Source: Gammaproteobacteria bacterium (GTDB taxonomy: Bacteria; Pseudomonadota; Gammaproteobacteria; Steroidobacterales; Steroidobacteraceae). From it: a stretch of DNA of 64,000 nucleotides. Positions 1-64,000 of the stretch are shown here, in pieces. Where the stretch lies: NCBI GenBank assembly GCA_003164785.1, contig PLUE01000022.1, positions 301,862-365,861 on the forward strand, in the 5' to 3' direction. The number at the start of each line of letters is the position of its first letter. The stretch's first letter is position 1. Made by a program: the position numbers and the translations under genes. The notes under the pieces were generated by a model. It made no database searches. It was not told the DNA's origin and worked only from the letters and a program-made list of their open reading frames with translations.

Positions 1-1509
1 AAGGGATTCTTTCCGCAGCAGGATACCGGCGTCATCACCGGATTGTCCGATGCCCCGCAGGACATCTCCTTCGACGAGATGGTGAAGCGTCAGCACGCAT
101 TGTTGGACATCGTCGCCAAGGACCCAGACGTCGAGGCCTACGGCACCAACATCGGCGGCACCCGTCCCCTCAACAACGGCTTCGTCATCCTGGGTCTGAA
201 GCCGCGCGACGAACGCAACTCGACCGCCGACCAGATCATCACCCGGTTGCGACCGCAGCTCGCCAAGGTGAAGGGCGCCACGCTGTTCATGCAGGCGGCG
301 CAGGATCTGAACGTGGGCGCCAGGACATCCCGTACGCAGTATCAGTACACGCTCACCGATTCCGACATCAACGAGCTCAATGACTGGGCGCCGAAGTTGC
401 TGGCAGCGCTGCAGACGCTGCCGATGCTGCGCGACGTGGCGTCCGATCAACAGACGAGCAGCGGCATGTTGTCCCTCACCATCGACCGCGACGAGGCCGC
501 GCGCTATGGCATCCAGCCTGCCGCCATCGACCAGGCCCTGTACGACGCCTTCGGCCAGCGCCAGGCCGCGCAATTCTTCACCCAGGCGAACAGCTACCAT
601 GTGATCCTCGAGATCACGCCCGAGCTGCAGCGGGATCCGGCATCGCTCGAGAAGCTGTATCTGAAATCGGCGATCACCGGCCAGATGGTGCCGCTGTCGG
701 CCATGACGAAATACGACACGCAGCAAGTGACCTATTTGTCGATCAATCACCAAGGACAGTTTCCCGCCGTCACCCTTTCATTCAACCTCGCCCCCGGCGC
801 GGCGCTGGGTGATGCGGTCGATGCCATCAATCGCGCCTCGCTGCAGATGCGCCTGCCCGCCACTGTCACCGGCAGCTTTCAAGGCACCGCCCAGGCGTTC
901 CAGAGCTCGCTCAAGAGTCAGCCGTACCTGATTCTGGCCGCCTTGGTCGCGGTCTACATCATTCTCGGAATGCTGTACGAAAGCTACATTCACCCGCTCA
1001 CCATTCTATCCACCCTGCCGTCGGCGGGCCTGGGCGCGCTCCTGGTGCTGTTCATCTTTCACATCGAGCTGTCGGTGATGGCGCTCATCGGCATCATCCT
1101 GCTGATCGGCATCGTCAAGAAGAACGGCATCATGATGGTCGACTTCGCGATTCAGGCCGAGCGCGATCAGCATCTGTCCTCGCATGACGCGATCCGTCAG
1201 GCCTGCTTGCTGCGCTTTCGGCCCATCATGATGACCACCATGGCGGCCCTGCTGGGCGCTCTGCCGCTCGCACTCGGCCATGGGACCGGCTCCGAACTGC
1301 GTCAGCCCCTGGGGTACACGATGGTGGGCGGCCTGATCGTGAGCCAGGCGCTCACCCTGTTCACGACCCCGGTGATCTATTTGTACCTCGACCAGTTCAG
1401 TTTGTGGATGAAGCGCAGGCGCCGCAAGTCGCTGCACGCCGATCCGGGCGGCCCCGCGGCCGGCCAGCACTTCGACACCGCCGGGCACGCCGCGGGCGAA
1501 TCCACATGA
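1..1509 (+). CDS. RND (HAE1-type) efflux permease, 5'-truncated by window edge
   Basis: This is the C-terminal half of a proton-driven RND inner-membrane pump; translation is open from base 1, so the N-terminus lies outside the window. The first residues read KGFFPQQDTGVI, the conserved stretch at the start of the second periplasmic loop of MdtB/AcrB-like pumps. The motif IVKKNGIMMVDF follows, with the proton-relay lysine of the C-terminal membrane bundle, and then the usual FRPIMMTTMAALLGALPLA segment. A typical member is about 1030-1050 residues, so roughly half is present. The stop overlaps the ATG of the response regulator (ATGA), so pump, regulator and kinase are probably one operon in which the two-component pair controls the pump. 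The substrate cannot be told from sequence. Confidence 0.93.
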   Translation, partial: KGFFPQQDTGVITGLSDAPQDISFDEMVKRQHALLDIVAKDPDVEAYGTNIGGTRPLNNGFVILGLKPRDERNSTADQIITRLRPQLAKVKGATLFMQAAQDLNVGARTSRTQYQYTLTDSDINELNDWAPKLLAALQTLPMLRDVASDQQTSSGMLSLTIDRDEAARYGIQPAAIDQALYDAFGQRQAAQFFTQANSYHVILEITPELQRDPASLEKLYLKSAITGQMVPLSAMTKYDTQQVTYLSINHQGQFPAVTLSFNLAPGAALGDAVDAINRASLQMRLPATVTGSFQGTAQAFQSSLKSQPYLILAALVAVYIILGMLYESYIHPLTILSTLPSAGLGALLVLFIFHIELSVMALIGIILLIGIVKKNGIMMVDFAIQAERDQHLSSHDAIRQACLLRFRPIMMTTMAALLGALPLALGHGTGSELRQPLGYTMVGGLIVSQALTLFTTPVIYLYLDQFSLWMKRRRRKSLHADPGGPAAGQHFDTAGHAAGEST

Positions 1510-2186
1510 AGATCCTCCTCGTGGAGGACAACGAGCGCGTGAGCCAGTTCGTCATCAAGGGACTGCAGGAGGCGGGGCACACCACGGACCACGCGGCCAA
1601 CGGCCGCGACGGCATGTTTCTCGCCGCCAGCGAACCCTACGACGTCGTCATCATGGACCGGATGCTGCCGGGCGACATCGACGGCCTGGCAATCGTCGAA
1701 GTCCTGCGGAAAACCGGCAAACGCACGCCGATCTTGATCTTGAGCGCGCTGTCTGAGGTCGACGACCGCATCCGCGGTCTGCGCAGCGGCGGCGATGACT
1801 ACCTCACCAAGCCGTTCGCCTTCGGCGAATTGCTGGCCCGCCTGGACGCACTGCATCGCCGGGCCGCAGGCGTCAATCACGACACTCCGCTCGCGGTCGG
1901 CAACTTGCATATGGATCCGATGACGCGCAAGGTGACGCGGGGCGAGCGTCAGATCGCCCTGCAACCGCGCGAGTTCAAACTGCTCGAATACCTGATGCGG
2001 CACGCCGACCAGGTGGTGACGCGGACCATGCTGCTCGAAAACGTGTGGGATTATCATTTCGACCCTCAGACCAATGTCGTCGACGTGCACATCAGCAAGC
2101 TACGGCAGAAAATCGACGCGGAATTCGAGCGCCCATTGCTGCGCACCGTTCGCAATGCCGGCTACATGGTCACCGCCGCCGAGTAA
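1506..2186 (+). CDS. OmpR/PhoB-family DNA-binding response regulator
   Basis: A 226-residue two-component regulator with an N-terminal receiver and a C-terminal winged helix. The receiver shows the acidic pair near E7/D8, phospho-acceptor D51 in VVIMDRMLPG and the switch lysine in LTKPFAFGE. The C-terminal part has the OmpR-type ending NVVDVHISKLRQKID...VRNAGYMV. I chose the ATG at 1506 because it gives the canonical MKILLVEDN start and overlaps the RND stop by four bases. A reading frame open further upstream has no family resemblance there. The gene sits 12 bases before a sensor kinase, its likely partner, and resembles CusR/CopR-type regulators of efflux systems, though the inducer is unknown. 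Confidence 0.95.
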   Translation: MKILLVEDNERVSQFVIKGLQEAGHTTDHAANGRDGMFLAASEPYDVVIMDRMLPGDIDGLAIVEVLRKTGKRTPILILSALSEVDDRIRGLRSGGDDYLTKPFAFGELLARLDALHRRAAGVNHDTPLAVGNLHMDPMTRKVTRGERQIALQPREFKLLEYLMRHADQVVTRTMLLENVWDYHFDPQTNVVDVHISKLRQKIDAEFERPLLRTVRNAGYMVTAAE

Positions 2187-2198
2187 GGTGTCCGCGAC

Positions 2199-3554
2199 AT
2201 GACCAGCGTGATTCGGTCGACCGCGGTATCGCTCGGGCTGGGCTACTTCATCCTCGGATCGGCCGCGCTGGTGCTGTTTGCCGCCCCTCTGTGGTACGCG
2301 TGGCAGGGCACGATCCGCGAGGGCCGGGCCGAGATCTTGTTGGCGGATGCCCAGCGCCTGACCGATATCTATCGACGCGACGGCCCGGAGGCGTTGAAAA
2401 CGTTCATCGACACCCGCGTCAGCATGCAGATCGCCGGCGAACGCATCCTGTTGCTGACCGACGCGAATCTGCGGCCGGTGGCGGGCAACCTTCCGGCGTG
2501 GCCGAGGAACGTGCCGGCGGCGCCCGGCGATTACGTGATTCAAGTCGACCTGGGCGAACGCGGCGGCATCCAGGCCGCGCATTTGCATGTGGTACCGCTC
2601 GGGCAGTACAACCTGCTCGTGGGCCGCGACAATCGTCTGTTCGCGCCGCTGGAGAAGCGCTTCTGGTACGGACTCGCCGGCGCCGTGGCGGTGCTGCTGA
2701 TCGCGGGTCTCTTGATAGGCCTCATCACGCGGCGCACCTTGATGTCCCGCGTGGAGAGCATCAGACAGACGGTGTCGGCCATCATCCACGGCGATCTGAA
2801 ACATCGACTGCCGACGCACCTGAGCGACGACGAACTGAACACGTTGTCGCGCACCATCAACGGCATGCTCGAGCAGATCGAGGTCCTGGTGCATGGCGTG
2901 CGCAACGTATCGAACTGCATCGCCCATGATCTGCGAACGCCGCTCGCCGAATTGCGCTCGCGCCTCGAGGAACTGGCGTTGATCCGGCCGCCGCCGGCGG
3001 AGACGTTCGCCGAGATCGATGGAGCGGTCGCCGACGTCGACCGGGTGATCCGCATCTTCGACGCCCTGCTGCGCCTGGCGGAAATCGATGCCGGCGTTCG
3101 CCGCTCCGGCTTCGTTCCGATCGACGTCAGCGACCTGGCGGCCACGGCCGTCGAATTCTATGCACCGGCCGCGGAGCTCAAGAACATCGCGCTCAACTTT
3201 CACTCCGACGGCGCTCTGCCGGTTTCCGGCGATCCGGTGTTGCTGGCACAGGCGCTCAGCAATTTGATCGACAATGCACTGAAGTTTGCCCCTGATGACG
3301 GCATCATCGACGTCGCCGTACGGCGGCGTGAAGACGGCGTCGTCGAGATCGCGGTGACCGACAATGGACCGGGAATCCACGACGCCGAGAAGGCCAAGGT
3401 CGTGGAACGCTTCTATCGCGGCGACGCCAGTCGCGGCACACCGGGCGTCGGTTTGGGCTTAAGCTTGGTACAGGCCGTCGCAAAACTGCATGGCAGCGCC
3501 CTTGAGTTGTCCGACCAGAATCCCGGGCTGCGAGTCGTCCTCGCCTTGAGTTAG
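2199..3554 (+). CDS. Membrane sensor histidine kinase with HAMP domain
   Basis: A 451-residue kinase, the probable partner of the OmpR-type regulator immediately upstream. A first transmembrane helix lies near residues 10-35, followed by a periplasmic sensor region of about 120 residues and a second helix near 153-175 (GLAGAVAVLLIAGLLIGLI). A HAMP linker comes next. The dimerisation/phosphoacceptor motif NCIAHDLRTPLAE has its histidine near residue 244. ATPase boxes follow: the N-box LSNLIDNALKFAP, G1 DNGPGIHD and G2 GVGLGLSLVQAV. The periplasmic domain matches no family I recognise, so the signal is unknown. Gene order suggests it controls the RND pump. Confidence 0.93.
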   Translation: MTSVIRSTAVSLGLGYFILGSAALVLFAAPLWYAWQGTIREGRAEILLADAQRLTDIYRRDGPEALKTFIDTRVSMQIAGERILLLTDANLRPVAGNLPAWPRNVPAAPGDYVIQVDLGERGGIQAAHLHVVPLGQYNLLVGRDNRLFAPLEKRFWYGLAGAVAVLLIAGLLIGLITRRTLMSRVESIRQTVSAIIHGDLKHRLPTHLSDDELNTLSRTINGMLEQIEVLVHGVRNVSNCIAHDLRTPLAELRSRLEELALIRPPPAETFAEIDGAVADVDRVIRIFDALLRLAEIDAGVRRSGFVPIDVSDLAATAVEFYAPAAELKNIALNFHSDGALPVSGDPVLLAQALSNLIDNALKFAPDDGIIDVAVRRREDGVVEIAVTDNGPGIHDAEKAKVVERFYRGDASRGTPGVGLGLSLVQAVAKLHGSALELSDQNPGLRVVLALS

Positions 3555-3733
3555 GTCCTTGACTTACTTCGCAAACGTCATGTGACTTCTCATCGTGCCC
3601 CACCTGGAGGACGGGATTTTGCAATAAGTTAAGTAAATAAATGCGACGTACTGCTATGTAATCCTATTCCTACAATCTACTATGATGTATGAATAGGAAA
3701 ATGGACGCGCTGGCCTATGAGGAGCAACTGGCA

Positions 3734-3937
3734 ATGTCGTTCAAACAGGTCTTTTTCTTCATGGGATGCGCCGTATCCTGGTTCGTCGCGCTGCCATTGT
3801 TCTTGGTCGGCGGCGGGATCGCGTTGTTCATCTACGCCGTATTCTCGGAAATCGGCGAACTCCTATCGGGCGCAGCGAGCAAGTCCGCACAGCCCGATGC
3901 GCGCGAGATGGCGCAACGCGTGTGCATCGGGCACTGA
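3734..3937 (+). CDS. Small inner-membrane protein, unknown function
   Basis: A 67-residue protein that I do not recognise. It has one long hydrophobic stretch, or a tight hairpin, covering about residues 5-40 (FFFMGCAVSWFVALPLFL, then GGGIALFIYAVF), followed by a short polar tail. I chose the ATG at 3734 because GAGGAG lies nine bases upstream (3719-3724). In-frame ATGs at 3689 and 3701 have weaker sites. The gene follows an AT-rich stretch (about 3620-3700) that stands out from its GC-rich surroundings and probably contains its promoter. It could be translated, but coding status rests only on the membrane segment and the ribosome-binding site. Confidence 0.55.
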   Translation: MSFKQVFFFMGCAVSWFVALPLFLVGGGIALFIYAVFSEIGELLSGAASKSAQPDAREMAQRVCIGH

Positions 3938-4114
3938 GCCCCGGTGGTCTCGCGGACCTCGATCGGCGGGCTGCGATCGCGAGCCTTTGGTGGCGCCTCG
4001 ACGACGGTCGGCTGTCAGACGGTACCTACACTGTCACCGCCGCTGCGCCGGTGCCGCACCCCCGCCCTCACGCCTAAGCTACGACCTGATTCGCCAAAAC
4101 TTAAGGAGACCATC

Positions 4115-4300
4115 ATGGGCAATTCACCCGACAATCGTCTGCACGGCAGCGTTAAGGAAGACTTGGACAAGACGAAGGGAGAGCCTGATGCCGAACTCCA
4201 CCTCGACGATGAGAAGGACACCCTGTACGAAGATGGACTCGAGGTCGAAGACGATTCGGAAACGCTGGCGGACACCAAGGGAATCGTGAACCGCGGATAG
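4115..4300 (+). CDS. Small acidic hydrophilic protein, unknown function
   Basis: A 61-residue, strongly acidic, probably disordered protein (runs such as DDEKDTLYEDGLEVEDD) with no hydrophobic segment and no cysteine. A strong ribosome-binding site, TTAAGGAG, ends about seven bases before the ATG at 4115, which favours real translation. It is followed by an 11-bp perfect inverted repeat that begins ten bases after the stop. I recognise no family. Its composition recalls small stress-associated proteins of proteobacteria, but that is only an impression. Confidence 0.6.
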   Translation: MGNSPDNRLHGSVKEDLDKTKGEPDAELHLDDEKDTLYEDGLEVEDDSETLADTKGIVNRG

Positions 4301-4309
4301 GTTCGACCC

Positions 4310-4358
4310 GGAACTGTGGATCAGGTCCGCCTAGGTTAGCGATAGAGTCCACAGTTCC
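4310..4358. repeat. 11-bp perfect inverted repeat between acidic-protein gene and GGDEF-EAL gene
   Basis: GGAACTGTGGA (4310-4320) and its exact reverse complement TCCACAGTTCC (4348-4358) are separated by 27 bases. No run of T follows, so a rho-independent terminator is not supported. The arms could be a regulator-binding pair or a long-loop RNA hairpin. Confidence 0.6.
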
Positions 4359-4400
4359 ATCACTGGATCGCACACGGTGCGGTGGTGCTGTGCACTATAG

Positions 4401-4419
4401 GCTCTTACATCGTAAGAGC
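4401..4419 (+). promoter_or_regulatory. 8-bp perfect hairpin immediately before GGDEF-EAL start
   Basis: GCTCTTAC, a three-base loop ATC, then GTAAGAGC. It ends three bases before the GTG at 4422 and twelve before the ATG at 4431. In RNA it would place a compact stem on the ribosome-binding region; in DNA it is a 19-bp near-palindrome suited to a dimeric repressor. Which of these applies cannot be decided from sequence. Confidence 0.5.
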
Positions 4420-4421
4420 AC

Positions 4422-7235
4422 GTGTCGCACATGCTGGGTCTCGATACACCGCCGCTCCGTGCCGGCATTTGGGTCTGGTTGAATCGCCCGCTGTCCTTCG
4501 GGATCACCGCGCGCCTCTTGTTTTCGTTCGTTGCCGTCGCCATCCTGGCCGCCGCGGCAAATCTCATCGCAGAACACGGTGTCGCCGTGATCCGCACGAC
4601 GCAGCTTGCACGCCCCGATGCGGCTCCGCCGCCGCCGACCACCGTCCGCCGGGTATCCCGCGTCACCACCACCACCACCACTGCCGCGCCGGAGCGGGAG
4701 TTGCCGGCGGTCGACTCCGGGTTGCTCATCGAGGCGGTCGAACGCTATCAGCGTGCGGTCGAGGTGCGCGCGTCGATCGATTCTGCGACCACCACCATCG
4801 AATTCCAGACGGCCACGAAGAATCTGGACGCTGTCTCCAAATCCCTGCGGGCCGCCGCCGACGCCAGGGCTCTCGGCACCTCCCTGCTCGCTTCCAGGAC
4901 CAAGGCCTACGAAACCGCGGGCTCCGCACACATCCAGATCGCCGACGCCCGGCGTCTGGCCGTCGAGGAGTATGACGCCTGTGCCGCGGGCATGGATGGG
5001 CGTCTGACCGCTTCTCTGGACGGCGCGATGAAGATTTTCGGCCGCGTGCTGGCCCGCCAATCCCTGATGCAATTGCATTCCGAACTGGACGAGATTCGTC
5101 ATCGCTTCTCGGGCTTGAGTTCGGGCGACAACGGATCCGCAGCAGCGGACGCCATCATGGCCGCCGAAGCTGCCTTCGCTGCGACCGCGAACGCCAACGA
5201 TACGGCGTTCGCGCGCTCGGAGGGCGTCGCCTGGGTGCGTCAGATGCGCGAAGACTTTGCGAGAATCGTGGAGCTGCGACAGTCGATCGCCGACCTCGAT
5301 GTACGCGCACACGCGAGCGCCGGCACGTTCGAGTCCGCCCGCGCGAACCTTGCGCAATCCATACCCAAGCATCTCCCCGCATCGGCTTCCGTGACGACCC
5401 CGAGGCCGCAAACCCGCGTCGAGATCGTCCAGGAGGACGTCCGCGCGGCGCCCGCCGACGCCGCGCCGGTCGCAACACCCATCGCAGCACCCGTGCTCCA
5501 AACCATCACGACCACCAGCGGTCTGGACGGCGATGCGCGCCGTACGGTCGCATGGATCACGGCCGCCGTGCTCATCGTTCTGCTGACCGTCTCGGTTCTG
5601 ACCGTGCGCAGCATACTGATCCCGGTGAGCCGCATGCTCGAGGCCACCGATCGGATCGCGAGCGGCGACGTCGATGTCCGCGTCGCCGCCGGGGGCATCA
5701 AGGAGCTCGACACGCTGGGCACGAGCTTCAATCGAATGGCGGCGCAGCTCGCCGCCGCGCGCGACATGACCCGCGACTACCAACAACGGCTCGAGGAGAA
5801 GGTCGAACAGCGCACCCGCCAGCTGCAGCATCTGGCGGAGCATGACCCCCTCACCCATCTGCCCAATCGCCGGCAGCTGTTCGTGCTGCTAAACCACGCG
5901 CTGGAGCGCGCCGCACAGAACCAACGCCACGTCGCCGTGTTCTTCATGGACATCGACAACTTCAAGAACCTCAACGACAGCATGGGGCACGCTTTCGGCG
6001 ACCAGGTATTGACCGGCATCGCGAAGCGGCTGAAGGAAACGGCCCAGACATTCGGTTTTGCCGGACGTCTGGGCGGAGACGAATTCACGGTGGTCTACGA
6101 AGATGCTCCCACCGAAATGGTGGTGAGCGAGGCTGGTCGCCGGCTCGTGGAGATATTCGATCAACCGCTGATCATCGACGGCCGGGAGGTCATCGTCCGT
6201 GCGAGCGTCGGCGCGAGCGTCTATCCAAGTCACGGCAAGCAGGCAGAGGATCTGTTGAGCGCGGCGGATGCAGCGCTGTTTCAAGCCAAGGCATTGGGCC
6301 GGGGACAGCTGGCCATCTTTACGCCGGAACTGCTGGCGAGCGCGACGCGCAAGTTCACCATCGAACAGGGTTTGCGGCGCGCGATCGAACAAAATGAATT
6401 CGAACTCGTCTTTCAACCCGAGGTCTCACTGGACACGATGGAAATGGTGCTGGTGGAATCCCTGGTCCGTTGGCGCCTGCCCGACGGTCGTCAGGCGCCG
6501 CCCGCCGAATTTCTTCCCATCACGGAAGAGTCCGGCCTGATCATCGAAGTCGGCAACTGGGTGTTGCGCAAGGCCATCGAGACGGCGGCGAGCTGGCATC
6601 ATGGGGCGTGGCCCGAGGCCCGTGTCGCCATCAACGTCTCACCGCGCCAGCTGCTCGATTCGCGTTTCGTCGACAACGTGCAGGATCTGCTGCGGGAATT
6701 CAACCTGCCGCCCCATTGCATCGAGTTGGAATTGACCGAATCGGTGCTGCAGACCGGACCCACGACGATCGAATCGCTGCGCCGTCTGCGCTCCCACGAC
6801 ATCGCCATCGCGCTGGACGATTTCGGCACGGGGTATTCCTCCCTGGCGTCGCTCGAAAACCTGCCCCTGACGCGCATCAAGCTCGATCGGAGCTTGATCG
6901 CCTGCATCGACACCAACGTGCGGTCCGCCGCGATCACGACCGCCCTCATCGGGCTGTGCAAGGGCCTGGGGCTCGAAATCACGGCCGAAGGCATCGAGCG
7001 GCCCGAGCAATTCGCGGCGTTGGCGGAACATCGCACGATCAGTCTGCAGGGCTATCTCATCTCGAGGCCCATCGCCGCAGATGCGGTGGTGGAGGCGAAG
7101 CGCATGATTCCGCAGATCATGCAGGATCTCCTGTTGTCGGCATCGTCGACGCCCGGTTCGACGACGCACATCCTGCACCAGGATCCGGCCATCAGCGTGG
7201 CGCCTTCTATGGCGTCCGCTTTCGCCAAGGGTTAG
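4422..7235 (+). CDS. Membrane-bound GGDEF-EAL protein (cyclic di-GMP turnover)
   Basis: A 937-residue signalling protein. One transmembrane helix lies near residues 25-45 and a second near 378-397; between them is a helical, Ala-rich periplasmic region of about 330 residues with a TTTTTT tract. A HAMP linker follows. The cyclase domain carries an intact GGDEF motif near residue 549, but the usual RxxD inhibitory site just before it is absent. The phosphodiesterase domain begins near 640. It reads ESL in place of EAL (about 677) and keeps NVSPRQL, ELTES, DDFGTGYSSL (about 798), KLDRS and AEGIE, so the hydrolase may be active. The start may be GTG 4422 or ATG 4431. Two inverted repeats occupy the leader. 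Confidence 0.93.
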   Translation: MSHMLGLDTPPLRAGIWVWLNRPLSFGITARLLFSFVAVAILAAAANLIAEHGVAVIRTTQLARPDAAPPPPTTVRRVSRVTTTTTTAAPERELPAVDSGLLIEAVERYQRAVEVRASIDSATTTIEFQTATKNLDAVSKSLRAAADARALGTSLLASRTKAYETAGSAHIQIADARRLAVEEYDACAAGMDGRLTASLDGAMKIFGRVLARQSLMQLHSELDEIRHRFSGLSSGDNGSAAADAIMAAEAAFAATANANDTAFARSEGVAWVRQMREDFARIVELRQSIADLDVRAHASAGTFESARANLAQSIPKHLPASASVTTPRPQTRVEIVQEDVRAAPADAAPVATPIAAPVLQTITTTSGLDGDARRTVAWITAAVLIVLLTVSVLTVRSILIPVSRMLEATDRIASGDVDVRVAAGGIKELDTLGTSFNRMAAQLAAARDMTRDYQQRLEEKVEQRTRQLQHLAEHDPLTHLPNRRQLFVLLNHALERAAQNQRHVAVFFMDIDNFKNLNDSMGHAFGDQVLTGIAKRLKETAQTFGFAGRLGGDEFTVVYEDAPTEMVVSEAGRRLVEIFDQPLIIDGREVIVRASVGASVYPSHGKQAEDLLSAADAALFQAKALGRGQLAIFTPELLASATRKFTIEQGLRRAIEQNEFELVFQPEVSLDTMEMVLVESLVRWRLPDGRQAPPAEFLPITEESGLIIEVGNWVLRKAIETAASWHHGAWPEARVAINVSPRQLLDSRFVDNVQDLLREFNLPPHCIELELTESVLQTGPTTIESLRRLRSHDIAIALDDFGTGYSSLASLENLPLTRIKLDRSLIACIDTNVRSAAITTALIGLCKGLGLEITAEGIERPEQFAALAEHRTISLQGYLISRPIAADAVVEAKRMIPQIMQDLLLSASSTPGSTTHILHQDPAISVAPSMASAFAKG

Positions 7236-7244
7236 CATTCAGGG

Positions 7245-7835
7245 ATGGTGAAACACTCGTGGCTTCTGACGATAACCGCGCTCGTCGGAGCCGGCAGCCT
7301 GACCGGTCTGGTCAGCCTTCGAAGCGTCGCGCAAACGCCGGAACAGCAGCAAATGTGGGATGCGCAACACGCGCAGGCGCTCATTGAGGAGAAGGCGGCC
7401 GCCGAGCGCCTGGCTCGCGAGCGCGAAGCGCGCAAGGCGGACCCCATGGCATGGGTCCGCACGCTCAACCCGATGGAGGCGGGCGGTTGGCAGTTTCGCG
7501 CCGTGGCCAACGACGGGGCATGGGCGGATTACAGCACGGACCATCAAATCAAGCGCTCAGGGAAGATCGTCACCGTCTGGTTGCGCCAGGAATACGCGGA
7601 AATGCAGGTGAGCAGCGACAATCGCTACATGAGCGTGGTCGAAAAGGTCCAGTACAACTGCGCGAAACATCTGCAGCGGCCGCTCCTGGTCATCTACTAT
7701 TCGAAGAACAATATTCAGGGCGGCGAGCAAACCGAGGAAGCCGATCCGAAGGAAGCACCCTGGAATGCCATCGTTCCGGGAGCGCGCGACGAATACAACT
7801 TCTCATGGGCTTGCGCGCAGAAACCCGCCAAATAG
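7245..7835 (+). CDS. Exported protein resembling surface-adhesin protein E
   Basis: A 196-residue protein with an N-terminal hydrophobic export segment (about residues 4-28, ending near SVAQT). A charged helical stretch rich in Glu, Ala and Arg follows, then a C-terminal domain of about 110 residues. That domain (W.FRAV..D.AWADYSTDHQIKRSGKIVTVWLR...V...YNCA) resembles the Haemophilus adhesin-E-like fold, where a conserved W, the 'Y-S-x-x-x-I-x-R-x-G' stretch and a cysteine pair recur. Cysteines here are at YNCAK and SWACAQ. In this family the domain is found in secreted or outer-surface proteins of diverse function. It starts nine bases after the GGDEF-EAL stop, so it may be co-transcribed, and ends two bases from the convergent beta-glucosidase. 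Confidence 0.6.
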   Translation: MVKHSWLLTITALVGAGSLTGLVSLRSVAQTPEQQQMWDAQHAQALIEEKAAAERLAREREARKADPMAWVRTLNPMEAGGWQFRAVANDGAWADYSTDHQIKRSGKIVTVWLRQEYAEMQVSSDNRYMSVVEKVQYNCAKHLQRPLLVIYYSKNNIQGGEQTEEADPKEAPWNAIVPGARDEYNFSWACAQKPAK

Positions 7836-7837
7836 GC

Positions 7838-10009
7838 TCAACGTTTGATGCCTGATGGCGCTGGATGCGCGAGTTCGATGCCGGCCAACAGGAGCTGGCT
7901 GCGGTCCGCACACGGACCCACGAGGATCTCCACGTCGCCCGCCTCGAAAACCGGCTCGAGATCCAACCCCAGGAACTTCAAATCGGCGGCGGCCAACAGC
8001 ATCGTGACGGTTCCCGTCTCGCCCGGCTCGAGGCTGATCTTCCCGAACCCCTTCAATTCCAATACCGGGCGTACAACGCTCGCGACCCTGTCGTGCGTGA
8101 ACAGAAACACCGTTTCCTCCGCTGCGCGCCTGCCCTCGTTCGCCACATCGACGCGCACCACGATGGTGTCGCTCTCGGCCACGCCACCGGCCGGCACTCG
8201 CAGGTTCGAGTACTTGAAACGCCCGAAGGTCAGCCCGAACCCGAACGGAAACAGCGGGTCATTGGCGACGTCGAGATACTTGCTGGTGTAGTGGTCGGCG
8301 GCATCGCGGGGGCGTCCGCTGGGACGTTGGCCGAAGAAGATCGGAACCTGACCGGCCGCACGCGGCCAGGATACCGGAGTCCGTCCGCTCGGCGAGACGT
8401 GGCCGAGGACCACGTCGGCGATGGCGTTGCCCGCTTCGCTGCCCGGGAACCAGGCCGCGAGCAAGGCGTCGCTCTTCTCCGCGAGCCACGGCACGACCAA
8501 CGGTCGTCCCGAGAACAACACGACGACGACCGGCTTTCCGAGCGAGCGCGCACGCTCGAAGACGGCGTCGGCAAATGCCCGTTGGCGGCCCGGCAGCCCC
8601 AGATGCGCGCGACTCGCTGCCTCGCCGCTCATCGCCGCCGCCTCTCCCACGCACAAGATGATGGCATCGGCGGTCTCGCAACGCTCGAGTGCCGCCGCGA
8701 TGCCGCTCGTGTCGTCGTCATCGATCGAGACGCCCTGCGCATGCGCGACATGCGCATCGGACAGCATCTGCCGGAATCCCTCGAGCACGGTGACGTGTCC
8801 CTCGGGCGCCGATGCGCCCCACCAGGGGCCGCGCATGTCGACCGAACTGTCCGCCAACGGTCCGATCACCGCAAGACGCAGCCCCGGCTTGGTCAACGGC
8901 AACACGCCCTGGCCGTTCTTCAACATCACGATGGCGCGAGACCCGACCACGCGGGCCAACTTTCGCCGCGCGCTCACCGCCGCGGGGTCCTCCGGGCGCG
9001 CACCGCGACGATACGGATCGTCGAACAATCCGAGCCGCAGTTTGAGCGTGAGCACGCGGCGCACCGCCGTGTCGATCTCCGCCATGGTGACCCAACCGCG
9101 ACTCAGAGCCTCCGGCAGACCACGCCGGTAGGCGTCGGCCATCATGTCGATGTCGACTCCCGCCTTGAGCGCCAGCGTGGCCGCGTGCGCCAGGTCCGCG
9201 GCGACGCCGTGGTGGATGAGTTCCGCGATGGCGTGGTAGTCGCTGACGATGACGCCGCGGAACCCGAGCTTGCCGCGCAACCAGCCGCGCAGGAGAGCCA
9301 CGTTGGCGGTCATCGGCACACCCGCAAGATCGGTGAACGCCGGCATGACGGCCGCCACGCCCGCGGCCACGGCCGCCTCGAACGCGGGCAAATGCACTTC
9401 CCGGACCGTGCGCTCGGAGATATCGACCGAGGCGTATTCGCGCCCGGCCGTCACGGCCCCGTAGGCACAGTAATGTTTGGCAACTGCCGACAACGTGTGC
9501 GGCGCAGCAAGGTCATTGCCTTGGTATCCGTGCACCTTGGCTTCCGCGATGCGCGCGCCCAGCCACGGGTCCTCTCCGGGGCCTTCCGCACTGCGCCCCC
9601 AGCGCGGGTCGCGGGACACGTCGAGCATGGGTGCGAAGGTCATCGCAAGCCCGTCCGCCGCGGCCTCCCTGGCCGATTCCTGCGCCGTCAGCGCCCACAT
9701 CTTCGGATCGAACAGCGCGGCCTCTCCGAGGGGAATCGGGAACACGGTCCGGTGTCCATGAATCACATCCAGGCCGATCAAGAGGGGAATGCCGAGCCGG
9801 GACTCCTCCACCGCCAGGCGCTGCATATCGTGTACATGCTGCGCACCCACCATGTTGAGCAGATTGCCGATCGTGCCATCCTTGATGGCCTGGGTCGAAT
9901 CGCCCGCAATCACCGGCCCGGTGACGGCATAGCTGGAGGCGGTCATGGTCATCTGCCCCAGCTTCTCGGCCAGGGTCATCTTGCTCAACAAACTCTCGAT
10001 ACGGTTCAC
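7838..10009 (-). CDS. Glycoside hydrolase family 3 beta-glucosidase (BglX-like)
   Basis: A 723-residue GH3 exo-beta-glucosidase with the full BglX domain order: N-terminal (beta/alpha)8 domain, C-terminal alpha/beta sandwich (about 370-580), and a fibronectin-type-III-like tail (about 620-710). The nucleophile aspartate is in GVIVSDYHAI, near residue 257. Substrate-pocket motifs include LLIGLDVIHGHRTVFPIP and MTFAPMLDVSRDPRWGRSAEGPGEDP. The periplasmic E. coli BglX has a signal peptide; here none is evident, so a cytoplasmic location is likely. The gene is divergent from the ABC-GH144-like-GH15 operon (72-bp gap) and probably acts on oligosaccharides from the same pathway. Its linkage preference (beta-1,2, 1,3 or 1,4) is not readable from sequence. 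Confidence 0.95.
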   Translation of the reverse strand: MNRIESLLSKMTLAEKLGQMTMTASSYAVTGPVIAGDSTQAIKDGTIGNLLNMVGAQHVHDMQRLAVEESRLGIPLLIGLDVIHGHRTVFPIPLGEAALFDPKMWALTAQESAREAAADGLAMTFAPMLDVSRDPRWGRSAEGPGEDPWLGARIAEAKVHGYQGNDLAAPHTLSAVAKHYCAYGAVTAGREYASVDISERTVREVHLPAFEAAVAAGVAAVMPAFTDLAGVPMTANVALLRGWLRGKLGFRGVIVSDYHAIAELIHHGVAADLAHAATLALKAGVDIDMMADAYRRGLPEALSRGWVTMAEIDTAVRRVLTLKLRLGLFDDPYRRGARPEDPAAVSARRKLARVVGSRAIVMLKNGQGVLPLTKPGLRLAVIGPLADSSVDMRGPWWGASAPEGHVTVLEGFRQMLSDAHVAHAQGVSIDDDDTSGIAAALERCETADAIILCVGEAAAMSGEAASRAHLGLPGRQRAFADAVFERARSLGKPVVVVLFSGRPLVVPWLAEKSDALLAAWFPGSEAGNAIADVVLGHVSPSGRTPVSWPRAAGQVPIFFGQRPSGRPRDAADHYTSKYLDVANDPLFPFGFGLTFGRFKYSNLRVPAGGVAESDTIVVRVDVANEGRRAAEETVFLFTHDRVASVVRPVLELKGFGKISLEPGETGTVTMLLAAADLKFLGLDLEPVFEAGDVEILVGPCADRSQLLLAGIELAHPAPSGIKR

Positions 10010-10081
10010 TGAGACGCGCCTCGCTTTTTTGGCAACCTGCCGGATAATGCTGGATCGTTTTCATCCCGAAGAAGCTGACGC

Positions 10082-11881
10082 ATGATACTAGAACGGCCGC
10101 GCGACGCCGCCAGCACCCAGGCGGAGCTGGACGAAATCGCCGAGTCAGGGCTTCTGCCGCAAATGGGAATGGTGGGTCGCGCGCTCTGGGCTGCGCCGGC
10201 ACGCAACGCTCTGCTGCTGCTCTCGACAGCCATGTTCGTCGTCATCGTCGCCACGGCATACGGGCAGATCCGCCTCAACAGCTGGAACCAGCCCTTCTAC
10301 GACGCCCTGTCGCGCCGCAATTTCGGACAATTCCTGCAGCAGCTGGGGCTTTTCGGCATCATCGCGGGCTCGCTGCTCGTGCTCAACGTCGGTCAGAAAT
10401 GGCTCGGCGAAATGCTCAAGCTGAAGCTGCGTCAGGGACTGGTGCACGACCTCATTCAGAACTGGATGTTGCCCGGGCGTGCTTTCCGACTGGCCAACGC
10501 AGGCCCCATCGGCGTCAATCCTGACCAGCGCCTGCACGAGGACGCTCGCCACCTCACCGAATTATCCGCCGACCTGGGGGTCGGGCTGTTGCAAGCGTCG
10601 ATCTTGCTGGTCACGTTCGTCGACGTTCTGTGGGCGTTGTCGACCAATTTCGTGTTCCATGTCGGCGGCCGAAACGTCCTCATCCCCGGCTACATGGTCT
10701 GGGCCGCCATCGTGTATTCCGGATCGGCATCGCTCGTGAGCTACTGGGTCGGCGGCAGCCTCGTGGACCGAAACGCGGAACGCTACGCCCGTGAGGCCGA
10801 TTTGCGATTCTCCCTGGTGCGGGTGAACGAGCACATCGATGCCATCGCGCTGGCGGCCGGCGAGGCCGACGAAGCCCGGCGCATCGAGGTCGACTTCCAA
10901 GGCGTGTTGCTCGCCATGCGTCGGCTCGTGACCGGGCTCACGAATCTGACCTGGATCACCGCGGGCTACGGGTGGTTTACGCTCGTGGCGCCCATCCTCG
11001 TGGCGGCGCCCTTGTATTTTGCCGGCAACTTGTCGTTCGGCGGCCTCATGATGGCGGCCGGCGCGTTCATCCAGGTGCAATCCTCGCTACGCTGGTTCGT
11101 CGACAATTTCAGCACGATCGCCGACTGGCGGGCCACCCTGCTGCGGGTCGCAACTTTTCGGCGGGCCGTGCTCAGCGTCGACGTTTTGCACGGCGCCGAG
11201 AGCCGCATCGTCTTCGCCGACGGCCCGGCCGGCGTCATCACGATCGACAATCTCGAAATCGCGTCGCCCGCGGGCGCCACCATGCTCGCGGAGACCCATG
11301 TCGAGCTGCACGCCGGCGAACGGATCCTCATCGTCGGCGAGGCAGGGACCGGCAAGACATTATTGTTCCGCACCCTGGCCGGCTTGTGGCCGTGGGGTGC
11401 GGGAGAGATCGCCCGCCCCCCGGGCGAGGAAATCCTGTACCTTCCCCGCTTCCCCTACCTTCCCCCCGGCACGCTGCGCGAAGTTCTCGCGTATCCACTC
11501 TCCGTCGAGAGTTTCGATGAGAAGGCATTCCAACCGGCGCTCGAGCGGCTGGAGTTGTCACGGCTCGTTCCCATGCTCGACGTGACGCAACGTTGGGATC
11601 GTGAATTGAACGACGACGAACAACACTCGGTGACCTTTGCGCGGGCGCTGCTGCATGCGCCGGCGTGGATCCTGATCGATGAGGTGCTCGACGGGCTGGA
11701 TGAGCAGGCGCGCGAGCTCGTCGTCGATGTCCTGACGAAGGATTTCGAGCACACCGGGATCGTTCATATAGGCCGCGCCGCGGCTCACGACCTGCTGTTC
11801 ACCCGCACCATCCATCTCGTCAAGGATCCCGGGGTACGCCGGCTCGCCCGCCACGTCGCTCGCGCCGTCGCGACGTCCTGA
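10082..11881 (+). CDS. SbmA/BacA-YddA-like ABC transporter, fused membrane and ATPase domains
   Basis: A 599-residue half-transporter of the ABC_membrane_2 type (the YddA/ABCD branch, related to peptide importers SbmA/BacA). The N-terminal half has about six transmembrane helices. The conserved N-terminal helix region reads LNSWNQPFYDALSRRNF, and an EAA-like loop follows. The ATPase has Walker A GEAGTGKTLL (near residue 418) and Walker B ILIDEVLDGLDE (near 530). The signature is LNDDEQHSVTFARALL, which departs from LSGGEQQR and may lower activity. The stop is two bases from the ATG of the next gene, a GH144-like hydrolase, so the two are likely translationally coupled. A glycan or peptide cargo would fit the neighbourhood but is inferred. 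Confidence 0.88.
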   Translation: MILERPRDAASTQAELDEIAESGLLPQMGMVGRALWAAPARNALLLLSTAMFVVIVATAYGQIRLNSWNQPFYDALSRRNFGQFLQQLGLFGIIAGSLLVLNVGQKWLGEMLKLKLRQGLVHDLIQNWMLPGRAFRLANAGPIGVNPDQRLHEDARHLTELSADLGVGLLQASILLVTFVDVLWALSTNFVFHVGGRNVLIPGYMVWAAIVYSGSASLVSYWVGGSLVDRNAERYAREADLRFSLVRVNEHIDAIALAAGEADEARRIEVDFQGVLLAMRRLVTGLTNLTWITAGYGWFTLVAPILVAAPLYFAGNLSFGGLMMAAGAFIQVQSSLRWFVDNFSTIADWRATLLRVATFRRAVLSVDVLHGAESRIVFADGPAGVITIDNLEIASPAGATMLAETHVELHAGERILIVGEAGTGKTLLFRTLAGLWPWGAGEIARPPGEEILYLPRFPYLPPGTLREVLAYPLSVESFDEKAFQPALERLELSRLVPMLDVTQRWDRELNDDEQHSVTFARALLHAPAWILIDEVLDGLDEQARELVVDVLTKDFEHTGIVHIGRAAAHDLLFTRTIHLVKDPGVRRLARHVARAVATS

Positions 11882-11883
11882 CC

Positions 11884-13188
11884 ATGGCAATCTCGATGGA
11901 TGCACCCGGCAACCTGGCGTCCGCGACACTCGCCGCCCTGCCCGACGACTCATTGCTCGAGGCCGTGCAACGGCAGACCTTTCGCTATTTCTGGGATGCG
12001 GCACATCCGGACAGCGGCTTGGCGCGCGATCGGGTGACGCGCACCGCGGTGCCCACCGACGAATTGATCACCATCGGCGGGTCGGGGTTCGGCATCATGG
12101 CGATCATCGTGGCGGTCGAGCGACGCTGGATCTCCCGCGCCGCCGCCGTCGAGCGATTGGGACGCTCGCTGGCGCTGCTGGCGGGGGCAAGCCGTTATCA
12201 CGGTGCGTTTCCGCACTTCATGCACGGACGGTCCGGCGCCACCATCCCGTTCGCGAAACAGGATGATGGCGGCGATCTGGTCGAAACCTCGTTTCTTCTG
12301 ATGGGCCTGCTCTGCGCCCGAGAGTATTTCGATCGCGCCGCGCCGCAGGAAGCCGGGCTGCGAACAGGCATTCAAGGCATCTGGCACGAAATGGAATGGG
12401 ATTGGTACACGCATGGCGGCAGCAACGTCCTGTACTGGCATTGGAGCCCGACGCATGACTGGGCCATCGATCTCGATATTCGCGGCTGGAACGAATGTTT
12501 GGTGACCTATCTGCTCGCCGTGTCCGCGCCGCGCCACGCGGCCGATGCGGCCGTTTATGAACGCGGCTTCGCGGCGGGTCGCGATTTCCTGAACGGCCAT
12601 TCGTATTACGGCATCAAGCTGCCGCTGGGCCCCCCCTATGGCGGCCCATTGTTCTTCGCGCACTACTCGTTCTGCGGCATCGATCCTCGCGGCTTGCAGG
12701 ACCGCCATGCCGACTATTGGCAGCAGAACGTGCGTCACGTGCGCATCAATCACACGTACTGCGAGACGAATCCCCGGCAGCACAAGGGCTACGCCTCCGA
12801 CTGTTGGGGACTGACGTCGAGCTATGACGTGAATGGCTATGCGCAGCACGCACCGGACCACGATTCAGGCACCCTGTCGCCCACCGCCGCCCTGTCCAGC
12901 ATGCCGTACGCGCCGCGCGAATCCCTCGCCGCCATACGCGGCTTCCTCACGGCCTACGGCGACAAGGTTTGGGGTCCGTACGGCTTCGTGGACGCCTTCA
13001 ACGAAGGCCAGGGTTGGTTCGCCGATACGTTTCTGGCCATCGACCAGGGCCCCATCATCGTCATGATCGAGAATCACCGCACCGGTCTGTTATGGCGGCT
13101 GTTCATGCGAGTGCCGGAGATCCGCCGGGGGCTGCGCATGCTCGGCTTTTCCAGCCCGCACCTCGAGACCGCGAGGGAGCGCCGCTGA
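11884..13188 (+). CDS. Glycoamylase-like hydrolase (PF10091 / GH144-like)
   Basis: A 434-residue (alpha/alpha)6-barrel protein of the 'glycoamylase' family. Characterised bacterial members of the wider family (GH144) are endo-beta-1,2-glucanases. Family-like features are QRQTFRYFWDAAHPDSGL at the N-terminus, then ETSFLLMGLL, a GWNE motif, the block PPYGGPLFFAHYSFCGIDPRG, and a C-terminal acidic motif DAFNEGQGWF. No signal peptide is visible, so the product appears cytosolic unless exported by another route. It lies two bases after the ABC gene, and its stop overlaps the next ATG (TGATG). The old label 'glucoamylase family' should not be taken as an alpha-1,4 specificity. Confidence 0.82.
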   Translation: MAISMDAPGNLASATLAALPDDSLLEAVQRQTFRYFWDAAHPDSGLARDRVTRTAVPTDELITIGGSGFGIMAIIVAVERRWISRAAAVERLGRSLALLAGASRYHGAFPHFMHGRSGATIPFAKQDDGGDLVETSFLLMGLLCAREYFDRAAPQEAGLRTGIQGIWHEMEWDWYTHGGSNVLYWHWSPTHDWAIDLDIRGWNECLVTYLLAVSAPRHAADAAVYERGFAAGRDFLNGHSYYGIKLPLGPPYGGPLFFAHYSFCGIDPRGLQDRHADYWQQNVRHVRINHTYCETNPRQHKGYASDCWGLTSSYDVNGYAQHAPDHDSGTLSPTAALSSMPYAPRESLAAIRGFLTAYGDKVWGPYGFVDAFNEGQGWFADTFLAIDQGPIIVMIENHRTGLLWRLFMRVPEIRRGLRMLGFSSPHLETARERR

Positions 13189-14555
13189 TGGAATCGCTGG
13201 ACAACTGGATCGACGGGCAGTACCGCCATAGCGCGACGGCGATGCTGCAGAGCGTGTCGTCGGACATCGTCAAGACGCGGCCGGGTTTCGGTCAGGTGAT
13301 CCGCGCGAAAAAGGGCTCGATCGTCGCCTCCCCGGTCTGCGCCAGCTATGACCCGGAGCCGGACTACTTCTTTCACTGGTATCGCGATTCGGCCATCGTG
13401 GTCGACGCGATGCGCGTGTTGCTCGAGGATTCGCGCAGCGGCATCGACACGGCCGGTATAGGCGCGGCCGGCATAGACACGATGGATCGGTTCGCGGACT
13501 TCGTCCGGTTCAGCGCATCGCTCCAGGAGCTCGACGGCCGCGCACTCAACGCCGATCGCGCGTGGCGCGGCCGCGTTGCCGATGATTTCAAGCAATATCT
13601 ACGCAGCGAAGCGGAGCTATCCGTGATCCGCGGCGCGGCCACGAGCGCCGAGACACGCGTGAATCCGGATGCCAGTCTGGACATCTCCCGATGGCCCCGA
13701 CCGCAATACGACGGGCCGGCGATGCGCGCCGTGACGTTGCTGCGATGGCTGCGCACGCGGTGGCTCGACGCCGCGCTCCAGGCGAATGTCGAGGCGCTCC
13801 TCTATTCGGACCTGGAAGTGATCCGCGCTCACTCGCGCGAGTCCGGTTTCGATATCTGGGAGGAAGAGCGCGGCGTGCATTACTACACGCTGCGTGTCTC
13901 GGCGGCGGCGCTGTGGGCGGGCGCCGCCTGGTTCAACGACCATGGCCGACCGGCTGAAGCACACGCGTGGGCCACCGAAGCCGACGACATCCTGCGCCAG
14001 CTCGAGGGGTATTGGAATCCCGAGCAACGCTACTTTCGTTCGCGGGTGCTCGACTCCGGGATGCCGTCCGGAAAGGAGCTCGACATATCGGTGATTCTCG
14101 CCGCCGTTCACGTCGGCGCCGATGGCGGAACCGGCGGGCACACGGACACGCATTCGGCACACGACCCGCGAATGCGGGCGACCGCAGCGCGCCTCGAGGC
14201 CTTGTTCGATGCCGCGTATCCGATCAACCAGGCACGTCCGGCCGAGCGTGGTCCCGCCATGGGCCGCTATGCGGGCGACGTGTATTTCTCGGGGGGTGCC
14301 TATTATTTCTCCACGCTGGGCGTCGCGGAATTCTATTTCCAGGCGGCGCTGCGGGCGCCGGACCCGCGGCCGGACATCGAACGCGGCGACCGGTTCCTGC
14401 GCACGGTGCGCGCCTACACGCCGCCCGGCGGCGATCTGGCGGAGCAATTCGATCAGCGCACCGGAGTGCCGCGATCCGCCCGTCACCTGGCCTGGAGCTA
14501 TGCGGCATTCATATCCTGCATCGCGGCCCGTCGCCGCGCCCTGGATCTCAGGTAG
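13188..14555 (+). CDS. GH15 glucoamylase-like glycoside hydrolase
   Basis: A 455-residue member of the GH15 (alpha/alpha)6 family, which releases glucose from non-reducing ends of alpha-glucans. The N-terminus has the substrate-binding W-Y-R-D motif (FHWYRDSAIVVDAMR). The catalytic acid is predicted at E225 in DIWEEERG and the base at E419 in DLAEQFDQRTG, followed by the family ending LAWSYAAFISC. No signal peptide or starch-binding domain is present. I chose the ATG at 13188, which overlaps the preceding stop by one base (TGATG). The product probably works with the upstream hydrolase and ABC protein, although alpha- and beta-glucan activities in one operon make the real substrate uncertain. 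Confidence 0.9.
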   Translation: MESLDNWIDGQYRHSATAMLQSVSSDIVKTRPGFGQVIRAKKGSIVASPVCASYDPEPDYFFHWYRDSAIVVDAMRVLLEDSRSGIDTAGIGAAGIDTMDRFADFVRFSASLQELDGRALNADRAWRGRVADDFKQYLRSEAELSVIRGAATSAETRVNPDASLDISRWPRPQYDGPAMRAVTLLRWLRTRWLDAALQANVEALLYSDLEVIRAHSRESGFDIWEEERGVHYYTLRVSAAALWAGAAWFNDHGRPAEAHAWATEADDILRQLEGYWNPEQRYFRSRVLDSGMPSGKELDISVILAAVHVGADGGTGGHTDTHSAHDPRMRATAARLEALFDAAYPINQARPAERGPAMGRYAGDVYFSGGAYYFSTLGVAEFYFQAALRAPDPRPDIERGDRFLRTVRAYTPPGGDLAEQFDQRTGVPRSARHLAWSYAAFISCIAARRRALDLR

Positions 14556-14580
14556 GCTCGGGTCGGTTCAAGGTGTCGGT

Positions 14581-15105
14581 TCAAAGCACCGGCGGAGACT
14601 TGGGCTGAATCTCGTAAATCAGCCGCGGCGGATAGTCGGCATTTCGGTGAAAGCGCTCGGCGACGTACACAGTGACCAACGCGGTGATGAGCGAAACCGC
14701 AATCGTGGTGACCAGCCCCAGAAAGCCATCCTTGCGCTCCTGGTACCAGACCTCCATTCGGCCCGGCAGCGTGTGCAGTCGGATGGCACGGTCCGCGCCG
14801 GCGAACGTCACGGAGATCGCCACGACGTCATCGCCCGCCCGCGCGAGCTTGATGAGCCGGCGATAATGCAGGTAACGCAGCGGCAATTCGAATTTCGACA
14901 TGAGCAGTTTCTTGCGAATTTCGATGGGGACCACCGAACTGTCGAAACTTTGCAGATCGTCGCCCTTGTACCATCCAGTGCCCTCGACGTAGGAATGTGC
15001 CGCGAGCCACAGGATCTGATCACTGGTTGCGGTGAATTCCTCATCGATGCTCTCACGGTAATAATACAGCCCGTGAAGAAGCCGGTCTTCGTCCTTGCGG
15101 CTCAT
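14581..15105 (-). CDS. Tail-anchored-like membrane protein, unknown function
   Basis: A 174-residue protein I do not recognise. It is mostly soluble with one predicted membrane helix near residues 127-149 (GFLGLVTTIAVSLITALVTVYVA) and a short Pro-rich tail, so it would look like a C-terminally anchored protein. I chose the ATG at 15105 because it overlaps the stop of the upstream small gene (ATGA at 15102-15105), which implies translational coupling. A longer frame adds eleven residues that lie inside the neighbour. Confidence 0.6.
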   Translation of the reverse strand: MSRKDEDRLLHGLYYYRESIDEEFTATSDQILWLAAHSYVEGTGWYKGDDLQSFDSSVVPIEIRKKLLMSKFELPLRYLHYRRLIKLARAGDDVVAISVTFAGADRAIRLHTLPGRMEVWYQERKDGFLGLVTTIAVSLITALVTVYVAERFHRNADYPPRLIYEIQPKSPPVL

Positions 15106-15347
15106 GCCACCGAACTCAGGAAGGCCTCGATGGGGCACATCGAAACCGCGACTTCACCTGCAAGCTCCAACTCGGCGAACGCGACCAGCGCGACTTCATG
15201 ACGCACGACGATGCTGCGGACGGTGCCGAGTTCCGGCGGCAGGCAGGCTGCCTCGTGAGGCCCGGCATTGGCCAGCATCGTGAACAACGCCTCGCCGCCG
15301 CGTTCGCCCACGTACCAGCCGCTCAAGATCGCATCGACATCCTGCAT
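15102..15347 (-). CDS. Small protein coupled to membrane protein, unknown function
   Basis: An 81-residue protein of no recognised family, hydrophobic and Ala-rich in its second half, without a clear signal peptide. The ATG at 15347 is preceded by a strong GGGGGGAG site about seven bases upstream, better than the TTG two codons earlier. Its stop overlaps the start of the membrane-protein gene, so the two probably form a coupled pair or a small complex. Confidence 0.55.
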   Translation of the reverse strand: MQDVDAILSGWYVGERGGEALFTMLANAGPHEAACLPPELGTVRSIVVRHEVALVAFAELELAGEVAVSMCPIEAFLSSVA

Positions 15348-15427
15348 GCGCAAGCTCCCCCCGTTCAGTTGTTACGTTATACACCGCGGCGCCGCAACCG
15401 TATCGACGCGAGCGTCCCGGGCACCCT

Positions 15428-15664
15428 CTAATGGCTCTTGTAACCACGCGGTGCGGTCATCGGCACCGCACGCGCCGTGCACTGCTTCTGGTTGCATTTC
15501 GAGCATCGCAACCGCCTGACGACATCCGCGAGCGTCGCGTCCCACCCCGCGAATGCCGCCAATGTATGCGGGTGACAGCGACGGATGTGCCCGCAGACGC
15601 ACTTCAGGTAAATGATGTACTGGCCGAATTCGTCGCCGAGCTGTTGAATGTCGAGATCGCGCAT
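15428..15664 (-). CDS. Small cysteine-rich (zinc-ribbon-like) protein
   Basis: A 78-residue protein with two Cys/His clusters: KCVCGHIRRCHPHT in the middle and LRCSKCNQKQC near the C-terminus, a spacing that fits a zinc ribbon. Similar short proteins with a 'TLADVVRRLRCSKC' block occur widely in alpha- and gammaproteobacteria without known function. I chose the ATG at 15664; an upstream TTG would add 14 residues. Confidence 0.6.
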   Translation of the reverse strand: MRDLDIQQLGDEFGQYIIYLKCVCGHIRRCHPHTLAAFAGWDATLADVVRRLRCSKCNQKQCTARAVPMTAPRGYKSH

Positions 15665-15784
15665 GGGTGGTACTGTACATCCATCCAGCTTCCCGCCACA
15701 AAACAACTTCCAGCGTGACGGCCCCGATGCGACATAACGCCACCGCGGTGAACTCGCACCTCGCCTCGCTTCGATTCCTCTACG

Positions 15785-16219
15785 CTAACCGCAGTCGAAT
15801 TCCAACGCCATGGAACCGCCGCGCAGCGCGAACGCCCACTCGCCGTCGATGTGGACCACATCATCCTCGAACTGGCCGATCAGTATCTTCTGACCCTTGA
15901 CGGGCAGGACGGCGCCCGCCACCGGACTCATGTATAACGTCACGATGCTGGAAATGTGCGCGGACGTCCCTGAATGCACGGCGACCACGATGTTGTTCAG
16001 CACATGTCGCGTGGTGCGCGACGGGCGTGCGCGCAGCGACGCCAGGATATCCGCGCGGCCGACGATGGGCTTGGTCGGGTCGCTCGGCCGGACCAGCCGT
16101 CCCTCCACCGCGAACAACGCCGCCAGGTCATCCCACTGCTCGAAGTCCGTGTAGCGCGCCGCTCGGTAAACGAGCTGCTCGCAGGCCCGCGCAATGGTTG
16201 CGTTATCGATCGACATCAT
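15785..16219 (-). CDS. SnoaL/NTF2-like domain protein
   Basis: A 144-residue single-domain protein of the NTF2-like superfamily (SnoaL_4 type): a long N-terminal helix (ACEQLVYRAARYTDFEQWDDLAALFAVEGRL), a GRADI loop, then a curved beta-sheet (TTRHVLNNIVV). Members include small ring-hydroxylating dioxygenase subunits, dehydratases and isomerases, so activity cannot be assigned. The double ATG at 16219/16216 follows a GGGGAGAT ribosome-binding site. The gene is divergent from the large glucosidase, sharing a 91-bp intergenic region that contains a repeated AGGATCCGG. Confidence 0.8.
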   Translation of the reverse strand: MMSIDNATIARACEQLVYRAARYTDFEQWDDLAALFAVEGRLVRPSDPTKPIVGRADILASLRARPSRTTRHVLNNIVVAVHSGTSAHISSIVTLYMSPVAGAVLPVKGQKILIGQFEDDVVHIDGEWAFALRGGSMALEFDCG

Positions 16220-16253
16220 GATCTCCCCCTGGCTGGTCGCGCAGTATATCGTC

Positions 16254-16306
16254 AGGATCCGGATTACCACTACAGTCAGACCTTCGTCATACCCACTAGG
16301 ATCCGG
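16254..16306. repeat. Pair of AGGATCCGG direct repeats in divergent promoter region
   Basis: AGGATCCGG occurs at 16254-16262 and again at 16298-16306, 44 bases apart (about four helical turns), between the divergent SnoaL-like and GH63-like genes. Each copy contains the palindrome GGATCC. The spacing would allow two protein dimers on the same DNA face; a chance repeat is possible. Confidence 0.35.
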
Positions 16307-16310
16307 TGTC

Positions 16311-18980
16311 GTGAGCACAGAAGAAGAAAAAAGACTCGACGAGGCGATCGCGGGCACACATCCCTGGCGGCTTTGGGGGCCGTATCTGAGTGAAAGGCAA
16401 TGGGGAACCGTCCGCGAGGACTACAGTCCGAACGGCACGTCCTGGGAGTTCGTGACCTTCGATAAGTCCAGATCCTATGCCTACCGCTGGGGAGAGGACG
16501 GCATCGCCGGCATCTCCGACGACCGGCAACAACTGTGCTTTGCCGTGGCGATGTGGAATGGTGCCGACCCGATTCTGAAAGAGCGTCTGTACGGCCTGTC
16601 GGGCAAAGAGGGGAATCACGGCGAGGATGTCAAGGAGTGCTACTTCTACCTGGACAACGTGCCCACCCACGCCTACATGAAGTATCTCTACAAGTATCCT
16701 CAGGCTGCATTTCCATACGCCACGTTGCTGGAGGAAAATCAACATCGCACACGCAAGGATCCGGAATACGAACTGCTCGACACCGGCATCTTCGACGACA
16801 ATCGTTACTTCGACGTCTTCATCGAATATGCGAAGCAATCCACCCACGACATCTTCATCCGGATCACCGTCGCCAATCGCGGGCCTGACGCGGCCGACAT
16901 CCACGTGTTGCCGACACTGTGGTTCAAGGACGACTGGACTTGGTTTCCGAGCAACGCCAGACCGCGAATCGCCATCGACCGGCAGGACGGGGACTGCCTC
17001 GTGCTCAAGACGACGCATCGCAAGCTGGATACCTACTGGATGTATGGCGAGACACCGGAGCGGGCGCTGTTCACCGAGAACGAATCGAACAAGAAACGCC
17101 TGTACGGCGCGCCCAACGCCACGCCCTTCGTCAAGGATGGGTTCAACGAATTCATCGTGAACGGCGTCACCGGCGCGGTGAATCCCGGGCTGATCGGATC
17201 CAAGGCGGCGCTGCAGTATCGCCGCCGAATCGACGCCGGTCGGAGCACCGTCCTGCGGCTTCGCCTTACCCACCGCGGCGATCTCGACTTTCCGGAAGCC
17301 GAGGATTTCGACGCGCTATTCGACCAGCGCCGCCGCGAAGCCGACGAATTCTACCGGCGCGTCACTCCATTCAAGATGTCGGCGGACATGCGCAACGTGC
17401 AGCGCCAGGCGTTCGCCGGCATGCTGTGGACCAAGCAGTACTACCGCTACCTCGTCCATCGATGGCTCGAAGGCGATCGCGCCGCACCGCCCCCGCCGGA
17501 AGAGCGCAAACACGGCCGCAACCACGACTGGTGGCATCTATCGGCGGCGGACGTCCTGTCCATGCCGGACAAATGGGAATACCCTTGGTTCGCCGCATGG
17601 GACACCGCCTTTCACGTGATCCCCTTTGCGATGATCGATCCCGATTTTGCGAAACAACAGCTCCTGTTGCTGACCCGCGAATGGTACATGCATCCCAACG
17701 GTCAGATACCCGCCTACGAGTGGGCGTTCGGCGATTCGAATCCGCCGGTCCACGCCTGGGCCGCGATCCGTGTGTATCAGATCGAACAGAAGATGTACGG
17801 CCGCAGCGACCGGGCGTTTCTCGAGCGCATCTTTCAAAAACTGCTCATCAACTTTACCTGGTGGGTCAACCGCAAGGACACCCAGGGGAACAACTTGTTC
17901 GAGGGCGGCTTCCTCGGCCTCGACAATATCGGCGCCTTCGATCGCACGTCGGGTCTGCCGCCCGGAGGCCTTCTGGAGCAGGTCGACGGAACCAGCTGGA
18001 TGGCCATGTATTGCCTCAACATGTTGACGATCTCGGTCGAACTGGGGCAGACCAATCCGGCCTACCAGGATCTGGCGACCAAGTTCTTCGAGCATTTCGT
18101 CTACATCGGCGCCGCCGCCAACCGCGTGAGCGATCATGTCCGGCCGGGGTTGTGGAACGAAGAGGCAGGATTTTACTTCGACGCCCTCAAGCTCGCCGAT
18201 GGCCAACGGTTGCCGATCGCGGCGCACACCATCGCCGGCCTGATACCGATCTTCGCCATCGCAACGTTCGACCGGGAGAGCATGCGTGCCTTTCCGGGGT
18301 TCGTAGAGCGCTATGGCTGGTTCGCCAAATACCGGCCACACCTGCTGGAAGGACTCGCCGACCTCACGCATCACGGCGTGGCCCAACGCGTGCGGCTGGC
18401 GCTGGTCGATTCCCACAAATTGCGGCGTCTGCTCGAGTGCACGCTGCGCGAGAGCGACCTGCTCGGCGAATTCGGCGTGCGCTCGGTGGCCAAGCGGCAC
18501 GCGGACAATCCGTTCGTGCTCGAACTCGATGGCGAGAGCTTCGTGCTCGACTATCAACCCGGCGAATCGACCTCCGTCATGTTCGGCGGCAATTCGAACT
18601 GGCGGGGGCCGGTGTGGTTTCCCCTGAATTTCCTGCTGATCGAGTCGCTGCAAAAGCATCACTACTTTTTGGGGGACGACTTCAAGATGGCGTTGCCGAC
18701 GGGAAGCGACAATGCCGCCACCCTGTGGGAGGTCACGACCGACCTGTCGTGGCGGCTCATCAGTATTTTCCTGAAGGATGCGGACGGTCGACGGCCGGTG
18801 AACGGCGACCGCAAACAGTTTCACGACGACCCGCATTGGCGGGATCTCGTGCTGTTTCATGAATATTTTCACGGCGACACCGGCGTCGGCCTGGGCGCGA
18901 GCCACCAGACCGGCTGGGCCGGCGTGGTGGCGAAGCTCATCCTTCAATACGCCGAACGCCCCGCTCCCGACGTCCCATAG
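16311..18980 (+). CDS. Large GH63/MGH1-like glucosidase
   Basis: An 889-residue glycosidase of the bacterial branch related to GH63 and mannosylglycerate hydrolase (MGH1-like), with an (alpha/alpha)6 C-terminal catalytic domain. Typical features are the N-terminal PYLSERQWGTVREDYSPNG block, the beta-rich N-domain, WDTAFHVIPFAMIDPDFAK near residue 430, and the C-terminal GNSNWRGPVWFPLNFLL with GDTGVGLGASHQTGWAG. No signal peptide is seen. I chose the GTG at 16311; upstream in-frame starts overlap the divergent gene's promoter. Family members hydrolyse alpha-glucosidic or mannosyl linkages of small glucosides and compatible solutes; the substrate here is unknown. The nearby GH15, GH3 and glycoamylase-like genes suggest a common glycan role. 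Confidence 0.85.
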   Translation: MSTEEEKRLDEAIAGTHPWRLWGPYLSERQWGTVREDYSPNGTSWEFVTFDKSRSYAYRWGEDGIAGISDDRQQLCFAVAMWNGADPILKERLYGLSGKEGNHGEDVKECYFYLDNVPTHAYMKYLYKYPQAAFPYATLLEENQHRTRKDPEYELLDTGIFDDNRYFDVFIEYAKQSTHDIFIRITVANRGPDAADIHVLPTLWFKDDWTWFPSNARPRIAIDRQDGDCLVLKTTHRKLDTYWMYGETPERALFTENESNKKRLYGAPNATPFVKDGFNEFIVNGVTGAVNPGLIGSKAALQYRRRIDAGRSTVLRLRLTHRGDLDFPEAEDFDALFDQRRREADEFYRRVTPFKMSADMRNVQRQAFAGMLWTKQYYRYLVHRWLEGDRAAPPPPEERKHGRNHDWWHLSAADVLSMPDKWEYPWFAAWDTAFHVIPFAMIDPDFAKQQLLLLTREWYMHPNGQIPAYEWAFGDSNPPVHAWAAIRVYQIEQKMYGRSDRAFLERIFQKLLINFTWWVNRKDTQGNNLFEGGFLGLDNIGAFDRTSGLPPGGLLEQVDGTSWMAMYCLNMLTISVELGQTNPAYQDLATKFFEHFVYIGAAANRVSDHVRPGLWNEEAGFYFDALKLADGQRLPIAAHTIAGLIPIFAIATFDRESMRAFPGFVERYGWFAKYRPHLLEGLADLTHHGVAQRVRLALVDSHKLRRLLECTLRESDLLGEFGVRSVAKRHADNPFVLELDGESFVLDYQPGESTSVMFGGNSNWRGPVWFPLNFLLIESLQKHHYFLGDDFKMALPTGSDNAATLWEVTTDLSWRLISIFLKDADGRRPVNGDRKQFHDDPHWRDLVLFHEYFHGDTGVGLGASHQTGWAGVVAKLILQYAERPAPDVP

Positions 18981-18983
18981 TGA

Positions 18984-19769
18984 TCAGCACACGCGCTCGA
19001 GCGCGGGTATCAGCCCGGCCACGCTCTCGATGACCACATCGGCTCCGGCGGCGAGCAACGCCTTCTCGGCGGTCGCGAGTCGCGCGGCCCGCTCCGCGGG
19101 AAGCAGCGCACCCAAGGCTTCCTGGGACAGCCCGATGCTGTTGCCCGATGCCGCAACGCCGACGGTGAAGCATCCGGCGGAGCGCCCCTCGCCCATGCCC
19201 ACGTCGGCATCATCGACCTTGACGACCCGCGACAGCGGCCACACGCCGAGCTCGGCGCATGCCTTGTAGATCATGAGCGGCGTGGGCCGGCCTGCCGGCG
19301 TCTCGTTCGCGCATACCAGGTGCTCCGGAACGTAGCCTTGCGCCGCCGCCTCGCGCAGCACCGGCGCCATCATCGCACGGGTGTATCCGGTGGACGACGC
19401 CACCCGCACCCCCGCCGCCCGCAAGGCATCGACGGTCGCCCGCGCGCCGTCGATCAGGCGAGCCGCGCGCGCCGCCTGTTCGGTCATCAACGGGCCCAGA
19501 TCGGCCATCAAGACGTCGACGTCGGTTTCGCCCGACACCCGGCCGACGGCGTCGATCCAGGCCTGCGCGACCACGGGATCCGCCAGCAGTGCGCGCACAT
19601 GATCGGCCTTGGCCTTGCCCATGTCGCGCCGGGCCTGGGCATCGGTCAGTGTCACGCCATGGCGTGCGAAGGCTTCGCGCAGGGCGATCACGGGCGCGAG
19701 ACAGCCAAAGTCGACCATGGTCCCTGCCCAGTCGAAGATCACCAAATCGAATCGATCGCGTATGGACAT
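18984..19769 (-). CDS. phnX: Phosphonoacetaldehyde hydrolase (phosphonatase)
   Basis: A 261-residue HAD-superfamily enzyme that cleaves phosphonoacetaldehyde to acetaldehyde and phosphate in the cytoplasm. The nucleophile motif FDWAGT places Asp13 and Ala15 as in characterised PhnX. The motif RRDMGKAKADHVR supplies the Schiff-base lysine at K54. Later HAD motifs SSTGYTRAMM (Ser/Thr) and KVDDADVGMGEGRSAG (acidic pair) are present. The ATG overlaps the TAA of the upstream FAD oxidoreductase (TAATG), so the two are translationally coupled, linking aldehyde formation to hydrolysis. No PhnW aminotransferase gene lies in the window. Confidence 0.95.
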   Translation of the reverse strand: MSIRDRFDLVIFDWAGTMVDFGCLAPVIALREAFARHGVTLTDAQARRDMGKAKADHVRALLADPVVAQAWIDAVGRVSGETDVDVLMADLGPLMTEQAARAARLIDGARATVDALRAAGVRVASSTGYTRAMMAPVLREAAAQGYVPEHLVCANETPAGRPTPLMIYKACAELGVWPLSRVVKVDDADVGMGEGRSAGCFTVGVAASGNSIGLSQEALGALLPAERAARLATAEKALLAAGADVVIESVAGLIPALERVC

Positions 19770-20938
19770 TAAATCGAGCTCCCACCAAACAGGTCATTGA
19801 CGACATCTTCACCGATCGCGAAACCGCTCGACGCGCCCGAACCGCTGGTGACGATGGCGATGCGCACGTCGGATGCGGGTGCGTCGATGAACATCATTCG
19901 ATCGGCCGTCGACGAATAAGTGCCGGTCCATCGGGCAATCACGGGCGGCGCGGGACGACCGAGCGCGCGCGCGAATTCGTCGAGAATCAGCTGGTCGATT
20001 CGCTCATCCGCGAAGGGATCCGGTGTCGGCGCATAGTGGTGGCTGTCGCCGACCACGAGCGTGCCGTCGGCGCTCTGCACGACAATGAGATGGATCCCAT
20101 GCCGCAGATGTTCGCCCTGCTCGGTCTCGAGCCGCGCGCGCAACGCAGCCGCCGCCGGCAGCGCCGCATAGCCGGCATAGCGCACCAGCCCCAGGTCGGA
20201 CATCACCGCATGCGGCAGACGGAACCCGGGATCGGCCAGCCGAAGCATCTGCAGCTTGCAGCGGGTCACGTTGTAGAGCGCGATTCGTTCCGGGAACAGC
20301 CCCCCATGATCGTCACCGGGACAGACGATGACCGCACCCGCCTGCACGTCGCCGCGGGAGGTCTCGAGACGCGGCGGCTGCGCCGAGAGCACCGTCGTCT
20401 GGCGCAGGAATTCGACGCCGAAGCGCGCCGTCAGCCAGGCGGCGATCCTCGGGACCGCTTCGCGCGACTCCACCCGGACGTCGACCGAACTGGTGAGCAC
20501 CGCCTGCACCTCGTCATTCACGATCTCCCCGCAGCGGGCGGACGCTTCGGCTCTGGTCAAGATCGCGCATCCCTCACCCATCTCGGTATCGAGAAAGGCC
20601 TCGAGCACCGGCACCGCTTCCGGGCGCCGCGTCGTCAGCCACAGTCCACGCTGAAGGATGGGGATGCCCGCTTCCGCGGCCACCTCCTGCCAGATGGCGC
20701 AGGTCCGCCGTGCGCGATTCCACGCGACGCCGCGCTCCTGGCCGGTGACCGTGACGAAGCCGAAGTTCCGCACCGAGGCGCCGTTCGCTTGTGCATCGCG
20801 ATCGATTACCACGACGCGCAGTCCCTTCAGCGCGGCCGCACGTGCGCACGACAGCCCGACGATACCCGCACCCACCACCGCCAGATCGAAGATGCCGGAG
20901 ACGGCAGATCGGGAATTCATGACTTGTTCGTTGACCAT
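19769..20938 (-). CDS. FAD-dependent amine oxidase of phosphonate loci (TIGR03364-type)
   Basis: A 389-residue DAO-fold flavoenzyme with the dinucleotide motif VVGAGIVGLSCARAAALKG at residues about 20-40. It contains the subfamily stretch NGASVRNFGFVTVTGQE and a C-terminal GSGASSGFAIGEDVVNDL. This TIGR03364 group is found next to PhnX; related enzymes oxidise (N-methyl-)2-aminoethylphosphonate to phosphonoacetaldehyde, the PhnX substrate. That would make it the entry enzyme here instead of PhnW, a role inferred from family and context. It is coupled to phnX by TAATG. The start may be ATG 20938 or ATG 20920. Confidence 0.88.
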   Translation of the reverse strand: MVNEQVMNSRSAVSGIFDLAVVGAGIVGLSCARAAALKGLRVVVIDRDAQANGASVRNFGFVTVTGQERGVAWNRARRTCAIWQEVAAEAGIPILQRGLWLTTRRPEAVPVLEAFLDTEMGEGCAILTRAEASARCGEIVNDEVQAVLTSSVDVRVESREAVPRIAAWLTARFGVEFLRQTTVLSAQPPRLETSRGDVQAGAVIVCPGDDHGGLFPERIALYNVTRCKLQMLRLADPGFRLPHAVMSDLGLVRYAGYAALPAAAALRARLETEQGEHLRHGIHLIVVQSADGTLVVGDSHHYAPTPDPFADERIDQLILDEFARALGRPAPPVIARWTGTYSSTADRMMFIDAPASDVRIAIVTSGSGASSGFAIGEDVVNDLFGGSSI

Positions 20939-21033
20939 TTCGACGCACGCAGGCTAATACAGAAACATGACAGGCAAATGGCGCGGGTGCAACCGGTGGC
21001 AAAATAAACTGGCCGGTGGATTTTCGCGGTAGT

Positions 21034-21052
21034 CTTGGGTTTAGCTCCCAAG
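21034..21052 (+). promoter_or_regulatory. Hairpin overlapping ribosome-binding site of DUF5690 gene
   Basis: CTTGGG (21034-21039), a seven-base loop, then CCCAAG (21047-21052). The right arm overlaps AAGGA (21050-21054), the only purine-rich site before the GTG at 21067. If transcribed, the stem could mask ribosome access. It is short enough to be coincidental. Confidence 0.3.
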
Positions 21053-21066
21053 GAAAACGAATTCCC

Positions 21067-22374
21067 GTGACCGGTAAACTGCATCGACTGCTCGAAGGAG
21101 CGAATCCCGTCCTCTTCACGACCTTCGCGGGACTTGCGGGCTTTTCTGCCTACTCCTCCATGTATGCGTTCCGCAAGCCCTTTTCGGTGGCGCTGTTCGA
21201 GAACGTTCCGGGCTGGCATTTCGCGCTCGACTACAAGATTGCCCTGGTCCTGGCGCAGGTGGCAGGCTACGCGATCGCGAAGATCATCGGGGTCAAACTC
21301 ATCGCCGAGATCAGCCCGAACCGGCGGCCCGGCGCCATTATGAAGCTCATATTCCTGGCCTGGGTGGCGCTCGTGCTGTTCGCCCTCGTGCCCGCGCCGT
21401 GGAACGTGCTGGCCATGTTCCTGAACGGCCTGCCGCTCGGCATGATCTGGGGGCTCGTGTTCGGTTTCATGGAGGGCCGACGCACGTCGGAGGTGCTCGG
21501 AGCGATCGTTTGCGCGAGCTTCATCCTGGGGTCCGGCGGCGTGAAATCGGTGGGCAAGTATTTGCTCGACACCTGGCACGTCGGCCCGTTTTGGATGCCC
21601 GCGATCGCGGGCGCGCTGTTCTTCCCGCTGCTTGGGCTCTCCGTCTGGTGCCTGTCCCAACTACCGCCGCCGTCGGCCCGTGACGAGTTGGAACGGGTGC
21701 GTCGCGCCCCGATGGGCGCGAAGGAACGCTCGCAATTTCTCAAACGCTATGGGACCGGAGTGGCATTGCTGGTCGTGTCGTATATCCTGACCACGGCGCT
21801 GCGCGACTTTCGCGACAATTTCGCGGCGGAATTGTGGACCGCCCTCGGGTTCGGGCATGCCGCCTCCGTGTTCACCGAGAGCGAACTACCGGTGGCGCTG
21901 CTGGCGCTCACAGTGCTCGGCGTCATCATTATGGTCCGCGACAATGATCGGGCCCTGCTCGTCATCCATGGCGTGGTGCTCGTGGGTCTTGCGCTCCTGG
22001 GGCTATCCACCCTGGCCTACCAGGCAGGACTGCTGTCGCCACTCGCCTGGATGATATTGAGCGGCGCCGGCCTGTACATGGCGTACGTACCGTTCAATGC
22101 GATGCTGTTCGATCGCTTGATCGCCGTCGGCGGCACGGTGGGCACGGCCGGCTTCCTGATCTACATCGCCGATGCCTGCGGCTATGTCGGCAGCTGCGGG
22201 CTCCTGATCTGGCGCAACTTCGGCATGGTCCAGCTGAACTGGCTGCAGGTCTTCATGTTCAGCGCCTACGGCGCCAGCATCTTCGGCATCGGGCTCGTCG
22301 GTGCCTCGGCGGTGTTTTTCTGGCGGACGGCACGCACCATCAGGCCCTGGGCGACGTCCGTCGCTACCGGCTGA
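21067..22374 (+). CDS. DUF5690 / MFS-like membrane transporter, candidate phosphonate permease
   Basis: A 435-residue polytopic membrane protein with about twelve hydrophobic segments and the DUF5690 N-terminal block FAGLAGFSAYSSMYAFRKPF, plus NGLPLGMIWGLVFGFMEGRR. The fold resembles the major facilitator superfamily. It is divergent from the FAD oxidase-phnX pair, so an import role for 2-aminoethylphosphonate or a methylated form is a reasonable inference, not a known function. A GTG at 21067 has AAGGA 12 bases upstream; an upstream GTG at 21016 lacks a site. The 3' end overlaps the convergent TPR-sulfotransferase by eleven bases. Confidence 0.8.
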   Translation: MTGKLHRLLEGANPVLFTTFAGLAGFSAYSSMYAFRKPFSVALFENVPGWHFALDYKIALVLAQVAGYAIAKIIGVKLIAEISPNRRPGAIMKLIFLAWVALVLFALVPAPWNVLAMFLNGLPLGMIWGLVFGFMEGRRTSEVLGAIVCASFILGSGGVKSVGKYLLDTWHVGPFWMPAIAGALFFPLLGLSVWCLSQLPPPSARDELERVRRAPMGAKERSQFLKRYGTGVALLVVSYILTTALRDFRDNFAAELWTALGFGHAASVFTESELPVALLALTVLGVIIMVRDNDRALLVIHGVVLVGLALLGLSTLAYQAGLLSPLAWMILSGAGLYMAYVPFNAMLFDRLIAVGGTVGTAGFLIYIADACGYVGSCGLLIWRNFGMVQLNWLQVFMFSAYGASIFGIGLVGASAVFFWRTARTIRPWATSVATG

Positions 22375-24559
22375 CCAGCCGCAGCAGAGGCCCGACGAAC
22401 GGCTGGTAATTCCTCCAGCGGCCGGCGGACGCCGTATGGATTTTTTGGCGCACCTGCCACTTGCTGGTGGTGATGACGGCGCGCTGCGTCTGATGGAAAT
22501 CCAGGCACCGGGGATCCCACGGCAAACCGATGAACTCCACCATGCGCCGACTCCAGCCTTCTTGATCCTCCACCAACGACTCGTACGGCACCTCGAGCAG
22601 CGTCGTCGGCGGCAGCATGGCGCGCCAGTGATCGGTGATCCTCACGTACTCGCCGTAATAATGCGCCAGGTTCTCGAGATCGTTCGCATACGGATGGGTG
22701 CTCGAAAAATACTGGAAATAGATCGACAGGCAGGTATCGATGGGGTGTCGCCGCATATGGATGATTCTGGCATTGGGAAACGCCGCATGGATCGATCCGA
22801 GGTTCATGAAATTCGCCGGCATCTTGTCCACCACCCGGAGCGCGGTGCTGGAGAGCGACGTCAGGTGGGCAAGATACCCGGCGCTCACGAGGTCAACCGT
22901 GCCGCGAGCCGCCGCGGCCTGGTCCCAGAACGTCAGCTCGCCGGCCCCGAACACCGCCGGATGGGACGCGAGGATTTGCTCGGTCAACGTCGTGCCCGAG
23001 CGCGGCATGCCGACGACGAAGACGGGACGCTCGGAGGGGTTCGACCCCGCCGGCTCCGGGCGCCGAGCGTCGACGCCGCCGATGATTTCGTCGACCCGCC
23101 GGCTCTGCCGGGTTCCGTCGTATTTCACACCGTAGCGCTTGGTCAACTCGTTGGCCGAGCGATAATGGTCGAAGGCCTGCCCGTACTGCGCGACGTCGTC
23201 GAAGTACTTGCCGAGCGCATAGCGCAGACTGATCTCATGCCGAAGCGGCAGCCGCTTGGCAAGCAACGCCTCGGCGCCCTCGAGCCAGGAGCGGTCCTCT
23301 TCCGACATCTTGCGATGGGCCACGATACCGCACCAGGCGTTCGAGAGATCCGGGTCGATGGCTAACGCGCGCCGGAACAATCCCTCGGCCTCGGCAAACC
23401 GCCCCTGGTCCGCGCAGAGCTCACCCAGGAACGAGAGCGCTTCGGCGGAGTCCGGCGCGATCGAGAGCGCAGCCCGGCACGCCGCTTCCGCGTCGGCCGC
23501 GCGGCCCTGGCGGCGCAGCACCATGCTCGAGGTCAGGTGGGCCGGGGCATAGTCGGGCTGCAGCACCAGGGCCCGGGCGTAACTCGCGGCCGCGTCGTCG
23601 AGCCGCCCAAGATCGAGCAACGCGTTGCCGAGATCACGATGGTTCGCGGCGCGACCCGGATCGAGTTCGACGGCCTGACGGAAGCACGCCACGCTGTCCC
23701 GCAATTCGCCCAGATCGCGCAGCGCATTGCCAAGATTCATCCGTGCTTCGATATGACGCGGATTCAACTCCAGCGCCCGCCGATAGCTCGCGATGGCCTC
23801 GCGGAACCGGCCGCGCGCGGCGAGCGCGATGCCGATGGTGTCGTGCGGTTCGCTCAACGCCGGGTCGAGCGCGATCGCCCGCTGGCAACAGGCCATCGCC
23901 TCGTCCAGCCGCCCCATCTGGCGCAGCGCATTGCCCAGATTACTGTGCACCGCTGCATCATCCGGCTCGATCCCGAGAGCAGCCCGGTAACACGTCACGG
24001 CTTCCGGATACCGGCCGAGCGCCAACAACGTGTTGCCAAGATCGTTGTGCGCCTCGATCAGGTGCGGCTCGAGGCGCAGCGCCCGCTGATAGAAGGTGAT
24101 CGCCTCCGAGGTGCGCCCCAGCGCGCGCGAGGCATGGGCCGCGTCGATCAAAGCCTTCACGTCGCGTGGCTGCAGATCGAGCGCTCGACGCAGGCTGGTC
24201 AAGGCCTCGGCCCATTCTCCTCGATCATGCAGGGCCGCACCGAGATTGCCATGCGCTTCCGCATCCCGCGGCAGCAGCTCGGCGGTTCTGCGCAACGCCG
24301 GCAGGGCATCTTGTCCCTGCCTCAGCAGGGACACACCGAAGATCTTCCACAACATTCCGTTGCCCGGATGCGTGGTGAGAAGCGCACGGGCGGCCGCGGC
24401 CGCCTCGCTCGCGCGTCCGTTACCCACCAACGCGACCAGCGCGCCGATCTCGTTCGGGTGCAATGTCGGGAGCACCGACGGCGCCGGCTCACGCCCGCAG
24501 CAGTGTTTGTATTTCTTTCCGCTGCCGCACGGGCAGGCTTTGTTTCGACCGGGTTTCAT
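22364..24559 (-). CDS. SEC-C motif TPR-sulfotransferase
   Basis: A 731-residue protein with three parts: an N-terminal SEC-C zinc motif (KACPCGSGKKYKHCCG, residues about 7-22), roughly eleven tetratricopeptide repeats (about 40-430), and a C-terminal sulfotransferase domain. The PAPS-binding loop is VFVVGMPRSGTTLTEQILASHP and the 3'-phosphate loop is near MRRHPIDTCLSIYFQYF. Such proteins are common beside TonB receptors in proteobacteria and resemble tyrosylprotein sulfotransferases, but no substrate is known. I chose the ATG at 24559, sixteen bases from the stop of a second TPR-sulfotransferase, so the two are one operon. Confidence 0.9.
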   Translation of the reverse strand: MKPGRNKACPCGSGKKYKHCCGREPAPSVLPTLHPNEIGALVALVGNGRASEAAAAARALLTTHPGNGMLWKIFGVSLLRQGQDALPALRRTAELLPRDAEAHGNLGAALHDRGEWAEALTSLRRALDLQPRDVKALIDAAHASRALGRTSEAITFYQRALRLEPHLIEAHNDLGNTLLALGRYPEAVTCYRAALGIEPDDAAVHSNLGNALRQMGRLDEAMACCQRAIALDPALSEPHDTIGIALAARGRFREAIASYRRALELNPRHIEARMNLGNALRDLGELRDSVACFRQAVELDPGRAANHRDLGNALLDLGRLDDAAASYARALVLQPDYAPAHLTSSMVLRRQGRAADAEAACRAALSIAPDSAEALSFLGELCADQGRFAEAEGLFRRALAIDPDLSNAWCGIVAHRKMSEEDRSWLEGAEALLAKRLPLRHEISLRYALGKYFDDVAQYGQAFDHYRSANELTKRYGVKYDGTRQSRRVDEIIGGVDARRPEPAGSNPSERPVFVVGMPRSGTTLTEQILASHPAVFGAGELTFWDQAAAARGTVDLVSAGYLAHLTSLSSTALRVVDKMPANFMNLGSIHAAFPNARIIHMRRHPIDTCLSIYFQYFSSTHPYANDLENLAHYYGEYVRITDHWRAMLPPTTLLEVPYESLVEDQEGWSRRMVEFIGLPWDPRCLDFHQTQRAVITTSKWQVRQKIHTASAGRWRNYQPFVGPLLRLVSR

Positions 24560-24575
24560 GATGGCCGGCGGCGCG

Positions 24576-26588
24576 TCAATCGCGATAATGATCCAGTGCA
24601 TCGCCGAGCGCATCCTTGAGCGGGCCGAGCCACGGCTCGAAATGCTTCCACTGCTCCAATCCCTCGCGGAAAATCGGCCGGCGAACCTGCTCCGAACTCG
24701 CGGTGCGCACACTGCGCTCGGTCTTGTGAAACTCGACGCAGCCCGGCTCGAACTCGAGTCCGCAATAAGCCAGGATGCGCCTCACACTGCCCTCCAGATC
24801 CTCGACCACGTCTTCATGTTGGACGCGAAGAATGCGTCCGGGCAGCACACCGTCCCAGTGGCGCATCAGCTCGAGGTAGGTTCTGTAGTAGCGGGCGATG
24901 TCCTCGATGCTGTAGGTGAACTCCTGGCCATTGGCGAACAGCTGCTTCAAGTTGCTGAAGCAGCACGCCATCGGCTCGCGGCGGGCATCGATGATCCTGG
25001 CGTTCGGCAGCATCAGGTGGATCAGTCCCAGGTGGCGGAAATTGTTCGGCATCTTGTCGATGAAGAAGGGCGCGCCCGACTTGCGATAGACACGCGTGTC
25101 GGCGAGATATTTCTCGCCCAATTCGCGAAAGTTGTCGGCCGTCAACTGCGGCAGGACGCGGGGATAGCGGGGATTGTTCAGATCCGGATCGCGTCCCTGA
25201 AGGTTCACCACGATGCGCTGGATGTCGGCGAGTTCCTGCGTACCCTCCACCTGCGAGTGCGAGGCGAGAATCTGCTCCAACAGGGTCGAGCCCGAGCGTG
25301 GCAGCCCCACGATGAAGATGGGATCCGGAGCCGGCGCCCCCACGGCGCGCCGGCTCGCGAAAAACCCCGCCGTGCACACCTCGATCTGTTGCCGCGTGTT
25401 GGTCTCGATGATCTCCGGCCGGTATTTGCTGGCCGAGCGCTTCAGCCCGTTGCCGAGTTCGTAATAGCGAAACGACTCCGCATACTCGCCGCGATCCTCG
25501 AGCGCCTTGCCGAGCGCGAAACAGAGATGGGACCGATCGACCACCCCGCTGTCCGGCCTCGCCTGCGCGTCGCGCAGCGCCGTCATTTCCTGGTCGGTGA
25601 AGCGGTAAGTCTTGAGGTTCGCGAGGCTCCAATAGGCATCCCCGAAGTTGGGACGCAAAGCCGCCGCCGCGCGATAGGCATCGATGGCCTCTTCGCGCCG
25701 GCCGAGGGTCTTGAGCGCATGCGCGATCGACAGATGCAGTTCGGCATCGGTGGGCGCGCCTTCGAGCAGTTCCCGGTACAGACCGACCGCCCGCTCGTGT
25801 TCACCCAGTCCCACGCAGCTGGTCGCATACAACGTCCGGTTGAGCCGGTGATCGGGCTCCCGTTCGAGCAGCCGCTCCAGCTCCCGCCGGGCCTGGCTGT
25901 ACTTGTGACGGTCCAGCAGCACGCCGGCATATTCCTGGCGCGCCACGCGGTAATCGGGCGCCCTTTCGAGCACGGCCTCGAGCAGGAGTTCCGCATCGTC
26001 GAGCACCTCGCGCGCGATGCCGATTCGGGCGAGCAGCCGCATCGCTTCGACATGGTCGCCGTGCTTCAGCAAATAGGCCCGCACCAGCGACTCCGCCAGA
26101 TCGAGGTCGCCGTCCGAGAACAGCCCGGTCCCGGTCACCACCTCGGGCGGCAGACTCTTGAGCGTCGCCACGTGACTCGACGCCATGGCCGCGTTGTCCG
26201 GCTGTCCCGTCATGCGGTACAGCCCCTCGAGCATGCGCCAACTCGACGGCAGAGCCACATTGATGTTCACGGCCGAGAGGAAGGCGTCGATTGCCGGCGG
26301 CGCCTGCTTCAAGGCGACGAAGCAATGGCCGCGCTCCTCGTGGAGCCGGCTGAACCGCGGATGCGACCGCTCGAGCCTGGCGAGCGTGTCCAACGCGGCC
26401 GGGATCCGGCCCAGATAGCGCTGCGCGACGGCCACCATGAGCAGCGTATCGCGATGGGCGGGGTCCGCGGCGAGCGCGGCCTCGCCTGCGGCCAGCGCCT
26501 CCGCAAACTGCTGCTGCCGCAACAGCGCCCGAATCCGCCCCACCTCGGATCGGCGGGCCGCGGTGGCTGTGGCGTCGGTGGAATCCAT
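24576..26588 (-). CDS. TPR-sulfotransferase (second of a tandem pair)
   Basis: A 670-residue relative of the downstream gene without the SEC-C motif. The N-terminal ~390 residues are TPR-like helical pairs (for example ALKTLGRREEAIDAYRAAAALRPNFGDAY). The sulfotransferase domain follows, with the PAPS loop IFIVGLPRSGSTLLEQILASHS and ANLRQ-type motifs such as DARREPMACCFSNLKQLF. It is the first gene of the pair and lies downstream of the TonB receptor, separated by a strong terminator. Divergence between the two copies suggests different acceptors. The acceptor molecule (protein, glycan or other) is not predictable here. Confidence 0.9.
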   Translation of the reverse strand: MDSTDATATAARRSEVGRIRALLRQQQFAEALAAGEAALAADPAHRDTLLMVAVAQRYLGRIPAALDTLARLERSHPRFSRLHEERGHCFVALKQAPPAIDAFLSAVNINVALPSSWRMLEGLYRMTGQPDNAAMASSHVATLKSLPPEVVTGTGLFSDGDLDLAESLVRAYLLKHGDHVEAMRLLARIGIAREVLDDAELLLEAVLERAPDYRVARQEYAGVLLDRHKYSQARRELERLLEREPDHRLNRTLYATSCVGLGEHERAVGLYRELLEGAPTDAELHLSIAHALKTLGRREEAIDAYRAAAALRPNFGDAYWSLANLKTYRFTDQEMTALRDAQARPDSGVVDRSHLCFALGKALEDRGEYAESFRYYELGNGLKRSASKYRPEIIETNTRQQIEVCTAGFFASRRAVGAPAPDPIFIVGLPRSGSTLLEQILASHSQVEGTQELADIQRIVVNLQGRDPDLNNPRYPRVLPQLTADNFRELGEKYLADTRVYRKSGAPFFIDKMPNNFRHLGLIHLMLPNARIIDARREPMACCFSNLKQLFANGQEFTYSIEDIARYYRTYLELMRHWDGVLPGRILRVQHEDVVEDLEGSVRRILAYCGLEFEPGCVEFHKTERSVRTASSEQVRRPIFREGLEQWKHFEPWLGPLKDALGDALDHYRD

Positions 26589-26602
26589 AAGCGTCCATGA
26601 AC

Positions 26603-26629
26603 AAAAAAGGGCGGACCCGCGTCCGCCCT
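26603..26629 (-). terminator. Rho-independent terminator of TonB-receptor gene
   Basis: On the minus strand the sequence forms a perfect 9-bp stem (AGGGCGGAC pairing with GTCCGCCCT, plus-strand positions 26608-26616 and 26621-26629) with a four-base loop, followed by six T residues (plus-strand A tract 26603-26608). It lies 50 bases after the receptor stop and just before the sulfotransferase start, so the sulfotransferases may depend on read-through or their own promoter. Confidence 0.85.
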
Positions 26630-26678
26630 CGATTCTACTGCAACCGGCCGTTGCCGGCCGGCCCGGTCGCCTAGCCGA

Positions 26679-29306
26679 TCAGAACTTGTAGCCGAACATC
26701 AGCGTCAGCACCCGCGGACGCAGCGGCACTTCCGTCTTGATGAACTGATTGGACGACGTGTACATGCTGGCATCGGAGTTGGTGATGTTGTTGCCGGTGA
26801 TCTGCGCGGTCCACTGATCCTTGGCCACGCCGATCGACGCATCGTACGTCGTGTATCCCGGCATGGTGTACTGGCACAAGGTCGTGTTCGGCACCCCACC
26901 GGCGAGACAGCCCCCTTCCGAGGTCGGCAGGTTGCCGGACGGGAAACTCGCCGGCTCGTTGCGCTGCGACCCGATATGACTGGCGCCGACGGAAACGAAG
27001 GTCTTGTAGTCGAAGACCGGCTGGTCCCACCGCGCCCGCAGATTGAACTGCAGCGGCGGCGAGAAGGCCGGCGACGTGTCGAGCTGGCCGTAGGGGTTCG
27101 CGAAGGGCGCGCCGTTGACCGTCGTGATGCACTGACCCTGGGGCGTCGGATTACCCTTCGCGGCGGGCACGTCGCTCGTCAAGCAAGGCGCGCTGATCTG
27201 ATTCGTGCTGTTCCACGAACTCGACCCTTGCACCGTCAGCTGTTCGATCGGGCGCGCGACGACTTGCAGCTCGACGCCTTTCACCTCGTAGGTGGGACCG
27301 TTGGTGACGAACGTCGTGTTGCCCAGCTGCGAGGGATCGAACAACGGGATCTGCACGCCCTCCCATTTCATCTTGTAGAGCGAGCCGTTCAGCTGCAGAC
27401 GATGGTCGAAAAATTCGGTCTTGGCGCCGATCTCGTTGTTGATGAGATTGTCCGAGCTGTAACCCTCCGGTTTGTAGTACTGCCGGGTCGCCTTGTCGCC
27501 CGCGGTGTAAGGCGCGACCGCCGCGAGCGAGACGATGCCGTCGGGCGATGCCGTGCGGTTGAAGCCGCCCGGACGAAAGCCCTGCGAATACGTGTAGTAC
27601 ACCATGGTGTCCGGCGTGACGTGCCAGGTCAAATTGCCGCGGCTGCGGCTGCCGGACTCCTGCTTATGCAGGTCAATGCCGAAGCCGTTGGTCGCCGTCC
27701 CATTGGGTTTGTCGACGCTGGCGGTCGACGTATAGAACTCCGAACCCGTCTCGAATTCGTCGTAATGGAACAAACGCGTGCCGCCGGTCAACGTCAAGAC
27801 TTTCGGGATGATGTCGAAATCGGCGGAAGCGAAGAACGCCCGCTGGATGTAGCCGCGCTGCGCGTCCTCGCCGAACGCGGTGCTCGAGGAGCGCAGACCC
27901 GGATCCACCGCCGGCGTGCCGGCGATCGGGCCGGTCGCGGCCACGCAGTCCGGACCGCCGGTCAACGCGGTCGTGAGGTTGGCCGGCGTACACTGCGGAA
28001 TGGACAGATAGTTGAAATTCATCTGGTCCTGGATCTGGAACTCTTCCCAGAACAAACCCGCGGTACCGCGGATTCGATATTCGTCAGGCGAACTCACGCG
28101 GACTTCGTGGCTCTGATGTTCGTTTTGAACCGTGTCGTTCCAGGAGCCGACGGGGGCGTAGCAGCTCTGGGGCTTGGCAGCCGAACCGAGTCCCGACTTG
28201 GCGCCGGTGCAGGCGTAATACTGGCCACCGCCGCTCAGCAGATAGTTGGAGTAGTCGGCCTGCTGCTCGATGTGGCGGATCATGTAGCTGCCGGTGTAGA
28301 CCAGCTTCCAATCGTCGATCTTGCCGTTCACGGTCCAGGACGTGGCCTCGTACTTGTCCTTGTCGTAGGCGGGCGAGAAGGCCGTGATCTGATACGGCGC
28401 CAAGGCAGTGCCCTGCGAGGAGACGGGATACTCGTTGAAATAGCCGTCCGCCTCCATGTTCTGATAGCTCTGCGTCACGAGCACGTTCCAGTCATCGTTG
28501 ATCTGGTACAGGCCCGACACGCGCAATCCCTTGTAGGTGACCGTATTGGTGTTGTCCGCGACCAGGTTGTTGTTGTTGGCGCTCGGCATGTTGGCCACCG
28601 GCAACGTGATCGTCCCCGGGACGTTGTCGATGTAGCCGCCGCGGCTGTCGCTGTAGATCGTGCCGCGGATGGCGAGGTGGTCGGCGATCAGCGGCAGATT
28701 GATGGTGGCGTTGACGCTGGAATTCGGATCGCCGCCGGCCGTGACGCCGTAGGAGGCATTGACGTCACCCTCGGTAACGTCCAGTTTCGGCTTGTTCGTG
28801 ATGTAACGGATCGCACCGGCCTGCGCACCGCCGCCGAACAGAGTTCCCTGGGGACCTTCGAGGACCTCGACGCGCTCCATGTCGACCATGTAAACGTCGG
28901 CGTTGCGGGCCGGGAACTGCATGGACTCGTCATCGAGATACACCGCGACGTTCGGGAACGGCGCGGTGGTGGACTGCGACTGGTTGCCGGAACCGCCGGA
29001 GCTCAGGCCGCGCATGAAGATGTTGCCCTGGCCGGGGCCGTTGCCACTGTAGGTCACGTTCGGCGTATACTTAAGCAGGTCGTCGAACGTTTGCACGTTC
29101 AATTGCGTCAATTGCTCTCCCGTGATCGCCTGGATTGTGATCGGCACGTCTTGGATCGATTCGGTGCGCCGTTGTGCTGTGACCGTGATCTCCTGAATGC
29201 CCTCGGAATCGCTGGCATCGGTTGCGGTTGCCGCGTACGAGAATCCCACCGGCGCGCCGCTCAAAACCGCAGCAATCGCATACGACAACTTCGTATTTGC
29301 ATTCAT
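26679..29306 (-). CDS. TonB-dependent outer-membrane receptor
   Basis: An 875-residue receptor. A signal peptide covers about residues 1-26 (ending FSYAATA), followed by a TonB-box-like segment (IQEITVTAQRR) and the plug domain with DDLLKYTPNVTYSG and ERVEVLEGPQGTLFGGGAQAGAIRY. A 22-strand barrel follows, ending in LTLMFGYKF with the C-terminal Phe needed for outer-membrane assembly. It imports a large nutrient by TonB energy. The neighbourhood of two TPR-sulfotransferases recalls receptor/sulfotransferase loci in proteobacteria, so a sulfated or aromatic ligand is conceivable but unproved. Confidence 0.95.
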   Translation of the reverse strand: MNANTKLSYAIAAVLSGAPVGFSYAATATDASDSEGIQEITVTAQRRTESIQDVPITIQAITGEQLTQLNVQTFDDLLKYTPNVTYSGNGPGQGNIFMRGLSSGGSGNQSQSTTAPFPNVAVYLDDESMQFPARNADVYMVDMERVEVLEGPQGTLFGGGAQAGAIRYITNKPKLDVTEGDVNASYGVTAGGDPNSSVNATINLPLIADHLAIRGTIYSDSRGGYIDNVPGTITLPVANMPSANNNNLVADNTNTVTYKGLRVSGLYQINDDWNVLVTQSYQNMEADGYFNEYPVSSQGTALAPYQITAFSPAYDKDKYEATSWTVNGKIDDWKLVYTGSYMIRHIEQQADYSNYLLSGGGQYYACTGAKSGLGSAAKPQSCYAPVGSWNDTVQNEHQSHEVRVSSPDEYRIRGTAGLFWEEFQIQDQMNFNYLSIPQCTPANLTTALTGGPDCVAATGPIAGTPAVDPGLRSSSTAFGEDAQRGYIQRAFFASADFDIIPKVLTLTGGTRLFHYDEFETGSEFYTSTASVDKPNGTATNGFGIDLHKQESGSRSRGNLTWHVTPDTMVYYTYSQGFRPGGFNRTASPDGIVSLAAVAPYTAGDKATRQYYKPEGYSSDNLINNEIGAKTEFFDHRLQLNGSLYKMKWEGVQIPLFDPSQLGNTTFVTNGPTYEVKGVELQVVARPIEQLTVQGSSSWNSTNQISAPCLTSDVPAAKGNPTPQGQCITTVNGAPFANPYGQLDTSPAFSPPLQFNLRARWDQPVFDYKTFVSVGASHIGSQRNEPASFPSGNLPTSEGGCLAGGVPNTTLCQYTMPGYTTYDASIGVAKDQWTAQITGNNITNSDASMYTSSNQFIKTEVPLRPRVLTLMFGYKF

Positions 29307-30068
29307 TTAAAAATCCCTTCCCTTGTAGAAACGGCTCGAACAGACCATCGAGGAGCGCGCGCAAGTCTTTGTATTTATTTCAACCCACAATTTAATAACA
29401 GCTTTCGCTCACCCAGACAAGTCAATCGGAAACTTTGTTGCCCAAATACATCAAGCAATTTTCGCAGGGACGCCGAGCGCGTATCGAAAACCACGCCATG
29501 ACGCGCAGATCATGGGATCCTGCCGCAAATTGGACCGTTCAACCGCCATGCGTTGCTTTTTGGGCACGCCATGGCCCCGCAACACCCCGATATCGCACTC
29601 CCGTCGCGCGCACTCGCCTCACGTCCGCGTCGGGTGCATCGGTAGTCGCGGCTCCGATTCCAACCCCCGACCGGTCGTTGCGCCGGGAACACAGAATCGC
29701 CGCCTCCATGGCGACGACGAGTCTGCCGAATACCCTAGCAAACCCGGTCGTTCACGAGAGATTCCGGATCAAGATAGCCGTCTAAGGCCTATCGGTTGCA
29801 ATTTGTACACACCCTCCATGACAGATTTATGACAGACAGGATTCGCGTTGCTGCAAGGCCGCACTCTCACAAGATTCCTTGTGGTTTTGCTCAACCGGGG
29901 ACGTCCGTTCTGTCCATCTGTCGCACGTGATCCCGGTGGTGCGCCGCGGCCCCCATTTTTCTTTTCAAATTCGAGGGTTGCGTCACCTTTATGGGACAAC
30001 AAAAGCGTATCTTTTCCGCGCCAATTTGCCATATTGGCCGTCAACCATAACTAGCCCAGGGAAACTGC
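29307..30068. other. Long divergent intergenic region between TonB receptor and lipoprotein genes
   Basis: This 762-bp stretch holds no credible gene. Its open frames are short, lack ribosome-binding sites and have no recognisable product. It presumably contains the promoters of the divergent receptor and lipoprotein genes. Two AT-rich zones stand out (29365-29470 and 29985-30060). A weak six-base inverted repeat (GCCAAT/ATTGGC, 30020-30038) precedes the lipoprotein gene. No riboswitch or transposon end was recognised. Confidence 0.6.
29392..29420 (-). promoter_or_regulatory. Possible sigma70 promoter for TonB receptor
   Basis: Read on the minus strand: TTGTCT (29420-29415), 17 bases, then TATTAA (29397-29392), about 85 bases before the receptor ATG. 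Each box matches the consensus in four of six positions, with ideal spacing. This is only moderate support in an AT-rich region. Confidence 0.3.
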
Positions 30069-32048
30069 ATGACCTATTTCACTCTGCCGCGTGCCGAACG
30101 CCGCTTGCGTATTGGCTTGAAAACGTTGACGGCGTCCGCCCTGCTGGGCTTCACGGCGCTGCTGGCCGCCTGCGGAGGTGGAGATGGTTCGCCCGCCGCA
30201 GTGACGCCGCCCGCGACCAAGACGCTGACCTCCATCGCCGTCACCACGTCCGCCTCGAGCGTTGCGCTCGGCTCGACGAGCAGCTTCGTTGCGACTGGCA
30301 CGTATAGCGATAGCTCGACCGCCGTCATTACGACCAGCGTCGCCTGGAGCACCAGTGCCGCGAGCATCGCCACGATCGTTGCGACCACGGGTGTGGCGAC
30401 ACCGGTTGCGGTTGGCACCGCCACCATAACCGCGACTTCCGGCACCATTACCGGCACCATTACCGGCACCGCGACGTTGACGGTGACTGCGGCGACGCTC
30501 AAGTCCATCGCGATCACGCCCATCGCGGCCGCGGCGAGCGTGGCCAAGGGCCTGACGATCCAATTCGTCGCGACCGGCACATACAGTGATGGCACGACGA
30601 AGCCGATTACGACGTCCGTCACCTGGGGTTCGAGTGCTCCAACGGTCGCGCCCATCACGCCTGCCGGCGGCCTCGCCAGCGGAGCCACCGTGGGCACGAC
30701 CAACATCACCGCCACGCTGGGCACCGCCACTGTAAATACGGTCGTCTTGACGGTCACGCCGGCCACGGTGGTCTCGATCCAGATCACACCGACTAATCCC
30801 ACCATCGCGGTCAACAAGACCGTGCAGTTCAGCGAGACCGAGACGATGACCGATGGCACGCTCGTGACGGTCACGTCCGCGGTGACGTGGAATTCGGCCA
30901 CCACGAGCGTCGCCACGATCAGCGCCACCGGACTCGCGACCGCGGGCGCAGCACCAGGCGCGTTGAGCACGACCGTCATCACCGGATCGGCGACGGCCGG
31001 CCTGCCCCCCCCGCCAGTCACGTTGACCGTCGCCGCCCAGATCTACGCATACGCCACCAATTTCGGAGACGACACGATCTCTCAATACAGCATCGGCGCC
31101 GGCGGCTTGCTGACTGCATTGACCGCGCCCTTTGCGTCACCAGGACATGAACCTTTCTCTATCTCCGTGGAACCCACCGGCGAGTTCGCGTACGTTGCGA
31201 ACTATGGGTCGAACACCGTATCCGAATTCCAGATTGGTGCGGGCGGGACCCTGAGCCCGGCGGGTACCGGCACCGTCGCGACCGGCGTCCATCCGAATGG
31301 CGTGACGATCGACCACACCGATCACTATGCCTACGTGGCCAATTTCGGCGCCAACTCCATCTCGCAGTTTACGATCAATGCACTCGGCACCCTCGTCCCG
31401 ATGACCACCCCGACGGTGACCGCCGGCACGAATCCGGCCTCGCTGACGGTCGCCCCTTCCAACCTATACGCGTATGCGACGAACTTCGGGGTCAATGCAC
31501 CCACGCCGCTTCCCGGACCGGGGAGCATCACCGAGTACAGCGTCGGGACGGACGGATCACTCACGGTCCTCGGCACGGTCGCCAGCGGATCCGGACCCGA
31601 CTCAATCGCCATCGACCCGACCAGCACCTATGCCTACGTGGCCAACGTCGGCGATAACAACGTCTCTCAGTACACCATCGTGGCGGGTGTGCTGACGCCG
31701 GTGACGACATCGGCGACGGCGACGGCGGGCTCGCGTCCGTTTGGCGTGACCATCGATCCCTCGGGCCGGTACGTCTACGTTGCCAACAGCGGCGATGGCA
31801 CCATTTATCAGTACACGATCTCGACTCCGAGCGGTGCGCTCGTACCGATGACACCGGCGTACGTGGCGGCGGGATCGGGCGCGAGTTCGGTCACCGTCGA
31901 CCCGACGGGCACCTACGCCTATGCGACGAATCGTGGCACGACCACGGTCTCGCAGTTCCTGATTGGCGTCACCGGTGGACTCACCCCGTTGACTCCCGGC
32001 ACGGTGGCCGCGGGCAATGCGCCGACGTCGATCGCAACGGGGTATTGA
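30069..32048 (+). CDS. Lipoprotein with Ig-like domains and beta-propeller repeats
   Basis: A 659-residue envelope protein. An N-terminal signal ends in a lipobox (TALLAACGGG; the Cys is residue 35). Three bacterial Ig-like (BIG_2) domains follow, about residues 48-320, recognisable by L.SI.VT.....VA.G....F.ATGTYSD repeats. Then comes a seven-bladed beta-propeller of YVTN/lactonase type (about 325-659) whose blades repeat AYVAN.GDN.VSQ.TI...G.L.P. A 12-bp tandem repeat in the DNA (30441-30470) encodes GTIT units in the first Ig module. The likely role is adhesion or a surface scaffold. A 17-bp perfect hairpin lies 19 bases after the stop. Confidence 0.88.
   Translation: MTYFTLPRAERRLRIGLKTLTASALLGFTALLAACGGGDGSPAAVTPPATKTLTSIAVTTSASSVALGSTSSFVATGTYSDSSTAVITTSVAWSTSAASIATIVATTGVATPVAVGTATITATSGTITGTITGTATLTVTAATLKSIAITPIAAAASVAKGLTIQFVATGTYSDGTTKPITTSVTWGSSAPTVAPITPAGGLASGATVGTTNITATLGTATVNTVVLTVTPATVVSIQITPTNPTIAVNKTVQFSETETMTDGTLVTVTSAVTWNSATTSVATISATGLATAGAAPGALSTTVITGSATAGLPPPPVTLTVAAQIYAYATNFGDDTISQYSIGAGGLLTALTAPFASPGHEPFSISVEPTGEFAYVANYGSNTVSEFQIGAGGTLSPAGTGTVATGVHPNGVTIDHTDHYAYVANFGANSISQFTINALGTLVPMTTPTVTAGTNPASLTVAPSNLYAYATNFGVNAPTPLPGPGSITEYSVGTDGSLTVLGTVASGSGPDSIAIDPTSTYAYVANVGDNNVSQYTIVAGVLTPVTTSATATAGSRPFGVTIDPSGRYVYVANSGDGTIYQYTISTPSGALVPMTPAYVAAGSGASSVTVDPTGTYAYATNRGTTTVSQFLIGVTGGLTPLTPGTVAAGNAPTSIATGY
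30441..30470 (+). repeat. 12-bp tandem repeat within Ig-like domain
   Basis: GGCACCATTACC occurs twice head to tail (30441-30452, 30453-30464), followed by a half copy GGCACC (30465-30470). The 12-base unit preserves frame, so repeat-number changes would add or remove GTIT units without breaking the protein. Confidence 0.8.
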
Positions 32049-32067
32049 TCGAAGTCATCGATCGGAA

Positions 32068-32105
32068 ATCAGGTCGCGACCAGGACAGCCTGGTCGCGAC
32101 CTGAT
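32068..32105 (+). terminator. 17-bp perfect hairpin after lipoprotein gene
   Basis: ATCAGGTCGCGACCAGG (32068-32084), loop ACAG, then the exact reverse complement (32089-32105). Each arm contains the 10-bp palindrome GGTCGCGACC. It begins 20 bases after the stop codon at 32046-32048. There is no T run, so it may act as a 3'-end stabiliser, a rho-assisted terminator or a protein-binding site. Confidence 0.6.
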
Positions 32106-32200
32106 GCCCCCCACCGCTCCCACCGGCAGGTCCGGCCGAGGCGGCTTACGCCCGCCGTGCCAGGCGCTCCTCCTCTCACACCGTCAAGCGAAGGGAACCC

Positions 32201-32650
32201 ATGTCCAAGAACCATCAAGCCATGCTCGACGTCGCCATTCAGGAAGCCAGGGTCGGCATCGCGGAAGGCGGAATCCCCATCGGCGCGGCACTGTTTCACA
32301 AGGACGGCACACTGCTCGGCCAGGGCCACAATCGACGCATTCAGGAGAGCGATCCGTCGGTCCATGGTGAGACGGACGCCTTCCGCAAGGCTGGCCGCCA
32401 GCGTCGCTACCAGGACACCATCATGGTGACGACGTTGGCCCCCTGCTGGTACTGCAGCGGGCTGATCCGCCAGTTTCGCATCGGCAAGGTGATCGTCGGC
32501 GAGTCATCGACCTTCCGCGGCGGCATCGACTGGCTGCGCGAAAACGGCGTCGAGGTGATCGACATGGGATCGGCGGAATGCGAAGAATTACTGCAAGCCT
32601 TCATCGAGCGGCAACCCGATGTGTGGAACGAGGACATCGGCGAATGCTGA
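32201..32650 (+). CDS. Cytosine deaminase, fungal Fcy1-like
   Basis: A 149-residue zinc deaminase of the CDA superfamily. The catalytic motif is H55-G-E57 and the second zinc motif is PC82WYC85. The C-terminal sequence FIERQPDVWNEDIGE closely matches the ending of yeast cytosine deaminase, unlike the unrelated amidohydrolase CodA of enterobacteria. It converts cytosine to uracil in the cytoplasm. The next genes encode the URC uracil-catabolic set and uracil phosphoribosyltransferase, so its product feeds straight into them. Alternative purine or nucleoside substrates of this superfamily are less likely given the C-terminus. Confidence 0.88.
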   Translation: MSKNHQAMLDVAIQEARVGIAEGGIPIGAALFHKDGTLLGQGHNRRIQESDPSVHGETDAFRKAGRQRRYQDTIMVTTLAPCWYCSGLIRQFRIGKVIVGESSTFRGGIDWLRENGVEVIDMGSAECEELLQAFIERQPDVWNEDIGEC

Positions 32651-32847
32651 GGACATTCGCTTCGCGCGCGAACAGGTAGGCATCGATATCGGGGAGTTCC
32701 GGCATGTCGTCGAGAGTGCCCTGCAAAGCAGCCGCTTGGCAAATCGGGAACGACGCGCTCGGAAGGTGCGGCACATCACCCTACCAGGGTGCGAGGGTGT
32801 GCGGCAACTCACTTCCGTCCGCACCCAGAGTGGATTATGGTCAAGGC

Positions 32848-34107
32848 GTGACCAAGAACTCATCGGGCCATATTCGCTTGACCTCGCACCCGTCGGGGAG
32901 CAAGCCGCCGAAATTCCCCATTCACTGGGGAGAGTCGACGGCGCGCGCGCGGGGTGCCGTCATCGGCTCGACCACGGCGCGCGATCACCGCAACGTGATC
33001 GGCGCGCATGGCGGCGCCTATTCGATCTATCGCGCCTTGGCCGTTTCGTCCGGGACCTTGGATCCGAACGGCCGCCCCGATCTGCACGGCACCTCACCTC
33101 TGATCGACATCGGTCCGCACCGCCAATGGGCCGGCGCCGACACCATCGTGTCGCTGGATCCCTGGGGTCATCGGGTCGCGGAAGACTTCCGAGCGGAGAT
33201 CGCAGACGGCATGGACATCCGCCCGACGATCGCGATTACAAAGGCGCATCTGATGCTGCCCGAGGTTCGCGAGGCGATCGAACAGGGCCGGCTCTCCGAG
33301 GACGGCGTCGTCGTGCATGCCGGCGGCGAGGTCAGCGTGATCAAGGCGGCCGTCGACCCCGTGTGGCATCTGCCGGGGGTCGCGGAGCGCTTCGGTGTGA
33401 CGGAGACATCGTTGCGCCGAACCCTGTTCGAACAAACCGCCGGGATGTATCCCGAACTGGTGACGCGCCCGGATTTGCACGTATTCCTGCCTCCGATCGG
33501 CGGAATGACCTTGTATCTGTTCGGCGATCCGGCCGCCCTAGGCGATGCCACGCGGCCACTCACGTGCCGCATGCATGATGAATGCAATGGCTCCGACGTC
33601 TTCGGGTCGGACATCTGCACGTGCCGCCCGTATCTCACGCACGGCGTCGAGGAGTGCATCCGCAGCGCTCAGGCGGGCGGCGTCGGACTCATCGTCTACA
33701 ACCGCAAGGAAGGACGCGCGCTCGGCGAAGTGACGAAATTTCTGGTCTACAATGCACGCAAGCGCCAGCCGGGAGGCGATCAAGCCGCCACGTACTTCGC
33801 GCGCACCGAATGCGTCGCGGGCGTCCAGGACGCCCGCTTCCAGCAGCTCATGCCAGACGTCATTCACTGGCTCGGCATCTCGCGTATCGACCGCCTCGTC
33901 TCGATGTCGAATCTCAAATACGACGCCCTGGTGGGTGCGGGAATCGACATCGGCGAGCGGGTCCCCCTGCCGCAGGGGCTGGTGCCGCCGGACGCGATGG
34001 TCGAAATCGCGGCCAAGAAGGCGGCCGGTTACTTTTCCCCGGAATCGGACACTCAATCGGGCGACAGTCCGCCATCGGTGGTCGGACGTGACATCAAAGA
34101 TTTCTGA
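32848..34107 (+). CDS. URC1-type GTP cyclohydrolase II-like enzyme
   Basis: A 419-residue protein homologous to RibA but used in the URC pathway of uracil breakdown. The zinc cysteines C246, C257 and C259 (CNGSDVFGSDICTC) have the same spacing as in E. coli RibA. RibA's RQEGRG motif appears as RKEGRALGEVTKF. The longer N-terminal region of about 200 residues (starting TSHPSGSKPPKFPIHWG) is typical of the URC1 branch, not of riboflavin synthesis. I chose the GTG at 32848, which yields the conserved family start; an upstream ATG adds unrelated sequence. The stop overlaps the downstream DUF1688 gene by 20 bases. Confidence 0.85.
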   Translation: MTKNSSGHIRLTSHPSGSKPPKFPIHWGESTARARGAVIGSTTARDHRNVIGAHGGAYSIYRALAVSSGTLDPNGRPDLHGTSPLIDIGPHRQWAGADTIVSLDPWGHRVAEDFRAEIADGMDIRPTIAITKAHLMLPEVREAIEQGRLSEDGVVVHAGGEVSVIKAAVDPVWHLPGVAERFGVTETSLRRTLFEQTAGMYPELVTRPDLHVFLPPIGGMTLYLFGDPAALGDATRPLTCRMHDECNGSDVFGSDICTCRPYLTHGVEECIRSAQAGGVGLIVYNRKEGRALGEVTKFLVYNARKRQPGGDQAATYFARTECVAGVQDARFQQLMPDVIHWLGISRIDRLVSMSNLKYDALVGAGIDIGERVPLPQGLVPPDAMVEIAAKKAAGYFSPESDTQSGDSPPSVVGRDIKDF

Positions 34108-35326
34108 AGATGCTCGACGACTGCTGCGGCCCCAGGCCGTGCGCCTTAGCGCGGAGCGCCTGCTGACGCTGGCGCTCGCGGGGGATCTGGAGGACTGGTC
34201 GGTCGACCTCGAGCGTCTCGAGCCGACCGCGGCCTTCGTCGCCGACGTCGTACGAAATCGATATCCTGGACTCGACATACCGGTCCATTCGCGCTGGCGG
34301 CACATGGTGTTCGGCGGGCGCGACCTTTGGCAGCAGATCGTGGCCGGCGCCACCTGGTCGGGCCAGGACTCGGCGACGCGAGCCGCATTCGATCTCGCGA
34401 TCACCTCGGTGTTGCTGGATGCGGGCGCGGGCGCCGGCTGGCGGTTTCGCGATCACGCCACCGGCGCGGTGGCAACGCGGTCGGAGGGACTGTCGCTCGC
34501 CAGTCTGCGCTGGTTCGAGAGCGGCGACCTGTCGGACGAGCCGCTCGACCCTTACCGCGTCGATGCGGCCGCGCTCCGCCGCATCGACACACCGGCCATA
34601 CGACGCGCGTTCCAGGCGGACGACGACAATGCCTTGCTTGGATTGGAGGGGCGCGCGGCGTTGTTGAACCGCTTGGGCGCGGTCATGGAGTCGCGGCCCG
34701 ATCTGTTCGCCATCGCGGACACGCCGCGGCCCGGTGGTCTGTTCGATGCCCTGCGCGCGCGCGCGCTGCACGGACGGCTTCCGGCAGCCACGATTCTCGA
34801 AACTCTGCTTGAGGCCTTGGGCCCGATATGGGAGTCTCGTCCCAGCCTGGGCGGCGTGCCGCTCGGCGATTGCTGGCCGCATCCCGCGCTGATCGGAAGC
34901 CGTCCCGAGGACGGTTACGCCCCGCTGCACAAGCTGTCGCAGTGGTTGTCGTACTCACTGATCGAGCCGCTCGAGAAGGCAGGTGTTTCCGTGTCCGACG
35001 TGGATCAATTGACGGGTTTGGCCGAATATCGCAATGGCGGGTTGTTCGTCGACATGGGTGTGCTCGGGACGCGCGATCCCGCCGCCCTGTCCGCCACGTA
35101 TTCGGTGGCGGATCCGTTCGTGGTGGGCTGGCGGTCGCTCACGGTGGCGCTGCTCGATCGGCTGGCGCCCCTGGTCGGCGCACGACTCGGCCTGGGACCG
35201 GACCTGTTTCCGCTGGCACGGATGCTGGAAGGCGGAACCTGGGCGGCCGGCCGTCTCCTCGCACGCAAGACCCGGGCCGATGGCGGGCCGCCCTTTCATG
35301 TCTCGAGCGATGGGACGGTGTTCTGA
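34088..35326 (+). CDS. DUF1688 protein (URC4-like, uracil catabolism)
   Basis: A 412-residue protein of the DUF1688 family, the bacterial counterpart of yeast URC4, required for uracil degradation though its chemical step is not settled. Family features include [10 protein letters not shown] near the N-terminus, [32 protein letters not shown], and the C-terminal block [19 protein letters not shown]. The GTG at 34088 lies in the end of URC1 (20-base overlap), and the stop overlaps the upp ATG (TGATG). The three genes are therefore tightly coupled. Confidence 0.85.
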
Positions 35327-35955
35327 TGGACAACGTGACAGTCGTGGCTCATCCGCTCGTGCAGCACAAGCTCACGCTCATGCGCGACAAGACCACCTCG
35401 ACCAAGGGTTTCCGCCAGCTGCTGCGCGAGATCGCGACCCTGCTGTGCTACGAAGTCACCCGCGATCTGCCGCTCACCACGACGCAGATCGAGACGCCCC
35501 TGACGACCATGCAGGCGCAGGTCCTGGCCGGCAAGAAACTCGTGTTCGCGCCGATCCTGCGCGCCGGAATGGGATTGATCGAAGGCATGTTGGACCTCGT
35601 GCCCTCGGCCCGGGTTGCGCATATCGGTCTGTATCGCGACCCGGTGTCGCTGACCGCCGTCGAATACTATTTCAAGGCGCCCTCCGATCTGTCCGAACGG
35701 CCGGTGATCGTCGTCGATCCCATGCTCGCGACGGGTAACACCGCGGTGGCCGCGGTCGAACGGCTCAAGGAATATGGCGCGAGCGAACTGCGCTTCGTCT
35801 GCCTGCTGGCGGCGCCGGAGGGGATCGCGAACCTGCACCGCCACCACCCCGACGTGCGCGTGTGGACCGCGGCGATCGACCAACGATTGAACGATCATGG
35901 CTACATCATTCCAGGGTTGGGTGACGCCGGGGACCGGCTGTACGGCACGCGATGA
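35326..35955 (+). CDS. upp: Uracil phosphoribosyltransferase
   Basis: A 209-residue type I phosphoribosyltransferase that makes UMP from uracil and PRPP. It has the PRPP loop [15 protein letters not shown] and the uracil-binding C-terminal region [17 protein letters not shown], at the usual length of 208-209. In the URC pathway this enzyme (yeast Fur1/Urc6 role) activates uracil before degradation, so it is a catabolic component here as well as a salvage enzyme. It is the last gene of the operon; a hairpin 72 bases downstream may mark the transcript end. Confidence 0.97.
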
Positions 35956-36026
35956 TCCCGGTGACGGCTGAAGCAGTTCGCCCCCGTGACACCCGGCCTT
36001 GTGCTGCTCATGGCATGATGACAACC

Positions 36027-36061
36027 GGAGGCACCATGGTCGCCACGGCCACGGTGCCTCC
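36027..36061 (+). repeat. 9-bp inverted repeat downstream of upp
   Basis: GGAGGCACC (36027-36035) and GGTGCCTCC (36053-36061) flank 17 bases. It lies between upp and the next gene (ribosome-binding site AAAGGAG at 36087-36093). Without a T tract it is only a possible terminator or 5'-leader stem. Confidence 0.45.
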
Positions 36062-36100
36062 GCCGCTGCGCTCGAGTTCCACGCTCAAAGGAGCCCCTTG

Positions 36101-36769
36101 ATGACCATCTCGTCGATCGACTGGGATTTCTGGCGAACCATGCCGGAGGTCAAGGTCTGGCAGGCAATCGCGCTGTCGCTCGGCATCGATCCCGACCGGA
36201 TGGATCAGTCTCGCGATTATGGCAGGCTGGCGCCGGCCGACGCGGACGTGGCCAACGCGCGCATGCGGACCGAATTCGCCGGGCGCCTGCAGCTGCTCGT
36301 TGCCGCTCTGCCGGATCCCGAGCATTTCACGAAGGGCTTGGTCAGTTCCGACACGCCCGCGAACCATCGCGTCCAATTGAAACAAGTCGCCGCCTGGCTT
36401 CGCCTGACGGGACGCCTTCCCTTGGCGGAGAGCTTTCTGATCGCGACCGGGGTGTCGCAGCCCCCGGCGGCGCCGCCGGGGGCCGCATCCTCCGACGACA
36501 GTACGCCCGATGAGAAACGACCGCCGCTCACGGAGCTGCAAAAAATGCAGTCCTGGCAGGAGGACCAGTTGCGCCGTGCCACCCGGTCGCTCGGTTTTGA
36601 TCCGATGGCCTTGCCGCCCGAGGATCGACAGAACGATTTCTTCGTCAAGGCCGTCATACGGACACGCTGCGAGAAGAATCACCCCGTGAAGATGCGAACC
36701 GCGGTATTCAACAAGACCTGGGATCGGATGATGAACGGTACGCCGCCCGGCCTGCGCTACGCAGTCTGA
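36101..36769 (+). CDS. Hypothetical protein
   Basis: A 222-residue soluble protein that I do not recognise. The N-terminus reads WDFWRTMPEVKVWQAIALSLGIDP. A Pro/Ala-rich linker (about residues 122-140) separates it from a basic C-terminal region with KNHPVKMRTAVFNKTWDRMM. The linker and charged tail suggest two domains. The ATG at 36101 is preceded by AAAGGAG eight bases upstream. It stands between the uracil operon and the efflux operon and points the same way as the former; co-transcription with upp is not likely across the hairpin. Confidence 0.6.
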   Translation: MTISSIDWDFWRTMPEVKVWQAIALSLGIDPDRMDQSRDYGRLAPADADVANARMRTEFAGRLQLLVAALPDPEHFTKGLVSSDTPANHRVQLKQVAAWLRLTGRLPLAESFLIATGVSQPPAAPPGAASSDDSTPDEKRPPLTELQKMQSWQEDQLRRATRSLGFDPMALPPEDRQNDFFVKAVIRTRCEKNHPVKMRTAVFNKTWDRMMNGTPPGLRYAV

Positions 36770-36869
36770 GTGCGACCCTCGCGGCGGCCGCAAGCTGCAC
36801 CGTGTCGGTCCGGTTCAAGCCGGTGTCGAAGGGCTCCAAATCGGCCGTGGTGAGCGCCGTGGACCACAC

Positions 36870-38300
36870 CTACAGCCGCGAGCTGTCCCAGCCGCCGCCC
36901 AGGTCGCTGATCAAAGAGACGGCATCGACGAGACGGCTTTGCTGCACGCTGAGCGCGCTCTGCTGATCGGCCAACTGGGTGGCCTGGGCCGCGGCCACGG
37001 TCGTGTAGTCGACCGTTCCCGCCTGGAACTCCGCGAGCGCGATCTCCGAGCCGCGTATGGCATCGCGCACCGCCACGTCGAGCGCCTTCGCCTGGTCGGC
37101 GAGAATGCGCAGTCCCGATAGATCGTTCTCCACGTCCTGGAACGCCGTGAGCACGGTGCCGCGATAGCCCGCGACCGCCGCCTCATAGGCCGCCTTGGCC
37201 GCCTCGACCTCGGCGTGGCGTGCGCCGAAGTCGAGCAGCGTTTCGGTGCCGGTCGCACCGACCGACCACACGTGATTCGCTGCGCGCAAGAGGCCGGCGA
37301 GCGGAGTTTGCGTGAACCCCGCCGCCGCCGATAGCGAGAGCGTCGGGTAGTACGCCGCCACTGCGATGCCGATGGCGGCGTTCTGCGCCGCCATGGTGCG
37401 CTCGGCGGCCGCGATGTCGGGCCGACGCTGCAACAATACCGAGGGCACGCCGGCCGGAACCTGCGGCAGCGTCGGCATGACGGTGCTGTGCGGAATCTCG
37501 AGTTCCTCGGGATTCTTGCCCACCAGCACCGCGATGGCATGAGCGTACTGCGCGCGTGCGACCCCGAGACCGATCAAGCTCGCCTGCGTCGTCTCCAGGG
37601 CGACACGCGCCGTGATCACGGCGGAGGGCGGGGCGGCGGTGATCCCCGCCTCTCCCTGATGCTCCGTGACCTCCAGCGAGGCGCGATAGGCATCGACGGT
37701 CCGTTGCTGCAGATCGATGTTCGCATCCGCGAGCCGCAGCTCGATGAGCGTGGTGGCGAGCAATGCCTGCTCCGACAGAGTCGCATTGGCGAGGATCGCC
37801 TCATCGGACTGCGCGGTCGCCGCATTCTCCTCGATCAAGCGCCGCACCTGGCCCCAGATGTCGAGCGTCCAACTGGCCGTGCCTTCGAGCGAACCCGAGT
37901 TGACCGCGCCCCGGGTGCCCGCGAACGCCACACCGCCGGTGGTCGCCGCGGACGCCGACGATCGGGTCGCCGAGCCGGTCACGCCGATGGTGGGAAACAG
38001 TTCACTGCGGGCCAGCTTTACCTCGGCCAATGCCCGTTGGTAATTCTCAAAATCCTGACGTACGGTCTGATTCGACACGGCCACCTGCGGCTCCAGCTGG
38101 TCGAGCAAGGGATCCTGGAAATCGGTCCACCAATCGCCCTTCGGCGCCGCGTCCGCCGGCGCCGCCGCCGTCCAGCCGGGCTGTTCCTTGTACTGAGCCG
38201 GCACGGAAGCCGCGGGCCGGTGATAGTCCGGCCCGACCAGACAGGCGCCGAGCATGCCGCCCAGCATGACGATCAACGCGGTTTTGATGCTGGTATTCAT
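36870..38300 (-). CDS. NodT/OprM-type outer-membrane efflux lipoprotein
   Basis: A 476-residue outer-membrane channel of the TolC superfamily. The signal peptide ends in a lipobox (GGMLGACLVGPDY; Cys20). The OprM-type motif VGPDYHRPAASVP follows, and two OEP repeats with long coiled-coil helices occupy about residues 60-265 and 275-465. The start overlaps the stop of the second RND permease (ATGA), so it is the fourth gene of the efflux operon and supplies the exit duct for both permeases. Confidence 0.95.
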   Translation of the reverse strand: MNTSIKTALIVMLGGMLGACLVGPDYHRPAASVPAQYKEQPGWTAAAPADAAPKGDWWTDFQDPLLDQLEPQVAVSNQTVRQDFENYQRALAEVKLARSELFPTIGVTGSATRSSASAATTGGVAFAGTRGAVNSGSLEGTASWTLDIWGQVRRLIEENAATAQSDEAILANATLSEQALLATTLIELRLADANIDLQQRTVDAYRASLEVTEHQGEAGITAAPPSAVITARVALETTQASLIGLGVARAQYAHAIAVLVGKNPEELEIPHSTVMPTLPQVPAGVPSVLLQRRPDIAAAERTMAAQNAAIGIAVAAYYPTLSLSAAAGFTQTPLAGLLRAANHVWSVGATGTETLLDFGARHAEVEAAKAAYEAAVAGYRGTVLTAFQDVENDLSGLRILADQAKALDVAVRDAIRGSEIALAEFQAGTVDYTTVAAAQATQLADQQSALSVQQSRLVDAVSLISDLGGGWDSSRL

Positions 38301-41300
38301 GTTGCCGAGCCTAGATCCTTTCGCCAGGACAACCCCGCCGTCGCGCTTCGCAGGCGAACCCGCACGCGGTCGAGGAACAAATAAATAACGGGTGTCGTGT
38401 ACAACGTGACCAATTGACTGAGGATGAGACCGCCCATGACGGTGATGCCGAGCGGCTGACGCAATGAGGCGCCCTGACCGATGCCGATCGCCAGCGGCAG
38501 CGCGCCGAGCACCGCCGCCGCCGTGGTCATCATGATCGGCCTTAAGCGGATGACCGCCGCTTCGTGGATCGCCGTCTTCGCCTCCACATGCTGCTCGCGC
38601 TGCGCGTGAATCGCCACATCGATCATCATGATCGCATTCTTTTTGACGATGCCGATCAACAGGATGATGCCGATCAACGCGATCACCGAAAACGGCGTGC
38701 CGAAAATCAGCAGAGCCAGGGTTGCGCCGATGCCCGCCGAGGGCAGAGTGGACAGGATGGTGATCGGGTGAATCGTGTTTTCGTACAGGATGCCGAGCAC
38801 GATGTAGACGGCCGCCAGCGCCGCCAGGATCAGCAGCGGCATGGTCGACATCGACTGCGCGTACACCTGTCCGGCGCCGGCGAAGTTGCCGTGAATCGAG
38901 GCGGGCATCCCCAGCTCCCGCATCGCCTCATCGATCGTGGCGGCGGCCTGGCTCAACGAGCCGCCCGGCGCGAGGTTGAACGAAATGGTCGCGGCCACGA
39001 GACCGTTCTGGTGGTTCACCTGGGTTGCGGTGTGATTGCTATGATACGAGGCCAGGGCCGGCAGCGGCACCATGGTCTCGGCCGCCGTGCTGTCCGCGGA
39101 GCCGGTGGAACTTCCGCCGCGGCTGTTGGAGATGCTGTTGGTGACCGCATTCGCCTCGGCGTTGGAGTTGAGCGCACTGGTCGCGGATGAGGTGCTCGAC
39201 GTGGCGGCGATCGCGGTGAACGCGCTCACCCCCTTGATCGTGGCGCTCGGCGCCTGCGTCTGTGCGGTGCCCGTCGCATTGCCGGCCGCCGTGCTGAAGT
39301 AGGTGCGATCGAGCGCATTCGGGTACTGCCAATATCTGGGCGCCACTTCCATCACCACGAAGTACTGATTGAACGGATTGAAGATGGTCGACACGCTGCG
39401 CTGCCCGAACGCATCATAGAGCACGTTGTCGATCTGGTTCGCCTGGAAACCGTAGCGCGTGGCGCTTTTGCGATCGATGGTGACGAAGGCCTGAAGGCCG
39501 TTCTGTTGCATGTCCGAATTCACGTCCACGATCCGGCCTGGAACCTTGGAGAGCGCGGCCACCAGCTTGGGAGTCCAGTTGTAAAGGGCGGCCGTGTCCT
39601 CGCTGGTCAAGGTGTACTGATATTCGGCCGCCGACTGGCGCCCGCCGATGCGCAGATCCTGCGTCGCCTGCAGGAACAGGCGCGCGCCCGTGACGCGATT
39701 GAGCTTGGGGCGCAACCGCTGGACCACTTGATCGGCCGACACGTGGCGCTCCGCCAACGGCTTCAACGCGACGAATACGTTGGCCGTATTCAGCGCGCGC
39801 GTGCCGGTGAAGCCGATCACCGACGCCACCGCCGGGTCCGTCTGCACGATCTGCTGCAGCTGCTGCAGCTTGCTCTCCATCGCCTGGAAGGAAATGCTCT
39901 GGTCCGCAATGATCTGGCCCATGAGGAGGCCGTTGTCCTGCTCCGGGAAGAACGTCGACGGGACCAGTCTGAACAGCACGATGTTGACGCCGATCAGGAC
40001 GATCAACAGCACGCCGACCAACAGGGCATGATCGAGCACGGCGGTGAGTGAGCGCGAATACGCTCCCTTGAAGCGTTCGAACTGCGCCTCTGCCCAGGTC
40101 GCCCACCGGCCACGGGTGTGCTGGGCCTCGGCACGGAGCAGGTACGCGCACATGGTCGGCGTGATGGTGAGCGAGATGACCAGGGAGAACAGGATCGCGA
40201 TCGACAGGGTCACCGCGAATTCGTGGAAGAGCAGCCCGACGATGCCGGGCATCAGCAGAATGGGAATGAAAACCGCGATCAACGACAGGCTCATCGAAAT
40301 GACGGTGAAGCTGACCTCGGCGCTGCCCCGGAGCGCCGCCTCGTGCACATCCGTGCCGGATTCGACGTGCCGCACGACGTTCTCCAGCACGACCACGGCA
40401 TCGTCCACGACGAAGCCGGTGGCGATCGTCAAGGCCATCAGCGACAGATTGTCGAGGCTGTAGCCGAGCAGATACATCGGGCCGAACGTCCCGACGATGG
40501 ACAGCGGCAGAACCACCGCGGGTATCAGGGTGGCCCGCGGCGATTGCAGAAACACGTAAACCACGCCGATGACCAGCAATACGGCGATGAACAGGGTCCG
40601 CTCCGTGTCGCCCACGGCGGCGTTGACCGATTGCGAGCGGTCGCTCGCCACGTGCACCTGGATGCTGGGTGGCAACGTCGCAAGCACCGCCGGCAGCACC
40701 TTCTTGATCTGGGCGACGGTCTTGATGATGTTGGCGCCGGGCAGCGGGAAGACGATCACGCCCACCGTCGGCAGGCCGTTGAAAAAGCCCGCATTGCGGA
40801 TGTTTTCGTTGGAGTCGACGACGGCGGCGACATCGTGCAGGAAGACGGGAGCGCCCGCGCGAAAGCCGATGACGAGATCACGGTAATCCGCCGCCCTGCT
40901 CGCCTGATCGTTCGACAGCACCTCGTAACGCTGGTCGCCCTGATCGATGTAGCCTTTCGCGCTGTTGGCATTGGCCGCGGCGATCGCCGCCCGCACATCC
41001 TCCAGCCCGATGCCGTAGCTGTTCAGCTTGTCGGGCTCGAGTTCCACGCGCACCGACGGCAGCGCGCTGCCGCCCAGCTGGATCTGGCCCACGCCGTCGA
41101 TCTGCGACAACTGCTGCTGAATGATGGTATCCGCCGAATCGTAGAGCTGCGCGGTGGTGAGCGTGCTCGAGGTCAGACCCAGGATGATGATCGGCGAATC
41201 CGCCGGATTGTATTCCCGATAACTCGGATTGTTGCGCAGCGTGGTCGGCAGATCGGCGCGCGCCGCCTGGATCGCCGCCTCCACGTCGCGCGCCGCGCCA

Positions 41301-41605
41301 TTGATGTCCCGATTGAGAGCGAACTGCACCACGACCATCGAGGAGCCCACGAAGTTGGTCGAGGTCAGTTCGGTGACGCCGGCGATCGTTCCGAGTCGCC
41401 GCTCGAGCGGCTCGGCAACGGTGGACGCCATGATCTCCGGGCTCGCGCCGGCCATGTTCGCCTGCACCGCGATGACAGGATACGTGACGTCCGGCAGCGG
41501 GGCGACGGGCAGGTGAAAATACGCGAGCATGCCCGACAATGCGATGGCGACCGCCAGCAATGAGGTCGCGACCGGCCGATTGATGAACAGCGCGGGGATG
41601 CTCAC
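38297..41605 (-). CDS. RND efflux permease with low-complexity insertion (MdtC-like)
   Basis: A 1102-residue proton-antiporter permease, about 65 residues longer than most relatives. It shows the N-terminal FINRPVATSLLAVAIALSG, the proton-relay acidic pair in FVVDDAVVVLENV and the lysine motif IVKKNAIMMIDVAI. An insertion at about residues 770-842 is rich in Ser, Thr, Ala and Asn and interrupts the periplasmic porter region just before the conserved MVPLPALASY. The start codon is GTG, overlapping the upstream permease stop (GTGA). It is the third gene of the operon; the paired permeases suggest an MdtBC-like heterotrimer. Confidence 0.95.
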   Translation of the reverse strand: MSIPALFINRPVATSLLAVAIALSGMLAYFHLPVAPLPDVTYPVIAVQANMAGASPEIMASTVAEPLERRLGTIAGVTELTSTNFVGSSMVVVQFALNRDINGAARDVEAAIQAARADLPTTLRNNPSYREYNPADSPIIILGLTSSTLTTAQLYDSADTIIQQQLSQIDGVGQIQLGGSALPSVRVELEPDKLNSYGIGLEDVRAAIAAANANSAKGYIDQGDQRYEVLSNDQASRAADYRDLVIGFRAGAPVFLHDVAAVVDSNENIRNAGFFNGLPTVGVIVFPLPGANIIKTVAQIKKVLPAVLATLPPSIQVHVASDRSQSVNAAVGDTERTLFIAVLLVIGVVYVFLQSPRATLIPAVVLPLSIVGTFGPMYLLGYSLDNLSLMALTIATGFVVDDAVVVLENVVRHVESGTDVHEAALRGSAEVSFTVISMSLSLIAVFIPILLMPGIVGLLFHEFAVTLSIAILFSLVISLTITPTMCAYLLRAEAQHTRGRWATWAEAQFERFKGAYSRSLTAVLDHALLVGVLLIVLIGVNIVLFRLVPSTFFPEQDNGLLMGQIIADQSISFQAMESKLQQLQQIVQTDPAVASVIGFTGTRALNTANVFVALKPLAERHVSADQVVQRLRPKLNRVTGARLFLQATQDLRIGGRQSAAEYQYTLTSEDTAALYNWTPKLVAALSKVPGRIVDVNSDMQQNGLQAFVTIDRKSATRYGFQANQIDNVLYDAFGQRSVSTIFNPFNQYFVVMEVAPRYWQYPNALDRTYFSTAAGNATGTAQTQAPSATIKGVSAFTAIAATSSTSSATSALNSNAEANAVTNSISNSRGGSSTGSADSTAAETMVPLPALASYHSNHTATQVNHQNGLVAATISFNLAPGGSLSQAAATIDEAMRELGMPASIHGNFAGAGQVYAQSMSTMPLLILAALAAVYIVLGILYENTIHPITILSTLPSAGIGATLALLIFGTPFSVIALIGIILLIGIVKKNAIMMIDVAIHAQREQHVEAKTAIHEAAVIRLRPIMMTTAAAVLGALPLAIGIGQGASLRQPLGITVMGGLILSQLVTLYTTPVIYLFLDRVRVRLRSATAGLSWRKDLGSAT

Positions 41606-44600
41606 GTCGCCTCCTCGGTCGCGGGCGCCGGCCGCGGCTTGGGGTTCCAGCGCTGCGAGAGGCGGTCGAAGAACAGGTAGATCACCGGCGTCGTGAACAA
41701 GGTCAGCACCTGGCTCACCATCAGCCCACCGATGATCGCGAGGCCGAGCGGCCGGCGCAATTCGGAGCCCGTCCCCGTGCCGACCAGCAGCGGTAACGCG
41801 CCGAGCATCGCCGCGAGCGTGGTCATCAGGATCGGCCGGAACCGCAGCAAGGAGGCCTGGAAGATGGCCTCTTCCGCCGATTTGCCGTGGTGACGCTCCG
41901 CCTCGAGCGCGAAGTCCACGATCATGATGCCGTTTTTCTTCACGATGCCGATCAGCAGCACGATCCCGATGATGCCGATCACGTCCAGATCGCTGCCGGC
42001 CAGCATCAACGCCAGCAGCGCGCCGATGCCGGCCGACGGCAGGGTCGACAAGATCGTCACCGGATGGATGTAGCTCTCGTAGAGCACGCCCAGCACCAGG
42101 TAGACGGTCACCAGCGCGGCCCCCAAGAGAAACACCTCGCTCGACAGCGAATCTTGGAAGGCCTGGGCCGCGCCCTGGAAGGAGGTGGTGATGGACGGCG
42201 GCAGGTGCACCGCTCGTTCAGCCTCCGCGACGTCCTCCACCGCCGCACTCAGCGATGCGCCCTGGGCAAGATTGAACGAAATGGTGACCGCCGGGAATTG
42301 CGCCAGGTGGCTCACCACCAACGGCGACTTGGTGATCTTGATGTCGGCAATCCCGCTCAAGGGCACCTGCCCGCTGGTGGCGGTCTGGCTCGGCAGATAC
42401 AGGGCGCCCAGCGCCTGTAGATTGGGAAGGCTGCCCGGTTTGGCGACCAGCACCACGCGATACTGGTTGGACTGGTTGAAGATGGTCGAGACGATGCGCT
42501 GGCCGAGCGCGTCGTACAGGGCATTGTCGATGGTTGCCGGCGTGATGCCGTAGCGTGCGGCCAATTGCCGGTTCACCACCACGTTGACGCTCAATCCATC
42601 ATTGTCGAGGTCGCTGGTCACGTCGGTGATGGACGGGATCTGCCTCATGCGCTGCATGAGTTGCGGCACGTAGGCTTGGAATGCCTGCTGGTTCGGCCCC
42701 CGAAGGACGAATTGATATTGATTCGGCGACACCACGGTGTCGAGTGTGAGGTCCTGCTCCGGCTGCATATACAGCTTGATGCCGGACACGCCGGCGACTT
42801 CGCCCTGCAGACGCCTGGCGATTTGGGCCGCACTCAAGGACCGATCGCCATGCGGGCGCAGATTGATGAGAAAGCGGCCGTTGTTCAGGGTCGTGTTGAT
42901 GCCGTCGATGCCGATGTAGGAGGTGATCGAGGTCACATCCGGATCCTTCATGATGAGATCGGCGAGTGCCGTCTGGCGTTCCGCCATGGCCTTGTAGGAC
43001 ACGGAGTTGTCGGCCACGCTGATTGCCTGGATGACGCCCACGTCCTGGACCGGGAACAACCCCTTGGGAATGGCGATGTACAGGATCGCGGTCAACGCCA
43101 CGGTGGCCGTGCCGACCAGCAAGGTGAGGACCTGATGCTGCAGCACCCAGCGCAGCCCGCGCTCGTAGGCCGCGAGCGTCTTGTCGAACAGCCCTTCGCT
43201 GAAGCGTTCGAAGCGGCTCGGCGCACGCTCCGCCTTGCGCCGCAGGATGCGCGCGCACAGCATCGGCACGAGCGTCAAGGACACCACCGCCGAGATCACG
43301 ATGGTGACGGCGAGAGTGACGGCGAATTCGCTGAACAGCCGTCCGATCACCCCGCCCATGAACAGCAGCGGAATCAGCACGGCGATCAGCGAGATCGTGA
43401 GGGACATGATGGTGAAGCCGATCTGCCCCGCTCCCTCGAGCGCCGCATCCAAGGGGCTCTTGCCCTCCTCGAGGAACCGCACGATGTTCTCGATCATCAC
43501 GATCGAATCGTCGACCACGAAGCCGGTGGCGACGATCAAGGCCATCAGCGAGAGGTTGTCGATCGAGTAATTCAGTTCATACATGACCGCCAGCGTGGCG
43601 ATCAAGGAGACGGGCACGGAGATGCTGGGAATGAGGGTGGCCGGCACGTTGCGCAGGAACACGAAGATCACGAGCACGACCAGCGCGATCGAAAGCCCCA
43701 ACTCGAAGGCGGCATCGGACACCGAGGCCCGGATCACCCCGGTGCTGTCGGCGACGATCGTCACCTGCATCGCCTGCGGCAGGCTGGCCAGAAGCTGCGG
43801 CAGCTGCTTCTTGATCTGATCCACGGTCGCGATCACGTTCGCGCCCGGCTGCCGCATCACGTTGAGCACGATCGCCGGCTTGTGGTTGAACCACGCACCC
43901 TGTTCGACGTCCTGCGCAGCCTGCGTTACCTCCGCGACATCGCGCAGGAAAACCGGCGCGCCGTTCTGATAGGCGATGATCGAGTCCAGATAATCCTTCG
44001 GATCCTGGATCTGGTCGTTGTCGTTGATCGTGTAATCCAGTTCCGGCCCGTCGAAGTTGCCCTTCGGCTGGCTGACATTGATGTCGGCGAGCAACGTGCG
44101 CAGATCATCAATGTTGAGCCCGTAGCCGGCCATCTTGTGCGGATCGATCTCCACCCGCACCGCCGGCACGTTGCCGCCCGATGGCGTCACCTGGCCGACT
44201 CCGGGCACCTCGGCGATTCTCGATCCCAGACGATTGCTGGCGACATCCTGCAGCTGCGTCAAGGACATCGAATCGGACGTGAGCGCCAGCGTCAGGACGG
44301 GCTGGTCGGCGGGATTCACCTTCGCATACACCGGCGGTGCCGGCAGGCCCGTGGGCAACAAGCTGTTGGCCGAATTGATGGCCTGCTGTACGTTCTGCTC
44401 CGCGACGTCGAGATTGAGCGCGAGATTGAACTGCAGTGTGATGACCGAGGCGCCGGCGGAGCTGGCCGATGTCATCTGCGCAAGACCCGGGATCTCCCCC
44501 AGTTGGACCTCCAGGGGCGCGGTGACGGTGGTCGCCATGACCTGGGGACTGGCGCCGGGATAGAACGTCTCCACCTGGATCGTCGGATAGTCGACCGCCG

Positions 44601-44712
44601 GCAACGAGGAAATCGGCAGGAACCGCATGGCCACGAGGCCCACGAGCACCAGCGCGATCATCAGCAACGAGGTCGCGACCGGCCTGAGGATGAAGAGGCG
44701 GGAGATGTTCAA
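41602..44712 (-). CDS. RND efflux permease (MdtB-like)
   Basis: A 1036-residue RND pump of normal length. It begins MNISRLFILRPVATSLLMIA (encoded by a TTG start) and has the acidic pair FVVDDSIVMIENI and the lysine motif IVKKNGIMIVDFALEA. It lacks the insertion of its downstream partner. It is second in the operon, 27 bases after the membrane-fusion gene, and overlaps the next permease by four bases. Tandem permeases with one MFP and one outer-membrane factor match the MdtABC arrangement, whose known substrates include bile salts, novobiocin and some metals; the substrates here are unknown. Confidence 0.95.
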   Translation of the reverse strand: MNISRLFILRPVATSLLMIALVLVGLVAMRFLPISSLPAVDYPTIQVETFYPGASPQVMATTVTAPLEVQLGEIPGLAQMTSASSAGASVITLQFNLALNLDVAEQNVQQAINSANSLLPTGLPAPPVYAKVNPADQPVLTLALTSDSMSLTQLQDVASNRLGSRIAEVPGVGQVTPSGGNVPAVRVEIDPHKMAGYGLNIDDLRTLLADINVSQPKGNFDGPELDYTINDNDQIQDPKDYLDSIIAYQNGAPVFLRDVAEVTQAAQDVEQGAWFNHKPAIVLNVMRQPGANVIATVDQIKKQLPQLLASLPQAMQVTIVADSTGVIRASVSDAAFELGLSIALVVLVIFVFLRNVPATLIPSISVPVSLIATLAVMYELNYSIDNLSLMALIVATGFVVDDSIVMIENIVRFLEEGKSPLDAALEGAGQIGFTIMSLTISLIAVLIPLLFMGGVIGRLFSEFAVTLAVTIVISAVVSLTLVPMLCARILRRKAERAPSRFERFSEGLFDKTLAAYERGLRWVLQHQVLTLLVGTATVALTAILYIAIPKGLFPVQDVGVIQAISVADNSVSYKAMAERQTALADLIMKDPDVTSITSYIGIDGINTTLNNGRFLINLRPHGDRSLSAAQIARRLQGEVAGVSGIKLYMQPEQDLTLDTVVSPNQYQFVLRGPNQQAFQAYVPQLMQRMRQIPSITDVTSDLDNDGLSVNVVVNRQLAARYGITPATIDNALYDALGQRIVSTIFNQSNQYRVVLVAKPGSLPNLQALGALYLPSQTATSGQVPLSGIADIKITKSPLVVSHLAQFPAVTISFNLAQGASLSAAVEDVAEAERAVHLPPSITTSFQGAAQAFQDSLSSEVFLLGAALVTVYLVLGVLYESYIHPVTILSTLPSAGIGALLALMLAGSDLDVIGIIGIVLLIGIVKKNGIMIVDFALEAERHHGKSAEEAIFQASLLRFRPILMTTLAAMLGALPLLVGTGTGSELRRPLGLAIIGGLMVSQVLTLFTTPVIYLFFDRLSQRWNPKPRPAPATEEAT

Positions 44713-44739
44713 GGGGCGCGCATCGACAAGGGATGCTCG

Positions 44740-45966
44740 TCAGCCATCGGCGGGTGCAGCCGCGGCCTGGGCGGGTGCGCCGGACTTTTTGCCGGTGGTT
44801 GCGCGCGCCGCGCCGCCCGCCGGCGCGCTGCTGATCTTCGCTCCATCGCTCAACCGGTCGGTCCCGTCGATCACGACCGTGTCCCCCGCGGCGAGGCCGG
44901 ACAGTATCGCCGTGGTCTTGCCATCGCTCGGGCCCAGCGTGATCTTGCGCACGGATACGGTCTGATTGGCATTGACGAGGTACACATAGTCTCCGGGCGC
45001 ACCGCTCAACACGGCGGGCGTCGGCACCAGCACTGCCTGGCTCAATGTGTCGACGAGCATTTCGACGTTGATGAATTCGCTCGGGAACAACGCCTCGTCA
45101 TCGTTCGGAAAACTGGCGCGCAGCGTGACCGTGCCGGTGCTCGTCGCCATCTGATTGCTGATGGCATACAGCGTGCCGGTGGCGATCTTGCGGCTGTTGT
45201 CGCTCGTATACGCGGTGACCGGCAGCTTTGCGCCGGCGTTCACCCGTTGAACCACTCGGTCGAGGTCGTTCTGGGCCACCGTGAACTCGACTGTCGTCGG
45301 CTTCATGGTGGTGATGACCACGATACCGGGCGAGCTCGAGGCCGTGACATAATTTCCCGGATCGACGAGACGCAGCCCGACCCGGCCGGACACCGGCGCC
45401 GTGATACGGCAGTACGCCAGATCGAGCCGGTACTGATCGATGCTGGCCTGGTCGTTCTTGACCTGGGCCTCATCCTGTTCGACGGTGAACTGCTGATCGG
45501 CAAGCGTCTGTGGCGCGATGGCCTTCTGTTTCTGCAGTTGTTCGTAACGGGCCAGGTCGGAGCGCGCCTGCGCCAGCACGGCCTGATCCTTGAGCAAGGC
45601 GGCCTGCGCCTGACGCAGGTCGATTTCATACTGTCGCGGATCGATCTGGGCGAGAAACTGGCCCTTCGTCACATCCTGCCCTTCCCGATAACCCACCTCG
45701 GTCAGATAGCCGCTGAGCTGCGGCAATACCGTCACGGTCGCGACCGGTGTGACGGTGCCGAGTTCGCGCAGCGTTTCCGGCATGTCGCCGTGGGTCGCTT
45801 GCGCGACCTTGACGACCTGGGGCGCGGCCCCGCGCGCAGCAGGCTTGCGCTTGAATACCTGCACCAGGACGAAGATGAGCAAAATCACTGCCGCCACGGC
45901 CAGGATCAGGCGAATTCGATGTTTTGGGGGGCCTTTTACAGTGTGTGTGTCCTGCGTTTCGGTCAT
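44740..45966 (-). CDS. RND periplasmic adaptor (MdtA-like membrane fusion protein)
   Basis: A 408-residue adaptor linking the permeases to the outer-membrane channel. A single N-terminal membrane anchor (about residues 16-38) is followed by a lipoyl/coiled-coil-lipoyl arrangement (GYLTEVGYREGQDVTKGQFLAQID and later CRITAPVSGRVGLRLVDPGNYV), a beta-barrel and a membrane-proximal domain, with an Ala-rich tail. I chose the ATG at 45966 since GGAG lies five bases upstream; an ATG 33 bases earlier has no site. It is the first gene of the efflux operon. No regulator gene adjoins it. Confidence 0.93.
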   Translation of the reverse strand: MTETQDTHTVKGPPKHRIRLILAVAAVILLIFVLVQVFKRKPAARGAAPQVVKVAQATHGDMPETLRELGTVTPVATVTVLPQLSGYLTEVGYREGQDVTKGQFLAQIDPRQYEIDLRQAQAALLKDQAVLAQARSDLARYEQLQKQKAIAPQTLADQQFTVEQDEAQVKNDQASIDQYRLDLAYCRITAPVSGRVGLRLVDPGNYVTASSSPGIVVITTMKPTTVEFTVAQNDLDRVVQRVNAGAKLPVTAYTSDNSRKIATGTLYAISNQMATSTGTVTLRASFPNDDEALFPSEFINVEMLVDTLSQAVLVPTPAVLSGAPGDYVYLVNANQTVSVRKITLGPSDGKTTAILSGLAAGDTVVIDGTDRLSDGAKISSAPAGGAARATTGKKSGAPAQAAAAPADG

Positions 45967-46195
45967 TCGGTCTCCAGATGCCGTACTGGTCGTGGCCATG
46001 GGGCACCCTTCATACCATCAACCACCGGACAACATCCATCATTCGGCTCCAAGATCATGTTCTGCCGCAACGGCATCCGGGATTACCCAGAGTGGGCGTT
46101 CAGACCACTCGGCGCGCTCATAGGTTCACTTAAATTTGTTTGCGACCCCGCGAGGGAGGATCGATCAGGAATCTGCGGCGGCGCGCAAGCCGTTC

Positions 46196-46912
46196 CTAAT
46201 CCACCGCCACGCCGTTGTTCAACAGCTTGCTCCGGTCCGTCCCCGGACCCTGCAGACGCGACAGATAGTCGGCCGTCGCGCTGATGTCGTTGTCATCGAA
46301 GCTGCGCAGAAACAGCATCAGGCTCTCGTCGACATTGTGCCGGTAGCCGGCCGCCAATTTGTTCATCTGCTTGACCAGATACCCGTAGTGTTGATGTCGC
46401 AGGGACGGAACGAATCCCTCCGCGTCGCCGCTCGCATCCGCCCCATGACAGGAAGCGCATTGCTCGTGAAAAATTCCCCGGCCGAGATTGGAGCCCCGAT
46501 CGGGGCCGACCTGTGGTCGTGGTGCGGCGGCGGATTGGCTCAGAAAGGCAGCGAGATCCGCCCACGACTGCGGCCCACGTATCGCGGGTTGCCGTACCAC
46601 GCCGTGCATCGTCGCGCTGTCGCGCTCGTCGCCGGCAAAGTTGGCGAGTTGCCGCACGAGGTAGGCAAAGCGCTGGCCGGCGAGAGCGGGCACGCCCTGC
46701 TCCGCATCGCCGAACCCCTTGGCGCCGTGACATTGCGCGCAATGCTCGCCGAACAGCCGGCGGCCCCGAACAGGATGCGGATCGGAGAGCAGCGCACGTT
46801 GCGTCAGGCGGTCGACACGCTCATCCGGCTTCTCCTCGCCCTGCACGGCCGCCCCCCCCAGGAGCATGGCCGACACCAACAGGACGCTTGACCACTTCAT
46901 GGCGCGTCGCAT
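46196..46912 (-). CDS. Diheme c-type cytochrome (c4-like)
   Basis: A 238-residue exported cytochrome. A signal peptide spans about residues 1-25. Two CxxCH haem motifs are present (CAQCH at C58, and CASCH in the second half, about residue 148), each followed by a GFGDAEQGVPALAGQ-like stretch, giving two similar domains of about 90 residues. Cytochrome c4-type proteins carry electrons in the periplasm to terminal oxidases. The gene is five bases downstream of hemN, so haem synthesis and haem-protein production are linked. The start may be ATG 46912 or 46900. Confidence 0.88.
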   Translation of the reverse strand: MRRAMKWSSVLLVSAMLLGGAAVQGEEKPDERVDRLTQRALLSDPHPVRGRRLFGEHCAQCHGAKGFGDAEQGVPALAGQRFAYLVRQLANFAGDERDSATMHGVVRQPAIRGPQSWADLAAFLSQSAAAPRPQVGPDRGSNLGRGIFHEQCASCHGADASGDAEGFVPSLRHQHYGYLVKQMNKLAAGYRHNVDESLMLFLRSFDDNDISATADYLSRLQGPGTDRSKLLNNGVAVD

Positions 46913-46917
46913 GCGGG

Positions 46918-48315
46918 TCAGATGAGCCGCGACATGGGCTTCGTCGCCCGTTGCGGGCCCAGATACGCATCGAACGTCATGGCGACGGTGCGCATCAGCA
47001 GGCGTCCCGTCGGGGTGAGCAGGATGCTCGCACCGGTGACAACCACGAGTCCATCGGCTTCCAGCGTCCGCAGCCGCTCGAGCTCGTCCGCGAAATACTC
47101 GTCGAAGCGAATGCCGCAGCGTGCCTCCACCTGGACGATGTCGACGATGCCGTTGCACATGATCTGGTGAATCACCTCTTTGCGGATGAGGTCGTCCGCA
47201 TTCATGCTGACGCCGCGCTGCGACGGGAGTTCACCGTTCGCGATTGCGGCTTGATACTCGCCCAATGTCTTGTGGTTCTGCACGTAGAGCCTGCCGACCT
47301 GCCCGATCGCACTCACGCCCAAGCTCACGAGATCCCGATTGGCATGCGTGGTGTAACCCTGAAAGCTGCGATGCAGAGTACCGTCGAGCTTTGCCCTCGC
47401 CAGACTGTCCGTCGGCAGCGCAAAGTGGTCCATGCCGATGTAGACGTAGCCGGCGGCGGTCAACTTGTCGATGGAGAGCTGCAGCAGGCTGAGCCGCGTG
47501 GCCGGATCCGGCAATTCCTCGCTGCGCAACTGCCGCTGTGCCTTGAAGAGGTGCGGCATGTGGGCGTATCCGTACACCGCGAGACGGTCCGGACGCATCT
47601 GAATGACATGATCGAGGGTGGTGGCGAAGCCGGCCGCAGTCTGCAACGGCAATCCGTAGATCAGGTCGAAGTTGATCGATTGAAAGCCGATGGCGCGCGC
47701 CGCGTCATACACGCGGGCGACGGTTTCCAACGGCTGCACGCGGTTGACGGCGCGCTGCACGGCGTCGTCGAAGTCCTGAACGCCCAGGCTGATTCGATTG
47801 AAGCCGAGACCCGCGAGCAGCCGCAACCCGAAGTCGTCGATGTTGCGCGGATCGATTTCGATCGAGTAGTCCCGGTCGACCGCGGAAGTCAGCTGAAACA
47901 TGCGGTCCAGCCTGTCGATGATCTCTATCAGCTTTTTCTTCGGCAGGAACGTGGGCGTTCCACCGCCGAAGTGCATCTGTTCGACCACCCTTCCACGATC
48001 GAAATGAAGCCCGCGCAGGGCGATCTCGTCGAGCAGATGGCGCACGTAGGTGTCGGCCTGATCCAGTCGACGAGTCACAATCTTGTTGCACCCGCAATAG
48101 AAGCACGGACTGAGACAGAATGGCACGTGCAGATAGATCGCGAGCGGATCCTTCGCCACGGCGCCGTCGCTGCATGCGGCCGCGAGATGGTACTCGCGCG
48201 ACTCGATTCGTTGATTGAACTGCATCGCGGTCGGGTAGGAGGTGTAGCGCGGGCCGGACTGGCCATATCGCGTCATCAGATCCGAATCGAAAGAAACGGC
48301 CATGGAGCTCGTCAC
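46918..48315 (-). CDS. hemN: Oxygen-independent coproporphyrinogen III dehydrogenase
   Basis: A 465-residue radical-SAM enzyme that makes protoporphyrinogen IX without oxygen. The 4Fe-4S cysteines are C67, C71 and C74 (FCLSPCFYCGC), following the family start SGPRYTSYPTA. A GGGTPTFL motif (SAM binding) and the C-terminal HemN domain are present. I chose the GTG at 48315 because AGGAGG sits five bases upstream (48326-48321); the ATG at 48303 lacks a site. I found no convincing FNR/ANR box in its 87-bp upstream gap. It belongs to a co-directional run with a FixJ-type regulator and a diheme cytochrome, typical of low-oxygen adaptation. Confidence 0.95.
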   Translation of the reverse strand: MTSSMAVSFDSDLMTRYGQSGPRYTSYPTAMQFNQRIESREYHLAAACSDGAVAKDPLAIYLHVPFCLSPCFYCGCNKIVTRRLDQADTYVRHLLDEIALRGLHFDRGRVVEQMHFGGGTPTFLPKKKLIEIIDRLDRMFQLTSAVDRDYSIEIDPRNIDDFGLRLLAGLGFNRISLGVQDFDDAVQRAVNRVQPLETVARVYDAARAIGFQSINFDLIYGLPLQTAAGFATTLDHVIQMRPDRLAVYGYAHMPHLFKAQRQLRSEELPDPATRLSLLQLSIDKLTAAGYVYIGMDHFALPTDSLARAKLDGTLHRSFQGYTTHANRDLVSLGVSAIGQVGRLYVQNHKTLGEYQAAIANGELPSQRGVSMNADDLIRKEVIHQIMCNGIVDIVQVEARCGIRFDEYFADELERLRTLEADGLVVVTGASILLTPTGRLLMRTVAMTFDAYLGPQRATKPMSRLI

Positions 48316-48402
48316 ATCGTCCTCCTGCGCCACGATCCGGGATGGCGCGTGCGCAATCACAGATTGGTGCACGCACCTGGTCGGGACAATAGGTACTTCC
48401 GC

Positions 48403-48762
48403 TTACTCAAGCGGGCGAAGGGCGAGGGCGAAGGGCGAAGGGCATCGCTCGCGCTGCAGGGTGCTCAATTGTCGCCTCGCGTTCTCATAGGCTTCGAGCA
48501 ATGCTGCTTGCGCCCCGGCATGCCCGGCGCCATCGCGCCTGGCGCTGTCCGCATGGATTTGGGCATCGCGAAGTGCCAGATGGATCTTTGCCGTATACAC
48601 CGGGGCACTGTTCTGTCCGGACGAATCGCAGGACAAGGTCACGCCGCAACTGATGGCGCGTTCATCCAGCCGCTGAAGCCGCAGACCGAAATCGCGCGCG
48701 AGCGCCTCCAGTTCGCCGGTGCGTGCGACGCCGCAAAACGACAACGTCACCGATGATGTCAT
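48403..48762 (-). CDS. HPF/RaiA-like ribosome-associated protein (tentative)
   Basis: A 119-residue protein whose pattern resembles hibernation-factor domains: a beta strand, then a helix ARDFGLRLQRLDERAISCGVTLSCD, then YTAKIHLALRDAQIHADS and a final helix ALLEAYENARRQLSTLQRE. The likeness to RaiA/HPF is of pattern only and the protein is short and diverged. It starts 30 bases after the FixJ-type regulator stop, so it may be controlled as part of that operon. A stress or anaerobic role would fit, but the assignment is uncertain. Confidence 0.55.
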   Translation of the reverse strand: MTSSVTLSFCGVARTGELEALARDFGLRLQRLDERAISCGVTLSCDSSGQNSAPVYTAKIHLALRDAQIHADSARRDGAGHAGAQAALLEAYENARRQLSTLQRERCPSPFALALRPLE

Positions 48763-48792
48763 GGTTTGAATCCAGGGAGCGGTCGCGAGCCG

Positions 48793-49428
48793 TTACGCGG
48801 TGTCGGACAGGCTCAGTTGCAGTTTCACCAGGTGCGCCACCGAGCGGGCGCCCATCTTTTCCATCACCTTGGCCCGATGAATCTCCACGGTTCGCTCGCT
48901 CAAGGTTAGATCGATCGCGATCACCTTGTTGGCCGCACCGTCGACCACCATGTCCATCACCTGCCGCTCGCGCGGCGTCAGCGAGTCCAGGCGCCGCAGG
49001 ACGTCGGCGCGGCGCGATAGTGTCGCCCGGCTTTCCTTGTCCTGCTGCAAGGCATGGTTGACACAATCGAGCAGGTCCTGGTCGCGGAACGGCTTTTGAA
49101 TGAATTCGAAGGCACCCTCCTTCATTGCCTGGACCGCCATCGGCACATCACCATGACCCGTGATGAAAATTACCGGCAGCATGCATCCGGCGCGATTCAA
49201 TTGTTGCTGCAATTCGAGGCCGCTCATGCCGGGCATGCGAATGTCGAGAACCAAGCAGCCGCTGGTCTCGGGCTTCAGCTGCGCGAGGAACTCCTTCGGG
49301 TTCGCAAAGGCGCTGGTCTTGTAACCGACTGTGTTGAGCAGCAGGGACAATGCCCGACGCATGCCGTCGTCGTCGTCGACGACGAACACGGTCGGCGTAA
49401 AGATGGATGCGTCGCTGGATTTGACCAT
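48793..49428 (-). CDS. FixJ/NarL-type two-component response regulator
   Basis: A 211-residue regulator. The receiver has acidic residues VVDDDDGMRRAL and phospho-acceptor D62 in LVLDIRMPGMSG. The C-terminal LuxR-type helix-turn-helix (LTPRERQVMDMVVDGAANKVIAIDLTLSERTVEIHRAKVMEKM) matches FixJ/TtrR. I chose the ATG at 49428, eleven bases after the kinase stop; a longer frame runs into the kinase. It probably controls its own operon (HPF-like, hemN, cytochrome). Confidence 0.93.
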   Translation of the reverse strand: MVKSSDASIFTPTVFVVDDDDGMRRALSLLLNTVGYKTSAFANPKEFLAQLKPETSGCLVLDIRMPGMSGLELQQQLNRAGCMLPVIFITGHGDVPMAVQAMKEGAFEFIQKPFRDQDLLDCVNHALQQDKESRATLSRRADVLRRLDSLTPRERQVMDMVVDGAANKVIAIDLTLSERTVEIHRAKVMEKMGARSVAHLVKLQLSLSDTA

Positions 49429-49439
49429 GGAATATCCCG

Positions 49440-50192
49440 TTAAGCTGGCGTGATGGGCAGGCGAAACCAAAACCGGCAGCCGCCACCTGCGGCCCGGTCG
49501 AAGCCGATCGTCCCATCGTGGGTCTCGACGATGGCACGGCACGAGGCCAGTCCGAGCCCCGTTCCATTGGTCTTCGTCGTGAAAAAATGACGGAAGATCT
49601 GGTCGCGCATGTCATCGGGGATGCCGGGGCCGGAGTCGGTCACGCTCACCTCGACGGCGTATCGGTCCGTCACCACATCAATGCCGACCATGGGCGGCGC
49701 GGCACCGCCGGCGCTGGCATCCAATGCATTTTGCACCAGGGCGAAAATGACGTGCTTGATCCGCAAGCGATCGATCGAGACGTCGGGGAGCGCCAGACCG
49801 ACGATCACTCGCAGGTCGACCTTGGCGGCATGGGCCATGACCTCCAGCAGCGGACGCAATTCGTCGAAGACCCCGGACAGCTGACAAAGCACGCGCTCGG
49901 GCTCGGCCTGGTTGAACAGGCTGCGGATACGGCGTATGCCGGCTCCCGCATTCAACGCCTCGGTATTGATCTGTCGGAAGACCTCGATCGCGGGTGATAT
50001 GAGCGGTTCGGGCCGGTTGAGCAGCCGATCACCCGCCTGCGAAAACGTCGCGATCGCACCCAACGGCTGGTTCAGCTCGTGCGCGATGCCGCTCGCCATT
50101 TCCGACAACACCGACATCCGAGCGACCTCCATCAGTTGATTGAGAATTGCCTCGGACCCGATCCAGCTTGTCTTCAGTTCGTTCAAATGCAC
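49440..50192 (-). CDS. Sensor histidine kinase without obvious input domain
   Basis: A 250-residue kinase reduced to its transmitter: H-box SGIAHELNQPLGAIATFSQA (His38), then N-, G1- and G2-like motifs VQNALDASAGG, DSGPGIPDD and GTGLGLASCRAI. There is no transmembrane segment, PAS or GAF module, so it probably receives its signal from another protein. I chose the GTG at 50192, which follows AGAAGG and precedes the first typical residues; upstream in-frame sequence is compositionally unlike coding DNA. It is divergent from a PAS hybrid kinase and is followed by its cognate FixJ-type regulator. Confidence 0.85.
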   Translation of the reverse strand: MHLNELKTSWIGSEAILNQLMEVARMSVLSEMASGIAHELNQPLGAIATFSQAGDRLLNRPEPLISPAIEVFRQINTEALNAGAGIRRIRSLFNQAEPERVLCQLSGVFDELRPLLEVMAHAAKVDLRVIVGLALPDVSIDRLRIKHVIFALVQNALDASAGGAAPPMVGIDVVTDRYAVEVSVTDSGPGIPDDMRDQIFRHFFTTKTNGTGLGLASCRAIVETHDGTIGFDRAAGGGCRFWFRLPITPA

Positions 50193-50377
50193 CTTCTGTA
50201 TTCTAGAGTCAGCCCACCCGGCCGCTAGTGTGCCGGAAAGACGGGCGACGGACAGCTGCGGATTCTCCTTAGGCTCTGCGCATTCGCCGCAGCCCCACCA
50301 GCACGGCGGATGGACTGGTGCGATGCATGCTAAGCTGTCATGCCAACCTCGACGGCTTTGATACCCATCGGCGCGAT

Positions 50378-51898
50378 ATGGACAAAATTGCTTCGATTTC
50401 TCAGCATTTGCTGCAATTTTCGCCCGACGCCCTGATTGTCGTCGATGCCAGAGGCCTGATGTTCTTCGCCAACGCGACCACGCGCGCGCTGTTCGGCTAT
50501 ACACGCGACGAGCTGGTAGGACAACCGATCGACATGTTGGTGCCGGAACGCTACCGGCTGCGGCATGGATCCCATCTGGCGGGATACTTCCGCGACCCGA
50601 CCAACCGCGAAATGGGTGCGCGGATCATCGATCTGTTCGCGCGCCGCGCCGACGGGTCCGAGTTCCCTGCCGGAATCCGTTTGGCCCCCTTTTACGATGG
50701 TGACAAGACCTTCGTTGCCGCAGCCATCCGCGATATGACCGACCGTCGTGCCATCAATGACGCCCTGATAGCCGCACGCGAGGAGGCCGACCGGGCAAAC
50801 ATGGCGAAAACGCGGTTCCTGGCAACCGCCAGCCACGATCTGCGCCAGCCGCTGCAGACGATTCGATTGTTGAACGCGTCGCTCCTGAACCTCACCGCAT
50901 CGGCTCCCGAGATCAACGAACTGTTGCGCCGGCAGGAATCCGCGATCGACAGCGCAAGCCGGCTGCTCAATGCCCTGTTGGATATCACCCGGTTGGAGTC
51001 CGGCGCCGTGGAGCCTCATCTCGCACCGGTGAAACTGGGGTCGATCTATACCGATTTGCAACGGGAATTCGAGCACGTGGCCGCCGATAAATCACTGCGC
51101 CTGGAGTTTGCGGACAGCCAGACGGTCATGTCGACGGACCGCATGCTGTTCACGCAACTCATGCAAAACCTGGTCGGGAACGCGCTCAAATACACGTCGT
51201 CGGGATGGGTTCGAGTGACCGAGACCCTCGACGCCGAGGCGCTGAGCATCACGATCGAGGACACCGGAACCGGGATTCCAAACGACAAATTGGAACGCAT
51301 TTTCGATGAATACTATCAAGTGGACCCCTCCGGCACGCAGCGCTCGGGCGTGGGGCTGGGTCTTGCCATCGTCCGGGAAGTCGCCCGTTTGCTGGGATAC
51401 TCGGTGGTCGTCTCGTCGGACTTCGGCCGCGGGACCCGCGTCCGGCTGAGGATCCCGACTCAACGCATCACATCCGAAACGCCCGCGCCCGACGTCGAGT
51501 CCATCCAGGTCAAGGCACCGTTTTTCGCGCGTCATCGGCTCATCCTGCTGGAGGACAACGACTCGGTGCGTGCCGCGACCGAGTTATTCTTGACCCTCGA
51601 GGGCTTCGAGATTCGCAGCGCCGCCAGCGTTGCGGCAGCTGAAGGACTGCTGTCGGACATGCAGCCTGGCGACCTGCTCATCTCGGACTATCATTTGGAC
51701 GGCAGCCTGACCGGTCTCGATGTGCTCATACAGCTGCGGATCCAAGCCAAGCGCGACGTCCCCGCCATTCTCTTGAGCGGCGATCTGCAGTCGATGATGC
51801 GCGTCGTCAAGACGGCCACCCCCAACTGCCGATTCCTGAGCAAGCCGGTCGACACGAATGCCTTGCTTGCGGCTATCGCGGAACTGACAGGCGGCTGA
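50378..51898 (+). CDS. PAS-containing hybrid sensor histidine kinase
   Basis: A 506-residue soluble hybrid kinase. A PAS domain spans residues about 8-125. The H-box ATASHDLRQPLQTIRLLNASL has its histidine near residue 152. The ATPase domain (VGNALKYTSSG, DTGTGIPND, GVGLGLAIVREVARLLG) is followed by a C-terminal receiver from about 385 with acceptor aspartate in LLISDYHLDG (about 437). The PAS loop MLVPERYRLRHGSHL places His63 where FixL carries its haem-ligand histidine, but a conserved Arg of FixL is replaced by Gly. The start ATG 50378 is the best fit; the receiver end overlaps the convergent LigB gene by 26 bases. Confidence 0.93.
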   Translation: MDKIASISQHLLQFSPDALIVVDARGLMFFANATTRALFGYTRDELVGQPIDMLVPERYRLRHGSHLAGYFRDPTNREMGARIIDLFARRADGSEFPAGIRLAPFYDGDKTFVAAAIRDMTDRRAINDALIAAREEADRANMAKTRFLATASHDLRQPLQTIRLLNASLLNLTASAPEINELLRRQESAIDSASRLLNALLDITRLESGAVEPHLAPVKLGSIYTDLQREFEHVAADKSLRLEFADSQTVMSTDRMLFTQLMQNLVGNALKYTSSGWVRVTETLDAEALSITIEDTGTGIPNDKLERIFDEYYQVDPSGTQRSGVGLGLAIVREVARLLGYSVVVSSDFGRGTRVRLRIPTQRITSETPAPDVESIQVKAPFFARHRLILLEDNDSVRAATELFLTLEGFEIRSAASVAAAEGLLSDMQPGDLLISDYHLDGSLTGLDVLIQLRIQAKRDVPAILLSGDLQSMMRVVKTATPNCRFLSKPVDTNALLAAIAELTGG

Positions 51899-52775
51899 GT
51901 TCGGCGGCATCTTCGCTTTGCGCGCTCGCGCGACTCGCGTTCTCGAGCACGAGAAGACCCGCGGCCGTGTTGGAGATCGGAATATGGTAATTCCCGTGAA
52001 CCTTCGCAACCTGGCCGCCGAGCGTTCCGCGGGCAGCCATCCACATCAGCAATTCGACGCCCTGAGAACCCGCCTGCTCGATCAATTCGACATTCGTCAG
52101 ATGGGTCAACGCCTCCGGCTCCTCGACGATCTTTTCCATGCACATCAGATCAAACGGCTTGTTGATGAACCCGGCGCGCGTTCCATCCAATTGATGTGAA
52201 AGGCCACCGGTCCCGATGACGACGACCTTCAGGTCATCCGCATAGGCCTCGACGGCCCGGCCAACGCATCGGCCCAGATTGAAGCAGCGCTTCGCCGACG
52301 GCAAGGGGTGCTGTACGGTGTTGATGCAGATCGGCACCGTACGCACCGGCCACGCCGCCACGTTGGGCCACATCAGGGCCATGGGAATCGCAAAGGCATG
52401 GTCCACCAGCATTTCCTGGCACGTGGTGATGTCGAAATCGTTGGCTACCAAGGATTCGATCAGGTGCCATGACAAGGCAGGGTCACCCGGGAACACAGGA
52501 AACATGCCCGGCAGGCCCCAGCCTTCATCCGCGTAGCGGTATTCGGGCGCCGCGCCAACCGCAAAGGTGGGCATCTTGTCGAGGAAGAAATTCAGGCCAT
52601 GATCGTTGTACAGGACGATGGCCACATCGGGGCGCACGTCATCCAACCACTGGTGTACGCGATGATATTGCTCGAAAAACGCCTTCCAGTAGGGCTCCTG
52701 CTGCGCGCCCTGCGCAATCGCAGTACCGATTGCCGGTACATGGGCGGTCATGATGGTTCCGACGACAGTTCCCAC
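51873..52775 (-). CDS. ligB: Class III extradiol dioxygenase beta subunit (protocatechuate 4,5-dioxygenase LigB-like)
   Basis: A 300-residue catalytic subunit that opens catechol-type rings next to a hydroxyl, using Fe(II). Metal and active-site residues align with LigB: His12 (MTAHVPA), His59 (YNDH), the catalytic base in GTGGLSHQL, and the Glu ligand in GVELLMW. The conserved ADEGWG segment is present. The start lies two bases from the stop of the LigA-like gene, so both subunits are coupled. No other protocatechuate 4,5-pathway genes are in the window, so the substrate (protocatechuate, gallate or another catechol acid) is open. Confidence 0.9.
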   Translation of the reverse strand: MGTVVGTIMTAHVPAIGTAIAQGAQQEPYWKAFFEQYHRVHQWLDDVRPDVAIVLYNDHGLNFFLDKMPTFAVGAAPEYRYADEGWGLPGMFPVFPGDPALSWHLIESLVANDFDITTCQEMLVDHAFAIPMALMWPNVAAWPVRTVPICINTVQHPLPSAKRCFNLGRCVGRAVEAYADDLKVVVIGTGGLSHQLDGTRAGFINKPFDLMCMEKIVEEPEALTHLTNVELIEQAGSQGVELLMWMAARGTLGGQVAKVHGNYHIPISNTAAGLLVLENASRASAQSEDAAELSRLSVPR

Positions 52776-52777
52776 CG

Positions 52778-53116
52778 CTATTCTCCCGCCGCCAGCAGCT
52801 TGGCTTTGAATTCCGGAACGCTGACACCCGTTTGCTGCGCCCCGATGTCCTGCATGTTCAGTCCGAACACGCCGGCGAGTTTCGCGAGATAGTAGATGTT
52901 GCCGCCCGCTTGCAACAGCTCCAGCACGTTGCGATGCTCGACGGCCGCGCGCTGCGCGGCTGTGAGCCCGAATTTATCGCAATAGGCAGGCTCATCCCGC
53001 AAAAACTCCGCGCGATTGCCGGCACTGTTAAACGAAAAGCACATCTTGTTCAAGGCCCATCCTTGCTGCGCCATCGCACCATCGAACACGGGGGTTGCCC
53101 ATTTATCTACCGACAC
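52778..53116 (-). CDS. ligA: Extradiol dioxygenase alpha subunit (LigA-like)
   Basis: A 112-residue helical subunit that caps the LigB active site. It shows the LigA features LNKMCFSFNSAGNRAEFLRDEPAYCDKFGLT and NIYYLAKLAGVFGLNMQDIGAQQTG. I chose the GTG at 53116, with GGAG seven bases upstream; an upstream frame is longer but atypical. Together with LigB it forms a two-gene operon. Confidence 0.87.
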   Translation of the reverse strand: MSVDKWATPVFDGAMAQQGWALNKMCFSFNSAGNRAEFLRDEPAYCDKFGLTAAQRAAVEHRNVLELLQAGGNIYYLAKLAGVFGLNMQDIGAQQTGVSVPEFKAKLLAAGE

Positions 53117-53304
53117 GTCGCGACTCCTGGTTGTCGAACTGTTTCCGATGCATTCGCCACATAGTTGCAAACATCGAGCCCGCCGAAAATACGTAACACC
53201 CGCAATGGTCTAGGGCGTTGGCTGGGCCGCTTCGGAAAGTACTGATGGGCATCCAGCTCCCGGGTCGATAACGTGAACTGATTACGGACGGGGGGGTAAA
53301 CGCG

Positions 53305-53853
53305 TTGAAAACATCTTCGCTGATGATCGCGACGGCCTTGGCTCTGGTCGGCATGCTGACAGCCACGGGAGCCTGCGCCCAATCGAAGGCGGTCATCGAT
53401 ACCAACGTGGCGAGCACGCTGGCGCACTTCATCGCGTTGGACAGCCGCCACGAAGCCCTGCTCCGGCGCGCGGTGGGCGTGTTGATCTTCCCGACATTGG
53501 TGAAGGGGGGGATCGGCCTGGCAAACGAATACGGCGCCGGCGCCCTGCAGACCGATGGCGCCACGGAGGGGTATTACAGCCTGGCGTCCGCGTCCGTGGG
53601 TCTGACCGCCGGCATGGAGACGCATTCAGAGATCATCCTGTTCATGACGCGCAATGCGCTCGACAAGTTTCTTAAGAGCAAGGGCTGGGCCGTCGGCGCC
53701 GACACGGGCGTCACGGTGATGGAAAAGAGCACCGCCGCCGACTACGAAAGCGTCACGTTGGGAAAACCCGTGCTGCGGTTCGTCTTCGACGAAGAAGGGC
53801 TCATGGCCGATATCTCCGTGTCCGGCGGAAAAATCAACCGGTTGGCAAGATAG
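53305..53853 (+). CDS. SYLF/Ysc84-like lipid-binding exported protein
   Basis: A 182-residue protein with a signal peptide (about residues 1-25, ending GACAQ) and a SYLF-type domain: LLRRAVGVLIFPTLVKGGIGLANEYGAGAL, then YYSLASASVGLTAGMETHSEIILFMTRNALDKFL. In bacteria such proteins are periplasmic or outer-membrane-associated and bind lipids or phosphoinositides. The start is TTG 53305 behind a G-rich site, which is weak but gives a good signal peptide. Confidence 0.87.
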   Translation: MKTSSLMIATALALVGMLTATGACAQSKAVIDTNVASTLAHFIALDSRHEALLRRAVGVLIFPTLVKGGIGLANEYGAGALQTDGATEGYYSLASASVGLTAGMETHSEIILFMTRNALDKFLKSKGWAVGADTGVTVMEKSTAADYESVTLGKPVLRFVFDEEGLMADISVSGGKINRLAR

Positions 53854-54109
53854 CCACCTTCCTGCGGGAGCTGATCGCCCGGCATCGAACGCCACAAACG
53901 AACCGCCAACTGGGCGCCGTGCTGACGTTCGTTGCCGGGCGTACTTCCGGCATACCGATGCCGTTTTGGTCAATGGCAGCGCCGGCTGTCAGCGATCCCG
54001 TGGCCCAACCGGGCTCGGCCGCAGATCATCGATGTCTACGCCGAATCGATCGACAGGTTCGTTCGTGCGTACCTCTTCGTGATCCTGTTTCAGGCGAGGT
54101 CGTTTCCGG

Positions 54110-56176
54110 TTACGAAGCGCTGTCGCGGCGTACCTGAGGGAGACCGTCGAGCACCATCGACGACCAAGGCGCGACGGCGATCGGAGCGGCGGCGTCGATC
54201 GGCAGCGCGTCAGGCTCATCCGGCAGGTCGTCCGGCGCGGAGCGCGCGGTGTCGATGCGCAATCGCCAGCGGACTGCCTCCCCAACCGGCAACGTAAAGG
54301 AGCATTCATGCTCGGTGGCGTTGAACAACAAGGCCAACACGATCGAATCACCGCGGACCACGCATCCCAGGCGATTGAACGGTCCCTGCCAGTCGGGCGC
54401 CCGACCATCGACCCCCAGCCAGTGGATCTCCTTCTCCGAGTAGAATTGCCCCGATCGGAGCACTTCGTGTTCCTTTCGAAAGCCAATCAGGTTGCGCACG
54501 AAGCGAACCAGGCCCGCATTGCTGTCCACCAATGTCCAGTCGTACCAGGACACGGAATTATCCTGGCCATACGCGTTGTTGTTGCCCTGCTGCGATCGTC
54601 CGAACTCATCCCCGCCCAGCAGCATGGGCACGCCCCGGGAGAGCAGCAAGGTCGCAAGCATGTTCTTCGACTGTCGCAGACGGAACTCGACCACCACGGC
54701 GTCCGCCGTCGGCCCTTCCGTGCCGTAGTTGGCGCTGTAGTCGTCGTTCGTGCCGTCTGCGTTGTTCGCACCGTTGGCCTCATTGTGTTTGCGCGCGTAG
54801 GAACTCAGGTCGCTCAGGGTGAACCCATCGTGACTGGTCACGAAATTCACGCTTTTCACCACGGACTGACCGTCATGCTGGTAAAGGTCGGCACTTCCGC
54901 AGAAGCGGCTGGCAAGGGCTCCCGTGAATCCGGCATCGCCGCGCCAGAAACGCCGCACGTCATCCCTGAAGCGGGAGTTCCATTCGCCCCATCGGCGGCC
55001 GGCAAAGCGGCCCACTTCGAAAGCGCCGGCCGCGTCCCAAGCCTCGGCGATCAACTTGGTGTGCCGCAGAATCGGATCTTCCGTGATCTCCTGCAGAATC
55101 GGTGGATTCGCGAGCAAGGCTCCATCCTCACCCCGGCCGAGCACGGCCGCAAGATCGAAGCGAAAGCCATCCACGTGGAGATGCATGACCCAGTGGCGCA
55201 GGCAATCCATGATCATCGATCGGACCACGGGGTGATTGCAGTTCAAGGTATTCCCGCAACCCGTATAGTCGAGATACGTCGAGCCGTCGGGGGTCAGCAG
55301 GTAATAGACCTCGTTGTCGAGACCTCGAAAGCTGTAGGTCGGGCCGTTCCACCCACCCTCGCCGGTATGGTTGAAGACCACATCCAGGATCACCTCGATA
55401 CCCGCGCGATGCAGTTCACGAACCATGGTCTTGAATTCGATCAACGGCGATTCCAGCGGCGAGTCCGACGCATAGGACGGATGCGGTGCGAACAGCGCGA
55501 TCGGTTCGTAACCCCAGTAATCGATCCGGTTCGGCGCTCCATCGGCGGCCGCCGTATCGGGTCGCGCATCGAATGCCTGCACCGGCAGCAACTCGACGGC
55601 CGTCACGCCCAATGATTTCAAATACGGGATTTTCTCGATCACGCCGAGGTACTGGCCGGCGTGTAGGGCGCCCGATGACGGATGTATCGTCAGACCCCGC
55701 ACATGCGTCTCGTAGATGATCGTGTCCGCCCATTCGTGATGCGGCGACGAGATGCCCTGCCAGTCGAAGGCATGGTCGGTAACGACTCCGGCGAACCGAT
55801 GTCCCGGAAGGTTCGGCGCCCGCCCGGATTCATCGAAGACGGCGGCTTCGGGCCAGGGAACGATCAAGGCCGCGTAGGGATCCAACAGGAATTGCCGGGG
55901 ATCGACATCCGGGCGGCCTGCATCGCCGGGCCCCGTGACGCGGAAAACGTAGCAGCGACCACGAAGATCGCCGCCGATCCGTACATGCCAGATATCGCCG
56001 GTACGGTGGGACGGGGAATCGAGCGGCACGCGCATCGGCGCGGAGGCCGACTGCCGCCCGAAGATCCAAAGCTCGATGCTCGTCGCCTGGCGACTGAACA
56101 CTGCGAAGTTGGTTCCCAGGCGCTCACATCGGGCACCCGGCGGCCAAGGCTCCCCGGCCGACAGCAAGGGAGCCAT
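54110..56176 (-). CDS. glgX: Glycogen debranching enzyme GlgX
   Basis: A 688-residue GH13 isoamylase-type enzyme that removes limit-dextrin branches from glycogen. The N-terminal CBM48-like region (GTNFAVFSRQATSIELWIF) is followed by the barrel motifs EVILDVVFNHTGEG, GFRFDLAAVLGR (nucleophile Asp), LIAEAWD (acid Glu) and NFVTSHDGFTL. I chose the ATG at 56176, consistent with the 657-700 residue family size; an in-frame ATG at 56275 would overlap the universal-stress gene. No other glycogen genes lie nearby, though the GH15 and GH63-like enzymes 37-43 kb away could share its products. Confidence 0.93.
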   Translation of the reverse strand: MAPLLSAGEPWPPGARCERLGTNFAVFSRQATSIELWIFGRQSASAPMRVPLDSPSHRTGDIWHVRIGGDLRGRCYVFRVTGPGDAGRPDVDPRQFLLDPYAALIVPWPEAAVFDESGRAPNLPGHRFAGVVTDHAFDWQGISSPHHEWADTIIYETHVRGLTIHPSSGALHAGQYLGVIEKIPYLKSLGVTAVELLPVQAFDARPDTAAADGAPNRIDYWGYEPIALFAPHPSYASDSPLESPLIEFKTMVRELHRAGIEVILDVVFNHTGEGGWNGPTYSFRGLDNEVYYLLTPDGSTYLDYTGCGNTLNCNHPVVRSMIMDCLRHWVMHLHVDGFRFDLAAVLGRGEDGALLANPPILQEITEDPILRHTKLIAEAWDAAGAFEVGRFAGRRWGEWNSRFRDDVRRFWRGDAGFTGALASRFCGSADLYQHDGQSVVKSVNFVTSHDGFTLSDLSSYARKHNEANGANNADGTNDDYSANYGTEGPTADAVVVEFRLRQSKNMLATLLLSRGVPMLLGGDEFGRSQQGNNNAYGQDNSVSWYDWTLVDSNAGLVRFVRNLIGFRKEHEVLRSGQFYSEKEIHWLGVDGRAPDWQGPFNRLGCVVRGDSIVLALLFNATEHECSFTLPVGEAVRWRLRIDTARSAPDDLPDEPDALPIDAAAPIAVAPWSSMVLDGLPQVRRDSAS

Positions 56177-56252
56177 GACCTCTAAATCCGCAGGATCCGG
56201 TCCCGTCACCGCGTGCGGCGCGCCTTCATACGGCGCCTCAACGCCATGCTGG

Positions 56253-56732
56253 CTACGCAGCCGCCCGACTGGCATGAGCTTGAGCGGACAGCTGGCCCCG
56301 GACCAGCAAGACCGGAACCGGCGAGGCCCGCACCACTTCCTCCGCGTCGCTGCCCATGGCGACCCGCGCCAAGCCACGGCGGCCATGGGTTCCCATGACG
56401 ATCAACTCCGCGGGCCACGAACCCGCCTGGGCAATGATCGCCTCCGCCGCCGGTCCGCCGATGGTCTCGACCAATACCGACTCGGGCTCGATCCCCGCCT
56501 GCCGAACCGCGGCCTCGGCATCCGCCAGAATCCTCTTGCCGGCGTCGCGCAGCGCATCGATGACGGTGGTCGTATTCATCCCCGAGCTATAGGTGTAGTC
56601 GAACATGAATTCATTCACGACATGCAGCAGGCGGACGATGCTTCCTTGACTCTTCGCGATCTTGATCGCTTCCTTCAATCCGCACTGTGACGTCGGACTG
56701 CCGTCGATCGGCACCAGAATTTTGTCGTACAT
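56253..56732 (-). CDS. Universal stress protein A family
   Basis: A 159-residue cytoplasmic UspA-type protein. Its N-terminus KILVPIDGSPTSQCGLKEAIKIAKSQG and the ATP-binding motif GTHGRRGLARVAMGSDAEEVVRASPVPVLLVR are complete (G-2x-G-9x-G-S/T pattern), so it probably binds ATP. It lies 76 bases upstream of the likely glgX start, in the same direction, and may be co-transcribed. It may mark a stress or stationary-phase operon with glgX. Confidence 0.93.
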   Translation of the reverse strand: MYDKILVPIDGSPTSQCGLKEAIKIAKSQGSIVRLLHVVNEFMFDYTYSSGMNTTTVIDALRDAGKRILADAEAAVRQAGIEPESVLVETIGGPAAEAIIAQAGSWPAELIVMGTHGRRGLARVAMGSDAEEVVRASPVPVLLVRGQLSAQAHASRAAA

Positions 56733-56917
56733 GGAGTGCTCCTACTCGAGAAATGGTGACGCGATTACAACCGATCCCCGGCCTGCACGGTCCTCGGAAT
56801 TGCCGCAGGATCCTGTGGTTTCCCGCTGCCCGCAACGCTCGATTTCTTCCGGCACGAACCGTTGCTCGACCGCAGCGGCAGCGAATCCCTGCCGCCGTCA
56901 GCCGCCCCTGTGGCCGC

Positions 56918-57715
56918 TCATTTCTTCGGCTTGCGAAACTTGAAGATCGTCTGATCGGTCAGGCCGCGCAGCCCCGGCGCAAAAACGATCTGGGTGTGGT
57001 CATCCTCCGACCGTGCGAGCAACCTGCTCTCGGTGACGAGCTCGAAGCCTGCGGCCGTCACTTCCGTTTTGATGATCTGCGGATCGATGCGATGCAATTG
57101 CTTGGTGTCGCGCGTCCCGGAGCCCGGCGCCGCGTTGTGATCGACGATGAAAAAGATGCCTCCCGGCTTCAGCGCCTTGAAAATGCGCGCATTGAGGCTG
57201 CCCGTATCGATATCATTCAATTTCAAGTCATGGTAGTACAGCACGTTATAGACGATATCGACGTTTTGAGGCAGCTCCAACGTGTTGTAATCGACCAGCT
57301 CATACTGGACGTTCGAATGTGCCGCGGCGAACGCCCGGCTGGCCTCACCGGACCGTTTCTCGGTGTAAGGCAGATCGAACATGTGGACCCTCCCTTTGGG
57401 CCCGACGATGTCGGACAGGAGCGTCGTGAAATACTGACCGAAGGAGGCGAATTCGACCACCTGATCCCCCGGCTTGACGCCGGAGAGAGTCAGCAGCTCC
57501 GCGGGCTTGCGATTCACATCCCTCGCCTTCTGTTCGGCGCTGCGGGCGGACGATTCGACCGCGTGGCGTATGTAGGCAGGCGTGTTCGGCGGTACCACGT
57601 AGGGCGCGGGCGCGGCCTCCACCGAGGGATCCGCCGCCACCGCCGGTGCAGCCAGGGGCATCCCTGCCGCCCCCGTCAGGATTGAAGCCATCAGCCAAAC
57701 GGAAAACTTATTCAT
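56918..57715 (-). CDS. Exported class I SAM-dependent methyltransferase-like protein
   Basis: A 265-residue protein with an N-terminal signal peptide (about residues 1-28, AAPAVAADP) followed by a methyltransferase fold of the predicted-methyltransferase group (COG4798-like). The SAM-binding region is VKPGDQVVEFASFGQYFTTLLSDIVGPKG, then VDYNTL and the PGGIFFIVDHNA block. An exported methyltransferase is odd since SAM is cytoplasmic; it may be inactive, moonlight, or be retained. The ATG at 57715 follows GGGGAG six bases upstream. Confidence 0.85.
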   Translation of the reverse strand: MNKFSVWLMASILTGAAGMPLAAPAVAADPSVEAAPAPYVVPPNTPAYIRHAVESSARSAEQKARDVNRKPAELLTLSGVKPGDQVVEFASFGQYFTTLLSDIVGPKGRVHMFDLPYTEKRSGEASRAFAAAHSNVQYELVDYNTLELPQNVDIVYNVLYYHDLKLNDIDTGSLNARIFKALKPGGIFFIVDHNAAPGSGTRDTKQLHRIDPQIIKTEVTAAGFELVTESRLLARSEDDHTQIVFAPGLRGLTDQTIFKFRKPKK

Positions 57716-57939
57716 ATGCAACTCCCCACAGTGTCGTCAATCACGTAGCCCGGTCGTGTTTCGATCCAAGCGGAGATGATTGTGCAGGATTTTTCCGTCC
57801 CAATCGACATCACTCGCGTTTTAAGATGCCAGCAGGCCCATGGAGCGGCTGCAAGATGCGCCCGCTGGTTGCTCGATGCCTCGGGCACACGGCCGTGCGT
57901 GATCCGCCGTGCCGTCGCCTCCCGCTTCGGTTGTCGACG

Positions 57940-58276
57940 TTAATGGAACATGGCGGCGACGCTGATGTAAGGGTCGGATCGATGGGACGTCGTGAAGGAT
58001 GCCTGGACAGTGCCCGCACCGGTCACCGTCCGGGTCTCGAAGGTGCCCAGACTGCACGCCGATTGCGCCGTCACGATTCACGTTGTAGTTGTTACCGGCG
58101 TGAACCCCGTTTTTTTCGATGACGCCGGCAACGATCGTCCATGTGTTGCCTTGCGCATCGACGATGGAAGGCTGCGCATCGATATTCGCGCCGTTCACCG
58201 AAGGGGTCGCCGCAAACGCGGTGGACGCCGAGGCAGCCACCATGAAAGACAAGAATACTCTGGCGATGAATTTCAT
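57940..58276 (-). pseudogene. Small exported protein disrupted by a one-base frameshift
   Basis: The gene starts at ATG 58276, with a CAGGAG site eight to nine bases upstream, and encodes a clear signal peptide (ending AFAATP) and a short beta-rich mature region to NRDGAIGVQSG. In the next frame the sequence continues coherently (GTFETRTVTGAGTVQASF...SDPYISVAAMFH) to a TAA at 57942-57940. The break is at a GGG run (plus-strand CCC 58046-58048), so removing one base restores a 111-residue protein. In the unbroken frame the tail is arginine- and cysteine-rich and looks non-coding. It could be a real loss of function or a sequencing error. Confidence 0.75.
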
Positions 58277-58476
58277 CGATTCCACTCCTGAGGGGTTTGT
58301 GGCAGCCAGTTGATACGTCGCGCGACGGAGCCGCCACGACCGCAGTGCGCCCGACCGATTGCCGTCGTTGGACGCCTGGCCTATCCTAGGGCACCGACGA
58401 ATTCGCCAAGCTGATCGAGCGAAACAGCTCGCGGCACCCTCGGGACCGCCCACCAGAACAACAACTGCGAGAATCG

Positions 58477-58872
58477 ATGAAAGGTGCAAACAGAGGCTGG
58501 CTCGTCGGTCTTGTCTTCTGGGGAATGGCCGCGGCCTGCCAGGCGCAGCCCACGGGTGAATCTCACGAAGAGATCATCTGCAAGTCCGGTGGATCGAAAA
58601 GGGTGGTGAGCATCTACGTTCGACCACCCTCGAAGGGCGGGCGTGAGCCGGGGTCATGTCACGTCGACTACACGCGGGACGGGAAGACGACGACTCTCTG
58701 GACTTCAAGGACGAACCACGCCTTCTGCACCGCAAAAGCACTGTCGTTGGTCACGCGACTCGTCGAGGACAAGTACACGTGCAAGCCGGAAGCGCAGGAA
58801 CAGCCCGATGAGGCCGAGGAGTCGGTCAAGCCCCCCAGCCCTAATCGTCGGCGATTTGCCGGGCGATCATGA
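58477..58872 (+). CDS. Small exported cysteine-containing protein, unknown function
   Basis: A 131-residue protein with a signal peptide (about residues 1-23, ending CQAQP). Its mature part has four cysteines in the order IICKSGG, GSCHVDY, HAFCTAK and YTCKPEA, spaced as two likely disulfides. The acidic, Pro-rich tail is probably disordered. I recognise no family. Its last 32 bases overlap the convergent lipoprotein gene. Confidence 0.7.
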   Translation: MKGANRGWLVGLVFWGMAAACQAQPTGESHEEIICKSGGSKRVVSIYVRPPSKGGREPGSCHVDYTRDGKTTTLWTSRTNHAFCTAKALSLVTRLVEDKYTCKPEAQEQPDEAEESVKPPSPNRRRFAGRS

Positions 58873-59419
58873 ACTGTCTGAGCACAGCCCGCGTTTCCTG
58901 CCTGGGAACGAAGTCCACCATCGTCAGATCGCCCGCCTGGACATTCAGCACGAGACGTCGACTGGCCGCCATCCGCTTGAGCAGCGCCACGTCGATCGCG
59001 AAGTACGCAGTCTGGCCCACCGGCGCGATCAAGGGATACGGATTATCCGCCCTGACTGCCGCATCCAGTGGCGACAGGACCACCGCTCCATCGTCGAGCT
59101 TCAGAACGACCGCCCCGCGGGTGTGAAGATCATCGATCCGGTGACCATCGACGCCTGGAGCAAGTTGAACCCAGAGCAGATAGCTGTAATCGCCACTGCG
59201 ATCCCACTCCACGGGACCCATGTAGACGACGCTCGGTTGCTTGTCGGGCGCGAGCAAATCGCTGATGCCGGTTTCGACGAAGGCCATGGGCTGCACCAGC
59301 GCCGCCCGCGTCAACCCGGTCGTCTCGTCCAGCGTTTCAACCGATTTGACGGGCGCATGGCTCGCGCAACCCGTCAATAAGGCGAGGCCGAGGCAGAGGC
59401 CGAGGGTCTTCCAACACAT
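58841..59419 (-). CDS. Predicted lipoprotein, unknown function
   Basis: A 192-residue protein with a lipoprotein signal (LCLGLALLTGCASHAP; Cys18). The mature part has a beta-rich pattern (VVYMGPVEWDRSGDYSYLLWVQLAPG, then TAYFAIDVALLKRMAASRRLVLNV). I do not recognise the family. It overlaps the convergent small exported-protein gene by 32 bases, so one transcript may silence the other. Confidence 0.75.
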   Translation of the reverse strand: MCWKTLGLCLGLALLTGCASHAPVKSVETLDETTGLTRAALVQPMAFVETGISDLLAPDKQPSVVYMGPVEWDRSGDYSYLLWVQLAPGVDGHRIDDLHTRGAVVLKLDDGAVVLSPLDAAVRADNPYPLIAPVGQTAYFAIDVALLKRMAASRRLVLNVQAGDLTMVDFVPRQETRAVLRQFMIARQIADD

Positions 59420-59557
59420 CGCGCCACGATCGCATGCCCCTGTTACAAGGAGAAGTCACGCGTCATCACCGCAATCTGTTGCGATTGATAACATGGTTCG
59501 TGACAATAAATTCGCTTCCAGCCGATTGTCCTGTCGATACTGTGTATGTGAAGTTCC

Positions 59558-60040
59558 ATGCTCCCTTGCATGGACATTTGTTCCCGCGTCATTCACGGCT
59601 TGCAGGTAAGGCGAGCGCGATTGAGACATATCGGCGAGCCGGGCTCACCGGCGGTTCCGGCCGACGAGACCATCGAGATGACGATCGTCAAGAATAATGC
59701 TGCTGTCGGGGGGTTCAACCGATGGACCCTGAACGATGAAGCCTTTTCGATGCAGACCATGAAACCCCTATACACGCTGCACCAAGGCCGCCGCTATCGG
59801 TTGAAACTCCGCAATGCGAGTGATGACATCCATTCGTTGCATCTACATCGGCACAGCTTCGAACTCACGCAGATCGGTGGCAAAGCGACCGCCGGCATTA
59901 TCAAAGACGTTGTCATGCTCGCCGGCTTCCAAGAAGTGGCATTCGACTTTGTTGCCGACAACCCCGGGCTGACGTTATTTCATTGCCACCAGCAGTTGCA
60001 CATGGATTTTGGGTTCATGGCGTTGTTCAAGTATGCGTGA
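59558..60040 (+). pseudogene. Multicopper oxidase, C-terminal remnant
   Basis: Only the last ~130 residues of a three-domain multicopper oxidase remain. Copper-ligand motifs are intact: IHSLHLHRHSF and LFHCHQQLHMDFGFM. The preceding sequence before about residue 27 does not resemble the family, so domains 1-2 are missing and no functional oxidase is expected. The last codons overlap the start of a chrA remnant (ATG 60033), suggesting an ancestral oxidase-chromate transporter operon. Confidence 0.8.
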
Positions 60041-60257
60041 GGGATCCCCGCTCGAGGTCTTCCTCACCTTTCTCAAGCTTGGAATGACCTCATTCGGCGG
60101 GTCCCTTGCACACGTTGGCTATTTCCGCGAAGAGATGGTGGTGCGGCGGCCCGGCTCTGCAATGATGGCGAATGTTGATTCCATGCCACGTATATACGTG
60201 TTTCCGTATATACCTGCCAGGGCACGGTACCGCGCCGATGGGGCTGTTGAAGACTGA
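60033..60257 (+). pseudogene. chrA: Chromate transporter (ChrA-type) N-terminal remnant
   Basis: The first ~38 codons encode the ChrA start (EVFLTFLKLGMTSFGGSLAHVGYFREEMVVRR). From about 60147 the sequence no longer resembles the family and ends 37 codons later. It is a truncated gene with no membrane domain left. The break is followed by an AT-rich stretch and a toxin-antitoxin pair, so that module probably replaced or disrupted the rest of the gene. Confidence 0.75.
60187..60200. promoter_or_regulatory. 14-bp palindrome, candidate toxin-antitoxin operator
   Basis: CACGTATATACGTG is a perfect palindrome; a further CGTATATAC lies at 60205-60213. It is about 50 bases upstream of the promoter of the Phd/YefM-PIN pair, where autoregulating antitoxins bind in related systems. 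The location is suggestive, not proof. Confidence 0.5.
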
Positions 60258-60275
60258 GATTCAGATAGCTATAAT
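60247..60275 (+). promoter_or_regulatory. Sigma70 promoter of toxin-antitoxin pair, apparently leaderless
   Basis: TTGAAG (60247-60252), 17 bases, TATAAT (60270-60275), an excellent match. The antitoxin ATG starts at 60282, only six bases after the -10 box. Transcription would thus begin at or beside the A of the ATG, leaving no ribosome-binding site. Confidence 0.8.
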
Positions 60276-60281
60276 AGCCAA

Positions 60282-60578
60282 ATGAAAAAGGCTAGCGTAT
60301 CTAATTTAAAGAACAACTTGAGCGCATACCTCCGGACGGTTCGCGCGGGACACCCGGTTGTCATCTATGACCGGGAAGTTCCGATCGCCCGCCTCGAGCG
60401 AATTGAATCCACCGGGCTGGGTTCTGACCGACTTGCATCGCTTCATGCAAAAGGCGTGACACGACTTCCGCTGCGTCAAGGAACAGCGATGGCCATCCTC
60501 GCCGGCTTGCAAAATCCCCTACCCCAAGCCACGCGATTGCTCGAGGCTGTACAGCAAGATCGCTCCGAGGATCGATGA
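60282..60578 (+). CDS. Antitoxin of Phd/YefM family
   Basis: A 98-residue antitoxin. The N-terminal DNA-binding fold (KKASVSNLKNNLSAYLRTVRAGHPVVIYDREVPIARLERI) is typical of Phd/YefM. The C-terminal region should wrap the toxin. It is followed after 22 bases by a PIN toxin, a pairing found for several bacterial Phd-PIN modules. It probably represses its own promoter with a 14-bp palindrome upstream as candidate operator. The start lacks a ribosome-binding site, consistent with leaderless translation. Confidence 0.88.
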   Translation: MKKASVSNLKNNLSAYLRTVRAGHPVVIYDREVPIARLERIESTGLGSDRLASLHAKGVTRLPLRQGTAMAILAGLQNPLPQATRLLEAVQQDRSEDR

Positions 60579-60600
60579 GACTGCACCCGCTTGTCGCACC

Positions 60601-61038
60601 GTGGGTGCTCTCCTGAAATATTGGGACGCGTCGGCAATAACTCCGCTATTGGCGGAAGAACCGAGCCGGGATAACCTGCTGCACCTGCTCGAGCAAGATG
60701 CAGACATGCTCGTGTGGTGGGGAACACCCGTTGAAATTGCTTCGGCACTTGCGAGGCGCGAACGGGAGGGATTACTCACCGCCGATGAAGTTACCACTGC
60801 ACTGACGGCTGCGCATGCGCTCGCGGAGAGCTGGCACGAAATCGTGCCGTCCGACTCGATCCGTCGAACTGCCGAGCGCCTGCTTCGCGCTCATCCCCTG
60901 CGCGCTGCCGACAGCCTGCAACTGGCAGCGGCACTGATCGCGTCCGATCACGATCCGATGTCGTTGGAAGTTGTGTGCCTCGATGTTCGCCTGGCGCGCG
61001 CCGCTCAAAGAGAGGGCTTCGTGGTCATCGGCCAGTAA
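60601..61038 (+). CDS. PIN-domain toxin (VapC-like)
   Basis: A 145-residue PIN ribonuclease-type toxin. The four acidic positions are D9 (YWDASAI), E45 (PVEIASAL), the Asp in AADSLQLAAAL and that in CLDVRLARAA, so the catalytic core seems intact. GTG 60601 is the only start that keeps the N-terminal strand. The partner is the adjacent Phd/YefM-type antitoxin. Confidence 0.88.
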   Translation: MGALLKYWDASAITPLLAEEPSRDNLLHLLEQDADMLVWWGTPVEIASALARREREGLLTADEVTTALTAAHALAESWHEIVPSDSIRRTAERLLRAHPLRAADSLQLAAALIASDHDPMSLEVVCLDVRLARAAQREGFVVIGQ

Positions 61039-61189
61039 CGCACGGTTGGCTTGCTGGTGCAGGAGACGTGCAAGCCCGTCGTAGAATTCAAACCGGTGCC
61101 GGCGCCGGCCGAGCCGGTATCCGAGGCCAATTTGGACTGGCTGACACGCCACCGCACTGGTTCGACGACTTGACTTGGGATTACGTGCT

Positions 61190-61300
61190 CCCGATGCACT
61201 CAACATCGCGATCACACAGCGCTGCGGTGCCCGTCTCCTCACCTTCGACGCCAAGATGGCGCGATCGGCACGTTCTCTCGGCGTCAACGTGGTCAGCTGA
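61190..61300 (+). pseudogene. PIN-domain toxin, C-terminal remnant
   Basis: Thirty-six codons ending in TGA encode PDALNIAITQRCGARLLTFDAKMARSARSLGVNVVS-like sequence, the C-terminal PIN pattern 'PDALxIA...LLTFD..MARAA..LGV'. No start or upstream catalytic part is found; the remaining parts of the 446-bp gap between 61039 and 61484 hold no gene that I can support. It looks like a decayed second toxin. Confidence 0.65.
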
Positions 61301-61484
61301 TTAGCCGGCCCACCTATCGGTGCGCGTCGCTCCAAAACTGCAGCACCTGCACCCCCTCGTCCGATCCAGCTTTGGCGCAATTCGCTGTTCGAGAATTGCT
61401 TCATGGTAATTGGAACGATGGGTTGATAGGCTGGCGATGCGAGAACGGTAAACGCTATACGGTAAGAGGATTTAGGAATACCCA

Positions 61485-62471
61485 ATGAGTAAAGTGGTTC
61501 GCTTTCATGAGCACGGTGGGCCGGAGCAATTGCGGATCGATGAGATCGAGGTCGGCGATCCTGGTCCCGAAGAGGTACGAATTCGGGTCGAAGCCATCGG
61601 GCTGAACCGCTCCGAGGCGATGTTTCGCGCGGGCGCTTATCTGCAGGCGCCGCATTTTCCGTCACTAATCGGCTACGAAGGCGTTGGCATCGTGGAAGCC
61701 CTTGGAGCGAAAGTGCAAGGCTTTGCGGTCGGTGACCGAATTTGCGTCATGCCAAACTACCGGCTCGGCGAGTATGGCCTGTATGGGGAGCATGCGATCG
61801 TCCCAGCGCGCAGCCTCATTGCACCGCCGCCCGGTCTCACGGTCGTTGAAGCAGCCTCGGTTTGGATGCAGTATTTTACGGCGCTCGCGATCTATGAAGT
61901 TGCCCACGCGGCGGTGGGCGACGCCGTCCTCATCCGCGCCGCCTCGAGCAGCGTCGGCCTTGCTGCGATTCAGCTTGCCAATTGGGCTGGCGCTGTCCCG
62001 ATTGCAACTACTCGCACCGGCGCCAAGATGGCGGCACTCAAAGCGCACGGTGCAAAACACGTGATTGCAACGGACGAGTCGAACCTTGTCACGGAGGTGC
62101 AACGCATCACCGGTGGTAAGGGAGTCCGCATTGTGTTCGATCCGGTGGGAGGACCTGACATTGATGCCCTCGCGCAAGCGACCGCCGAGGAAGGCATCAT
62201 CATTATCTATGGGGGCCTAAGCGGCCGTCCGACACCGTACCCGCACTGGCCGGCCGCGTTGAAGGGGCTTTCTTTGCGCGGATGGGTCGCTTCCTCCATT
62301 TGGAACAAACCGGAGCGATTCGCCCACAATCGAGATTTGATACTGTACGGCCTGGCGGAAGGGCGCTTGAAGCCGGTCATCGCCAAAACGTTCCCGCTGG
62401 AAGAGATTGTCGAAGCGCACCGCTACCTCGAATCGAACCAGCAACTTGGCAAGATTGTCGTGACTGTCTAG
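61485..62471 (+). CDS. MDR-superfamily NAD(P)H-dependent oxidoreductase (quinone reductase-like)
   Basis: A 328-residue medium-chain reductase with a GroES-like N-domain and a Rossmann domain. The nucleotide-binding segment reads AVLIRAASSSVGLAAIQLANWAG (a variant of AxxGxxG), and GYEGVGIVEALG is the conserved substrate-domain motif. The usual zinc-ligand cysteines are absent, so it belongs with quinone/enone reductases. The upstream sequence AAGAGGA ends about ten bases before the ATG. A hairpin with T-rich tail follows the stop. Confidence 0.88.
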   Translation: MSKVVRFHEHGGPEQLRIDEIEVGDPGPEEVRIRVEAIGLNRSEAMFRAGAYLQAPHFPSLIGYEGVGIVEALGAKVQGFAVGDRICVMPNYRLGEYGLYGEHAIVPARSLIAPPPGLTVVEAASVWMQYFTALAIYEVAHAAVGDAVLIRAASSSVGLAAIQLANWAGAVPIATTRTGAKMAALKAHGAKHVIATDESNLVTEVQRITGGKGVRIVFDPVGGPDIDALAQATAEEGIIIIYGGLSGRPTPYPHWPAALKGLSLRGWVASSIWNKPERFAHNRDLILYGLAEGRLKPVIAKTFPLEEIVEAHRYLESNQQLGKIVVTV

Positions 62472-62521
62472 ACGAACGTGATGGCCTGCCCCTGAATCGA
62501 ATGCGTTCGCGGGCTTTTCCC

Positions 62522-62568
62522 GGCCAATTCCAGTCGGTCGATCCAAGCATCAAATTGGCCGTTCTTTT
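62522..62568 (+). terminator. Probable terminator of MDR gene
   Basis: GGCCAATT (62522-62529) pairs perfectly with AATTGGCC (62553-62560) across a 23-base loop. A TTCTTTT tract follows (62562-62568). It is 51 bases after the stop. The loop is long for a classical terminator. Confidence 0.5.
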
Positions 62569-62617
62569 ATCGAGGGACTTGGGCTTCGCAGCCCATACGT
62601 CGAAGCCCGCAAGACGA

Positions 62618-62658
62618 TTGACTAGGCTAAATCATTGGCATATGCTGAAGCATATGCT
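62618..62658 (+). promoter_or_regulatory. VapBC promoter with repeat operator
   Basis: TTGACT (62618-62623), 17 bases, TATGCT (62641-62646). Over the -10 and start region lie two CATATGCT direct repeats, 12 bases apart (62639-62646, 62651-62658); the second forms the palindrome AGCATATGCT (62649-62658). This arrangement fits a promoter repressed by VapB binding across the start point. Confidence 0.65.
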
Positions 62659-62682
62659 AACGCTCAGTCGGATGGTAATATT

Positions 62683-62916
62683 GTGATTCCCGAACGTCAT
62701 GTCAAGTTGTTCAAGAACGGCCGGAACCAAGCAGTCCGGATTCCGCGCGAATTTGAACTGCCCGGCGACGACGCCATCATGCGCAAAGACGGAAACAAAC
62801 TAATCATCGAGGCGGCGCCCCCGCGATCCCTACTCGCCCTGCTTGCAACGCTCGAACCTATCGATGATGACTTTCCTCCCATCCTCGATGGCGAGCCCGA
62901 TGAAGTCGAGATCTGA
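62683..62916 (+). CDS. vapB: VapB-type antitoxin (AbrB/SpoVT fold)
   Basis: A 77-residue antitoxin with the AbrB-like DNA-binding stretch VKLFKNGRNQAVRIPREFELPGDDAIMRKDG and a C-terminal toxin-binding tail ending in GEPDEVEI. The GTG at 62683 is the first in-frame start downstream of the deduced transcription start (about 62653) and has GGATGG before it. The stop overlaps the ATG of vapC (TGATG). Confidence 0.87.
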   Translation: MIPERHVKLFKNGRNQAVRIPREFELPGDDAIMRKDGNKLIIEAAPPRSLLALLATLEPIDDDFPPILDGEPDEVEI

Positions 62917-63317
62917 TGCGCTTCCTGCTCGACACCAATATCGTGTCGAACCTCATACGAGAACCTCGTGGAGGCGTTGCCAAGCGGATCACAGCCGTCG
63001 GCGAAGCGAGCGTCTGTACGAGCATCATCGTGGCGTCGGAGCTTCGTTATGGCGCAGCCAAGAAGGCATCCCCTCGGCTCACGGCGCAACTTGACGCCGT
63101 ACTCGGAGCTCTCGACACGCTGCCATTCGATTTCCCTGGCGATGAGACCTATGGAGCGATTCGCACCCAACTCGAGTTGGCGGGCACGCCGATCGGCGGA
63201 AACGATCTGCTCATTGCAGCTCACGCCATATCTCTAGATCTCACATTGGTGACGGACAACGCCAAAGAATTCTCACGAGTCAGCAGACTGCGCGTCGAGA
63301 ACTGGCTGAGAGATTAG
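62916..63317 (+). CDS. vapC: VapC-type PIN-domain toxin
   Basis: A 133-residue PIN ribonuclease. D6 (FLLDTNIVS), E42 (ASELRYG), an Asp in GGNDLLIAAHA, and an Asp in LVTDNAKEF supply the catalytic set. VapC toxins of this type cut initiator tRNA or rRNA in known cases. It is coupled to vapB and ends 128 bases before a convergent acetyltransferase. Confidence 0.92.
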   Translation: MRFLLDTNIVSNLIREPRGGVAKRITAVGEASVCTSIIVASELRYGAAKKASPRLTAQLDAVLGALDTLPFDFPGDETYGAIRTQLELAGTPIGGNDLLIAAHAISLDLTLVTDNAKEFSRVSRLRVENWLRD

Positions 63318-63405
63318 TGACTATATGGCCCGGGCATTACAGCTAGGTTCGAGCTGGCGCTTCGGGTTTGGAGAATGCTCGAGTGCTGCCGTATTAGGCG
63401 GGGCC

Positions 63406-63437
63406 GCCCGCGAGTGGTGAATTACCCAGTCGCGGGC
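63406..63437. terminator. 8-bp inverted repeat between convergent genes
   Basis: GCCCGCGA (63406-63413) and TCGCGGGC (63430-63437) flank 16 bases between vapC and the acetyltransferase. Its location suggests bidirectional 3'-end formation, but there is no T run on either strand. Confidence 0.35.
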
Positions 63438-63445
63438 CGCGGCGG

Positions 63446-63955
63446 CTATAGCTGGAGCGAGTAGATAGTCTGATGAGAATCATCTGGGTCACAGTGGGCG
63501 CTCATGTTCAACTCCCCGGCAAGTGCGCGCATCGCTTCATTGTCCGAGAGTTCGACCGAGTACAGCTGTTTCACGCCATTGGACTTGGCAGATTGAATCA
63601 GCTGCTTCATCAGCATCGTGCCGAGCCCCTTGTGCTGCCAATCATCGGCGACCGTGACCGCAATTTCCCGCACGTCCGACCGTGAATTCGGGGCGTAACG
63701 ACTGACGCCGATCTCGGTTTCCCGGCCGTCGCGGCGAATCGTTGCAAGGAATGCCATGGAATGCCGGCCATCGACATCACACGCATGTGCTGCTTCGGAT
63801 GGGGACAGCTCCTTCCTGCCACCAAAGAAGCGGTAGTGCTTGGTCTGTGGGGACAAGCGACGAACGAAGTCCGCCTCCATCTCCGCGTCGGTTATTCGGA
63901 TTGGCCGAATGGTGACCACCTCTCCAGCAATCGTGGGATACGATCCGGTTGACAT
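63446..63955 (-). CDS. GNAT-family N-acetyltransferase
   Basis: A 169-residue acetyl-CoA-dependent acetyltransferase. The N-terminus is VTIRPIRITDAEMEADFVRRLSPQTKHYRFF, typical of the acetyltransferase part of Pat-like enzymes. The acetyl-CoA motif A is VREIAVTVADDWQHKGLGTMLMKQLIQSAKSNG, with the Q/R-x-x-G-x-G/A loop as QHKGLG. It has no other domain. Substrate is unknown; proteins and small amines are both possible. Confidence 0.92.
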   Translation of the reverse strand: MSTGSYPTIAGEVVTIRPIRITDAEMEADFVRRLSPQTKHYRFFGGRKELSPSEAAHACDVDGRHSMAFLATIRRDGRETEIGVSRYAPNSRSDVREIAVTVADDWQHKGLGTMLMKQLIQSAKSNGVKQLYSVELSDNEAMRALAGELNMSAHCDPDDSHQTIYSLQL

Positions 63956-64000
63956 GGCGCTCGAACTCCCTTGATTGAAGACGACGAGCGATCATGGAGA

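Follow-up and report, generated by a model that had tools for sequence, protein, structure and literature searches.

A DUF5690 membrane protein as a candidate aminophosphonate permease beside a PbfD-type oxidase and PhnX

By what permease would aminophosphonates enter a cell whose degradation cluster holds the enzymes but no recognised importer? This question is raised by a locus in a 64,000-nucleotide stretch of a Steroidobacteraceae genome (PLUE01000022.1; hereafter the window). Here, phnX (18984..19769, minus strand) encodes a phosphonoacetaldehyde hydrolase of 261 amino acids, which scores 313.3 bits against TIGR01422 (cut-off 220). It matches a solved PhnX chain at E 3.9e-55 (phmmer), with the FDWAGT motif and the lysine of the MG..K.DH motif, both of which we take to be catalytic, aligned between the two. 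The adjacent gene (19769..20938, minus strand) encodes a PbfD-type FAD oxidase of 389 amino acids, which scores 416.3 bits against TIGR03364 (cut-off 285.1), also matches PF01266, and is the only protein of its own genome above the TIGR03364 cut-off. The two reading frames have base 19769 in common within a TAATG overlap, which bears out the coupling described in the first-pass annotation. That annotation had also seen no aminotransferase nearby, and indeed no aminotransferase family was matched in the ten ORFs scanned (12969 to 29306), nor was PhnW (TIGR02326) matched in the genome at E <= 1e-60. Its proposal that the oxidase takes the place of PhnW, producing phosphonoacetaldehyde from 2-aminoethylphosphonate (AEP) or N-methyl-AEP, is supported by analogy with homologues: phosphonoacetaldehyde is the product when PbfD enzymes oxidise N-methyl-AEP or AEP, and a PbfD2-PhnX pathway that dispenses with PhnW has been described (Zangelmi 2023, PMC10590968). 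This half of the module is already published there, and a genome without phnW fits the paper's description of PbfD2.

The transporter half concerns a DUF5690 membrane protein encoded on the opposite strand (21067..22374, plus strand). We prefer the GTG at 21067 as its start, with AAGGA at 21050, over the alternative GTG at 21016 with which the ORF was listed; the divergent gap to the oxidase gene (20939..21066) is therefore 128 bp. The gene is indeed divergent from that of the oxidase and shares this intergenic region with it, as had been noted. Neither a sigma-70-like site nor a terminator was matched in these 128 bp, and a shared operator was rejected, as an alignment of 10 such regions contained no conserved motif. 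The protein scores 507.5 bits against PF18943 (DUF5690; gathering cut-off 25), its only Pfam match, so no ABC family is matched; it has no NCBIfam match.

Its AlphaFold model (pLDDT 92.8) predicts a major facilitator superfamily (MFS) fold, with SLC37A4 as the nearest of the solved folds, pointing to kinship with the organophosphate:phosphate antiporters (OPA). The phosphate-site residues R45, K46, K80 and R269 of GlpT align, in a remote alignment, with R35, K36, K71 and R245 of DUF5690, which are invariant in 59/59 sequences; a smaller profile placed GlpT R269 four residues off, and H165 of GlpT has no assigned counterpart in DUF5690. Assignment to OPA by the ordinary family model (TIGR00881) was rejected, with just one of the 59 DUF5690 members matching, at 5.8e-7. 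Against 11 single E. coli proteins the scores were weak, UhpT and GlpT being the best, and the relation is clear only from an 11-member OPA profile and from structure. Because a mixed profile of 10 non-OPA MFS proteins also scores against DUF5690, the resemblance to OPA is a preference and not exclusive.

A survey of DUF5690 with phnX and TIGR03364, named in the first-pass annotation as a check on its uptake proposal, returned strong co-occurrence in two samples, supporting DUF5690 as a candidate permease; the absence of association that would speak against such a role was not seen. DUF5690 is carried by 29 of 296 Bacteroidota genomes; for the family to which the window belongs, the figure is 21 of 150. 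In the Bacteroidota, where the test used TIGR03364 and set aside TIGR01422 and PhnW, 21 of the 23 TIGR03364 carriers also had DUF5690. Genes of AEP catabolism lie near DUF5690 in 56/80, 21/30 and 15/20 loci of three sets and in 0/20 control stretches, a clustering that is more than chance. DUF5690 stays constant while the pathway varies (PbfD-PhnX, PhnWX, PhnWYA, PbfC, PbfA), the linkage being found in Proteobacteria, Bacteroidota and one Ignavibacteriales genome, with overlapping ORFs at some loci. Two observations count against an AEP importer: 25–30% of DUF5690 loci have no AEP gene nearby, and a control genome, C. vibrioides, has DUF5690 while the AEP enzymes searched for are absent (no PhnX over the cut-off).

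Loci that have phn genes but no DUF5690 tend to carry a different permease. A PhnV-like/ABC or OPA-type MFS permease was found in 10/14 of them (a set without the genomes that have PhnW alone and no DUF5690), compared with 0/136 DUF5690 loci. Three DUF5690-less loci encode ABC permeases whose best model is PhnV, a subunit of an AEP importer; in L250, L251, L254 and L257 neither an ABC nor an OPA permease was found, and L257 has an MFS permease of another type. OPA queries, including the OPA-type permeases from phn clusters, had no match in DUF5690 loci at 1e-12. Within the window's own genome nothing exceeds the TIGR00881 cut-off (best 134.8 bits versus 407.75), and two PF13343 binding proteins, both on contigs other than the phn contig, may bind AEP.

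Two further genes recur in this setting. A TPR-sulfotransferase protein (24576..26588, minus strand; Sulfotransfer_3 and TPR) has homologues beside AEP clusters in the window's family, at 9/20 DUF5690 loci and 7/11 DUF5690-less phn loci. Homologues of the TonB-dependent receptor (26679..29306, minus strand; PF00593 and PF07715), 52–59% identical, occur at 8/20 and 6/11, respectively, and this receptor is possibly the outer-membrane step of uptake. Sulfoacetaldehyde acetyltransferase (Xsc) is present in three DUF5690 islands (L075, L077 and L078). Taurine was nevertheless rejected as the main substrate of DUF5690 and could at most be a secondary one, given that the contigs of these islands also hold phnY-phnA-pbfC-phnW at a distance of about 11 to 17 kb.

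Considering these gene identities, the linkage, the permease replacement, the predicted fold and the conserved residues, the locus very probably represents a two-enzyme aerobic aminophosphonate route with its own transporter, DUF5690 being a remotely OPA-like MFS importer. From the same evidence we infer that DUF5690 transports, in which direction and with which substrates, and that these may be exchanged for Pi. DUF5690 would act in the inner membrane as a remote relative of GlpT, UhpT and SLC37, importing AEP and N-methyl-AEP and perhaps 1-hydroxy-AEP. PbfD would then oxidise the amine to phosphonoacetaldehyde and PhnX would cleave this to acetaldehyde and Pi, chemistry known from the literature on homologues, and the Pi might be exchanged for incoming aminophosphonate.

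The import of AEP could also be one use among several. If DUF5690 carries a wider range of zwitterionic organophosph(on)ates (phosphocholine, phosphoethanolamine and AEP), which we regard as possible though rather unlikely, this would suit the PF04185 phospholipase C found near DUF5690 in 19/80 loci, five of which have no AEP genes on the stretch, including L133 and L135 with a PhoD-like phosphatase, and it would suit C. vibrioides. However, AEP enzymes, not phospholipases, are the commonest neighbours across the tree (99/131 rows), and such a phospholipase lies near 1/30 loci of the Bacteroidota sample, as judged with a single Caulobacter query. It is extremely improbable that DUF5690 and the AEP genes are linked just because they share gene islands and move by lateral transfer, with no common function. 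The islands do hold further genes (the TonB receptor, the sulfotransferase, Xsc), but the linkage persists across distant lineages with differing pathway genes and partly overlapping ORFs, and loci that lack DUF5690 usually hold a different type of permease.

The remaining alternatives accept the link to AEP and dispute the direction or the act of transport. UhpC, annotated as a sensor of glucose-6-phosphate, is itself OPA-like, and a fold of this kind is therefore no proof of transport; DUF5690 might, by this analogy, sense external aminophosphonate. We consider this highly improbable, as no kinase occurs among the annotated recurrent neighbour clusters (k11, k12 and k16 set aside) and as a sensor would be expected to occur together with a transporter, while DUF5690 and the known kinds of AEP permease are mutually exclusive. 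Export of a product (Pi, methylamine or acetaldehyde) in place of substrate import also appears quite improbable. The linked hydrolytic pathways all yield Pi, exchange of Pi is known in OPA relatives, and P. putida growing on AEP as nitrogen source exports excess Pi (PMC8316502), but replacement of DUF5690 by ABC permeases resembling PhnV fits import.

Among natural phosphonates AEP is described as the most common (PMC10590968), and its uptake decides which organisms recycle its phosphorus and nitrogen. If DUF5690 is the importer, a family of unknown function that adjoins phosphonate-degrading genes in many bacteria would gain a function, the transporter gap would close in clusters like this one, and surveys would gain a new marker gene. 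More tentatively, the DUF5690 proteins might be aminophosphonate:phosphate antiporters in a widespread family of their own, which would work with neighbouring TonB receptors or SusCD, joined by phospholipase C in some lineages, to scavenge phosphonolipids and phosphonoglycans. One AEP would then enter per Pi released by PhnX or PhnA, so that uptake would proceed without ATP and surplus Pi would be shed, and the scavenging route would extend through Alphaproteobacteria and Bacteroidota, including Bacteroides and Parabacteroides.

Among known systems, the PbfD2-PhnX pathway of Mariniblastus fucicola (PMC10590968) likewise pairs a PbfD-type oxidase with PhnX and lacks PhnW; in that paper's main text 'transporter' occurs only in the reference list, and 'membrane' and 'MFS' do not occur. 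Published AEP uptake systems comprise AepXVW, AepSTU, AepP and the PhnSTUV and PhnCDE types (PMC8316502). The first-pass annotation knew of no precedent for its permease; this holds for DUF5690, on which we found no paper, but not for MFS permeases of AEP, as AepP of P. putida BIRD-1 is an OPA-family member of this kind (PMC8316502). By its published description, on which our comparison of AepP (PPUBIRD1_3129) is based in place of its sequence, AepP resembles DUF5690 in its MFS fold, its retained phosphate-binding residues and the company of PhnWX or PhnWAY, and OPA-type genes are present in AEP clusters without DUF5690. AepP is, however, clearly GlpT-like (27.75% identity; PMC8316502), whereas DUF5690 is tied to OPA by profile and structure only and has its own Pfam family. 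SLC37A4, GlpT and UhpT carry sugar- or glycerol-phosphates and are 13–19% identical to DUF5690 in their matches. The AEP transporters PhnSTUV, AepXVW and AepSTU differ in being of ABC type, and PhnV-like permeases occupy the niche of DUF5690 in related clusters that lack it.

The three-gene layout described in the first-pass annotation is borne out by family-model scores. On the minus strand, phnX (18984-19769) scores 313 bits against TIGR01422 (cut-off 220) and the oxidase (19769-20938) 416 bits against TIGR03364 (cut-off 285), the oxidase stop overlapping the phnX start in TAATG, and the ORF divergent from the oxidase scores 507 bits against DUF5690 (PF18943). Nor does an aminotransferase lie nearby: none of the ten ORFs scanned around the module matched one, and PhnW was not found at E <= 1e-60 in the genome, which holds a single TIGR03364 protein over the cut-off. 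The further suggestion, that the oxidase makes phosphonoacetaldehyde in PhnW's place, fits the published PbfD2-PhnX pathway, judging from the chemistry of homologues. That paper (Zangelmi et al, 2023; PMC10590968) reports that PbfD enzymes, one of which carries TIGR03364 annotation, convert N-methyl-AEP and 2-aminoethylphosphonate (AEP) to phosphonoacetaldehyde, that PbfD2 is only 4-fold poorer on plain AEP, and that the pathway comes from a genome without phnW. Judged by sequence, the window is one more case of this PhnW-free route, and the oxidase half of the proposal is not new. In the same window, a TPR-sulfotransferase protein and a TonB-dependent receptor (24576-29306) recur by AEP clusters of the family, with and without DUF5690.

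Surveyed across genomes, DUF5690 co-occurs strongly with AEP genes: with TIGR03364 and with phnX or phnW in the window's own family, Steroidobacteraceae, and with TIGR03364 and the PhnX-like TIGR03351 in Bacteroidota (p from 8e-9 to about 1e-23). Among 150 Steroidobacteraceae genomes, 21 had DUF5690 over the cut-off, 17 had TIGR03364 and 12 had both (Fisher p 8e-9). Counting two phnX contig-edge fragments that score below the cut-off, phnX or phnW was present in 20 of the 21 DUF5690 genomes (the sole exception being G074) vs 19 of the 129 others (p 3e-13). Sampling of 296 genomes spread evenly over Bacteroidota gave 29 with DUF5690 over the cut-off; it accompanied TIGR03364 in 21 of 23 genomes (22 over cut-off) and the PhnX-like TIGR03351 in 20 of 21 (8 over cut-off), with p about 1e-23 for each.

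For neighbourhoods, fixed tblastn thresholds were used, and a locus was counted if its fetched stretch held one or more genes of AEP catabolism (phnX, PhnX-like, pbfD, pbfC, phnW, phnY, phnA or pbfA). Such a gene was present in 56/80 genome-contig loci (45 within 1 kb), which are the best 80 of 583 relatives and skewed to near kin, in 21/30 Bacteroidota loci (19 within 1 kb) and in 15/20 own-family loci (11 within 1 kb), eight contigs being common to two of the three sets. None was present in 20 control stretches of 16 kb from the same contigs of Bacteroidota genomes, about 190 kb from DUF5690 for 13 and 31 to 92 kb for 7, where the sole marker match was a weak PhnR (74 bits). In a quick tree, AEP linkage (99/131 DUF5690 rows, including five assigned manually because of contig ends or more distant genes) was scattered over all major branches. 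Three of the four RefSeq plasmid records found were opened; as annotated in RefSeq, the Novosphingobium sp. EMRT-2 plasmid carries DUF5690-TIGR03364-PhnX as overlapping genes, and those of Bacteroides finegoldii and Parabacteroides distasonis carry DUF5690-phnX-phnW.

The enzymes linked to DUF5690, assigned by BLAST for most members and by family model for representatives, differ between lineages while DUF5690 itself is retained: PbfD-PhnX in many Caulobacterales and Sphingomonadales and in the window, PhnWYA with PbfC or PbfD in the window's family, PhnX-PbfC-PhnW in Pseudoalteromonas and Thalassotalea, PhnW-PhnX with PbfA in an Ignavibacteriales genome and a Bacteroidota MAG, TIGR03364 with PhnX-like in Flavobacteriia, and PbfA in Arenibacter (NF049939, 730 bits). 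According to Zangelmi et al (PMC10590968), the PhnWYA and PbfD2-PhnX routes have no enzyme in common. Both nevertheless start from one substrate and set Pi free.

Several other genes recur in these neighbourhoods. Sulfoacetaldehyde acetyltransferase (Xsc) lies in DUF5690 islands at L075:13432-15207, L077:4710-6482 and L078:15391-17217, and phnYA-pbfC-phnW is on the same contigs (L239-L241), making a joint aminophosphonate and sulfonate island. The DUF5690-TIGR03364-PhnX-like cluster of Muricauda and relatives continues with a SusC/SusD-like pair plus an HTH-cupin regulator (L141:13094-18704). A PF01663 phosphodiesterase, which possibly releases phosphonates outside the cytoplasm, is recurrent beside PbfA in Bacteroidota phosphonate clusters (L150:11599-15949, where it carries PA14, L158, L178, L187, L259 and L260).

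Where DUF5690 is absent, other permeases usually appear. Fourteen loci from genomes without DUF5690 were fetched, 11 from the window's family (with phnX or TIGR03364) and 3 from Bacteroidota (with TIGR03364 or TIGR03351), and 10 carry a permease belonging to one of the known classes of AEP transporter, at most about 6 kb from a phn gene and directly adjoining it in L256, L259 and L260. Four are ABC permeases: for L248, L249 and L252 the best NCBIfam model is PhnV TIGR03255 (217-225 bits, under the cut-off of 358.7), and the L258 permease matches BPD_transp_1. The other six (L253, L255, L256, L259, L260 and L261, that of L256 being a contig-edge fragment) are MFS proteins of the organophosphate:phosphate antiporter (OPA) type, those of L259, L260 and L261 scoring 163-195 bits against TIGR00881, under the cut-off of 407.75. 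Neither type was found in any of the 136 loci with DUF5690, a total in which eight contigs appear twice, at E <= 1e-5 and >25 bits. As the search models were built from eight of the ten permeases, these match by construction (L252 and L256 are unmatched; L253 and L255 were first picked up with the L261 query), and 0/136 is the informative figure. No ABC or OPA-type permease was found in L250, L251, L254 and L257. In L251, from a genome without DUF5690, a thiamine-pyrophosphate enzyme stretch (9409-10683, PF00205) that might consume acetaldehyde directly adjoins pbfD-phnX.

It weighs against a role in AEP import that 25-30% of DUF5690 loci lack an AEP gene on the fetched stretch. A Caulobacter vibrioides control genome has DUF5690, with no PhnX over the cut-off and no TIGR03364 or PhnW at 1e-60, and C. 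vibrioides OR37 (G153) has three copies (L095, L201 and L202), none with AEP genes on its stretch. A wider substrate range is possible, since some unlinked copies, including two of the three in OR37, lie near a phospholipase C. This enzyme (PF04185) lies near DUF5690 in 19 of the best 80 of 583 relatives, 14 with an AEP gene and 5 without, and could free AEP from phosphonolipids; that of L095 (6909-9038) has an N-terminal RRSLLR stretch, which we take to be a twin-arginine-like motif. The same locus encodes a PhnR-like GntR/UTRA regulator (9143-9928; TIGR03337, 243 bits, under the cut-off of 297), a type found near DUF5690 in 27 of these 80 loci, some without catabolic genes.

Co-occurrence, neighbourhoods and replacement together favour the uptake role that the first-pass annotation had proposed for DUF5690. 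It is most likely an inner-membrane importer of AEP-type aminophosphonates, which would cross the membrane inward through it; the direction is suggested by the catabolic context and by PhnV-like permeases as replacements. DUF5690 might further exchange Pi for AEP, given its OPA kinship and the Pi release by PhnX or PhnA. The protein falls short of the OPA family model and is therefore not filed under OPA. No mention of DUF5690, PF18943 or IPR043745 was found in the open-access papers searched, a set that takes in only a minority of subscription papers and supplements. AEP permeases as such are already known, and what is new is the proposal of a DUF family as the missing one. The precedent is AepP, a GlpT-related MFS permease that is required, according to Murphy (2021; PMC8316502), when cells grow with AEP as their only N source, and it is in the manner of AepP that DUF5690 would act.
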